64,000 bases of DNA from Paramacrobiotus metropolitanus (taxonomy: Eukaryota > Tardigrada > Eutardigrada > Parachela > Macrobiotidae). Positions within the stretch are counted from its first letter, which is position 1; each line of letters begins with the position of its first letter. The position numbers were made by a program, and so were the translations under genes. The DNA lies in NCBI RefSeq assembly GCF_019649055.1, contig NW_026570248.1, forward strand, positions 930,001 to 994,000. Reading direction: 5' to 3'. The notes beneath the pieces were generated by a model. That model searched no databases. It worked only from the letters and a program-made list of their open reading frames with translations, and was not told the DNA's origin. Below are positions 1 to 64,000 of the stretch, one piece after another.

Positions 1-490
1 TCCATTCCCAAAAATAAAATCTCGTGCCACGCAAACATACATGAAAGAAATATTACAATCATCACACCCAGAATTTCACGGTGTACGTAGTTGAATGCTG
101 ACCGAACACCAACGGAATTAACCGCAGGTTATAATATTTATACCCTTATCGCTTAGAACGCTGCGGAACCAACCTTACAGTACCACATGCATATATAACG
201 ATTAACGACTCACAAAAGTAAGAAGAACTGTTGCAGTGCAAGCTACAACCACACTAAATTTCGCAAATGACGCCGATTTCATTAAGAAAGAAAGCAGGAA
301 GAGTGTAAAATGAGCATATAAGGTTTCGTTTTAATGAATGGTCTCCTGAACAAACATCATGGGAGCCTGGAGGATATTTCAGCAGACGTGAATACTGCCC
401 CGCGACAAGCTTCGAATGACGACTGGGATATGTGTCCCGACGGTCAATCTCTTTGCATGTGCAAACACAAATTTACGAGCAAGTATATGA
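1..490. other. Stretch without recognisable gene
   Basis: I see no open frame, RNA gene or repeat that I can support here. It lies downstream of a weak minus-strand coding candidate and could hold its 3' flank. Confidence 0.5.
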
Positions 491-1065
491 TTATTTTTCA
501 TATACAGTAAAACCAATCATACCGCTCTCTTCAAACTGAAGCCCCTTTAAACTGATGATTATTAAAAGGTACTTACTCAAATTGGTTACGACACTCTGTG
601 AGGGTCGCACGATCCGGTGCAATAAACTCCGCGATTTGACGATTCTGTTACTTTGTGTTACCACTTCAATTTCGTTGACTCGTGTACAGGTAGAGGCGGT
701 TGGTGCGGCAGCTGTTGCTGTTGTTGTTTTATTGATATTAAACATAGAGAGCCATTTTAAGGAAGCGTTCGCGAATCGTTTAGGTTGATTAGATAATTTT
801 TGAAGCTGAGTAAACGATATCAGGCTCTGGCTCGTTGGTAACGCTGTGCGCGGCACGGATTGCTCTCGCGCTTCCTCGGAATCCACCATAATGCAAAAGG
901 TGCGGGAATCACCGAGATAACTTTCCAAATCCTTTCCCGACCGGGCACTTAACTTACTGTCAATGTTTTGAGTAGTCATAAACAAATCAGACAAATATTC
1001 TGGGGAAGCGTTAGATGTTGCATTAATATGACTGCAGCTGGTGGAAAAACTGTCTCCAGTATAAT
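491..1065 (-). CDS. Possible exon of an unrecognised protein
   Basis: An open frame of about 190 codons runs on the minus strand from near 1,065 to a stop at 491. It is rich in Ser, Thr and Asn, has a short Thr/Ala run (TTTATAAAPTAST) and a mildly hydrophobic patch near the end (YLLIIISL). The first true ATG is well inside the frame, so if the region is coding it is probably a terminal exon with earlier exons at higher coordinates. AG dinucleotides that could act as acceptors exist around 1,038-1,045. I recognise no domain. The frame also contains a good internal splice donor (GTAAGT near 957), so it may be non-coding. Existence of the open frame is seen; coding status is a guess. Confidence 0.25.
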
Positions 1066-4000
1066 ATTAAGGTCTCCTTTGGAGTTCTGCACTGTGCAGA
1101 CAGATGACTCTGTTAAACTGACATATGTCTACAGTGTCAGCTGCATGTGCCAGTCATTTACCAGTAGTACGCCAATGCCGAAAAAGCAGCACAACAAAAA
1201 TCAATAAATATGAATCGGCGCATCGGAAAGTACTCGTATACTACAGCGTATATGTGACTAATCTGCAATGACCGGCAACGGGCAAAAGCAGATCTAGAGG
1301 CAACTGTATCTCAGAAACAGCTGACGCTAGCTAGCTCCAAGCCTTCAAAAACCTAATGCGATGTTCTCGGCGAGCTTTTCCGCTCGCCGCCTAAACATTA
1401 CATAGCAGAACTCTAGCTTTCCACTTCAGTGTCTGAGCCGCAATCCACGCAGAAACCAAAACCTGCCAAACCAATCGTTACTTATACCGTTAATTCACAA
1501 ATTTCTTAAGAATTTCCCGCGGCTTTAAGAACTTTGTTGCAGGGCGTATTGGTGAGAGCGCAATGGGAGCACGGCGTGCAGGGCCATTGATGTTTGCAAG
1601 TTCTTCCAAATTCAATGCAGACATCCAAACGCATAACAAAACATAAGACAGATACTTCTACTTGTACCGTTGTACCTAATATAATACTCGAGTTCGTAAT
1701 TGAAGCCTCGTATGCAATATACGCCCACTTCATTGCTTTATGATGAATTCACTTTCATCCCTGAAATGGGTACGGTGATACACGATCCCTGCGCACCGAC
1801 GATCCCTTCCGAAATCCCAACCACAATTTCAGAGGAAATGAGCGTATCTGCGCATCCTAATTTCCGTCTGCCATGATCCTAGCATACTTAATTTTTCGCT
1901 GAAGATTTTTGAAAAGTTGAGTTCTCACCAATGCATATTAAGACGTTGCGCGCGACTATTAGCGCGTAATGTTATGCACTACGTAGAGAATATATTCGGA
2001 TTAGTTATTGAGGAAGTGGACTCACAGACAATCAAATTATTCTTCTGCAAGCAAGCGCCGCAACAGTAGCGCTCCACTTCTTATGATATAAAGTACTCGT
2101 ATGGATTTTGGAGTAACAAAACAACCGCATCCAGGATTTTGCTCTATACCGGGCCTTGCTATCCGCACGACCGAACTTACCGGTACTCGTACAGTTTCCC
2201 ACAGTCAATAACGAAAATAAATGACATAAACTAATAAATCATAAACTAAGAAATAAACTAAGACATAAACTATGAAATCTTTAAACTAATACTGTATCGA
2301 TTTTGTATAAAGAGGTGTACCGTGTGCAATAAGACGGCATTTCGTCTGCCATAATTATGCAATTGCCTTGTACAGTATTTACGAGTATATCGCTGTACAT
2401 AAGTGCAACATACATAAGTGCACGTATATCGCTGTACATAAGTTTTCATTTTACGTATGTCACAACACATTTCTATGAAGCAGACAAAAATGAAGCGCTC
2501 TGGTCTAGAAGAAGCGCGCTTCGGAAGCAGACAAAAATGAAGCGCGCTTCTATGAAGCGCTCTGGTCTTGCAGACAAAAATTTCTGTCGCAAGGTGTACG
2601 AAGTCAAAATCTGAAAAGCCATAGCACGTTATAAAACGAGCACATTAAGTGCTTAAAGAGCTACATATTTAGGTACGTAACAGTTTTCCCTATTATCTTG
2701 TAATACAGGCGGTTTGTCAGCTGTTATTAGTGTTCAGTTTAATATGAAATGCTCAACAAACCATTGTCCAAACAAACCATCAATTCTTTTGCAACTTTGA
2801 ATGAAGCCTTAACTATCCAACAACCTGAACTTCGGGCTCGCAAACGAGACACTAACGTCCAAGAATACTAACGTCCAAGAATTAAATGAGCATTTAAACT
2901 CGTGTCCGTTGTGCTAAAAATGTCACCCCAACAGGAGCTAACGTCTAGCATCCTTTCCCTTTTTGGCACACCCACTGCTGCGGATAACGAGAGGGATCCG
3001 CATCAGTTGCTAATCCACTCAACGCGGAAATTTTCGACTACACATAATGTCCACATTCAAGTGCAAATCTTCATGACTGGTTCTGATTTGGTCAGTTAGA
3101 GGACTTCCAAATTGCTATATCAGACTGTCTAATGAGCACTTTTTTAACCAGTGTCTCAATATTAACCCGAAAATGTCCACGCATAAAAATCCCATGTAAC
3201 TTTTCCCGTTCAGGTTTTTGCTCCAATGCGGCTCTTCCATAGGTCTGCCCTGCATCGAATAGAAAACGGCAAAACGCATCGATTTTTTCCGACCTGACCA
3301 CAGTAAAAACATTTTATATAAAGAAGTACTCTGTCTGTGTACTTCACATAAAATTCAGGGTTTTTATGGTTGGTCTCTTTTAAGAAGTCTCCAGAATGTC
3401 GTACAATTTTGCGAATCTTGATGTCAAGAAAAACAAGATACTTAAGACAGATTTACGAAATATTCGCAGAAGGAGAACTCAGATTATTAACATTTTTTGA
3501 TCACAAGTAAATGAAAGGTGGGTATGTGTATTATAACTATATGTGGAAATGACGCGACTGTAATACAGAAAACAATCGCTTTAATAAAATTGCCATCCAG
3601 AATGATGGTTCTCTGCGAATTACCACACAAATACTAAAGTTAATAATAATAATAAAAACAGCATCTCTGATGTACCAGATTTACGCGCTTACAACCGCGA
3701 TGCACTATATTTTTACGTGCTAGAAACCGCGCACGCCGGCAGTTTTTTGTTACAGGCTCAAACTACCAGACTGTCACTGCAAAGTCCAAACCATAAATTT
3801 CACGCCAGAATGCACGGTGTACTCGTGGTTTTGTGGAATCATAGTAAAATAGTTCCACTACGAACAAAGTCCGACCACATGGACGGCGAATGTTTTTATT
3901 TACACCGAACCCCTGCTCATAGTCTGACCCGGTTACAATGGAAGTAACCCAGGTCGCTGTCAGCGTCTCATCATTTTGCAAGCATGACCAAATTCGATCA

Positions 4001-4197
4001 AGAACGATAAATAAGTCGCTCCAGTCAAAAGAGAACTACCGCACAATAAACAACACTCACTGTACGAGGGCCAAGCACAGAGCAAGGGAAAACATATTAT
4101 ATTTTCATAAAATTATTCTATTGCCACAAAAACATTTCTGGTTAGCCACAATAGCTTACCGTTTTCCCGGGAACGGTGATCACCGAAATGCATGTGG
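1066..4197. other. Intergenic, with short repeats
   Basis: No convincing gene. Visible structure: near-tandem copies of ATAAACTAA-type units at about 2,218-2,275; repeated CTGTACATAAGTGCA-like units at 2,390-2,445; interleaved copies of GAAGCGCTCTGGTCT and GCAGACAAAAATGAAGCGC at 2,478-2,585; and a doublet CTAACGTCCAAGAA at 2,854-2,882. A minus-strand frame at 3,092-3,296 preceded by a plausible acceptor (TGTGGTCAG) could be a terminal exon but matches nothing I know. Confidence 0.4.
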
Positions 4198-4350
4198 CTA
4201 ACATGGAAAGTGGTGGTTGTTACTTCTTCCTCCACTCTGTTCTCTCGGCTGTAAAGAGCCGCTTTCAATCGTCGTCGCAACCGTTTCATTTTCGTAACCT
4301 ACGATAATGGCAAAGCGGATTACGGGCAGTGACATCATGAACAAGCAGAT
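4198..4350 (-). CDS. Possible terminal exon, one membrane segment
   Basis: On the minus strand a frame reads a roughly 20-residue hydrophobic stretch (ICLFMMSLPVIRFAIIV) followed by a polar Gln/Ser/Asn/His-rich tail of about 35 residues and a stop at 4,198. This is the shape of the last membrane span plus cytoplasmic tail of a small membrane protein. I could not find convincing upstream exons with matching splice phase, so this is only a candidate. It could also be chance in AT-rich DNA. Confidence 0.2.
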   Translation of the reverse strand: MCLFMMSLPVIRFAIIVGYENETVATTIESGSLQPREQSGGRSNNHHFPC

Positions 4351-7300
4351 AATTGTCAATTCAGAAAACTCAGGTGAATATTTTCCGGCAAACATACAAA
4401 CATTCCAAATTTCTGACAAATAATTTACTCTATCTCAAACTCTTTGGTACTGCAATAAGACTGCAAATTACAAAACAAAATCACACCCGAAAAACATGCG
4501 ACGGCGCTATCCATGGACACCTTTTATGCATACTGTAACTCAAGAACTATGTCTATCTCACTACACCAACGGCACTGCATGACTCGATTCCTGGTACATA
4601 ACGCGCCATAAGAGTATTTATTTATCTAGGTGAACGTGCAAATATTTCAGAAAATTGCTGCAAAAACTAGTATTATGCGTTATGCAGCAGATGGCTCGTC
4701 CCTGCATTAGTTAACCAAAACACTGTAAAAAGCAAGCAACACATGGTTAAATACAATATCATACAATAACTCATCTTACAAAAAATTAAAATAAGAGTAA
4801 ATAACAATCACATGCAGTTATATATAATTATCTTGATATATATATATCCACGCACTGACCAGCAGACCGGAGCAGTCGAAAATACACATAAACAAATTTG
4901 TGTTAAGAAACACTATCTGATTATATACCTGTTTTTGTAAACCGACATTAAAACCAAAAAAACAAAATCTGTAAGTTTTAGTACCAGTAGCATCCAACAG
5001 GCTCAGATATTTGCAGCAATTCGAAACGAAAAAAATGCAGGGATAACAACTGCAGATAATCCTTCCGAAAACTGTACGCGAAGTATTTTTCAAATTCTCA
5101 TGTAGTGTCATGTGCGATAAAAAGGTCGACTGATATGAGAGGCCTTTCTGTTTGAGCTCAGAAAATACGTGATACACTTTTCCCAGTCATCAACCGATAA
5201 GAGCAGCTTGTCAAACAACGAAGCATCGGCACTGCGAGGTCCAGTGACTTCAGCCAGAGGAAAAGTTGGATACAGTCAAACATGCCCAACGTCAATGTCA
5301 CACGATTACATATCATCCAAATTGACGGAATGGCCTATAAATCATGTAATTTCAATTTCGCTGCATAGAGAATGCCGTACAATCATATCGTTAACGCTCT
5401 AGAGAAGCCATGGCCAACATAGCATCCCTGTTCCTGTGGAATTTTAAATGCAACCAGGAATCGGATAGCTTACTTAATGCGTAACCTGGATTAACGTTAA
5501 TATAACCGGCAGTGTCCTTAACGACGGCGAAGGATAATTGTGTACAATTCGTATGGCATGCTTCGCTCTTCGACGTACATAAGCTTCATTGACTGCCGGC
5601 TTTGAATTACCCAGAGGCCCTTTTTCATTACGGTTGACTTTTGCAATTAAAGGCATAATACTGACAATAAGCGCAGTTGCGCAGATGCTAGCTTGTCGCC
5701 TCGTTCACGGTCCGAGTTTTACCGGTTCAAAACAGTGTATTAGTGTATGCGTACCACATTGCAGTCTGCAATAAGCGTCATCAGACTGCCATCTAGGACG
5801 ATATTAGCTGCTGTAATATATATGGGACTGATGCGAATTGTATAAGCATGACGAATCACGCACTGATTTGATCAGACAGATTCACTGAAACGTCAGATGG
5901 AAATCAGTTGCAATTAGACCAGCTGTTGATCGGATAACGCTCAATCATGACCGCTTGTCGACTAAACTTGCGCTGCTAATAAACGTTCGTAATGATCCAG
6001 GCTGCAGTAAACTGTATGTAACTACTACTGTATTCGTCATTTTAAGTTTATTTAATTCTTAATAATTAGTAATTGAGAAAATTTGATGAACTCAAGTCAT
6101 TCACCTAATTAGCACATTTAGCACTTAATTAATTAGCAATCTGCTAATTGAATTTACCATGTATCACCTAATTAGCAAATTGACATGAAGAAAAAATTAA
6201 TATTACATGTCATTAAGCGAAATTATTAATATGTTATTGTCCATCGTAGTGAATGGCACTGAAGGCAGATTCATTGCAGAATCACGCTCAAATTTACTAC
6301 ATGTATTTCAGTGAACATGTTTCAGTCATAGCGGAAAGATGAGTAACCGATGTAGCATCATACAAGCATGATATTTGACAGTAATTATAGCTAATATTCT
6401 GAATTATGCATGAGAACGAACACGAAGTGAAAAGGATGCAACAAAATACCAGTTTTATCCGTTAAGTCTAAACGTCCCTGTTAGTGTGTAACATACCTAT
6501 CTATTCCATTTTACTGATTGTAGAAGACATGCGTGGCTTACAGCTTCGTGTAAAAGCAGAGGGAAACTGGTGTAGGCGGTACATAATTTTATCATAATAA
6601 CATGTATCACTATGAGTTAGCTGATAATCTGTTATAATTAACACAACGTCTCATAATTATGTCTCAACGATATGTACGAGTATCGTCCGGTACAAGTAAA
6701 ATTTGTTCAAACTTCAAGCCATCAAAGACAGTCTAACTTGCAAAGATCACCCCACTTCCGGTAAAGAAGTTAGCTTTAAAATCTGTTAAACAGTTAAGTC
6801 GGTTTTCATTGTCGAAAATGAGAATTTTCCACTTGATAGAAACGGCAAAAATCCAGCGTCATGCAAAGTACAGTATAGTACAAGGTTCAAGCATGTGGAC
6901 GCGGAAACAAAATCCAGCAAAGTTTTTATTTAAGCCAACAAGCAATACTAATCTAATTATTTTCCGATAAATCGCCTCGAGAAGATCTTCGCTCGCAGTC
7001 CGCAAAGGTGCACAACGGCACAAGGCATCAATATATCGCATCTATAGTCACTCCCTGATGCATCATGCAATCTTAACACATGCAATAAGCTTCTGAACTG
7101 CATTTTCAAAACATAAACTGCACAAATGATAAAGTCAATGCTATGAAATGCTATATGTTTACAATCAACAGAAATGCTAAAAACTGCATTTAACCACCAA
7201 GGCTTACACTTCATGCATTTAGTGCCATACTGCCATTTATGCCGTGTCCACTTATTCCGAAGCATCAAAATTTTCTGCTATTTAGTTGCTGTATTATAAT

Positions 7301-9162
7301 TATTGCATAACATGTTCCATGGACCATAACAGTTATTGTTTAACAGTTAAACTTTTTGATTTGGCTTTCCTAATAGGTTTAAGTCATTCGCTGACACGTA
7401 CAAAATACATAGCCACAGAATATCAAAATGTTGTCTGCCTGCACAATTTCTCAATATTAATCAAAACTGCGTCCTTACAATACATAATTAGTTAATCTTA
7501 CTGTTAGTTCTGACTTACACTTGCAGTCTACACTTGCTGTTCAGTGGAAACCACGGTGTGGATTTCTTCTGAAATCGCCAATTGCAGCTGCAGTAAACTG
7601 TCCTCACAGCCAGATATATCCATCAATTGAAAGTTGTGTTAGAGAAATTTTTTCACGTTCAAATGGCTACTATAAGCAAGTGCACAAAAACCATCATAAT
7701 GCGGCAAATAACTGCAAAGTAATAGAACGCACTGAAAACGAAAAAAGGCAAGAAACCCTTCGAAAATAAATGCTTATGGCTCTAAAATTCTGGACTTTCT
7801 GGGGCCAGTTTATATTCGTTGGAACTTGGACGTGGTCGAAGTGGATAGTGGATACGCACATACTGTACTTATTACACTACAGTGCACTATTGTACAGTCT
7901 GTACATGTGTACAAGCTTGTCCGGTAATTTCCTACGTAAAGGTACAGCTAGCGCGAAGTTTGCGCATATAACGATGGCCACTTCACTACGTTCATCAAAT
8001 TTCGTAAATGCGCACAGCAGTCAGGTTGTCGCTTACTGCACCGATCATTTTCTAGCCTCCTTCCGCGAGGCAGTACTATTATTCTCATAAAATTATGGCG
8101 TACGAAGCCACTCAGTCAAATGCAAGTTTACGTGTATGCGCGCCGTAGTGGTTTGTAACAAATTTGTAAATCGCTGTATGGATTGCGGACAAGCTTGTAC
8201 AATACATTGGATTAATATGTGCGATGATTTTGATCTTTTTTATGCGCTGTATTTGCTGCAAGCTACAATGGAAAAGCGAATTCGACAAGGTGAAATCCGA
8301 ATAAAGATGCTGGCATCTGAATAAAGAATTATAGAGAAAAGTGGTGTCCATTTTAATATTGTAACTTTTCAAGGATATTATTAGGATGAAGCCTCGAAAT
8401 TATTAAAATAAGTAGAGTACCGCGTTTAATGGAAGCAAGCGAAGTGGCACGTTGTACCAGGCCGTGGGCAGCTTGCTCTTAATTATACGAAGTACAGTAG
8501 GTGTAAGTTGTAATCGAATCCAAAAGGATTTCAAAAATATCATAAGAAATTAGAAAATGCGTGTAATGGTTTGGCCATCACTACTGTATTCTCTCTCTCT
8601 CTCTCTCTCTCGAGAAACTGCCCCCTGGCCGACAGACCTACTTTCTCTTCCGGTACGGGCATTGTTGCAATCTTATGAACAGTTTGCAGTCCGAAGCGCG
8701 GGCGGCTGGATAGCTTCCGGTGCGTACGGCACTTTTGTACAGTAGTGACTATCGAGCCATAGCATTCAGAAAGTTCCTTGATAACCACAAAAACGTTCGG
8801 AAACTCGAGATGAAATTTAAACGTTTTAAATAACTTTTTAACTTTAAATTTGAACAGAGTGACTTAGGAGTGGCATTCGTTGTATTAGTAATTTGTTTTG
8901 GTCTTACCGCTTACATAACTAGAGCGACATCTTACGCCATTGTTATGCTGTTGAGAGTTTGTTATGTGAACTAGTCAGCTGTTTTGAATATTCCCGTTCT
9001 GATTTTCGTTAGTTTTGTTGTTGTTTTCTATATTCCGTATTCGTATGAGTTGGAAGTGGCGATTTCCTTACTAATGACATCCGCTGAGTCAGGATTAAAT
9101 AGAAACGGAAGAAAAAACCGCTGATACCTAGTGACAGACACGCTGCTGTTCTTTCCAGCACC
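4351..9162. other. Intergenic, AT-rich
   Basis: No gene that I can support. Long frames here (for example minus 4,818-5,177 and plus 7,770-8,090) have no recognisable domain and biased, low-complexity composition. Near 6,050-6,190 there is a run of AATTAGCA-type words that may be a decayed MITE. A (TC)n microsatellite lies at 8,590-8,611. The last few hundred bases are the presumed promoter and 5' UTR of the SLC35B4-like gene. Confidence 0.4.
8590..8611. repeat. (TC)n microsatellite
   Basis: An uninterrupted TC dinucleotide run of about 11 units. It makes artificial SLSLSLS and ERERER frames on the two strands. Confidence 0.95.
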
Positions 9163-11960
9163 ATGAGCGCGGCTTTTTTGGTTTCCGGAGTTCTCTTTTG
9201 CTGCTCTGTAAATGTGATGATCCTGGAGCTGCAGATTAAGTAAGCGCATAAGTCAGAGCGATAATGTGTTCGGGAATTTCAGCTTTCGTTATTGACGACG
9301 TACTAAATCTTTTAGCAGAGAGCGTGAGCGCAAAAGTATACAAAATTTTATAACATAAATAAATATTTAGCCATAATGAACCCCTACCAAATCAAGAATG
9401 ATAGAACTCAGACAATGGTCGGGGATTGAAGCGACTATGTATTTAAGGATTGTCTCCACGTACTGGGAACACACCAAATTATTGCTGTTCTATTTTTTTC
9501 GTTTGCACAGATTGCGAGAATGAACAAGTGATCTCTTTTTTCAGTTTTGTGCTTTCTTTCAGGGCGGACCCAGGCTCAGCCAATTTGATAACGTTTTGCC
9601 AGTTTCTTTTTGTGGCTGTCGTTGGATTTATGACCGGAACAAATTTCGGTCGCAAAACCAGGGTTATTCCGCTGAGGTACGGTTTATTCTGCGTTTGGTG
9701 CGTTTTTCGTTTGGGTTTGCTAACCCGGTTCAGGTTTAGTCTTTTTGGTGCAAAAGGCAATTCCGACAGTTATAACCGTTTTGTCCGTCAGAGACAGCAT
9801 CACTGGCTCACCTTAAACAGCTGTTTTTTGATCGTGATTACTGATTAGGCACAGGAATAATGATACAGTAGTAACAGTGCAGCGGGTGCTGGGTGTAGGC
9901 AACTCAAAATACAATCGTAACTTTACTATGTTAGTCTGAATGCCGAAATAATTGTATTATTTTGTTACTCAATTATGCAGTTAACAGGCTTGTTTTTCCT
10001 TAGTTTTATTATGTTTTTCATTATGAAACTGTGCAGCTTCAATTACCTAAATTTTTGAGTCTGTGAATCGGATGTTGTGTATGAAACGGATATTAAAAAT
10101 AGCGTCTTAATGTTACGGTACCTTTCCAAACATTCGTGAAATACTGTGCATACATATATATTCATGTCCGTCAAATTTTGGACAGAGATATGTAGTTGTT
10201 TTTTCTTTGCAGACACTATGCCGTGCTAACGACGCTGTATTTCGTACAGAGTTTTGCCAACAACAAGGCTTTGTCGTATAACATATCCATGCCAATGCAT
10301 ATGATAATAAAATCGGTAGGTGGATTAAAATTGCTTCATTATGCATACATTCGATATTGCATCTTTTATCGGAGCACTCAGAAACTTCTACGTTTTTTGC
10401 TTTGAGTAAATATGAAACTTTAGTGGATTCCGCATTTGAATTTGCGTATGAGAAATAATCCTGTGGTGTGCTCGCGCAGGGCTCGTTAGTGGCTAACATG
10501 ATACTTGGAGTATCCCTTGCAGGAAAAAGGTGAGTGATAGTTTTCCTCTGCAGTTGAAGGCGTTTAAGAGTTTTTTGAATTTCTCATTTTTGCCGTGCTT
10601 TTTTGTGACTATGCGTTTGGATTTTCGCTTTGTTTTGCTATCAGATTTGTGACACACGTTTCTTAAGAAGATTGCTCTGTAGTTTATGTTTCAAAGTTTC
10701 CTACAGGTTTGATGAGGTTTTTAGCTGCATTTAATAATGTATTCGGTAGACTTGGTAATTTAGATACTCTTGGACGTTCTGTTTTGTTTTATGGAAGGAG
10801 CTTGAATAATTTAAGAATCCTTATTTAACTTGTTGAACAGCGTGGCGCCAAGCTTCTCTTCTGGCTTTGCATTGATATTGAGATGTGCAGAGCATGTTGC
10901 GCTTTGGAATTAAAATGTCAGTTAGAATATATAACCAAAAGAACATAAATTTGCCAGTCGCAAAGGGCGTTTTACTTGTGTTTGACAGGTATCCTGCATC
11001 AAAATGGGTGTCAATTTTTCTGGTTTCCGGCGGAATTATTCTTTGCACGTTAGCGTCAGCTGACGATGCTTTGGTACGGATGTTGCGACATCTTTTGTTA
11101 AAGTAACCAATAAGTTTGCTGACTTATTTTTATAGAAGAAACATGAGAATCGTGAGATGGATGTGGATGAGATATCCTCGACTGCCGTTGAGAAGGACAG
11201 CAGGAGCGAACGAGGTGGCTTTGTGTCGTTGTGTATCGGTACGTACTTACCAGCGTTTGCTGTAAATACTCTGAACTTGCAGACATAAAAGGTATACATA
11301 AAAGCGCCGAGATCGTTGTTGTTTTGAACCAGAAATTCGAAACCTTTATTGGTAGTACCGTTTTATAATATAGAAAGAAAACTAGGGCAGCAATCGTGAA
11401 GAGATTGATAGTCAATGAATTATATAAAAACCGACAGCTATTAGTTAGTTTGTTTTTTAGGTGTTGGATTGGTTAGTTTTTCGGTGTTCGTTGCCGCTGG
11501 ACTCGGTCTTTTCCAAGAGATTTTGTTTAAACGTTATGGGCGGCATTCACAGGAAGGAGTATTCTATACTCACATTCTGCCCTTGCCCTGTTTCATATTC
11601 GCCGCTGAATCCCTTATCCAGCATGTTCACGTGTACAACGCGTCGGAGCCATATTTTTCCGACGTGTTAATGCGGCAAATCCCGGTGCCGAGATTATGGC
11701 TGTTGATGTTGGCCAACGTGATAACCTTCTTCGGATGCTCAAGTTCGGTGGTGTCTTTGATGACCATTTGTTCCTCCTTGACCGTGACGCTAGTCTTGAC
11801 ACTTAGAAAATTTTTCAGTATTTTCATTTCTGTATACTGGTTCGATAATACGTTTCACACACGCCACTGGGTAGGCACGTTTTTCGTGTTCTTGGGAACC
11901 TTGCTGTACATTGATTTGAGCTTTGTTAAGCAATGGTGGCCAAAGCCAAAACAGTCGTGA
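9163..11960 (+). CDS. SLC35B4: SLC35B4-like nucleotide-sugar transporter
   Basis: Golgi/ER multi-spanning antiporter of the SLC35B4/Yea4 family, which in animals moves UDP-xylose and UDP-GlcNAc into the lumen. Seven exons join in frame: 9,163-9,239; 9,563-9,676; 10,213-10,315; 10,480-10,529; 10,989-11,073; 11,136-11,238; 11,461-11,960. All introns are GT-AG. The product is about 343 residues against 331 in human. Family landmarks appear in order: SANLITFCQFLF after the first span; NNKALSYNISMPMHMI in the fourth span region; GSLVANMILG; WVSIFLVSGGIILCT; a polar loop KKHENREMDVDE; GLFQEILFKRYGRHSQE; and TVTLVLTLRKFFS with HWVGTFFVFLGT near the end. It ends in a Lys-rich tail (WWPKPKQS). The start ATG is the only one before the first splice. 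AATAAA at 12,128 is a candidate polyadenylation signal. I see no lesion. Confidence 0.93.
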
Positions 11961-14900
11961 AGTGATTTATAAGAAGGCGTTATGCTGATTTCGCGAAGGA
12001 GACGTGTGTAACCCGTTTCTGTTTGATCCAAAGAATGAACTAGTGCCTGTTTTTCTCAGTTTGAAGCCTGGGGTTTTATGCATTTAAATTTTGACTTGCA
12101 GATGTACTTTTTTGTCTTTACTTTGGGAATAAATATATTGTTGACTATTGAAAGGGTAAATTACCGAGTGCCTTTGTGTATCTTGCCATTTACAATTTTA
12201 GCTGCACGAAGCAGCTGTTTATGCCAATCGATCCCATCCAGCTGGAGCAACTTTTGGCCGATGCCTGGTTAGCTAGATTTCTCTTGACGCTGTAGGCCAT
12301 TTAATTGGTGTGGAGAAATTCGCTTTTGAAGTCCCGGACAAATTTCTGTTGAATAGGCTCTTAATCAGACTAGTTGTGTGATGTGTGTATGCAGTGTCTG
12401 TTTCTCATCCTGTTTTATCCTTAAGGAAACAATCCGACTAACGGCAATCATTACCTTGCAGGCGCGAGCCTTAGCGCTGGAAATCGCACAAGCTGTCTAC
12501 AGTACGCACGGGCATTGTGTAATCAGTTCTGTTGGTTCATGTAAATGGTTTTGAACAAGGATACGGAAATGTGCAATACGGTTGATTTGGACTACTTTAG
12601 CAGTACTGATTGACAGGATGCTTCCGGTCCTTTTACAGGTGATTTTATTGAGACTTGGTGAATATATCGCATTTCTCCTTGGCTAATCGTGCAGTTAAAA
12701 AAACAAGGCTGTACGATGTTTGCCGCTGTTTCGGCTATAAGCTGACTTCGATGCAATAAACATGCATCGTCCCCGACCATTTTGTGACCTTTGACAGATG
12801 TCAACCAGGTAAGTGACCTATTCGAAAAATACATTAAGGCGATCGCTTTTATTTCGCATACTATTTGTGGAGGAAAACTATTAAGCTTTAGTAATGAAAC
12901 AGAAATTTTCGGTCGCAAGGTGGCAGCTAGTAAGTATAAATTGTTTCTACTCGAGCTTACTGGTCCGGTACACACAATTGACAGCTAATGTTTTTACACT
13001 CTAAATATATGTTCCGGTATGAGCAGAAACAACAGCCAGGCGTCAGACCAAAAAGCCGCAGTTAAGCAAAGGTCACTTGTGAGTTTCCATATTCTTCCAG
13101 CGAAACGTGGCGTTTGGGAGAAATGTTTTATAACAGTCCATTCTATCGCTTTAAAATATTAAAACTACTGCAGCGCTAGTTTACGTAACTGTTAGAAGAG
13201 TTGATTATGCTGAATCTGAACAGTGTTTTCATTAAGGTAAGTACTGGATGTAAGTATAACGCATGTCGGGGCAGTCATGTCCTGATTCATTCCGTGGACT
13301 GTCCAAAGTGCACCCATTTTTTAAAACGAAGATTTAAAATTACAACTATGAATCAAAGCATTTTGCATGCAAGATTACGCGGGATAGCCGTGATAACATG
13401 GCTGAACATCTCAGAATATATGATGCACTTCCAATACATATGTGAGACGGCATACGTACGCCAATCGGAAGCGTGGTGCTGCGTTCGTAAGTTTTAGTTT
13501 GCAGTTATTAATTAATATTGTTATCTCCAAATGATTGCGAAGAACTTTGCAAAGGGTGATGTGCTACGAACCTCAAAGACGCCCATCTCTCTTATACAAC
13601 CCAGATTTGGCTTTTGTTGTTAAAGTAAACGTTTTACAAAAAACTGCAAAATACGAGCCGCATTTCAAGTAGCTCATCGATAGTTATATTACGGTTAAAG
13701 AAATCTGATGCATCATTTATTATGATCGCTCAATGGCGCTGGCATAAATGCTTACGCGGCACTATTGGTCAGTGTCGGTATTATTGATAATTACCAAAGA
13801 TCGTCAGTTTTCATATAAATATGTATTTGGCAAAGGTGCAAGTGGCGCGGTGTCAGAAGCGATCACTAGGGGAAACCTTGTAGTCAGTGTACATTAGAAC
13901 GATTGGTATTGTGTTACATTTGGGAATACAACAGCTGAACTGACTGATAATCGTTGCTCAACAGCACTTCTGTTTGAACCGTTCGACATGTTCTTCTTTG
14001 ACCACACTTTTTTGTACGCTTCGGTTTATTTGGCAGATACTGCTTAATATGCTTGTATTATAGTGAACGAAAGGGCATGCGGGCGAGAACGATTTGATTG
14101 AATACTACCTTCGAAAAATACTATTATAATTATAACTTTGCAGTCTGCAAAAAAACTGAGTTTCCACGACACCATATGCATATGCGCTCGGGACCATCCC
14201 TTGGTCATACAGAATGTATTAATGGGATTAATAATTTAGAAGAATTATCTAAAACTTCTGAAGGTGTTAGTAAATTGCCGGATATAATAATCGTGCGTCT
14301 CGCTTTTATTATGCTCCTTATGTAACGCACTAAAGTAGCTAGCTGTAATATTGTATACTCGCATGACAATTAATAATCATATAACCCACCATCCAATTTA
14401 TTGAATTTAAGGCATTGTATATGTACGGCACTATAGTACTTCGGAATACCTAACTAATAATCTAACCATAAGCTGACTGCTGTTAGCTGTTACCCAGCGG
14501 ATGTTTGAAATATTCTACAGAATTCAGTACTGATCTGCGTATGTTCGGAAAATGCAGTTTGATTAACCAGTGTAACTGGTCTCCTTTAGGAATTAAGTTT
14601 CGCAACGAAAATTAATATAAACAAATGCGAAGAGCGATCTTTGCTGCATGCCGATGGGCACTTAAATTTATATTCTGTATAAACTTAATGACTTTTGTTA
14701 CTGATATTCGCCCGAGTTTATGCAACAGAACGCTGAATTACTGGGATTTTGTTTGCCTTGTAATTTATCGCTTTAGCAATTTTTTCCTGATGCTACTTGA
14801 ACACTACAGCACGAAGTTTTTGGGTTTCGATTAAGTTACGGTTATTTCTTACCGATGCAAACAACTGAGTGGATGCTTCTCAATAGGCGTCATATGCATG

Positions 14901-15600
14901 TCACCCTCATAATAATTATATCTTCACGGGTTGTACCACTTGTAACTACTACGTTTATGGTAAACCGCAAGCAGCACCTCGATACTACGATACTATACAG
15001 CACTCTGTCCTGTACAGCTTCGATAATCACAACAGAAATGGACACTATTTAATGAAAACAAAGCTGCGATTATCACGGCCCGGCATTTTTAAAGTTCTGC
15101 CAAATTCGCTCAATCTGCGCGTCGATATACGTCTGTTTGTGCAGAACATGCCGCACTGGTATATGCATACTATAGAGACCAATAATAACCCATCAAGATT
15201 TAGCAACCAATCGCAAACGATTGAGCGGGTTTGCAGCTTGGTATAGTGATTAAATGAATGCATTCTATGCACGTTTTTCTGTAGAGATGGTCCTACGAAA
15301 GCGAAATTTGTTCTTATAGATTTTATCGACATTCACGCAAAAGATAAAGCGATAATTTGTTCTTTTACTTGGTAGGTGATTTGGAAATAAAACCGATTCG
15401 CACGCATGATGCCTAGAAGCCGCTGCCTGGATTAGCCGGCGTTACAGTCTTATACTGCGCCATCATCGCCAGGATTCGTGTTTAGTGGAGCGCCGGTCAA
15501 TTGGGATAAAGAACTGGTTGAAACAGTTTTCCGAAGACGACATTATTTTTTATTATTGAGCCAGGCTAGACTACGGCGTTGCATTTATTGACATAATCAA
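11961..15600. other. 3' UTR and intergenic DNA
   Basis: It follows the SLC35B4-like stop and precedes the SLC6 start. Several 65-127-codon frames exist on both strands, but none shows a domain, a splice pattern or sensible composition. No transposon ends were recognised. Confidence 0.4.
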
Positions 15601-18600
15601 ATGGTTAGCCGGAAAGGCTCTGCCAGGGCAGACGCCCTGCCGGACCAGGTGGCTCTCTCACCATGGGCCGCTAATGCCAATGGCGTATCAGATTCCAGCA
15701 GCAATGACAAATCCCCAGCACCGGTATATGACAACCAAACCACATTACCAGTGGATGATATCGGCGTGTCGGACCGGCCACAATGGGGTAACAAATGGGA
15801 GTTCATACTGTCCCATATAGGATGCTGCATTGGCTTGGGAAATGTGTGGCGGTTCCCTTATGTCTGCTACAAAAACGGCGGAGGTCAGAAGACATGACTC
15901 AGAATTGCAAACCTGAAGAGCATTTGTATAATTGCATTTGTGTAATTACAATTATGGATATTCCAAATTTATTAGGAAAATACATCATTAAGTTACGATG
16001 CTGCAATTAACGCAAAGAAAAAAGTTGTGTAGCCAAAATTAAACATACCTCGATCGCTGTCGTAAAGGTCTACGTGATTCACTTGATTGTCATACGCTCC
16101 TTTTTTACAGGTGCCTTTTTCATTCCTTATTTATTATGCCTAATAACAACTGGAGTTCCTGTAGTATTTTTGGAAATAGCCGTAGGACAGTACTTTGCTA
16201 CTGGTGGAATATCTGTTTGGGACATATCGCCTATATTTAGAGGTAACTAAAAAAAACTGAAAGTGCTTGTAGTTTGATTACTGTGAATTTATTGATCTAA
16301 AGATACTTTTTTATCGATACCTCCGACCAACAGCTGTCGAAATAGAAGTACCGATCATTATTAAATTAGCCAAGAAAGGAAAACAGAAAAAGCGGTAGTA
16401 GGAATTTGGAACTATTACAGGAATATCATGAAATTACAGAACAATTAGATATCATTTGTTTGCGTTAGGAGTTGGATACGGTACGACGCTGATGGCTGGC
16501 TGGTTAAACGTGTATTACATTGTGGTTTTGTCGTGGGGACTACTGTATTTATTTTACACCTTATATTATATCAGATACGATGTGCCTTGGAGTACCTGCG
16601 ACAATGCTTGGTAAGGGGAAAAAATTATCTAGTCTGAAAGGGTTTCGCATTATAGCTAAAAAATGTTGGTATATAATTACGATGTAACGTCAGCATTTTT
16701 GATGGTCGGATTTGGATTGTGTAACTTAGTAATGGTCTATTTACGTACGTAGCAATATTAGTATCCGAGCTTAAAGCTTTATATAAATGGCTCGTTCTTC
16801 ATTTAGGCTTTATGTAAACCAAACCGCGATTATCGATAAAGAAAGTGTAAAGGTCATAAATGAACCAGATAGAGTTCTATGCGCAGTTGGTGTTTGATCG
16901 CTCCATACCTTTAGGTGGCCGTACAATACATTAGGAAACTCACCTGCTATGCAATGCAGCATTACGTTCGGTCACAGAATTTTTTATGTACTGCACTGTT
17001 TGTATTGTATAGTGCACTGTTTAATTACGTTTATATATAGTGATCAGTTTATAGTAAATATTAACGATGCCTACCTAGTACCTAGGTAGCTGCAATCCAT
17101 GACAAGGGAAACCACGTAATTTTAGGTAATACTCATTTTTCATAGTAACAAATAATGGCCATGAGCTTGATTACGGCTTCGGGTACACCGTACAGCAGTT
17201 GTTGATTTAAATCCCTTGAGCGTGGTTTAAATGTTGATGTTTGATATTCCCTTTGACACTTCAGGAGAGCATAAGATTGCGTGTTTTTTTAATCTATACC
17301 GATTCAGCAAGAAAATTGTAAATGTATCTTTCGTTAAGGTTGCCGGTCGCGATACGTAAACTCTGTGTGTAATATTTATAAATATGATAGCAACAACGTC
17401 ACTGACAAGGGATGTGTGAAAGCACTTATACTTTTATGCGTATGGCGCTTTCATAATCTTTGGAAAATCCTCGCCGAAATACACTAAGTAGAACCATAAC
17501 TAAGAAATGAGAGATCCCGCTAGTAGCCGGCCTAAATGTGTAAATGGTGTTCTAGCACATATTATTTTAATTGCATATTCTGGTTATTTATTCAGGAATA
17601 CTCCAAACTGCTCCGTTAGCCTGTTGGAAAAATCTAACGAAACGAAGTCCTTTCTGGAAAACGTGCACAATGTCGCCGATAATGTTACACGGCCTTTTCT
17701 TAACAGACTTGAATCGGCACAACAAACTCCTGCCAATCAAAGCAAAGTCGATCCGACTACCGAATTCTGGGAGTATGTGTTTCGACTTAAGCCTCTACAA
17801 TATGCATTGATTAAGTGTAAAACACTAGCCGGACATGTGTGCATGCAGAACAATTTAATTTGTCTTGCGTTATAAATCACAACATTGATCATCGATATAA
17901 TACTCACAGGAGACAGATCTTGAAGATTTCTACTGGGATTGATGATGTTGGTGAAGTGCAGTGGCAGCTGGCAGTGACACTACTGATTATGTGGATTATT
18001 TGCTACTTTTGTGTGTGGAAAGGCGTTAAATCATCCGGAAAAGTGGGTAGCTGAGAGAGATTTTCGCCGGCCTTTACACGCCACTTAACTACTTGTAACA
18101 GGGCTCTTAAAACAACGTGTCACTTTGCACTGTAGCTTCGCTTTCTTCCACATTTGTATGGCTCTTTATAGGTGGTTTACTTCACGGCGCTATTCCCCTA
18201 TGTCATGCTCATTATCCTATTTTTTCGGGGAGTTACTCTACCGCACGCTATCGATGGGATTATATACTACCTGAAGCCGGAAATATCCAAACTCGGTGAA
18301 GCGAATGTTTGGGTGGGTGCTGTCACGCAGGTGTTCTTTTCCTACGCCATTGCACTGGGATCGTTAACAGGTTAGGAGAAACTTTAAGCGTCAATTTTGT
18401 GCTTCTCTTACCATCAAACAATTTCCGCGTAATGTGTTGTGCGACACATTCCTTGAAACTTATTCACGCATGACTCGTGGAGTTAAATAGGTTGGAAAAT
18501 ATCCTCAGAAGCTAACAATAAGTTAATGAAGTTAGGTAATAAAAACCCTTTAAAGTATAATATAAGATGGGCAACCCAAAATTGTGTTATGGCTTAATAC

Positions 18601-20335
18601 AGTTAGTGGTTTATACGCACTGGGCAGTGCTAGTTGTTTACATTACGAGTATCAAATAATCTGTAGATCTGCAGTCCACGTAACTGTAATTAACGACACT
18701 TGCCGGTATGCGGAATATTTCGAACAAAAGTCTTGCTTTTTTTCTGGAGGTGCTTTAAACAAACAGATCGGCAACTGTACCATAATACACCGTAACAATA
18801 CCGCAGTCACACTATAATACGAACTTACGAAGTTTTCGCTACAGCACTGGGAAGCTACAACAAATTCGACTACAACTGCTACAAACATTCGTTAGCATTA
18901 TGCGCGTGTGATAGTTTGACCAGCATTTTCGCCGGCTTTGTCGTGTTTTCCGTGTTGGGATTCATGGCCCACGAAATGGGAGTAGAGGTGAAAGATGTCG
19001 CCGAATCTGGTAAGACAACCTACAGTCGTATTTCATATACCTGCACTGCCTAAGTTCCTCTGTTTCATTCATTCATATTTCATATATTCGTCTGAATATA
19101 AATTAACTTTGAATTCTGTTTAATAGGTCCCGGCTTAGCATTTATTGCATATCCCAAAGCTGCCGCACAGATGCCAGTTGGTGCACTGTGGGCTATCCTG
19201 TTTTTCCTGATGTTGTTGTTCCTCGGAATGGACAGTCAAGTAAAAAATATTTTTACTGACCGGATTCGATTTTCATTTTCTAATATTTGGTAAAATCAAT
19301 GGTAGTTCGTCACAATGGAAGGCTTCTTCACGGCGGTTATGGATGCCTATCCAAAGTGGTTTCGCAAAAAGTACTCTAAGGAAGGTTTTATCGCTGTGTG
19401 CTGCGTGATTTGGTTTTTCCTTGGATTTTTCCTAATCACAAGGGTAAGGTGGGCTTGAAACGCACTATATCATTATTTAGGGTGCGATTGATCATTATTT
19501 GTTACACAAATAACACATAATATTATCTGCTGATACACGACCCAATAGCGGATACCTTCCATTAATGCCATTATACCACTACTCGTACAGTAATTAATTA
19601 TTTACACGCGCTATGCCGGGAATATCTATATGACATCTCATACTTATTAATTGCAACGTTGAATTTCAGCACTACCCACACGCGCATCTAATTGTTGTTC
19701 CTTTTAATTTTTTAACGCAGGGCGGAATGTACGTTTTTGAACTGATGGACACTTTCGCTGCCAGTGGAGTGGCGCTGCTATGGTTCGCCTTTTGGGAATG
19801 CACCTGCGTAGGGTGGTTCTATGGCGCAGATCGCTTTTACGAAGATATTTCACGGATGCTGGGATACTCAATTAATCCCTGGATGAAGTTTTGTTGGAAA
19901 TATGCTGGACCGTTTTTCACATCTGTGAGACACTGGTTTTTGGGCACTCTCTAAAAATTTGGATCGATAAGGAAACATTCTTATTTTTAGTTTATCATGA
20001 TTTTCGCGATCGTGATGAATGAGCCACTGCGCTACAATCGCGTCTACCTGTATCCTGACTGGGCGCAGGCCCTTTGCTGGGTGCTGGCCGGTTCATCCAT
20101 GGTGGCGGTGCCCATATATGCAATCTACAGGTTGTCAAGAGAAACGGGCACACTGCGAGAGGTCAGTTTTAAAACGTTTTATCTGTTAATGGCTGTTTTT
20201 TGTTTGCGCACTTTTACCATCTTACAGCGATTTCAAAAATCCATAAAATCTGTCATCAAATTACGACCAGAAGCAGTTCGAATGATACGGAAAGACCCGC
20301 TTTTACCACAAGGAATCAACGGAAGAAGCAGCTGA
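15601..20335 (+). CDS. SLC6 Na+/Cl- symporter, creatine/taurine-like
   Basis: Plasma-membrane carrier using Na+ and Cl- gradients to import a small zwitterion. Twelve exons join in frame (15,601-15,883; 16,111-16,242; 16,469-16,610; 17,596-17,772; 17,910-18,042; 18,172-18,370; 18,845-19,009; 19,127-19,239; 19,306-19,443; 19,721-19,924; 19,991-20,161; 20,228-20,335), giving about 654 residues. Span 1 has [12 protein letters not shown] with the Gly found in amino-acid/GABA-type carriers in place of the monoamine Asp. The large second loop has four sequons (NCS, NET, NVT, NQS) and EFWER. Later come [74 protein letters not shown] and YGADRF-DI. These last features resemble creatine and taurine carriers (SLC6A8/A6) more than GAT1. 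Substrate is inferred. AATAAA occurs at 20,369 and 20,405. Confidence 0.93.
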
Positions 20336-20967
20336 ATGGCACACAGAATTTTTGTGTAAATATGGCCAAATAAAAATGTAACGCATTGCTAGATGATTGG
20401 TTGTAATAAAGTTTTTACGATGTTTGATTGTTCAGAAATACTTTATACTTGCTACACCCGGTCTACTATCGTTTCTGTTTGCTAGCAACCTTAAAATTAT
20501 TAATGTTCCTCAAAATAACACCAGACGTGTTGTACCGTTGTAAGTGGCATATTTCCTTAAATTTTATCGCTGGTCGCGCATATTTGATTTTGTTATGCAT
20601 TCATACGGTTGCATGGTACGGCGGCATCTTCGACTTGATAGCCATAAATATAATACTGGATATGGAATGTGTAACTGTACATTTTAACAAATTAAAAAGG
20701 AAACTCATGAGATTATGTTAGAAAGTTAGAAAATTAATGTACGTACTTAACAGTTTAGTGTATCGTGAACGAATAATCTCACGTACCGTAACACCGCAGT
20801 GTTTTCGGTAAAAAGAGTGAAAAATTTGTGACTTTAATAAGGCTTACTTAAGCCTTCCTATAATCGTGAAAGAAGTCACAGCAATCCAAAACTTCTATCA
20901 CTAAGAACTGCTATCACAAAATACTTTATAATTAAATATGTGTTTATTTAATCTACGAAGTTCAATA
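20336..20967. other. 3' UTR and intergenic DNA
   Basis: Contains the two AATAAA signals of the SLC6 gene at its start. A 97-codon frame at 20,428-20,721 is Leu/Ile/Tyr-rich with no recognisable features and is not called as a gene. Confidence 0.4.
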
Positions 20968-21920
20968 CCGGGTGGCTGAACAAAATGGCGGTCTCGGATT
21001 TTCGTTTGTCTCTTGCGGGGCAGTTGTCGCACCGCGAACTGCTTAAGTTCATTCGATAGAGAATTCATTCAACTACAAAAATCAGCAAAGCGTTCCTAAA
21101 AATGTTTAGTCGTCCTCACTTGCTCTGGAGCCATTTGAAATCGGGGGAAAATTTTTCGTGTCCCAGGTTTCAAAACCCAGAATCTCGTAGCACTGCCTTC
21201 TCGTAAGTACTTTTTGAAAAATCTCCAGTGTTTTATCTAGAGCATGACGTCTACTTTGATTATAAAAAAAGTTGTAGACATCGTGCTTTCCCAGGAAGAG
21301 TTATGCAGTCAGGACAGTTTGTAACTTTCGAAAAATGCTGGTTTTAATTTATTTTTTAAGAGTATTTTTAATCTAAATTTTGGCCGCAATAAGGACTGCA
21401 CCAAAAATGCCGGTTTTAGCTTTTACAGTAGCTAATGTATTGCGTGCAGATGCACTGTTGAACCTGATAAACTTCTGAAGGGTTGGCAGAAATTTACTAC
21501 CAAAAATCCCTGCTTACGAATTTCATGAAAATTGTCCCGTGCCTAATCGCCGCCATTCCGTGTATTGGCCAAACATGGTTACTAGAATACAACAGTTCTT
21601 GACATAAAAAAAAACTAGAGACCACCCCTCAACCCGAAACAGCAACGTAAGTTACATTACGGCTCTTTGCTGAACAACAGCAATTTTTACTTTATAATAA
21701 GGTAATTTCAGATTTCCGTCTTCAGGACATCATTAAAACCTGCCCAATTTTTAAAAATAATTCAAGATAAAATTAAACCTCTGCCTTATGTAATCCGAGT
21801 TTAATTTTTGTATGCGGTAAACTTTGCTCTTTCGAATGAAATTAAGGTTATGGCAATCGAATATTTGACGGACCCAGTGCGACGGTTCAAATGAGACCGC
21901 CATTTTGTTCAGCCACCCGG
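20968..21920. mobile_element. MITE, perfect 28-bp TIRs, TA target
   Basis: A 953-bp segment starts CCGGGTGGCTGAACAAAATG (20,968-20,995 in full) and ends with the exact reverse complement (21,893-21,920); all 28 bases match. It is flanked by TA on both sides (20,966-20,967 and 21,921-21,922), the target duplication of Tc1/mariner-type elements. There is no transposase frame inside, so it is non-autonomous. Perfect ends suggest recent movement. Superfamily is inferred only from the TA duplication. Confidence 0.88.
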
Positions 21921-22378
21921 TATATAACGAAATAGATAGTTCAATAATGAACTATTTCTTTCGTTACTGAACTTCAATATTGAACCACTTCAGTCAAAAA
22001 TACTTTATAGATACTGCTCTAAGAAGTAGACTCTAGAAAATAAACTGATTTTCCATTACAGTAAATAACTACACACACTGTGCTGGTGTGGTAAGACTAC
22101 GGTTGATGACAAGTTGACCCTCGGAAAAGCACGCTCGCAAATAATAACAGCAACCACAACGGTTTATCATTAAGTCTGTTGTAATATTTATAATTTTGTG
22201 CTTTAATGCCCCTTACAAGATTGCTTGTCATGAACGAGGAAACAAATGTATACTGTGATCTGCAAGGCCGCCCATTCGAGTCGGCCACCCAATTTGCCGT
22301 TCTCGGACTTGGCCTGAGAACGGCAACATTTGAACCAGAAGTGATAAGGGGTCATCTGAAGACTGCATTCGAAGCCAT

Positions 22379-22740
22379 TGACGGAGAGATCAGTACGATA
22401 GGAATAATTACCGTAAATAATCTATCCTACCGACCTAACTCAACGACAGAGAATGAGCTAATATCTCAATGTGGCATAGCTAAGTCTACGAATCTACGCG
22501 AAGCGAGACTGCATCTCCGACGATATTTTAATTAGAAACTCCGATCACTGCCAAACTCATAATGAGAGAACTGATCCTCAAAGTACTGCCACTCACGGAC
22601 TTATATAGACACGGCGCATCCGTGTAGAAACAACCAAAAGTAAATCCGAACACAAAAGAGAAAGATCGAGAAAGTACAGCGAATAATAGAAAGTACGAGT
22701 CAAGCCGTCACTTTACGTACTGTACTGCTATATTCCGTCA
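22379..22740 (-). repeat. 3' LTR (left copy)
   Basis: 362 bp, beginning TGACGGAG and ending TTCCGTCA on the plus strand. It is identical to the right copy except for one substitution and one extra base near 22,680-22,696. It is directly preceded by CCAT, one copy of the target duplication. Confidence 0.96.
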
Positions 22741-22751
22741 CCCCCGCAAAC
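22741..22751 (-). other. Candidate polypurine tract
   Basis: On the minus strand GTTTGCGGGGG abuts the 3' LTR, where plus-strand DNA priming occurs in LTR elements. The same GTTTGCGGGGG word recurs twice inside the pol-like frame, near 29,174 and 29,241. Confidence 0.55.
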
Positions 22752-23134
22752 GGCTTTTGGGGAACCCAACACAAAAAGAACCGAAAAGAAAAGCAAAAAC
22801 AGGAATAAAAACTGAACGAGTTCTCATGCTCACGACTGGGCAAAGGCGGGCAAGTCCATCCTCCGTCCACGAACGAATGACTGATCCTCCTCCAAGGGTG
22901 ACTGAATGAGATGGAAAGTGAGGAGAGGATCCTGGACGGGATGGAGATTGAGCGTAGGCAAGAAGGCAGGAAGACTGAGTAGGGCAGAACGGCAGTCGGA
23001 GTACACACAAACAGGAAAATCGTCGGAGTAAAATAAACTTTAGGTTTTTAAGTGGCAAAATTAAATTAAATTAAGGTAAATCGCCGATGAAAAATTAACG
23101 CAAAAAACATCCGCGATGGAAAATCGCTACACAA

Positions 23135-23848
23135 AGATTGTAGTCGCTACACAGTCACGGTATACGGTCCGGTAAACGATACGGTGGGACACCGTATCGT
23201 TAACACCTCAGAGCTGTCGCACTCATCGCAAACGGTGTACGATACATACAGCCGAGTCATGCTTTCGTGAAAGAAACGTGAAAAGTTTCAATCAGCCTTG
23301 GCACTTTGTATGAGATAAACCGCGTCATATTAAAACTAAAATTCCAGATTATTTTTCGATATCAGAACATCCAAATTTGAGCGCCAGTGAACGTGTCTAG
23401 GAGCATTTTTTAATTAACACAGAAGTCTACGGAGTCTGAGTCAACAGCTTGCGCAGAGCTCCAACTGCTCCGTAAGCTTAGCATGGTAAACGCAAATGGC
23501 TGTAGAATCGTGAATTTTGGATAAACCGCTCCACTTGGTATCAAAAACTTCAAATAATTTCATCCTTCTTTTGATTTACTTTGCTGGTTAATCAAGAATA
23601 CTTAGAGCTTACTCTACCAATTCAAAACTTCCGTGTTTTGGCAAGTGCAGCCGTTGTTATGGAGGCCACCGCCACCATGAGTGGTTGCTATATCGCTGAG
23701 CACAACGGTATGCTCGACGATATCTGAGCCTTTACCGTCAATCCTATCGTCAAACGGTCCGGTAAGGTACGCTGTGATGATGCAAGAGCCTATCGTATAT
23801 CGTACCGTCTATCGTAAGCCTTTTTGTGCGTGCGACTACAATCTAATA
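23135..23848. mobile_element. Small MITE-like element inside the LTR element
   Basis: Its left end, GATTGTAGTCGC near 23,137, is matched by its reverse complement, GCGACTACAATC near 23,848. Inside each end are related words built from CGATA and CGGTCCGGTA, and a local hairpin lies at about 23,166-23,210. No coding frame. No clear target duplication was found, so exact ends are uncertain. Confidence 0.5.
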
Positions 23849-24498
23849 AAAAAGAAAACACCACTTTGCGAAACACAGTCAAACGCAGGTAGTCAGCATT
23901 GCAACTCGAGGCGGTTACCAAAGCGACTTTCGTAGCAGCGTACAATCACCATATGAAAGGGCCTAGACTCCAACTCTGACTCTGATTCTGACCACTCAAA
24001 CTCTGACTCTGACTACTCAAAGTCTGACTCTGACTCTGAAGATTTCTTAGGTTTCTTAATAATTAATTAATGTTTATTGTCCTTTGCACGGAGCAGTTGC
24101 TCCCTCTAGGCTACAGACAGCAGAAGTCTAACAACAAAATAATAAAAACATTGAAGCGTGTAGTCACAATCAACAACATCAGCCAAAACAGTTAGCAGCA
24201 GTAACATTAGATGCATACAAGCGGAAGTAAACATTTTTATGTTGGTTGCGAACTTGCGATAAGTTGACGCTATGGTGGAAAACAAAATGGAAGGGAGACG
24301 ATCGCGCTGGGGTCGATGCATAAAACCAAAACCCACGTGTAGTTAAATTTTTAAGTACTCAGAAAGATTTTCAAAAGAAATCGTGGGAAAAAAGGAAAGC
24401 AAGGACACTTGCGCACGTAATCGCCTTTCTGTACTTTTCAACTAAATCGCAACCACATTAAATAGCCTACTGACACTATCTACTGTAATCATGCCGGT

Positions 24499-26701
24499 TC
24501 ATTCCTTGAGTAACGGTGTTACAAAACGTTTAACAAAGGTCAGCTGGCTCCAGTTGACGGTATCGAGCGCAGTCGTGAACACGTTGAGCGTGGTATAACT
24601 TTTCTTGTCTAGAGCAATTTCATTCCATAATAGCGCCAGGCGACTCGAGAGGAGTCCGGGGAGGCGGTAGAGTTTTTCCACATAAAGTTGTTGGTGCCGC
24701 CACAATGGGGAACGGGTGTCCACATAGCCGCAACGCTGACCGTGTATTACCTGAAACAGAGGACACAGCGACAGCAGTTTGCTCATACAGTAAAAAGAAC
24801 CGTTCACCAAGTGGGATACGGTTGAACACAAGTTTATAAATTAAGACAAGGCTATGTTTCAACCTACGTAATTCAAAACAGTCCCAGTTTAGCTCCAGCA
24901 ACCGCCCTTTAAGACTGGTATTACCAAGATAAAGTAAATCAAGGAAACGAGATAAACAACGTTCTAATTTTTCCCGGCAAGTTTTATTAACAGGCGCAAT
25001 AAAAGGGCAGCAATAGTCAAACGCCGTGAACACCAAAGACTTGAACAACTGAATTCGAGCGGCAGAATCAGCTTTCCTGAACGCAATATTAATCCAGCGT
25101 ATTTTTTTACGCAGTTTAGTTACCAAAATGTCGGTATTGTCTTTGAATTTCAAACTGCGGTCAAAAAGTATACCTAAATATTTTACACAGTCGCTTTTCT
25201 CGATCGCATTACCATTAAGATAATACCGTGAGTCAACGATCGGTACCCGTTTTTTCGAAAAGGAAATATGGTACGATTTCAGAACATTAAATAGAAGTTT
25301 ATGGTTTTTAGCCCAACTTTCTACCGCAGTAAGATCAGACTGTAACGCAATTTCATCAGCTCTTGTTGAAACTGGTCGGTAAAGAGCTATATCATCGGCG
25401 AAAATAAGCAGCTCGCTGTTGTTGAGCAGCGCAGACGGTAAAAAATTTAATACACAAAGGAAGAAACACGGCCCAACAACTGACCCTTGCGGCACACCGC
25501 TAGTAACATTAATAACTTCCGATACACAACCATTAACCATTACACACTGCTTCCTGCCTTTCAGGTAATCAGACACCAAGTGTACTACCTGACTATTAAT
25601 TCCCAGTTTAATCAAAGCTTCCACAATAACCTGATGATCACATTTGTCAAATGCTTTTGAACAGTCCAGAAAGAAAGCATGAACTTCTACGCCATTTTCA
25701 ATGAAATCTGTTGTAGACTTTACGAACCAAGAGATCTGTAGTTCGCATGATCGCTTCTCCCTGTAACCAAATTGGTGATCAGTTAATTTTTGATGAGTTT
25801 TTAAATAATCACGAATGTATTCGTCAATACAACGTTCAAAGATTTTGGAAACAGGGTTCAACAGAGAAATTGGCCGGTAATTGAGAGGGCTTGTCTGATC
25901 TTTAGAACTTTTGGGAATAGGAGATATGTACGACAATTTCCAGCATGCCGGATAGCAACCTTCATTGACCGCTGCAGTAAAAATTAATTTTAGAGGCTTT
26001 ACAACTACATTAGCACATAATTTTAAAAGTTTATTCGTTATTGCAAACGGACCGCTAGACGACGAAGGCGAGCAGTTAGCAATGTGATAGAAAATCATTT
26101 CTTCAGTAATATTAAAAGGTTCAGCTACATTACTTGCACAGATATCGATATCAGAGCTACGACAGTGACGATCACATGGGCCTAGAGAATTTGCAAACAT
26201 CTGGTTCAAAGCGGTTGCTTTTTCGGAATCTTTTGAAAGAACTGAACCGTCATCCATTTTCAGTGGAGGAATTCCAATTCGGTCATCCGCTGACTTAAAA
26301 TACTGCCAAAATTTTCGCGGGTTGTTACGGGCTGCAGTTGCGGCTTCGGTAACCTGATAGTTTTCAAAATTACGTATTAACTTCTCCGCATGCTTACACA
26401 GATTTTTCCAGTGAATTTTATAATTTTGAGCGAGAATAGAATTATTATTTTTTACTGAATTTCGATATTTTTCAAAAGCAGTATTCCTTCTTCTGATAGC
26501 TCTTTTTACGTTACTTGGATAAATGGTAGTATCCTTACGTTTCGCTTGACCGTAAACAAAATATCGCTTTGCAATGGACAAAAACAAAGATTCAAATATT
26601 TCTACACGTTTATTCGTATCAGCATTTCGAAACTGCTCATTCCAATTAACAGATCCCAAATCATTGACAAAAGCAGATACTTTGTCCGCAGCAATTTTCA
26701 A
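24499..26701 (-). pseudogene. LINE reverse transcriptase ORF, frameshifted end
   Basis: A frame of 693 codons (26,701-24,620) is open with no true Met start because it is the second half of a broken EN-RT polyprotein. Reverse transcriptase landmarks: LDCSKAFD near residues 345-352, SGVPQGSVVGP near 401-411, and the catalytic FADD near 434-437, followed by thumb-region motifs such as VKYLGILFD. At about 24,760 sense switches to another minus-strand frame that carries the conserved WNEIALD end and stops at 24,499, so one frameshift is inferred. All catalytic motifs remain readable. Confidence 0.88.
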
Positions 26702-26729
26702 CTCGGCGGGCTGAAGATAGGTGATTTTT

Positions 26730-28188
26730 GCGCTTAATAGATAACATAAGTTCGAAGGCTAAATGATCGTTTTAACTGAGGGAGGGCTGATTGGTTGGAT
26801 GCCCATTACCAAATTTTTAGGTGATAAAATGCAGAGGTCTAGACAATTTTCAGACGAGTAGGAAATCAACAATTTGCCTTAACCCAAATTCCTTCATTGC
26901 AAAATTAATTCTTCCCCAGTCCCAGAGTTTCCTTTACAACTGTTCCACTCTATTTCAGGCAAGTTAAAATCACCTATTATTATTAGCTTAGACATTACTG
27001 TTAATGGGATGACAGATTCAAGATGAGTAACGAAAACTGGTAACAAGGACTGCACTTTAGATGGAGGTAAATAAACACACACAATAATCCTGTCAATGGT
27101 TGGAATTTCGACGAATATCGCTTCGACACACGCAAGCTCATATTCAATACGCCTAAAACTTTTCATATTTTTACGAACAATGACTGCTACCCCTCCACCA
27201 TATCCGTATTCTCGCCGTTTACGAAAGACATTGAAAGAGCGTAAATCCGCAAACTTGTTATCCGTAATAGCTTCATTGTCCCAAGTTTCAGTTAGACCGG
27301 TTATATCCGCATCAGCACAAAAAAGTTTAACCTGACAACTTTTATTTCTCACACTGTTCACGTTACAGCAGCGGATCTTAATTGTTTTAAGATTGCGGAT
27401 ATTGCTTCTTGTTGGAAGTTTGCACTTCGCCAAATTCACTGAACCAACTTTGTCAATTACCATGAAATTATCGTTTAGGCAATTATCATTGGAATCAGCT
27501 GGATTAGAAGAAATATGACCTTTAAATTCAAAACTCAGTAATTTTTGCGGTAAACCTGCGTTTTTTACTGAGCTGTTATAAAACATCCTCGACTTGTATA
27601 TATTTTGGTAAACACTGCAGTATTCAAAAGCGAAAGCCGCATGCGGATTATTATTATTCAGTTTACCAGCCGTTTTGCAATTTACGCACTCGTATTTAAA
27701 AGATGGGTCGTTTTCAGGGCAGTCAGTTGAGAGGTGTTGTTTCGCACAGTATCCGCACACTGCATCTTTCACGCACTTCGAAGCTACATGATAAAATTCA
27801 CAACATTTTTTACACTGTGGCACATAAAAGTGATCAGTTACTGGACAAGAATACCAGCCTAGTAATACGGATTTCTTTGCAGCTAGAGCATCACGTGTTT
27901 TGATATCAACATCAATTACAGCAGCATAGGTCAACGGGTTAGGGCGGTTGCTGGTAAGCTTTTTCACTATTTTTACTTCGGTATCAGCGGATAAATTTCT
28001 CAGCTTTAACTCGGAAATGAAGTCTTCTTCAGGCATTGCAACTGGTATCCTACGTACGATCATACGCTGTTTACGAGCTTTTGGCTTTTCGACATTAACC
28101 CCAAGCTCATCACTGTATTTTTTGAATAAAGCTTCACCGTTAGTTGCGTCACCAGCAGTTCCAAACTCGATAACGACTGACTTTAATA
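26730..28188 (-). pseudogene. LINE zinc-knuckle and endonuclease ORF
   Basis: A single frame from about 28,188 to 26,894. The N-terminal half has zinc knuckles: CKKCCEFYHVASKC (CX2CX4HX4C), CGYCAKQHLSTDC (CX2CX3HX4C) and a third CVNC...H...C. The second half is an APE-type endonuclease with TETW and GDFNLPEI. ORF1-like knuckles and the endonuclease are thus in one frame. It ends in a premature TGA at 26,894; the end of the endonuclease continues in other frames (FGLRQIVDF, then LDLCILSPKNL). The DNA nicking activity is therefore lost. Confidence 0.85.
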
Positions 28189-28290
28189 GGTTTCTTAGGT
28201 TTCTAGGTTTCTTAGGTTTCTTAGTTTTCTTAGGTTTCTTAGGTTTCTTAGTTTTCTTAGGTTTCTTAGGTTTCTTAGGTTTCTTTGGTT
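28188..28290. repeat. GGTTTCTTA minisatellite
   Basis: About eleven imperfect copies of a 9-bp unit, GGTTTCTTA, next to the right arm of FB1. Two more copies lie at 24,043-24,058 beside the left arm. Because the unit is a multiple of three it makes a false FLGFLG frame. The same unit forms the inner arms of FB2. Confidence 0.9.
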
Positions 28291-28400
28291 ATTCAGTCAG
28301 AGTCAGAGTTTGGTCAGTCAGAGTCAGACTTTGAGTAGTCAGAGTCAGAGTTTGAGCGGTCAGTCTGAGTCAGAGCTTGAGCGCGGGCCATATGAAGCAT

Positions 28401-29527
28401 TCAAAAAGGATAACTTCGGGAATAAAATCCTAGAAAATTTACAGGCGCATTTCCACGTTCTTCAACCACACACGGTTTTTCGTCATACACCATTTTCACT
28501 TCCTGACCGTCAACTCCAGTAATCGCATTTTTTAAATCAGCTAATGTCTGATTCACGAATTCAGGTTTTTCACAGTCATCTGCGTCGATGCGTCGACCAG
28601 CCCAGTTATACTCGTACTGCACAGATTTTGTAGTGTACGGGCTTTCTCTCTGCGATTGAGCATTATAAATTTCAACTTTTTTGTTCTGCGAATTACCGCA
28701 AACTTCCGCTACACATTCAACATGGCGCATTTCCGCACAATCTAACACACGTTTAAACGTATTTTCAGTCACTTCAGCATTTTTGCATTTCAGTAAAACA
28801 TTTTCAATTGTTTTCACCATGTTACACCAATAATATCGGGTTGTCAGATACGTTTGCACTGACACGCCGCGCGGTAATAATTCATTTTTCACACAACGTT
28901 CACGTACTGATTTCACAAGTTTTTCTTGCCATTGTTTAGGCACCACAATTCTGTCAATACTTCTACCCTTTAATGAGCGCTTACGACACAATCCATTTCT
29001 CACAATCATGTGATAAATTTCTTCGTTTTGAAATTTATTTTTCGCCTTTACGGGATTTTTGTACAAGTAATACCAGTGTTTGGTATCCTTGTACTTCCGC
29101 TGCTCGGCTTTCCAAAACTCTTCATTAACCAAATTTTCGGCCAATAAGGCTTTACCAGTATTAATGGGCTTACCCCCGCAAACTTGACTGGACACAGTCG
29201 TTTGCGACGCATCGGGCGGTAGCTCATTGGGCACTGTTCGCCCCCGCAAACTTGACGGCTGCTGCGTTTTAGTTTCTTCATTTTCAGTAGATTTCAAATC
29301 GCACTGAACAGTACGAATTTCCAGTGAACGCATTTCAACCAGTTTCATATTGTACCGTTTCAATACTTCAGGCGGCGGTTCTTTCGTAACAGCTTTCCAT
29401 TTGCCTTCAAATGTACAGTACTTTGCTGGGTGCAGCTCGTGACATTTAAAGCAGATCGGCTGACCGCTATCAGTTCGCCATTTATGTACATTAATTTCAA
29501 CATTTCCAATTATGTACGGCTTTTTTT
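28401..29527 (-). pseudogene. LTR element pol remnant: CCHC plus integrase-like segment
   Basis: A minus-strand frame runs from an A8 run near 29,521-29,528 to a TGA at 28,401. It begins with a CCHC knuckle (CFKCHELHPAKYC), then a polar linker, then a segment like the integrase N-terminal domain: DRIVVPKQWQEKL and TTRYYWCNMVKTIENVLLKC. The His pair expected in an HHCC domain is not conserved, so zinc binding is doubtful. Protease, RT and RNase H are absent: the knuckle passes straight to the integrase-like part. Two GTTTGCGGGGG copies lie in the linker and may mark a recombination that removed the middle of pol (inference). Confidence 0.65.
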
Positions 29528-31008
29528 TGTCGATACTGTAACTTCCACAGTTTTCATACTCTTCGTAATTTCACATTCGTCATCATTCAAACTTTCAGTT
29601 TCATACAAGTACTCATCGTACGTATTTTCACAATCATCATTTTCATCTGAACCAGCATTATCGTACATTTCTCTTTGACACTTCAAAGTGTACAGCGTTT
29701 TCAACTGTGCCATAACATCTTCAACAGTTTTTGGTTTTGAGATGATCAGCTTGCCATACCATTCCATACGGGTTTTCTTTAGTCCCTGAATCAGCACAGA
29801 CACTCGTTCTTCTTCTTTTGTATTTAATGTATTAAACCAATTCAAGAAACCATCCACATACGAATTTACCGTGTCTTCCTCATTGAAGACACGTGCATAC
29901 TGTATTTTATCAGACGCTTTAGGCGTTCCCTACATTTCTTCCATTTTAGCCATTAGAGCTAACTGACATTTCATCAGTTCATTAGCTCTTGTTTTTTCAT
30001 TGCTACATTCATTTTCATTTCTTTCAGATTTACTGCGCAGTTTAGACAATTCAGCTTTTAGCGTACTGTTTTGAATTTCCAAATCTGTATTGCGGCCGCT
30101 TAACGCATGACAAATGCGATTCGCGTGGCCCGCGCTCAAGCTCGGACTTGGACTCGGACTTGGGCTACTAAAACTTGGACTTGGACTTCACTTGGACTCT
30201 AAAACTCGGACTTCACTTGGACTTGGACTTGGACTTCACTTAAAATTGGACTCGGACTTTACTTGGACTCTAAAACTTGGACTTTATGACGTAGGCTTGG
30301 ATTTAGGCGTTTCTTATGTTTCTTATGTCTTCTTACGTGTTCTTAGGTTTCTTAGGTTTCTTAGGTTCTTATGTTTTTCTTTGGTTTTTCTTAGGTTATC
30401 CAGGTATTCATTGGTATTCTGAGTAACCTAAGATGCCTAAATCTAAACAAAGAAGAACTAAAAGCTATGAGGCCACAAAGAAACCTAAGAAAACATGAAG
30501 AAACGTAAGAAGACATAAGAAACATAAGAAACGCCTAAATCCAAGTTTACGTCATAAAGTCCAAGTTTTAGAGTCCAAGTAAAGTCCGAGTCAATTCAAA
30601 AGTGATCGAGTCAAAGTCATGAAGTCCAGTTTAGAATCAAGTGATCCAAGTCAAGTTTTAATAGTCAAGTCCGAGTCCAAGTCCGAGCTTGAGCGCGTGC
30701 CGATTCGCGTTACTGTACTTCCTCCGAAGTGCAAGCGCAGCGTACAGTGATGCCCAAGCAATCTCCCTCAGTTCATCTACATTCATTTCATTATCAATTT
30801 TTACATCCCAATTTTCAATTTCTGCTTCAAACCTATTCTGGTCAAGCGAATATTCAATCAATTCAGACTGCAACGGGTGCATATCGTACCACAATTCTTC
30901 ATTATCAGCAATGCCGCCGAACTGTACGGCATTTTCATTTTGCTGTGCTGCATTATCGTATGCAGTTGACGCTACGCCTTCCATTGTTTTAACATTTTCG
31001 GTGTCCAT
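29510..31008 (-). pseudogene. LTR element gag-like ORF, interrupted
   Basis: The frame starts with ATG at 31,008 (MDTENVKTMEGV), is cut at 30,710 by FB2 and resumes at 30,126. Omitting FB2 and one GATTCGCGT copy keeps the frame. It then has a Lys/Glu-rich coiled-coil segment (TLKAELSKLRSKSERNE), a TAG stop at 29,930-29,932, and continues open in the same frame through FLNWFNTLNTKEEER and KTRMEWYG, as in retrotransposon gag proteins, to 29,510. Just before its end a run of eight A allows a -1 shift into the CCHC frame. The TAG and FB2 both disable this copy. Confidence 0.75.
30127..30701. mobile_element. Foldback element FB2 in gag
   Basis: 575 bp with exact 9-bp duplications GATTCGCGT at 30,118-30,126 and 30,702-30,710. 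Ends are GGCCCGCGCTCAAGCTCGGA and its near-perfect inverse. The arms, each 200-250 bp, consist of TTGGAC/TCGGAC-type hexamer repeats, then TAGGCGTTTCTTATGTTTCT, then GGTTTCTTA units, around a loop near 30,370-30,470. There is no coding capacity. Shares its terminus and inner minisatellite with FB1, but the arm hexamer differs (TTGGAC against TCTGAC). The 9-bp duplication resembles foldback and Mutator-like elements. Confidence 0.92.
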
Positions 31009-31923
31009 TGCACTGGCTATCCGAGGAATTGTACCCGGATGCTTAAGCTACGACTTTTATCCAGTGTCTGTTGCACTGGCTGTAATTTTTTATCCGGTAG
31101 ACTTCTGCTCTACGCAGAAACTTAAGCTACGCTTTTGTTTTCAGTGTTCGTTACACTGACTACCGGGTTGACTCGTTTGTTCTCACCCGGATACTGCAGA
31201 TTGAGATTTTGATCGTCGGTGTTCTCTTACCGCTCACAGCGCTCGCAATTGCTCTGGCTGTATGGCTACGCTACGATTTTGGTGCACCTGTATGCTCTCG
31301 CTTTTCGCTCTCGCATACAAAACTAAAGCTCAAGATTTGTATCGATACTCTGTATGTTCAGGCACTGCTCTGACATACGAAACTTAAGCTCAAGAAAACC
31401 GCTTTCGACACTTTGTCTACTCACAGTCGGTTACGTAACCGCTACGCTCAAGATTTCTAGGAAACTCGTGCCCTGGCCAGTAGCTACGAGTACCTACTTC
31501 AGCTTCAATTCACAATCAACTTTTCGTATTTCATATTCGTCATTTCATCAATTCATATTCATTTCACGTTCAGGCTTCATTTCATTTTCACTTCTGTGCT
31601 CATGGGTCGATTTACAGGTTATCCCTGCATCGCCCTGCTGGCAGGACAAACTGCTCAGCGTCCAGACAGGGCAAAGCCCCCGGACATTTACAGGTTTTCG
31701 TCGTGGGTCGCAGGCACGAATCAGCTGGGTTTCCCCTTGCCAACGCGTCGCCAGTACCCGGACTACTGAAGTTTAGGCGTCCAGACGGCAGACCAGCTGC
31801 CCGGACATCCGTCCAGTCAGTACAAATGTACCCGGACTGAGCACAATCTAAAGGCCAACATTCACAATTGCAATTTCAATCACAGGTTTACTTAGCTAGC
31901 CATCGGTTAGGTTCGAACATCGG
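31009..31923 (-). other. LTR element leader with serial hairpins
   Basis: The 0.9-kb leader between the 5' LTR and gag has no gene. Between about 31,010 and 31,450 it shows a chain of short inverted repeats, for example CCAGTG...CACTGG, CAGTGT...ACACTG, CCGGGT...ACCCGG and TGTATG...CATACA. They are separated by repeated AACTTAAGCTACG / AACTTAAGCTCAAGA spacers. Between 31,620 and 31,850 CCGGAC and CCAGAC words recur. An RNA packaging or translation role is possible but inferred. Confidence 0.55.
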
Positions 31924-31932
31924 TGGGCGCCA
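31924..31932 (-). other. Primer-binding site, tRNA-Lys-like
   Basis: Directly inside the 5' LTR the minus strand reads TGGCGCCCA, complementary to the 3' end of animal tRNA-Lys (TGGGCGCCA). The match beyond nine bases is weaker. This fixes the orientation of the element. Confidence 0.7.
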
Positions 31933-32293
31933 TGACGGAGAGATCAGTACGATAGGAATAATTACCGTAAATAATCTATCCTACCGACCTAACTCAACGA
32001 CAGAGAATGAGCTAATATCTCAATGTGGCATAGCTAAGTCTACGAATCTACGCGAAGCGAGACTGCATCTCCGACGATATTTTAATTAGAAACTCCGATC
32101 ACTGCCAAACTCATAATGAGAGAACTGATCCTCAAAGTACTGCCACTCACGGACTTATATAGACACGGCGCATCCGTGTAGAAACAACCAAAAGTAAATC
32201 CGAACACAAAAGAGAAAGATCGACAAAGTCAGCGAATAATAGAAAGTACGAGTCAAGCCGTCACTTTACGTACTGTACTGCTATATTCCGTCA
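31933..32293 (-). repeat. 5' LTR (right copy)
   Basis: 361 bp, nearly identical to the left LTR. On the minus strand a TATATAAG box (plus 32,156-32,163) lies about 130 bp from its start and could drive element transcription. The host target copy CCAT follows at 32,294-32,297. Confidence 0.96.
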
Positions 32294-32433
32294 CCATGAA
32301 CGTCACACCGTTCCCTCTCCGGCAGGGTCAACAAAAGCCTATTTCTCTGACTCTGACTATACTCGATCGTGGCATCACTGGCATACCAAAAAACATGTCT
32401 CAAAAGAGGCTGAAAATAATCATTATCGAATAA

Positions 32434-33062
32434 AGTGTGAAAAGCTTATGAAAGTGTAAAAATCGAATTTAAAAATACTCAGTAAATACATATTCAAATG
32501 TGAATGTAAAAATCCGTGCACGCAGTCAGTGCCCGTGCGCAGAAAATGCCAACCGTGCGTGCAGCCATAATGAATTTTTTGTTTTGCGTACAGCGGCAAT
32601 GCACGGTAGCAACCAAAAGAGTTCACTCAACTGCAAGCGAATACTCTAGATTCCTGAATAATTCCAGAAAACTCAAAACACTGGGATAGCACTTAAAGGT
32701 CACTGTCAATGAGACCGTCCAGCAAACTGCTTCAGGGGCTGAAATTACCGGTACCAGTTGGCCATGGAGTGGTACTGCCGTGGTTGCAGTGTAACTGGCC
32801 AGTTAATACCGCACGCGTGATGGTCAAGTGTGCTAACACTGCTAAGTGAAACAAATAGCAGACACTCTCTAAAGTTTAAACTAACCTGATAATAGGGTAA
32901 TAGAAAGCGCATGAACTATCTGTCATATTCTGGTGTTCGTAAAAATCCAAGTCTTACTGATCACAGTCACAGTTACCCTTTTTCAGTCGACAGTACTAAC
33001 TACATCGATCGACAGAGCTACGGAATGCTGGCATATATATTCGGCATCGCATAAGCGGCTGG
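32434..33062. other. Intergenic
   Basis: Downstream of the AATAAA signal of the split ORF. No gene or repeat recognised. Confidence 0.4.
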
Positions 33063-33422
33063 TTATGAGATGCCGTCCATAATTTGCAGAGTTACGGATG
33101 AATTATCAGAATGGCTGATGGCTGGAGCTATTGAATGAAAAGCTTCCATCAGTAAGAATCTTGGAATGGCCAAAGTATCGTCTACTAACAATTTGTCTGG
33201 AGGATATGTTGTGGAGAATCGCGCTACCGTGGTTCCGTCGGAAGTCTTCGGCCGAAATTTTGGAATTGCTTTCCTGTGACTGCTTTTTTTTATTTTTGGA
33301 TGTTCGCCTTGGAATCGGGAAGAATTGGAGTTATTGCTGGGTATTGTGGATGTGTTGTAGCGTGATCCGTGTTTGGCTGATTTGTTTAAATTCTTAGGTT
33401 CTTGCTCAAGCGAGAAGAACAC
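33063..33422 (-). CDS. Unrecognised hydrophilic ORF
   Basis: A 119-codon minus-strand frame, Ser/Asn/Lys-rich in its first half (KNLNKSAKHGSRYNTST). No domain is recognised. It lies just downstream of the decayed TSP1 gene on the same strand and could be its former tail exon, a separate exon, or chance. No strong splice sites were found around it. Confidence 0.25.
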   Translation of the reverse strand: MFFSLEQEPKNLNKSAKHGSRYNTSTIPSNNSNSSRFQGEHPKIKKSSHRKAIPKFRPKTSDGTTVARFSTTYPPDKLLVDDTLAIPRFLLMEAFHSIAPAISHSDNSSVTLQIMDGIS

Positions 33423-33822
33423 AGAATCAGAGTGGTTAACTGCAACAATTATACGGCATTCGTACTATAATAACGAAATTTACACGCGCTTTTAAAGTAC
33501 AGTATGTGTCGCTAAGAAGGGAAAATAACCGACAAAACCTTTACCGCGTTGCGGTAGTACCTTTGAAAAAGGTTTACTTCTATAGAAGGCAGAAGCCAAT
33601 ACAAGTATACAACACATGAACACCAGGTTTGCAAAGACACCGGAAATAAAACGGTTCACCCTAAAATCCTACACACAGTCCAAAAGGGGATCAGACACGT
33701 TTGTACTAAAAATACGTCTAAAAATAAATGATCACTAATACAGCAAAAATCACAATCAGAACAAAACAAAAATCCCTGCCATGAGTATCCCAAACTTAAG
33801 GCTTAGATTCGGCCCCTAATCC

Positions 33823-36249
33823 TCAAACAGCGACAGTGTTGGGTACGACAGCCGGTCCCCCTCCTTTATATATTGTCGGTGCAGGGTACAGTTTCTCAGA
33901 CTTGTATTCAACATAGCTCGTAGTTTGAGCTACAACAATTCCTCCTACCAAAACAATCATACATCCAGCAAAAGTTTAAAAAATTGTAGTCGGGAACATT
34001 ATACGGCTTCGCTCCATGCAGGAAGCACTGAACCCCATCCCTGCATCAGCTGTCCAGGTTGCACATACGGGCAGACACATTTCGTGGTCCATACTCGGGC
34101 GGACGCAGTACACGGAAATCGCCGGGCAAAGGCAGGTAGTACACCGATGTCTGCACTCCTGGGTTTACTTGAGGATAAACGCAGAAGATAACCGGTTGCG
34201 TTGACGAAGTCGTAACCTTGATACGCCGGGAAAGGTGGAATTATGGATCGGTTTGGATACAATTATTCACATTGGTGTTCCATCCTTGATAAGTGGGCGA
34301 GTAAGTATTGACAGGCGCCGGTACTGGGCAACAGTCTGCCGGTAACTGGTCGAATTTGATGACACATATTGCGTGGGGGATATTGTTGTGGCAGCTATGG
34401 TACTTCGGAATTCAGATAATGTTCGTCATGGTCATCTTGCTCCAAAATTAATGATCCATTTTTATTCTGATTGCTCCTTTATCGCGATACGCCGTACTGT
34501 TATATTCTACAAGATCAGCTGCAGCGGGATATCGCCGGAGTGGATGCTTCGTTGGCGTAATTGTAGTTTGTCTTTGTCGTACTGGGCATCGAAGCGCTGC
34601 AGTTCGCCTAAACAATGTAAACTCATTTGCCTGCCTGCCTGATAACGATAACGTGATAGGCAAAATATTTAAAATAAACACCCGGGCGTAAGCTGACAGC
34701 GCAACCAACCAGTTCAATGCTTCAGGAAATCACAAATCAGACGATCCATCCAGACAAGCACTTCTAGGTTGTGGGCGAGGAGGTGGGATTACAACAGAAT
34801 CCGTTAGTCAGGTACTCTGTACGCTAACAATCATACACTGGCGGCGTCGCATTCACGAACGAGAGCAAGACGACCATGAACTCCAGTCTCCAGCAAATTC
34901 AGTCTTTTCTCGTAAACCTGCAAGGATGCAAACATGTGACTTGTGAGTAATATCGATGAAGAAAAAAAGGCAGTGCCACTGACGTGGGCAACTTTCGAGA
35001 TGATTCGAAGACGTACCGCATTTTTTACGATTGCACTGGGCTACTTCAAAAGCCGGTTTGGTACAGAATTCTCCATTCATTACTGGAAGGTTATCTGCAA
35101 GCGTCCGATTGCGATACCCATATCCTGTCCACACGGTTTCGAGCACGACGACCATTCACTCCACGGAGGATAAATGAAATTGTTTATATCTATGAATTTA
35201 CAAATAAAACGCGTACAACAATATAAATGAAAATGTGGAAACGGGATGTGATCAATCTTACCTTTATAACAGCTTCGGTAATCGCATTCGACCTGCTGTA
35301 TTTCAATTCTCGGGCAATCTTCGACATGCGTCGAACCACAACTGAATATACGGAACGTGTTAGCGAAATAACCATATTCAGAACACGGCTGGAGCAAGGA
35401 TTGGGCAATAACAAGCTACTCCATGCTGCATAATTTTGACGGTAATCTGTTCAATAATATACTCAGTATGACAAATTTGTCCTTACCATTAGGTGTACAC
35501 ACGAGTTGTTGTCCTTACGGTCACAAGGATGAGTGTTGCACAACTGAATATCACACGGTGTCCCGCATATTAAATGTTGACCGATACCGCTCGATAATCA
35601 TTTTCGAATGCGCATAGTTGAATCACCTCCGCATAAGGAAGAACATGGAGACCAGCTTGACCAGTGATCCCAGGCCAGTGCTTTCTCTAAAAATTTCACG
35701 GGATTATTTCAATATAGAATTTAGAGCATATTCCACGGAAAATTAACATAAAATGTCTGAACTCGACATGTACTGCACGACGAAAACACTAAACAGGTAC
35801 AGCGAAAACAAAATCATGCTAATTGCACACCTACTTGAAACGACAAGAAGAACGTTTTCGACATCGTTCCATTTCGAAGTCGTGACCTTGACAGGCATCA
35901 GAATCCTTTCCAGATGGACACACAGAGTACTTATAACGTATTCTTGTTTCGACGCCGCAAGTATGCGAACATGAGCTCCAAGGATTTCAAGAGGATAATC
36001 GCGCTTCAACTTCTTGATCTGCAAGTGGCCGTGATTTGAAAGAACGAGCGTCAGCTATCGTCAGTAATCCAGTATCCTATCGTAAGAAAGTGTCAAGTCG
36101 TACCGTCACAAGCGTCCGTAGTAAATGCCTTTTCTTTGTAAGGATCAGAATTACAAATTTCATCATAACGCTGTTGTGTAGGGACATTCCAAGTTCCATA
36201 GCGAATGCGGCCACCTCCTCCACATTTGTGATTGCATGGTGACCAGTAT
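33823..36249 (-). pseudogene. Decayed TSP1-repeat gene
   Basis: Reading down the minus strand there are at least six thrombospondin type-1 repeats on separate exons: YWSPCNHKCGGGGRIR (36,249-36,100), NPWSSCSHTCGVETRIR (about 35,990-35,840), HWSSWSPCSSLCGG (about 35,675-35,520), a repeat ending DCPRIEIQQVECDYRSC (about 35,430-35,270), PWSEWSSCSKPCG (about 35,175-35,040) and DWSSWSSCSRS (about 34,910-34,850). A Pro/Tyr-rich part follows (34,350-34,050), then a hydrophobic MIVLVGGIVVAQ and a tail ending at TGA 33,823. Such proteins are secreted or surface adhesion/matrix proteins. Lesions: TGA at 35,987-35,989 where the first conserved Trp is expected; TGA after MRIRK where Cys is expected; frameshifts in the fourth and fifth repeats; a lost acceptor AG before PPWSEW; and a stop in the sixth. 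Confidence 0.78.
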
Positions 36250-36252
36250 CTA

Positions 36253-37214
36253 GTGATAATTAAACTCTTAATTATGCTGGGAATTAAACATTATGATTAA
36301 TTCAATTAAAATTATGACAATTTTGATTATGCTGAGCATAATTAAAATTGCGCAATTTGAATTAAGCTTGAGCATAATTAAAATTGGTCAATTTTAATTA
36401 TGCTTAAGCTTAATTATGAGTCAAATCAGGAATAATATAAATAGCTTGATCAAACAAAAACTGAATTTTAATTATGATAAGCAAAATTAAAATTGAGCAA
36501 TTTTAATTGTGCTCCAGCTTAATTAAAATTGTTGAATTTTGATTATGCTGATCATAATTAAAATTAATCAATTTTCAATTATGATAAGCTTAATCAAAAT
36601 TATAAGCAAAATAATTATGATGAGTTTAATATTCACTACCAGTATCATAACCTTCGCTGGCTGTAAATAAACACATCCTAATATTTAGCAAACAATCAAA
36701 GTAAAAAGGGAAGAGTAGGACACATTTTAAAGAAAAATGTTTATAAAAAGATTATACTCTAGTATTTTTCTATCAGTTGTACACTTCCGATGTTCACCAC
36801 TCACACTCGTTTAAAATTAAAAAGCTCATTACAAGTAGTGAATATTAAACTCATCATAATTATTTTGCTTATAATTTTGATTAAGCTTATCATAATTGGA
36901 AATTGATCAATTTTAATTATGATTAGCATAATCAAAATTCAACAATTTTAATTAAACTGGAGCATAATTAAAATTGTCCAATTTTAATTTTGCTTATCAT
37001 AATTAAAATTCAGTTTTCTTTGATCAGGCTATTTATATTGTTCATAATTTGACTCAGAATTAAGCTTAAGTATAATTAAAATTGACGAATTTTAATTATG
37101 CTTACTTCAATTAAACTGCAATTTTAATTATGCTCAGCATAATCAAAATTTATAATTTTAATTGAATTAATCATAATGTTTAATTCCCAGCAAAATTAAG
37201 AGTTTTATTATCAC
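36253..37214. mobile_element. AT-rich foldback element with TA ends
   Basis: A 962-bp near-palindrome. Its left arm (36,253-36,639) and right arm (36,835-37,214) are inverted copies with few differences, built of AATTAAAATTG and AATTATGCT words, around a unique loop of about 195 bp. The ends read GTGATAAT and its inverse with TA on both sides. No coding capacity. It lies at the splice acceptor of the first recognisable TSP1 exon, one acceptor base being part of the flanking TA. Confidence 0.88.
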
Positions 37215-37946
37215 TAATTACAAGTAAAAATGCCCATAAAAGAAAACTAGACTCACCGTTGACGCTTACTCCCACACGCTTACAATCCCATCCGAACTGA
37301 TCCGTGAGATGTTTCCACCAGCAAAACAACAAAAATCCAGAATAATCGTGGAATGCTTTCTATCTGGCAGTCTCTTCTATAGAGGACGGTCTGCAGAGTG
37401 CAGATTGAAATCAGCGCGCTGAAATACTGAAAGGCTTCCCACGAGCCTGGTTTCTGCTCTTCCGTACGCCATACCCACCTGTGTGGCAGTTACTTACAGT
37501 GGTAAACGGGCGGTTAGGATAAAATCCAACGCATAACGACGGTACATGCAGTCTAGAAGTAGAGACACTAGTCACTAGTGACTAGAGTTAGACAGGCAAA
37601 AAACAGCATTTTCAGTTTTCTCAATATTTGCGGTTGTTTTAAAACTTAAGTAGAGTCCAAAGAGGTGAATGTCAATAACAGTTGTATTTTATTTTTGATG
37701 TCTTCTTTTGTTACCTACAGAGCTGGTTTTCAAAGCGAAGTTTTTTTATCTATTAGAATTTATTGTAAACTGCTCGGCTAGGCTGCTAAGAAGTGGATGC
37801 TTTACTTAGCTTCAGCGTTCTGATTTTCTAGAAGCTGTGAATTTGACCAACTGGTGCTTGGAGTTTTCTTTCATATTGTTACGGAATATTCTGTATCTAA
37901 GTGCATTAAAGTACTTGAACAGAATTGGTTTTGGTCCATCCGGAGA
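37215..37946. other. Flank of TSP1 remnant and 5' UTR of next gene
   Basis: On the minus strand, 37,260-37,370 looks like an exon: acceptor CTGCCAG near 37,367, donor GTGAGT near 37,258, with a frame containing FLLFCWWKHLTDQFGWDCKR. It could be the former upstream exon of the TSP1 gene, but splice phase does not agree with the TSP1 frame. The plus side near 37,800-37,946 is the presumed 5' UTR of the coiled-coil gene. Confidence 0.35.
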
Positions 37947-40900
37947 ATGGAAGAAGGGGACAGTTCGGTTGAGCTGGGTGATGAAGAACTTGACGAGGAG
38001 TACCACGCTCTGCAGGAGCAGATTGACGAACTCTTTCAGGGATGGAATGCAAGTGCGGAGTCCAGAAGCTCTTCCCTATACGACGGACTGCATGAAGCTT
38101 CTCAGAACTACAACAACTGTTTATTAGTAGCGGAAAAGATGAATGCCCGTTCTGAAAGTAAGAAACTTCGGTGTTAGAACAGAAGCAGTATTTGCTGTAG
38201 TTGCACGGTCGTGACGCTGCAACAATCGCGTGTGGCCTTGGCTAGAGTTGAAATCACGATTTCACTTTTCATTTCACTTTCATTTCGTATTCACGCGGAC
38301 CCCCGCGTGAAATGTGAAATGAAATGTGAAATGGTGAAATCGGGAAATCGCTTGAAATTACGAAATTACAGCGATTCACAATATTTTTTGCAACAGAAGT
38401 TATTCACTCCCCTGTATTTTTTTGTGTAACCGCTTCTAACTCGAACCCCTGCATTAGGCAACAGACATTATTGTAGTAACTGGAAGAGAAGATAACGTTT
38501 TTCATACGCTTTAAGGGAAGTGGCCCGGTACATGGCAACAAATTCGTGTACGTACATGCGCGAAAACCTTCACTTTCGCGCACTCCCAAACACATTTTTG
38601 TTTTGGTTTATCACATTCTGTAGCCAGATGATTTGTATACACTGGCGTGAAAACCGTTTGTGCGCGCAACATCCGGTTCGGGAGATATGGCTGTTAGAAA
38701 ATACCAAAAAGTTTAAATGCATTCAGGTGTACCAAAGTCTTATTATGGACCGATCTCCTTCACATTTTGCACGTAAATGCACATGGCCACGAACATCGTT
38801 TTTACACCGATCAGACTTCCATGATTTCTGTCAAATTTTAAAATGAATTTTAAAATTTTTGAAATTCTATTTTAAAATTTGAAAAACTTGCTAGAACAGT
38901 GGATTGATGTGAAAACGTTCTTCGTGGTTATGTGCATTTACGTTCAAAATTTGAGGGAGATCGGTCCATAATGAGACTTTTGGTACACCTGAATGCATTC
39001 AAACTTTTTGGAATTTTCTAACGGCCATAACTCCCGAACCGGATGTTGCGCGCGCAAACGGTTTTCACGCCAGTGTATACAAATCATCTGGCTACAGAAT
39101 GTCATAAGACAAGAGAAAAACGGGTTTGGGAGTGCGCGAAAGTGAAAGATTTCGTGCATGTTCCCGACTTTCGTACCATGTACCGGGCCACTTCCCTTAA
39201 TTAAGTGCAGGTAATTGCAGAATTTCGAAATCTTAAAAACATACTTAGCCAAAACGCACTAAGATTTAGTTCTACTGTTCTGACCAGTAATACTAAGAAT
39301 TCGGTTTGTCAAACTCGGATCTCGTACTGCGGATAAAAAACAAATACTAATAATGTTTCAGAGGCGTTTACAGTGTACTTAAGATGAAATGCAAAATAAC
39401 AGAATTTCTGGGCTGCAGATACTTGCACTTCGCAGTCTTACAGTTGGACGTGACAACTTTACCAGGACACAGTCAAAAGGCGCTACTGCTAGTACAATAC
39501 GTGTAATTCAAAAATAATTCCGTGCAGTGCGCTACTGCGCTGTTTGTTGTATAGAAATGAGCATTTCCTTTTTATGCCTTGTTCTTCGGTATCAATTATC
39601 CTGGTCAAACTTCAGCTCCTAATTTTAGTCTTAAATAGTTTCAACTTATTTTGTACTAAAAAGTAAAAGTAAACTGCAAAATCATTTTGTGCATACCGTA
39701 TAGTCTTTACTGAATAATAAAATTAAGGAAACCGTTATAGGCTCCCCCTAAAACCCCCGTTTATTATAGGCACCCCTTTCGCACCCTGTTTATTATAGGC
39801 ACCCATTTTGAATTAATACGGCAAATAATATTATGTAAACGGAATGTTATCTACATATTCCAAAAATTTGTCATTATTGTTCTGTACAGTTGCTTTGACC
39901 GTAAAAATTATATCACATTATGGCCGGTTCAAGCAGCTCTCTTGCGCCGGGGCCATCGGAAGCCATGATCAATTTAGTATTCCCATCACTGAATGTCGCA
40001 TTCCCATCACTGATTTAGTATTCCCATCACTGAATGTCGGCGGTCGCTGACCTGAAGTACGAATTTCTTTTGAAGAATTCTAGAAAGACTAAGGCATACC
40101 GGGAAGCGACTTCCCAAACCTTTCCAAACATTCATAATACGACGGTCTGAAAAGTTCAAGAACGGTGAAGCTCTGAGCCGTCCTTAAGTGCAGAAAGATT
40201 TTACGAATATGTACGTGCACCACAGAGAATACGAAAAGAAGGGCGTTGGAGCTCGGCCATTCCTCCTAGGCGACGAAACCAGTGCGCGGCTCGCGCCAGG
40301 CATCAGGCAGGTGAAATCACCGCGCACTGCACTTCCCGGTACCAGCATTGCAGACTGCGACGAAGCAAGTACATCTCAGAACTGTGGGCCCTGGTGAAAA
40401 CGGCATAGGAGTCCTGATAAACCTTACGACAGCGACCTGACTGATGTCCTATCGGTTGGGCGGATGCATTATGACAGGGTCATCGGCATCTTCTCATATA
40501 TATCTATGTCAGAAAGGAAATCTAGAACGCTCGAATATCCAGGTGACCTGCCATCTGCAATCCCGACGGGCAGTGTCGGGCAGGAAGTAAAGCGCATACA
40601 GAATAATCTAGCGGCAGGAATGGAATCATTCAGGCCCTGTATATCTCAAACCATTTTGTGCTGTCGCACAAACACCATCCGAAGCCAGTGAATGAGCTGA
40701 TCATCGTGAAAGGTGACCTTCTGGTCACAGTTGAAGACGCGCTACTAATTCGTTCTAGGCTGGCTGATTTGCCTAATCGTCCTATTGTAACTGTAGGCTG
40801 GAAAGCCTGATGTACTTAACTCGACGCCAGAAAAATTATTGTACTATTATCCGAATAAAGCTGCATTACTTATTGAGAATACTGAATCTGTTATATTAAG

Positions 40901-42548
40901 TTAAAAAGGGTGCCTATAATAAACGGGGTGTGAAAAGGGGTGCCTATAATAAACGGGGGTTTTAGGGGGTGCCTGTAAGGGTACCCTAAAATTAATAATC
41001 TAGTTACAATTAAAGTTTTCGAAATTTCGAACTTTTACTAGTAGTGTGCAGTTCTATAAATCAATGCTTTAACTGCTTTCGGCCCTAATAAAAGGCTGCT
41101 TTCGGCCCTTTCGGCTGTTTACAGCCCTAATAAAAGCCAAAATTATCAGTTTAAATAAAATTTTTTATTGCACGTTTCATTTCATTTCACTTCATTTCGC
41201 TTTCATTTCACTTCTTTTCACAAATGGGTCTAAGCCTCGTGAATTTCAACCCTAGCCTTGGCTGAAGCGTACAATTGTATTTTATAACAAATAAAACGAA
41301 GTAACAATATCTGAATCTCTTTCAGAGTATATGCTTCACATTCTCTCGAACATCTCCCAGTTGAAAGATGCTGTGGACACCGATGAATCCACAGGTAATT
41401 CCGATAAGCCAGAACCGCCTGTACGAGTACTAAAAATTGGTTAATTGGTAATTGATTTGTTGGGTTTAATAACTGGAGCAGTTGAAAATTAGAATCTCGA
41501 ATTCGGGCAGATACGCATTTTGTGTCTTACGGTTTACCCGGCAGTTTTATTACTGCACTGTGGAACATTTCTTTTTCTTCGTGTTTAGGTGCATCTCTTA
41601 CTGCCGACAATGTCCAGGCATACCAGAAGGCTATCGATGATTTTGATACAAAATTATCCAGGTACGGGCGGGATGTGCAGGAAAAGATCAACATCATTAG
41701 ACAGCGTTTGACGAACATGGAGAACGAATTAGCAGGTAAAGTGCTGCACTACCACGAGAGTAATTTAAGCACCGAAATCGCGGTTTTCAGTCGATTGTTT
41801 TATTTGCTACTACTCTAGTAAATGATCCGCCAAAAGAGCCGCAGTTTGCTGTCAGCAAAAGCTACGAGCAGGTTTTAGTGACACTTTCCGTTTGTTGTAG
41901 AGAAAAGAGAAAGAAGGAAGGTTCTTTTGTTGGAACTCGCGAGAAAAGAAGCCTACTTAAAAGCAGCTGTTGATTTTATGGGATTCAGCGTAAAAATAAC
42001 AACAGGTATGGAATTTTATTGCCAGTCTGTGCATTCCGACCATGATCCATCCATCTGCTTTTGAAGGAAACAGCTGCGCTGAAGTGACGTTTGCTAAATT
42101 GGGGGACGGCGCGGTTTCGGAAGGAGGGACGGAAATGGATCTTCAAAAAGGGACAGGCAAGTTTGACCATCCCATGTTTACTGTTATGTACCGCAATCAA
42201 AATGTAACCGCTCTTTGGGCGAAAGGTGTAACTGTACTCACAACAACCCTATTCACTTAGTTTTCACTTAGTTTTCAGGGTCATTATCTGTGCTGTCACG
42301 CTGTGAAATTTTTCAAAAAGGAATCCAGTACGCTGATAAGTTAATTTACAACCAAGGGATAATTTTAACATTATTTGGTTGCAGTTCGCCGGGTATGGCC
42401 AGCATCTCTCAAGGAGAATCTGCCAGTTGGTCAAGAATTAAACGGTAGTAAACAGAAGTATCCACTGGTGAAACTACTAACGGCCACTCGCAGAGCTTTG
42501 AAGGAGCACTTCGAAAGTTTGAATTCAAATGGCGAAAACCTGGGCTGA
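37947..42548 (+). CDS. Coiled-coil protein, possibly kinetochore Spc25
   Basis: Six exons join in frame (37,947-38,157; 41,326-41,394; 41,589-41,735; 41,901-42,005; 42,067-42,225; 42,385-42,548), giving about 284 residues. The N-terminus is acidic (MEEGDSSVELGDEELDEE), followed by about 140 residues of heptad-like helix (YQKAIDDFDTKLSRYG, INIIRQRLTNMENEL, RKVLLLELARKEAYLKAA), then a compact alpha/beta C-terminus (FMGFSVKITT, EVTFAKLG, MFTVMYRNQNV, VKLLTATRRALKEHF). Coiled coil plus small globular end is the plan of Spc25 of the Ndc80 complex, which links kinetochores to microtubules. The match is by architecture and faint similarity only; other coiled-coil proteins are possible. Intron 1 is 3.2 kb of nested transposons; the others are 61-194 bp. 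Confidence 0.72.
38511..39200. mobile_element. TTAA-flanked hairpin MITE
   Basis: Starts TTAAGGGAAGTGGCCCGGTA and ends with the inverse, CCGGGCCACTTCCCTTAA. The two halves are long inverted repeats of roughly 300 bp around an AT-rich middle near 38,850-38,900. TTAA at both ends is the target site of piggyBac-type elements. The arms make mirror-image frames with similar peptides on opposite strands. No transposase. Confidence 0.85.
39718..40998. mobile_element. C-rich foldback element
   Basis: Inverted ends of about 80 bp, built of repeated TTTATTATAGGCACCCC units and CCCCCTAAAACCCCCG, at 39,736-39,805 and 40,903-40,985. The 1.1-kb middle has short frames but no recognisable protein; ATTCCCATCACTGA occurs four times around 39,975-40,037. 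Ends are approximate because the inverted similarity fades gradually. It lies inside the larger foldback element in intron 1. Confidence 0.72.
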
Positions 42549-43536
42549 TGTTGCTAATATTCATTGTGTGTGTATGACAATAATCTATGAATGTGCATCG
42601 TCATATTAAATTAGAATACAGGTATCTGTTATCGCTAAATAATTATTATACAAGTACGGTACTTATGTTCGGCGTTTGCCTATGGTTTTGAATTTCAGAC
42701 TGTGTTACCAGCGTATTTTTATTTGGTCTGTTGGTGCTGTAACTCATAAGCATGAATCAGTTTATGGTTGTTTTAGATGTCAGATAAAGCATAATACCGT
42801 CCTATGGCACGAGATGTCAAGCACGGGGGACGTAATAGTACAAATGCAAGCGGCCTGCTTTTCGTAACTTCTGTTTGTTCCAAGTTTTTTGTAACTTGCT
42901 GCTAGTCGGCAAATTTTTCAAAAACATCGGTTCCGAAAGAATGGTATATCGGCATGGCTGTTCAGTGGTTTTCCAGTCATCAGTACTGGAAGCCGTGGAA
43001 GGTTTCAATTTCGCACATGTCTTATTTAATGAAGTGCTTCAACAAACCGACCGACTATTACAGTTTTAGCCTTTAGTGATTCATAACCATTTCGTAGTTA
43101 AAAAAAATTTGCTACTGACACGACATAGCAAGTACTGCGGAAATTCTGCTTCAAAAAAGTTGATGGTTCTCAATGTACGTATCACAGCAACGTTGATAAC
43201 AGTTACCAGTACGACGATGGTTCCTCCACGTTTACAAATGAACACTGCCTTATCAACGTATCGTCGTAACTGCACTGCAAAACGCTAATGCCGTTAAAAT
43301 ACAACCGAGAATTAATGCCAAAAAACTGATAGCTACAGTGGTGACAACTGAAGTACAGTAAACCTATTCAGAACCATAATAGCAAAAGCAAGATGTCTCA
43401 AGAGAAAGAAAAACGATAATCCAGCAATGAACAATTGTTAAATTACGACTAATTAAAACATACAGGACTTCTACCGCGTGAAAATCTTCCAATCCAGAAT
43501 TCCAGTGCAGATTTATGAAAACGCTTTCGACCAGCC
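42549..43536. other. Space between converging genes
   Basis: Lies between the 3' ends of the coiled-coil gene and UBE2D, which point toward each other. Short frames of 60-75 codons are not supported. It should hold both 3' UTRs. Confidence 0.4.
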
Positions 43537-45073
<1,537 letters not shown>

Positions 45074-47947
45074 TTTATCAAACTGTAACGAAGCAGATCC
45101 ACAGGATCCTCAAATCCCCAGACAGAAACCTCAGCCAGAGTGTAACGGGACGTCGAATGTGATTCGTTTTCACTTATTAGTGCCGATATCAACATGCAGA
45201 ACTCTCGAGAATTTGTTGAATAATGTCAAATGACAGATTTTTTATAAGCTTGGCCGTTATTTAAAGGGGTAGTCTGGTGCTACATCAGAGCAGCAGCGCA
45301 GCAGTTTACTGATCAGACTACAGAGTAGCAGCATTTCCGCATCGCGCATGCTCAACTTGATGAGTCACAGTCATTCATTTGTCGGAATCAAAGAATTCCC
45401 GGTAAGGACGTGCGCTTCTCGTTTTACGTAACAGCTACGGGTAGCTGCGAGACGGATACCGGCAGTCTAATGACACTAGGATTTTGCTTCGCAAAGTTCT
45501 AAAATATGTATTTCGGAATACTTGAATCAGTTTATTGGAGAACAAATCATTGCTTAGTTTTCACTTTCGCTGGCTTTTCCCGTTTCCGTTAGATCCGTAC
45601 TGCGCAGGTTTCATAGAATCCACAGGCTTGATGTTACGGACCTTACGGTACAAATCGAATGGGTCGGAAGACGGATGCGGCTGACAGTTACTTGCGGACG
45701 GCTACATTCAGTGAACCACCGCATCGCGCGGGCGGCCACGAAAGTCTTTATATTTTAACTTTTTACGAATTTAAACGACTGCAGATTTATGGTACGGTTG
45801 CTCAACCGCACGAGGTGGCTGTATGCAGTGGCCACGCCTACAGATACGGTACGCGAAGCCACCTCGCGAGGTGGAGTTGCTGTATCGCAACGAGATTCGC
45901 TTTGAATTCGGGACGAGGCCTTAGTGCAGAAGTACTTCTGTACATCTGTCATCGCGTGATCTTGTGTTAACCAATGTTAATTTTAGTATTAAGTTATTAA
46001 CCCAATAAAACTCCCGTCTTCTATCATCTATGTAAGTACTTATATAGCTCTCTGGCTTGACAAAACCGCCCGCAGGCCGGCAACCTCACCCAGGACTCGG
46101 GAGTAGCCAGGACACAGAGGTCCAGGACTATCGATCTGTTTTGTCCTGTGAGCGTGGAGACACTAAACCGGAAGCCTCTTGGTTCAAAAAAAAACTGTAA
46201 ACTGTTAACTGTTCCTTGTTTTTCACAAAAAACCATAGTCCAGCTGAACAGAGGAGTCAACGGTAGAACTAACTGGTAAGGTGTGTAATTACTGTAAATT
46301 ATTCTTCTACAGATAGAGCGATTCCGTTCAGTCGATAGCTGCACTGCTCAGTTGTTTCCTTCGGTCAAAATTGTAATAATATTATTAGTTTTAGTGCGCG
46401 AGTACATAAATAAAATGATTCTAATTAACATTAATTTTACTAATCATGACCTTCCGTTCAGCCCTGATCCCAGAGCACTGGCAAAGGTAAACAAATGGGC
46501 TGAACGGACTAAATGGGTATATTGTATATGGGCTGAACGGACTAAATGTTGCTTTTTTCCATGGAAAACTAAACTTTGGTAACCGGTCGATCAGTGGCGT
46601 TTTGGTTTCTCCAGAATTTCAGGTCATTTTAATTTGGATCCGCAATCATAGTTGTAGTAAGTAACAAAAAATGTTGGGTTACGTAACGCGCTGTTATAGC
46701 CAGAGTTTCAGCGGTTCTAAACTTCTGATTTTCGTCTTCTCTGTAACCTTTCCGGTCCTAAAAAGTATATAGACGCATTTTCTTTGAAACGGTAGAACCT
46801 TCTATACGTATACTGTATATAGTCTATATACATTGTGCCGGTTGCAATTTTTTAGAACAATGATTGTTGACTGTTACTTATTGTTTTTCCGGGTAATTTC
46901 TAGTACCAATTTTACAATTCAGTTAAGTATGTAGTACCAATTTTACAGTTAAGTAGTACCAATTTTACAATTCAGTTAAGTAGTACCAATTTTACAGTTA
47001 AGTAGTACCAATTTTACAATTCAGATCTGAATTGTAAAATTGGTACTACTTAACTTTGGACGCAACCTAGAGTAGCTTGAACAGTTGAACATACAGTAGC
47101 ATTAGGCCCGCTGGTGCCGACCTGGCCGGTTGCAGTTAAGCGTCGATATTTTGAAAAAATGCGTGTAAAATGAATGGTTTTGGATCATCCTGAGTTTAAA
47201 CTCAGAAAACGTAAATTTGTTATACGTAGTACAGATGTTAGAAGTAACAGATTAAATTATTAACAATTTTTAAAGAAAGTGTTGTTCTGTTCTGGAAAAT
47301 GACTACTTAGTACTTACTCTAGTCTCTAGCACAATACCACAGTACCCCGTTCTTCAAAATGTACTGTGACTGTACGTCTACTTGTACTCGTAGGTCGTAC
47401 TGCGAGCTGTGACCAGCCAATTGGGGAGCCACACATGCAAGATGGGCGGGGCGGCAGCGGAACATCAGAGATTCAGAATTCTGGATGCTCAATGCTCATT
47501 ATTGGCAGCTCTGTTTTTTACGGTCTGAAAAAATTAATAAGAGCGGTACGAGTACAATTATTTCCTGACTGTTCCTGTAATAAGTCTGTATTTGCAATTT
47601 CAGTCATTCATCCGTATTCTTTTTGGAAACGTTTCGTACCGTAAGTACACTGTAATTCGTACAATTATCATTCTGTAGGGACCGATTGTGAGTGGACTTT
47701 TGTTCCACCTTTTAGCAAATGCGCAGACGACAGTTACCGTGAGTTACTACATTAGAATTTTCTATAAAAATTTTTTTTTGCTGTTTTAGGCTTTTGCCGG
47801 GAGATTAATATTATTAACTACGAATTTACGAAAGGAGCGCAATCGACTAATCACTCCTCACTGCTTTTATTATTCGAAACGAAGCGACAAACATCTACGA
47901 AGTCTGCCTACCTGGAGTTGATTTGTCGGTTTCGAAAGCGAAACACA
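45074..47947. other. Intergenic with a palindromic repeat cluster
   Basis: Between the divergent UBE2D and MANF genes, so it should contain both promoters. No gene is supported; the 45,659-45,970 plus frame has no recognisable features. GGGCTGAACGGACTAAATG is present twice near 46,498-46,549 and its inverse start near 46,453. A tandem/palindromic cluster lies at 46,910-47,052. Confidence 0.4.
46910..47052. repeat. AGTACCAATTTTACA tandem repeats ending in a palindrome
   Basis: Five direct copies of AGTACCAATTTTACA separated alternately by ATTCAGTTAAGT and GTTAAGT spacers. The last copy runs into TCAGATCTGA and then an inverted copy, making a perfect hairpin stem. Total about 140 bp. Confidence 0.9.
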
Positions 47948-49256
47948 ATGGATCTTTACTGCTTTCCTTCCCACTCACGTTGCAGTCGGTTTTGGATTTT
48001 TGTTGTGTGTTTGCATCTTCTTGCTTTACTCCACGAGGTTCGCGGAAAAGACGCAGAATGCGAAGGTATGTGTGCTATGTATGCTAGACTGCCACTCTGC
48101 CAGTAACCAGCACCTGGTGATGAGTATTGAGTGCTCACTGTTGACTCTTATAAGTTATAATCAGTAATAATCTTATTATATTTTATGATGCATCGTTGGC
48201 AGAATTTAAAAGCCTATAATTTATGAGTGTTCTAGAAACGAATTGCAGTATGCATGCTGTTGTTAAAATGAAGGTTTTTTTAATTTATTTTATATATCTG
48301 GTCGTTACGTACTCGATGCTTATAAATTTGCAGTATGCGTCAGCGTCTTGAAAACTTTGCGCGAAAGTCTTCCCGGCGAGGACCAGTCGAACGCAGCAAA
48401 AGTCGAAAAGAAATTCAAATTGGACTGCAAGGAGAATAAACAGCCACAAGAGCACCGTTTTGTACGTTACGGTCCTTCTTCTGAATTCTGGTGTTGCTCG
48501 TTTAAACGGCGTGATATTGCAGTGTTATTACGTTGGAGGACTGGAAGAGAGTGCCACATCTATCCTGGGTGAACTTTCTAAACCCATGTCTTGGGGAATG
48601 CCGGTGGAAAAAGTCTGCGAAAAACTTCGAAAGAAAGATTCTCAAATTTGCGATTTGAAATATGGTGAGTTAAGAAACGTTTTGCCGCATAGTTCTTTAA
48701 TATTATTTTGTCGCTGACTCGTTGCAATGACGACGAGTACACCCGTAATTATTCATACTATAGTTGGCAATAATCTGTAGAAGTATGCAGTGTGTAGTGA
48801 CGGGTGACTGTAGTCACTGTAAGTGTAGGGTATCGAGGACGGTGTTGTCGGCAACTTGACGCTGTTTAGTTTTGCGAGTTGATCGCGGGAGCGTGAAGCT
48901 GTTTAGTACAATGTACTACGCACTGAAAGGTTTTGCAATCTAATTTACTTACATGTTTTATATGTTCAGACATTTTTGGTTTGTGTTTTCACTTTTTTAA
49001 ATCGGCGAGGAGCGCGCAGAAACGGCTAAGGGCAGAATGCTGTTGATATTGCTCGAGGGTTGCTTAATAATGAACTTCTCGTTTCCCAGAAAAGCAGCTG
49101 GACTGGAAAACGTTGGATCTCAACAAACTGAAAGTCAAAGATTTGAAGAAGATTCTGGGCGACTGGAGCGAAGACTGTAAAGGATGCACAGAAAAGTCTG
49201 AATTTATAAAGAAAATTAATGAGCTAAAGCCTAAATATGTGAAAGAAGAACTGTGA
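47948..49256 (+). CDS. MANF: MANF/CDNF-type ER neurotrophic factor
   Basis: Secreted, ER-resident protein of the ARMET family that helps cells under ER stress and supports neurons. Four exons join in frame: 47,948-48,065; 48,334-48,461; 48,523-48,664; 49,090-49,256, giving about 184 residues. A signal peptide (hydrophobic [19 protein letters not shown]) is followed by a saposin-like domain starting [14 protein letters not shown], with its further Cys in FKLDCKE, CYYVGG, EKVCEKL and SQICDLKY. The C-terminal SAP-like domain has [13 protein letters not shown] and the CKGC motif ([12 protein letters not shown]). It ends VKEEL, which fits the KDEL-like retention tail of the family. All eight conserved Cys are present. 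The same-strand spacing gives no operon hint. Confidence 0.96.
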
Positions 49257-49660
49257 TATTAACAAGAAGTTTATTATTCTTTGTTGTATTTCATTTTCTG
49301 TTGGTTACCTAAGTTATATGGTTATAAGATTGTAAATGGTTTGCTTGGTGTTTCTTAGAAGGACACGACGAAAGTTAAACAGAAAGAAATCTTTATTTCG
49401 GTTTTTGTCATCGTGAAGAAAAAAACGCTGGTTTAATTTCGAGCTATGCAATGGTAAGATTAGGAAAGAAATAAGCAAATCGTCACAAGAGAATTACAAT
49501 TTCACGTTCTCCCTATTTCATCGTATCACACAGAAGAACATGGGATAATTTTTAAGCAGTTACAAGCCTAACAGTTTTTCAAATAATCATTTGTAGATGA
49601 CAAATACGAAATCGAATCAACTGCAGTCAGAACCGAGGACGAACAAGTTACGCCATGGAA
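49257..49660. other. Space between converging genes
   Basis: 3' flanks of MANF and Rab7, which face each other. No further feature seen. Confidence 0.5.
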
Positions 49661-51660
<2,000 letters not shown>

Positions 51661-53730
51661 CCGGAGATATTCCGATAAATAGAACAAAATCTCCAGTTCA
51701 AATCCAATAATAAAATGATGTTTTCTGACTCCAGAACAGGAAACGCAAAAACTATCACCGTGGAACGTACTACAGATCAGAAAGATGAGTACATAACGTG
51801 TTCTGCAAAAAATTGAAAATGATCACTGCACACCAGGTTTGCAGTTTGCACTTTGCATGCCAGTCAGTTGAATCAACTGCATGTTCTGAGAAGCCGAACG
51901 TACAGTACGTAAAGCACCCTCGTGACGCCAGACGGCAGCACATGCGCTCACAGTAGCCATAATAATACGAAGTTATACGTAGCTGCGCGAAACCGGAGAT
52001 TAGTAACCTTTATAGAATACTAGCGGTGGTTGTTAATACATTATTGCACGAGCGCGAGCGCCAATACCACTGGGAAATGTATTGGGATTGTGGAATTGGA
52101 AAGTGTTACGTACGCTCTTCGTGGCGTATTTACTCTTGACGATATTAGAACTGTAATTAATATATAATGACATTGTAATATGACACAAACTTTAAACTTA
52201 ATACAAAAACACACCTCGTAGAAAATAAAAAAATATAAACCTACGTAATATTTTTGTTCTTGTCTCTTACCAGATAACATTTTGAAGAGTCTTCAGTTGA
52301 ATCCAGAAATTTATTTCAAAAGTTGAACATGTTTATTAATTAAATCATTACTCATACTTCACTAGTACTCGTAGTGATCACTGATTGAAATTGAAGAAAA
52401 TTTGGTAAGACCTTAAGGCTTAATTAAGCTGTCATTTTCCGCGAATTTGTTGTGTTAAATTAGCTATCTATTTTCTGCGTTAATTTGATGATCTGTTTTT
52501 GGTTCTTTTTTGAAAAAAATTGCAAGAATTAACAAAGTGTATAATTATTTAATAACAGTCTAGTCATACACTAACACAATTATTATTGTCCATTACATAT
52601 TAATGTATATGATCGTCGAAAGTAATGCGAATCAACCAGAGGATTATCTTACTAGCATTTCTCCCGGCTTTGCTTACGGCAAATTTCGTCAAAAGTTTGT
52701 TCTAAACTGTATCAACATACCTCAAATGTTAAGCCGTTTATCATAAAATGTGCCGACGGCATGATTTTGGCAGCAGATCTTATGTAATAATTTATATCAA
52801 TACGAAAACGTATCGAAGTTACAAAATTTATTCCAAACTCACCCGCGTTCGCAACTGTTTAGCCAAAACGTTAAACAGAAGCAAACGCAATACAAGAAGA
52901 ACAAAAGAACAAAAGCTTTGTCGGTCGACCGTCATGTAAGTAAACAGTATCTCGCTTAGCAAGAAACAATTCCAGAAAAATAAAAAAAATAAACCAGCCA
53001 GATTCCAAGATCAGCACTACGACCGCCCATGTTAATTGCCAACAGTCCCGACACCGTCGCGGTTCTGGTTCATTGCAAATAACAATTTAGGATATTGCAG
53101 CTAAAGAGAAAGCTTTGTCGGTCGACCGACATTGATCGCCCTGCCTCGCCACATAACCTAAAAAAGCGATTTTGATCCATGTGTCGCCGCTATAGAGCAT
53201 CAAAGCTTTGCAGAACCTGTTAAGTAATCAGTTATCAAAGACATAGTTCCTGTGCGGCACATGATCGGTCGACCGACAAGAATTATCCTCGTGCCAAAAA
53301 TCGCAAAAGAAGCAAAAGTCCTTCGAAACAAAAAAACAAACTGCTCCAGTTTACCTGGTTGGAGGCAAAACGTTAACGACAAAAAATACCTGACACTGCC
53401 CACGTGGTGGCTGCATTTTTGCTGCCGACTACGCTCACTGTAGACTACTTTCATGGTGTTTAATTGGCTGCATGGCAGTTTCCAGTGTTCACCGCAAGTT
53501 CACGTTCAGAGCCGTTGCGCCCAAGCTGATTTTGACAGCCAGTTTGGTAATGGCAATTCTCGACTTTTTATCTGTGCTTTTGAAATGGTTTCTGGTATTT
53601 TGTTTGAATCATTGACGTTTTGTTTTATGGCTGTCGACAGCCAAGTTTTTTTATTTTTAAAACATTTAAAAAAAACACTGCTAGTGTTCATATTTATGCG
53701 ACAGTGGTTTATGGCAATGTCACGCACGGC
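51661..53730. other. Intergenic
   Basis: Upstream of Rab7. No gene is supported. Three copies of a TTGTCGGTCGACCG word occur at about 52,918, 53,115 and (inverted) 53,265. Confidence 0.4.
53113..53279. mobile_element. Possible short MITE
   Basis: CTTTGTCGGTCGACCGACAT at the left end and ATGATCGGTCGACCGACAAG at the right end are nearly inverted, about 165 bp apart. A third copy (direct) lies at 52,915. No target duplication was identified, so the element status is tentative. Confidence 0.35.
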
Positions 53731-53737
53731 ATGCTAA

Positions 53738-54846
53738 TGGATAAAGTGCAACATTCGACACAGTCTGCAATGCTGCGAGGACCCACAGCAATTTTGGACC
53801 AGTTCTAGGTAAGAGATAATCGAAAAATTTCCAATTTAAAAGTCATAAAGATAGCACGTGTCAAATTATTGTGTGCGTTTTATTTCCAGATCCTTGAGGC
53901 TCTGCTTAGATGGACAAATGCATGATCATGATCATGAGGACATGCAAGGTGCCAACAGGTAATGCATGTGAAGCAGCGCTATTTTCCAGCTACCAAACTA
54001 TACAACGAATTTCGATTCAAGGGAATATTAGTCCTTTAATACCTTAAACATAGGAAGCGAGCAGAAACTAGATTTTTTTGCTAAGGACGTTTTTTAGGTA
54101 TTTCAAAATGCAGCAGGGACAAGTTTAACGTACCAAAATTTGAGTTGATATGTTTTTTTATTGTTTATTTGTTTGTGGACATGCATATGTCTTTCTTATC
54201 GCTTATTTGCATGTCGACATGCCTGTTTCTAAAGCGGCAGTCAGTGCGTAATTGGTGGTGCGTATATGAGGTCTCCTAACTTGTTTTTTGCCGTTTTTCT
54301 GAATGTTTGTCAAATAATAAATTTTAAAAAATAATAAATGAATTTAATGCGTTGTTGCTGCACTGTCCTGACCATTGCAGTTGGTCTGTAAAACAATACA
54401 AAATGTTTATGTCAAAGTGTCGATTTTTCCATTCGCTTTATTCATTAGCCAAATGCTCCGTTAACGAAAACACAGATTTTAATTTAAGATTTTTGTTTGA
54501 AAACTGCATGTCGACATGCACAGCAATTTGCTGCTGGTGCATTAAAAGTCCTAACTTGCAGCGCTTTTCTATAACAAATGACCGTCCTTGAATGCAGTAG
54601 ATCTGAATGCAGCATCTATTGCGTTCAAGTAAAGTAGACTAATTTGAGTGCAATTGTTGTGCATCTGAAAATATCATATTGTAAGTAAAATAACCATGCT
54701 GATGGTTCACAATTTATATGTTTTGCAGGGCAGATGAAGTATTGCTCTCCAGATCCCTTGCAAGACGCGAATTCACCGGAAGTGTGGATGTCGACGTCCA
54801 TGATTGTCCTTGCCATCGTATGATGATTAACTTGTTATGCATTTAG
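53738..54846 (+). CDS. Possible small gene, His/Asp-rich
   Basis: Three segments with consistent splice phase: an exon ending at 53,808 (donor GTAAGA), 53,890-53,958 and 54,729-54,846. The joined frame reads a His/Asp patch (QMHDHDHEDMQGANR), then EVLLSRSLARREF and VDVDVHDCPCHRMM, and stops TAG at 54,844-54,846. I found no start ATG in the matching frame of the first exon, and no family is recognised. It could be an unspliced noncoding transcript or the end of a larger gene. Confidence 0.28.
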
Positions 54847-56583
54847 TAGTCGCTAATGCTGTCCATGCTGGCTCTTCTGCAATTTCTATCGCTCTTGTCA
54901 GTTTTCCGTTTATGCTTCTAGCATTATCCAATTCGATTTTTTTTACATAATTATGTTGTGTTTTCATGAAAAAGTATGTCTCGATGTTAGTTTTTGTGTA
55001 AAACTAGTTATGTGAAACATGCCGAAATAAATACAAAATGGTATCTGATATCCATATTCAAATGTTTCATATTCGTAAGTTTTATATAAAAAAAGGAGGC
55101 AATCTGTAATATCTAAGGCTAATTCAAAATGTTATTAAACTATATGATATTTCTGACGAGGGTAATGCGCATGCTACGGTTTGAGTACGGAAACTGCACT
55201 GTCCAGTGTCCAGCTCTAAAAATAAATTTGAACTTTTTTTCGGCATCAATCATTGTAAATTTGTAATTAGCCCCGTTGGTGCACTAAAAGTAAAAACAGT
55301 GCGCCCCTATTTAGTGAATACTTTTTGAGGCTTTTGGATGAGTATGAGCAAGCAAACAAAACAGAACTATTATCATTTACAATGTTTTAAACATCTATTA
55401 CAACTGATTTGTTTTACAATTGATTAGTTACTATTTTCAGTATTTTTAACAAGATTGAGCAATTTATTTTTGAACTCATTCAGCTGTGCGGAGCAACTTG
55501 TGCCGCACTCAACACTAATCAACATCAACCGCGCGCTAAACCTTTATGTATTGTATGTATTATCTATATGAACAGAAAATTTTGTTATTAGAGCAGTATG
55601 ATGTCAAGAAAGTGCAGTTTTTAAAATTATTAGTGTGTTAAGCTATTTTGTTAAATTGGTACTAGTACTACTGCAAATGCAATAGGAAGTTATTAGGAAC
55701 TAGCAAGTACATGTGAAACCATAACAAATTTGCCGCAAGTCGCTAGACAGGAATGAATATATGGTTGCGCAACCCTTATGAAGTTAATTTAACAACTGTA
55801 AGTTCTATCTTAGAATTTGATTAACACCTGGGGCTGGTGGTATCCTGTGGAGCATAGTTTCAAGTTTCCTTCTTCTACCTGAAGCGCATAGTTTCGTATA
55901 GTTTAAGCGTATAGTTTCTAGGCGTATAGTTTCATTCTTTTAATTGTATAGTTTCAAGTTTGTACTCTCTGCGAACAGATCTGCAATTTGCATGTACGTA
56001 CTTTACTGTACTTACAGTATTGTACTGTATATACGAGTAGAAGAAAGTTACTAAGTGTAACTTTATCACCTTACTATTTGTAACTTTGACACCTTACTTT
56101 GTCTTTGTGAGCTACCTTTTTTGGTCCAGCGATTGTTTTTTTATAACGAAAAAGACTTTGCAGACAAGTAATACCACTCGAATCATTCTTTAATCTTCAA
56201 ACTTTTGGGTAACTATACCTTATGGTTAGCTCTGCTAGTACTGTGGTTGGCGGTAATTTACGATTAGTATGTGGCTACGTATAATTATATAAGTGCTACC
56301 GTAGTTCGGCCTCAACCGGTCCGGAAACGTGCATGTTGATGTGGTACGCACGCCCATGCTTACGCGCTCCATGGAAGTCGCAGAATTTTTTAGAAACCCA
56401 GGTTACAGTTTGGCACATTTGTAAGGACGAAAGAATTGTGTTCGTTCACTCTCGTCGCCATAAGTTCTTTGCAGCAACATAACTACTATTAATGTAAGTA
56501 CGTAGTACGCACTTGGGATACGTAATGCCGTTCGGCTGATCAGCAACGGTTGCTTGTAAAAAGAATTACGCGATTATAGCGAA
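54847..56583. other. Intergenic with short tandem repeats
   Basis: AT-rich. Five to six copies of a GCGTATAGTTTC-type unit lie at 55,852-55,970. No gene is supported. Confidence 0.4.
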
Positions 56584-57156
56584 AGCTGACATTATTACAA
56601 AACGGTTCGCACATATTCGATGCTACTTTCAAGAACAGTCGCTCAGACCGAGACGCGGGATCAACGAGCATCGAGCCGCAAACGATCGCTGGTAGCATCT
56701 ACGAATCACACGATACCGGTAGTTGGCACGTTGGAATATGCTATGCTGCAGATCAGTGCTACCATGCCGTTCCCATCATTCGACCGTATTCACAGCTCGA
56801 GATTACCACAGCTGCACCGCTGTTTCTTGCAAACTCATAGATCATCCTCAAAAATTCCCAGCACCGGCTAGCATAGAAACCTGAAAATCCCTTCGAATCC
56901 AGAATTCGACCACTCTGGCCAGGATTCGACCATTCGTGACCTTTGCCAAAGGACGCTTACTACCGGTCACCAAGAATCCTCCTCTAGCTCAAGCTGCCGG
57001 CTTCGTACGGTGTACTTCGAGTCGGATCTGAACCAGCACGTGTTTCGGACAATTCAAGATTTATTGCACCATTTACAGATGATTTGGGCATATAATCGTC
57101 GTATCTGTTTTAAAGTTAAAGGACGTTCAAGAGGATTTCCTTTTTTAAAAATGTAA
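56584..57156 (+). CDS. Possible exons, unrecognised
   Basis: Two adjoining open stretches have coding-like composition, richer in GC than their flanks. One, at about 56,615-56,842, reads SHDTGSWHVGICYAADQC and HAVPIIRPYSQLEITTAAP. Another, at about 56,876-57,156, follows an acceptor-like GGCTAG and reads NPEFDHSGQDSTIRDLC, VYFESDLNQHVF and IQDLLHHLQMIWAYN before a TAA. They are in different frames and I found no clean intron joining them. No family is recognised; this may be a decayed gene. Confidence 0.25.
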
Positions 57157-57694
57157 TGGTAAGTATCCGCACTCCTTCCTACATCAATATTAAGTCAGTA
57201 TGGCTTACATAATAATTAGTATATCTGTAGTCTAATTGCACGGGGCCACCTGCTATGGGTGAGCGCGCGCTTATTTTAGTGCCGTTCATCCCGCATAACT
57301 CAGTACCTGCAGTAAAAAGAGTACCGTGCATTAAACGCTTTTACGCCAGAAATGTGAGGTCAAAGTGTCATACTGTCAGAATTACATAATTCACCACCTG
57401 TATAGATAGGCTGGGTTCCGTTTGAATTGGATTCTTAGCCTTTTGTTGATAACTATTAACTAGTAAACAGGTTATATATATGTAACTTCAGTTATTTATA
57501 CTGGGCGCATTAGTTTGGTCCTTTATTTAATTATAATTACTCAAGTTCTTTTTATTTACATAAGATATTATCTTCATTACCGATGTTGGATCCATGGCTT
57601 TACTGTATACTGGAAGAACGACGAAAGTAATCTTGAATTTTCATCTCTTAGCGGTGCTGCCATCTTCCGACCTGTACCGAAATCGGCCCTAATC

Positions 57695-60188
57695 ATGAAT
57701 TCGCACCCACAAGAATACGACTTCGAGAGATTGTTAAAAGCTGCCGTTTTGAAAATTCTGCAAGAAACCACAACAACCTCCTCCAGCGTCAACATGGACA
57801 CGGATTTGAATCCCTCGAATCTGGGAACCCGAGAATAGTAAGCGTCTAACCGACTCACAGTCATAATCTTGCGAAATGTGTTACGTAATAGGAACTCTGG
57901 GTGAATTGCTCAATATCGATTACAGTGCGGCGTGCGATGCTCTACAAATAATAAATAGAATTCCTTACATAATTTTTGCCGCACAATAGACGCACAGGTT
58001 ACGTAAATTAATGATCAGTGTGGACTGTACGATACTTTTCTAAAATATTTTACTTATAACAAAGAAATGCTTGGTTCGTAAGACTTTGTTCGTTTGTATT
58101 CACTAATCAGTGTTACGTAAATCCCGCTGCTTTCGAAACCTAAAGTATGTTTGCGTTTTTTACGACGCTAGTCACGCGTCATCGTAAATGTGTACAGTAA
58201 TTGGCATTTCTTACAAGCTGACGTTTTGATTTGTGATGTTTGCTGTTTGATTGCTAGAGTAGTGTCCCGAGCACACGAATGATAATTTTCTAATTAACCG
58301 TTCATAAATTTATTGGGATCTAAATTCATCTAATAGCTGCTATTGTTGATTAGTTAGTAACTTATGGCTAGTACAAGTACTATCGATAAGTACAGGCTGC
58401 ACAGTTAAATTTGTTTTGGTTTTAGTTGGGAGGAAACGTACCTAACCGACCTGCAAAACTATGAAGACACAAACGGAATCGATGTTGGAGAAATATGGTA
58501 AGTTTCTTATTAAAAATAAACAACTGTTCAGTAGAAAACAACTGTTCTGTGTTTACTACTAACCATAAGTACTGTACGTATGCAAGTTACGACAAAACAT
58601 TGGTAGTTTGGTACTTACTTTGCATTAAACTGTGTTGCTTTGCTAAACTTCAGTTTAGCGGTTGAGGAAGAATTTGCAACATATTCCTTAAAGGCCTAAA
58701 CTCATAACCTTGTGTTGTGCTTAAATTATGCAGGTTTGGTTTCGAAAGTGAGCGCAGAATTGTTAACTGGATTACAAGAAAGGGATATCCTAAAACGACT
58801 TCCGTCATTGACATTGGTTGTGGAAATGGATCCTTGTTGCTTGCCTTACACAAGAACGGTTTCACTAACTTAACCGGGATCGACTACAGCCAAGCCGCGG
58901 TATCCCTCGCTACGACGGTCGCGAGGGACAAAAATGCCAACACTATACAGTATTCCGTTGCGGACATCACCGTACCCGAAGACTGCCGCGAAGAGCATCC
59001 CCAGCTGTTTGCGCGAAGTTTTGATCTGTGTATAGATAAAGGAACATATGACGCGATTTGCCTGAATCCCCTTAATTCCAGAGAAAAGAGAGCTCTTTAT
59101 GCCAAAAATTTACACAAAATCCTCAACGAGAACGGTGTGCTCGTAATCACATCCTGTAACTGGACGAAAGACGAGATGGTGTCGCAGTTCACAGGTAATT
59201 GTGCGGGTACCCTGTAACGATACAGTAATGCTTCAACAACTCACCCCGCTCCTATAATTTCTTGGAGCCTTTAAACGGGAATCCGAAAAACTTGAACCAT
59301 TCAGAATTTCAGCAAGCGCTCTGTAGCTCGCTGTACAACTCGATCGCATGCCATTATACTACGATGCGAATATTATAAGTAGTTACTGTGCGTGGTAATA
59401 ATTTTCGCTTAGTAAGTATATCGTCAAGGGAAGTCCTGATATCGTCACAAACGGCTTATCTCCCCTAGAGCAGTTCTCACATTACAGAATGTGTTTGAGA
59501 CTAGGTAGTTATTAGTTGATTAACTTGTGCATAAATCAGTTAAGCACACTGGTGTTAATCTAACAGAATGTGAGTTGTTCGCGGTTTACCGCAAGCGTTC
59601 GTGCGCAGATCTGGTAATTTATATAATTGTTGCATAACATCGATCGGTTTGTAACAACAGAAACATATGCGTAACTGAGGTCATAGAACGAGCTTTCGGT
59701 TAAAAGCGTCTGGACTGCTGGAGCTAGTGCCACACGGCGCAGGGACGCACGCTCTGTGGTGATCGGACGACAGGAACGATGCAAATTGCAAAAAATATAG
59801 AAAGTGCGGCTTACTTTCATTCGCAGTTTCCCAATAGTCATACTTTTGCATTACAGTCGGTTTACTGATGGATGTGCGAATGAAATCTTAATCATTTTAT
59901 GCTTCGTTAAGATGCTCGATGATAACAAAAGAAGTTAGTAAAGAACTCTCCTGTGCGTCGATCATGTTTACGATGTTCGACAATGATGTATGTACACTCG
60001 TATAACATTCTTCTTTGTTTTTATTAGTTTTTATCTTACTGTGTAAAACAGACTGTATGAGAAGGCTTATTAATGACTCAAACTTTGTTACAGATTTCGA
60101 AGTGGTGGACGAATTACCGGCACCCCAGTTTCAGTTTGGAGGGAAAAGTGGGCGGACTGTTACTGCTCTTGTATTTAAGCGGCGCTGA
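57695..60188 (+). CDS. EEF1AKMT2: eEF1A lysine methyltransferase (EEF1AKMT2/METTL10)
   Basis: Cytosolic SAM-dependent enzyme that methylates a lysine of translation elongation factor eEF1A. Four exons join in frame: from ATG to 57,837; 58,426-58,497; 58,734-59,194; 60,094-60,188. Family motifs: LGTREYWEETY across the first junction, GEIWFGFESERRIVNW, the SAM-binding VIDIGCGNGSLL, GIDYS, CIDKGTYDAICLNP, VLVITSCNWTKDE and the final QFGGKSGRTVTALVFKRR. Two starts are possible: ATG 57,695 (about 256 residues) or ATG 57,794 (223 residues), the latter in better context (CAACATGG). The frame stays open upstream of both. Human is about 236 residues, so either fits. No lesion. Confidence 0.94.
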
Positions 60189-60999
60189 GCTAATTGCGCC
60201 CATGACGAACTAAACTGGCGAAGTTTTCTGAATGTGGTTTTACAATTTTACAAAGTTTACCAGATCATTTTCCATTATGTTTGATGCAGCTTGGTATTAG
60301 ATTTTTATTTTATTTCTCAATAATTTGCGTCATGCGTCATTCTGATCAAAGCGGTCGAGAAATATTATTTACTACTTTTATGAAATAGAAGTACGTACGG
60401 AAAAATAAGCCAGAGCTTCATAACTGAGTTCATATATATTATTATTTTAACTTATAAGTACAGTCGTGAATGCAAAACTCTTTTCCTTGCGAATTTGGTC
60501 TTTTTTTTAAAACAGTTGAATTTCTTTTAGGCAAGAACATTTGAGAATATGAGCGGCGTGAACATAAGTACAGTAGACGAAGTGACTTACACAAATAATT
60601 ACCTGAACACTTTTTGGAATCCAGACAGTTAAGTACATGTTATCCAAGTGTAATTCTATGTACGTACTTTTTGAAATCACATACCGACTGACCGTAGTCA
60701 CCGTACCAACCAAATTGCCTGCTCTGCCTACTTATAATAATTGTATGTACCTGCTTGCAGTTATTAATTTTAAGTATTAAAATAACAAACCTATGGCGTG
60801 ATTGTCCGCTCTACTCTATAGCTATGAAATCGGTATAGAACAAAATCAACCAACCACCAAATAAACCGAAATAACCAGAAAACTCTGTGTTTTTTTTTAA
60901 TGGAGTTTTTATTATACCCATTCCGCTTATAGAAAAACAAATGAAATCACAACGAAGTACACTCAATCAGCACAAAACAGCCTCGGGAGGTCTAAGAAC
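60189..60999. other. 3' UTR and intergenic
   Basis: AT-rich DNA after the methyltransferase stop. No gene is supported. Confidence 0.4.
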
Positions 61000-61354
61000 A
61001 AAGAACAACTGATCTAAATTCGCTCCCGGCGGAGCTGTTCCCTGAACGGAGGCGGCGTTCCCGCGCTGGATTTCTATGCTGATCCGCTGGCGTAGATACT
61101 CATGCCTCGCCGGTTTCTTGCCGTACCCTCCTACCCACTTCCGTGAGCAGGCGGGTAGCTTCCGGTCCGTTGGGTCCTAGCGTCTCGAAGCCCAAAGCGC
61201 TGAACAAGTAGTCATGGGTGATGTTCTGGTACTTGGTTACCTTATCCTGTTCAGCTTTTGCTGCCGCTGCTCCAGCTCGCACGGGTGTTGCCGCTATATG
61301 CGATAAGGCCACCAGACGCAGGTTACGTTCCAAGTCAGCATTCTTCAGCAGCAA
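61000..61354 (-). pseudogene. Decayed reverse-transcriptase C-terminal fragment
   Basis: One minus-strand frame (61,354-61,100) has AEQDKVTKYQNITHDYLFSA and FETLGPNGPEATRLLTEVGR, then a second frame continues EYLRQRISIEIQRGNAASV. These are the conserved tail motifs of a common non-LTR retroelement polyprotein (ETLG...A..LL.E.GRR and QR.SI.IQRGNAASV). Only the last ~115 codons survive with one frameshift, so this is a 5'-truncated dead copy. Confidence 0.7.
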
Positions 61355-62490
61355 TCAGTCTCTTACTCTGTTTGCTACGCTAATTGTAAGTTAGAGATTC
61401 TTTATATCTATAGTAGTTTTTTTTTAATTAATTTACCTTTAATAAGTATCATAAGTATCTATAGTAGTTAGTGTAATATGAATTACTGCTCTTTACTACT
61501 CGTTACTACGGTTGGTCCGGGCTGGATGAAGTGTATTATGTGCTCAAATTTATTGTACTGCGCAATTTTGCGTTTAACAATATCCTTTGAATAACCCAAT
61601 AAAATTCCATAGAGGTACTGCTCTTTTTCTTCTTAATTTTCGATCACTCCGTATACATAATAAGTATATATTTTAAGTAATGTGCGTTCAATTCACCATA
61701 CTATTCTACTACTGTACGTGTTGCATTATGCGTACTGTAACCAGTAAAACTAAAACCACATTACGAAGTTTTATTATTAATATTAATTTTGGTTCTACAG
61801 TATCTAGGTCTGACATGGGTGTATTCAGTACCCAGTGCTCACTGCTCACTTACGCAGTATGTACAGATATATAGTATAGTATGTACGGTATGTACTCTTT
61901 ATCAAGAGCTTCTTGTACTGCCGGAATTAAAACCGAAAGTTTGCAGGAAGAGGGGTGTTAACAATCAGTCCATCGCATATTTATATACTTACTGTAAGTA
62001 TCAGTACAGCACAGAAATGAGATAATTATACGTAATTAGTTTGTTGCTGGATCTCAATCTTGGGATTCGGGGTTTTGCCGGAAAACTGTTGTCGTATATC
62101 ATTTCGCACAATCGAAGATCACTGTTTATACCATGTTATATGTAGCATTACAATAAAAATTAATGAAAATGTATATGTACGTGCTTTAAATGTTAATTCT
62201 AACTGGTAAACATAACTTCGAGTGATTTCAAGATGCAAGTAAGCACCATTTTTCTACTACGAAGATTAATATTTCCGGCAGTATTGTTGTAGTAGTACAG
62301 ACTGTATTGTAAAATAATGTTACGAGTTAGGATAATGCCGAACGAAGTTACTGCCCTACAAGTTACTGCAAGTACTTACTTAAACTTTCAGGCCACTAAA
62401 TTTGTAAGTCAAAATTATTTTTCTGTGGGTATTCAGGACTCAGAATGAAATACGAACATTTAAAGTGAAATAAACAGTCCAACATGGCAT
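61355..62490. other. Intergenic, AT-rich
   Basis: No gene or transposon end recognised. Confidence 0.4.
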
Positions 62491-62510
62491 TATTATGATC
62501 GAAGTCATTA

Positions 62511-63051
62511 TTGAACCAAAATCAAAATGCTTCGCCTCGCCGAAGAAAGCGCCGCCGAACTTCGGCGGCCGAAAAAAATCTTTTTGCGGCTCCCGCGACG
62601 TTACCCGCTCTCAGGTCGGCAGTCAAAACCAGGTTTGCAGACTTCAATGTAGCGCAAACACGCCACCGGAGCGGAAGTACGAACGGCATGAGCATGACTG
62701 TGCTGCAGTTCGGTTGTTGAACTATTGTACGAGTTCAGAGATCTGCAGAGCTATAATTAATTTTGTGCTTTCGATGTCTCTTGCAGGCCTGCACTAAAGT
62801 TCATATAGTGATCAGTGAATCTAGTTCTCTTCAACTTAGACAAAAACGGGAATTTTGAACCAGGATAAAACTGCTGATATTTGTTTTGCAGGTCCATTTG
62901 ACAGTCGAACACGCGGAAGAACTGGAAGTTTGGTTTTGCGTCGGACTCTGACGGAGTCGCAGCTCAGTCGGTTTACCGAAGTTGTGAGGAATAGGATGCT
63001 TTCTTCTCTGTACCTTCCTGGAACGATTCTCACGTGGCAGCAAGGACTGTG
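62511..63051 (+). CDS. Possible two-exon gene, unrecognised
   Basis: A basic first segment (RRRKRRRTSAAEKNLFAAPA) is open from about 62,499 to a possible but weak donor at 62,716. A second exon begins after a strong acceptor (TTTTGCAG, 62,892) and reads GPFDSRTRGRTGSLVLRRTL, SQLSRFTEVVRNRML and LPGTILTWQQGL to a TGA at 63,049-63,051. Phases agree. The Arg-rich start suggests a nuclear protein. No ATG opens the first frame before 62,684, so an upstream exon or a shorter start is needed. No family is recognised. Confidence 0.33.
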
Positions 63052-64000
63052 ATCTGGAAATTTATTCGGTGAAACCGTGGGACAACAGGTAAATCTTTGT
63101 TAAAATACGGAGGAGCCAGTGTTATGTGTTTAATTGTTTGTTACAGTTTGTATGTTCAGTGAAGCTATAGACCCACAGTGCAGTGCGTTTTGTTTTTTTA
63201 AGTGGCCTAATTAATGGTCCTTGATTATAATTATTAGGAATGGTGGCTTCCTTTAGATAGCTTTTATATTGTAGAAAAATGTTTGGTTCAGTTTTTTAAG
63301 CTTTCATCGGCTTTCGCGAGTGGGTTTGACTTTTAATAGAACCGATTGATTGTCGACGTGCGAAGTTAGGTCCAGACGGCTCACCGATGCTTCCAGATTG
63401 CGATGTTTTCAGCGCATGAGACGCGTTAATTATCGGTAGTTGGAAATAATCTGCAGATATATTGTGTTCAGTTAACATCACTCCATTTTGAATAATTTAT
63501 TGCAAACAATTACGTAAATCCGTGATTGGTAAGAGGTTTCTGTTCTCTTGAGAAAGTCGCTGAAGCATTAATAAACACTGTCTTGATAACTAGCAAGGCA
63601 TGGCACCGTTTATTTACTGGTGAATGTCTGCCGACTACTACCCCGAGTAGGCTTTGTTTGTGCTGACTAAGAACTATGAAGTACGAGTGTTAAGCTGCGA
63701 ACCAGCTCTCACCGTTTGCTGTCCCTTGTGTCCGCGCTGCGGATTTCCCATGTAAGTTGTGCACTATTTCATTTAGCCATAGGCTCATATTGCTGTTTGA
63801 CGCTACCGTGGCGCTGCTGCAAACCGCTGCAATTCGCCTGGCAAATTATTTATATGGATTTTCATATGTGATTTCTAAATAATATTACGTAGCGTCGGAA
63901 AGGTATCAAGGAATGCTAAGATTAATACGTAAAGAAAACGATAAATCTCTGGTCTTAAAGATGTTTCCATTAGAATGCCGCTTACGGAGCTATCTTGAAC
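63052..64000. other. Intergenic to window end
   Basis: No gene is supported in the last 950 bases. Confidence 0.4.

Follow-up and report, generated by a model that had tools for sequence, protein, structure and literature searches.

The locus is an ordinary nested transposition, and the insertion site lies in the interval that separates an SNF-type transporter gene (plus strand) from a thrombospondin-repeat gene (minus strand) in the window, by which we mean the whole 64,000-nucleotide stretch of DNA that was analysed. The reading that we favour, with a probability of about 0.8, is that a gag-like LTR element, in which two foldback elements and a LINE are now nested, entered host intergenic DNA, and that the 102-codon plus-strand open reading frame (ORF) described in an earlier note on this site is either a chance frame or a shadow frame. 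On this reading an LTR retrotransposon in minus orientation, which has gag-like frames but in which no polymerase of its own could be detected, copied itself into the site, with reverse transcriptase and integrase presumably supplied in trans, and its insertion generated the CCAT duplication. The element harbours two foldback DNA elements that belong to a single family, the second holding a 5'-truncated and broken LINE; the order of these nested insertions and their age we infer. The features are collected in Table 1.

Table 1. Features of the nested insertion and of the flanking host DNA (window positions)
Feature	Position	Strand	Details
3' LTR (left LTR in the window)	22379-22740	-	362 bp
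5' LTR (right LTR in the window)	31933-32293	-	361 bp
Target-site duplication, left copy	22375-22378		CCAT
Target-site duplication, right copy	32294-32297		CCAT
Presumed primer-binding-site-like stretch	31910-31932	-	TGGCGCCCACCGATGTTCGAACC; immediately downstream of 5' LTR
Purine run adjoining 3' LTR	22741-22747	-	GCGGGGG
3' internal part of LTR element	22741-23950	-	
Frame, gag-like by position	28404-29570	-	389 codons; CCHC-like CFKCHELHPAKYC by eye
Frames, gag-like by position	29513-30187	-	85 and 139 codons, separated by one in-frame stop
Foldback element 1	30127-30701	-	575 bp; near-complete hairpin
Duplication of foldback 1, one copy	30118-30126		ACGCGAATC, 9 bp
Duplication of foldback 1, other copy	30702-30710		ACGCGAATC, 9 bp
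Foldback element 2	23960-28389	-	interrupted by LINE
Putative duplication of foldback 2, 3' copy	23951-23959		9 bp
Putative duplication of foldback 2, 5' copy	28390-28398		9 bp
LINE, 5'-truncated and broken	24058-28186	-	within (AAGAAACCT)n array of foldback 2
LINE frame, endonuclease	26897-28186	-	CCHC-like region (by eye) and Exo_endo_phos
LINE frame, reverse transcriptase	24623-26758	-	RVT_1, E 5.5e-28
Plus-strand ORF in occupied site	22206-22535	+	109 codons; host part and LTR; no Pfam match
Right part of claimed plus-strand ORF	32296-32433	+	45 codons; own ATG at 32296; no Pfam match
Candidate minus-strand exon, downstream part	22217-22378	-	donor-like GTAAGG at 22216-22211
Candidate minus-strand exon, upstream part	32298-32409	-	acceptor-like ATTTTCAG just above

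A structurally complete LTR insertion is supported by near-identical direct LTRs, TG...CA termini and the short CCAT target-site duplication, the features that define an LTR retrotransposon. The exact ends, the flanking CCAT copies and the two LTR differences over 362 bp that had been reported from the sequence are all confirmed, the LTRs being 99.45% identical, with a single substitution and a 1-base indel between them. The sense of the element is the minus strand, and we take the stretch next to the 5' LTR to be a primer-binding-site-like candidate in minus sense and the purine run next to the 3' LTR to be polypurine-tract-like. No tRNA genes were found in the window. No further copy of the element turned up in the 64-kb window, nor in viral contigs probed with a single exact 34-base pattern from the LTR. 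At the Rfam gathering thresholds the window had no match.

The internal frames are gag-like by position, and the 389-codon one also has, by eye, a CCHC-like motif. The set of gag, protease, RT-RNaseH and integrase that characterizes an autonomous LTR retrotransposon was not found, the sole trace of pol being a weak sub-threshold Pfam match of the 389-codon frame to Integrase_H2C2 (E 0.053). When three minus-strand frames were translated with each stop written as X, no LTR-type polymerase family appeared in the parts of the element at 28398-31909 and 22748-23950, and the latter part matched nothing in Pfam even at E up to 1; the same X-at-stops method did recover thrombospondin repeats in a separate scan. 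Weak hits that fell below the curated cut-off, or whose E was close to 0.1 (FAM217, TolA_bind_tri, Cas1 and others) were treated as chance. The LINE-type polymerase was considered as the element's own and rejected: the LINE sits between AAGAAACCTA stretches within a foldback and, by eye, begins in mid-frame. In its LTRs, primer-like site, gag-like frames and lack of a polymerase among the frames searched, the element resembles the non-autonomous gag-only LTR retrotransposons (TR-GAG), although the available accounts of TR-GAG concern plants and the gag identity of the frames here is a presumed one. In the viral contigs, a collection that says little on eukaryotes, the 389-codon frame and the reverse transcriptase frame of the LINE each gave one pattern match, neither confirmed by tblastn.

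Both foldbacks have long inverted repeats built of short tandem repeats and a target duplication in the 8-10-bp range, which for foldback 2 is putative. Foldback 1 folds with an energy z of -22.6 against 20 shuffles, and its duplication is perfect at 9/9 positions, an identity reached by only 2 of 200000 random 9-mer pairs from the interior. The arms of foldback 2 consist of (GACTCT)-type repeats, 48 bp of which are 98% complementary, and with ends placed as in foldback 1 its duplication copies agree at 7/9 positions; shifting the ends gives a perfect 9-bp alternative, TTCATATGG. The two belong to one family: the end GGCMCGCGCTCAAGCTC is present at three places with zero mismatches, where 0.09 matches are expected at up to 3 mismatches, and the fourth end, at 23960, has diverged such that the pattern was not matched there at 3 mismatches.

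This architecture recalls the Tm1 Mutator/Foldback family of root-knot nematodes, whose inverted repeats are composite and contain short tandem repeats, and in which 45 of 53 complete elements have duplications of 8-10 bp, mostly 9 bp; nested inserts are mentioned in a supplement legend (PMC3169594). The likeness is one of architecture, and a difference is that no Mutator-type transposase was seen in the foldback copies within the window. The Tetris foldback of Drosophila virilis is also similar in its arm tandem repeats, variable middle, 8-10-bp duplications and lack of conserved ORFs, again a likeness of architecture; Tetris has TIR-220 repeats, whereas the tandem-repeat units at our locus are short, with lengths of 6, 9 and 21 bp among those in the repeat listing (PMC4079207).

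The insert in foldback 2 has an endonuclease (Exo_endo_phos, E 2.1e-8 in Pfam, frame 26894-28288) followed by a reverse transcriptase on the same minus strand, as is expected of a LINE. Its reverse transcriptase frame matched 11 sequences in the PDB, including four LINE-1 ORF2 and three R2 proteins. At least three in-frame stops lie between the two frames (26759-26896), and the 10-bp duplication AAGAAACCTA that flanks the LINE (28187-28196 and 24048-24057) falls within the repeat array, which makes its extent ambiguous. We take it to belong to the LINEs with APE-type endonuclease, with which it shares the endonuclease and reverse transcriptase, the 5' truncation and a candidate target duplication; the copy in the window differs in being broken.

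From the LTR pair, with its one substitution and one indel, the part of the earlier suggestion of a recent, perhaps polymorphic insertion that concerns recency is plausible. The same pair bears on whether LTRs, foldbacks and LINE moved together, as a pre-assembled composite whose cargo was carried by LTR retrotransposition. This is a question of order and is compatible with our preferred explanation. The LTRs are nearly identical, yet the foldback 2 duplication differs at 2/9 positions, one foldback 2 end has drifted from the family pattern and the LINE is broken by stops, all of which favour joint movement. However, foldback 2 can be read with a perfect duplication, the duplications of foldback 1 and of the LINE are perfect, an old element can look young through LTR gene conversion (PMC7251063), and one copy cannot tell the order. 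We hold movement as a composite only tentatively, at somewhat under even odds. With its four layers (host, LTR element, foldback and LINE), the locus could serve to test two things: the carriage of other transposons as cargo by LTR elements, and the reliability of LTR identity as a measure of their age.

Removal of the element and one CCAT does open a 102-codon plus-strand ATG ORF, as had been noted, but the claim that the insertion splits a readable host ORF is not supported. The insertion leaves the plus frame no shorter than before, since the frame reads on into the LTR and reaches 109 codons, against 102 when rejoined. When the local 2 kb was shuffled 1000 times with dinucleotides preserved, 117 shuffles contained an ATG ORF of at least 102 codons, and 30 contained one spanning the centre. 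The 54-kb empty-site sequence contains nine such ORFs against a shuffle mean of 3.1, and therefore some ORFs of this length are real. The codon score of the rejoined ORF is average, at the 51st percentile with 488 training codons and the 73rd with 846, in a test that has little power with training sets of this size; the score from the larger set, -0.106, is higher than those of two of the 15 training exons, whose leave-one-out values run from -0.188 to 0.413. The search for relatives gave no Pfam match, which would be compatible with a lineage-specific gene, nothing better than E 0.46 in the PDB, and 55 pattern matches in prokaryote contigs, a collection unlikely to hold a eukaryote orthologue, none of which tblastn confirmed. 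An open rejoined frame, a GC content of 0.47 where the local 2 kb has 0.41 and a score within the exon range would suit a genuine host gene that a recent, perhaps polymorphic insertion has disrupted; set against them are the longer ORF in the occupied site, the chance-attainable length, the average codon score and the lack of relatives in collections that contain hardly any sequence, if any, from the host's kin. We regard such a gene as highly improbable, and the plus-strand ORF is probably non-coding. A frame opened by removing an insert means little if an even longer one exists in the occupied site and the other strand is likewise open.

At this site the minus strand of the empty site is open for 107 codons from stop to stop. 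Perhaps the insertion interrupts a real minus-strand host exon of 274 nt that would run across the junction from 32409 to 22217, and of which the plus ORF would be an antisense shadow; the host gene would perhaps be the thrombospondin-repeat gene or a small neighbour. This is compatible with the transposon part of our preferred explanation. One frame is open for 91 codons between the acceptor-like and donor-like motifs, one of three such candidates in the 54-kb empty-site sequence (the others being a true SNF exon and an unsupported one), against an average of 0.5 in 20 shuffles, although the splice patterns were picked after inspection of the site and one of the 20 shuffles also had three. 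Its codon score of 0.049 is at the 98.5th percentile of 5000 random frames, with half-scores of 0.105 downstream and about 0 upstream, and with the 488-codon training the minus frame also exceeded the 95th percentile. Among the 97 stop-to-stop ORFs of at least 80 codons, the full minus frame comes 14th and the plus frame 46th, but the score separates strands poorly, as fifth place goes to a frame (15600-15857, minus) that is antisense to a training exon. Also unfavourable are a donor preceded by TT and not AG, two candidate next exons that fall within a MITE-like element, no match in Pfam or the PDB, and no domain besides thrombospondin repeats in the X-at-stops scan. We consider this exon unlikely, while giving it clearly more weight than a plus-strand gene; should a host coding exon have been interrupted, it more probably lay on the minus strand. 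The idea that the frame is the UNC-5-like tail of the thrombospondin-repeat gene was dropped, with no ZU5, UPA or death domain among the families matched. There is a small chance that a non-autonomous LTR element recently moved as a composite, with the related foldback pair and the LINE as cargo, into this minus-strand exon, and alleles with and without it may then coexist.

The locus is a case of ordinary nested transposition: an LTR element (22379-32293) that holds two foldback elements, the second of them split by a LINE. The literature already documents foldback elements with duplications of 8-10 bp, as well as LTR elements that are nested or that encode gag alone. The LTR insertion was correctly spotted in the earlier note. 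The element is 9915 bp long with its sense on the minus strand, both LTRs start with TG and end with CA, and the claimed CCAT duplications are seen at 22375-22378 and 32294-32297. The two claimed differences between the LTRs are one substitution and one 1-base indel (99.45% identity), and because they are so few in 361 bp they suggest a recent insertion. However, LTRs can be held alike by gene conversion, which is a caveat on recency. In plants, roughly a quarter of the nested retrotransposons are reported to show more LTR divergence than the element that surrounds them (PMC7251063).

Directly below 31933, at 31910-31932, the minus strand carries the stretch TGGCGCCCACCGATGTTCGAACC, and a short purine run, GCGGGGG, adjoins the left LTR. 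We take the stretch, from its resemblance, to be a candidate primer-binding site; a search of the window for a matching tRNA found no tRNA. A short hairpin, TTGCCGTTCTC...GAGAACGGCAA, was seen by eye at 22294-22326, some 52 bp away from where the element inserted. Palindromes are often targeted by LTR elements, as the title of a plant study has it (PMC6911290).

Coordinates, strands and defining characters of the features in and around the LTR element.
Feature	Position	Strand	Character or basis
Left LTR	22379-22740		362 bp
Right LTR	31933-32293		361 bp
Gag-like frames of LTR element	29513-30187 and 28404-29570	minus	position; CCHC-like motif by eye
Foldback 1	30127-30701		same family as foldback 2; ACGCGAATC on both flanks
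Foldback 2	23960-28389		(AAGAAACCT)n array in its middle
LINE body	24058-28186		AAGAAACCTA at both junctions
Candidate exon parts	22217-22378 and 32298-32409	minus	open; splice-like borders; high codon score
UAA transporter exon	11445-11957	plus
SNF transporter exons	about 15.8-20.3 kb	plus	two by Pfam, others by eye
MITE-like element	20968-21920		31-bp perfect terminal inverted repeats (CCGGGTGGCTGAACAAAATGGCGG...); TA both sides
Thrombospondin type 1 repeats	34.9-36.3 kb	minus
Frame	43540-43803	minus
Ras-family GTPase	50529-50975	minus
Methyltransferase	58708-59214	plus

The gag-like frames gave no confident Pfam match (Integrase_H2C2, E 0.053, was under its cut-off), and no polymerase family was found in the three minus frames of 28398-31909 and 22748-23950, read with X at stops; the same method recovered the thrombospondin repeats as a control. 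The simplest reading is that the LTR element is non-autonomous. Judged by sequence, the polymerase inside it is LINE-type, because the PDB matches of the reverse transcriptase (RT) frame (24620-26758, minus; RVT_1, E 5.5e-28) include four LINE-1 ORF2 and three R2 sequences among 11 distinct ones found with phmmer, the others being "reverse transcriptase-like protein" (2), "RNA-directed DNA polymerase" (1) and GsI-IIC RT (1). A second minus frame, 26894-28288, matches Exo_endo_phos (E 2.1e-8), and at least three in-frame stops within 26759-26896 separate the two. The length of the LINE duplication is ambiguous because the LINE is surrounded by the array in the middle of foldback 2.

The sequence GGCMCGCGCTCAAGCTC occurs without mismatch at three of the four foldback ends (expected matches 0.09 at up to 3 mismatches), and the fourth end, at 23960, is diverged. 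The folding energy of foldback 1 is -226.7 kcal/mol, versus a shuffle mean of -63.4 (n=20). With its ends placed as in foldback 1, foldback 2 has a duplication matching at 7 of 9 positions; if the ends are shifted, an alternative, TTCATATGG, matches at 9 of 9. As a chance baseline, 2 of 200000 random 9-mer pairs from the interior were identical, and two further such sets gave 480 pairs with at least 7 matches and 51 with a match over 7 contiguous positions.

The earlier note also claimed that the insertion interrupts a plus-strand host ORF of 102 codons. On rejoining, this frame is indeed open from the ATG at 22206, but five facts weaken the claim and a disrupted plus-strand gene is not supported. 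With the element present, the same ATG opens a longer frame of 109 codons that ends inside the LTR at 22535, and the right part of the claimed ORF begins with its own ATG. The length is within reach of chance: ATG ORFs of at least 102 codons arose in 117 of 1000 dinucleotide shuffles of the 2 kb around the site, spanning the centre in 30 of 1000, and the 54-kb empty-site sequence (element and one CCAT taken out) has 9, the claimed one included, against a shuffle mean of 3.1 (n=20), real genes also being present there. The codon score falls at the 51st and 73rd percentiles of random frames in two codon tests, a weak measure in that the ORF lies inside the leave-one-out range of 15 training exons, two of which score lower. 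Finally, relatives were lacking: no Pfam family matched, the best PDB match was no better than E 0.46, and none of 55 pattern matches in prokaryote contigs was confirmed, a eukaryotic orthologue not being expected there.

It is possible, if rather unlikely, that the minus strand over the junction carries a 274-nt host exon. This strand is open for 107 codons, and the candidate runs open from ATTTTCAG to GTAAGG. The empty-site sequence holds three such candidates (one true SNF exon, one unsupported and the junction candidate) against a shuffle mean of 0.5 (n=20), although the splice patterns were picked after the candidate had been seen and one of 20 shuffles also reached three. Measured against 5000 random frames, the candidate's codon score reaches the 98.5th percentile, and the full minus frame ranks 14th among 97 stop-to-stop ORFs of at least 80 codons, where the plus frame ranks 46th. 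However, the score separates strands poorly, since among the 13 ORFs that outrank the minus frame, 8 of which overlap training exons, one of these (15600-15857) is antisense to its exon. Moreover, the candidate had no Pfam or PDB match, the three minus frames of 32298-37297 gave thrombospondin repeats only, and no domain was found in 20401-22378.

On one side of the insertion is the SNF transporter gene, and on the other the thrombospondin-repeat gene. Judging by the host genes tabulated above, the DNA probably comes from an animal. The MITE-like element is 285 bp before the claimed ORF, and the frame at 43540-43803 reads by eye like what is presumably the end of a ubiquitin-conjugating enzyme. 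Another foldback-like structure, a large palindrome with 36-bp sub-repeats and 188-bp arms that are 95% complementary, occupies 36234-37233, and an inverted repeat with arms of 183 bp (92% complementary) is found at 38554-39161.
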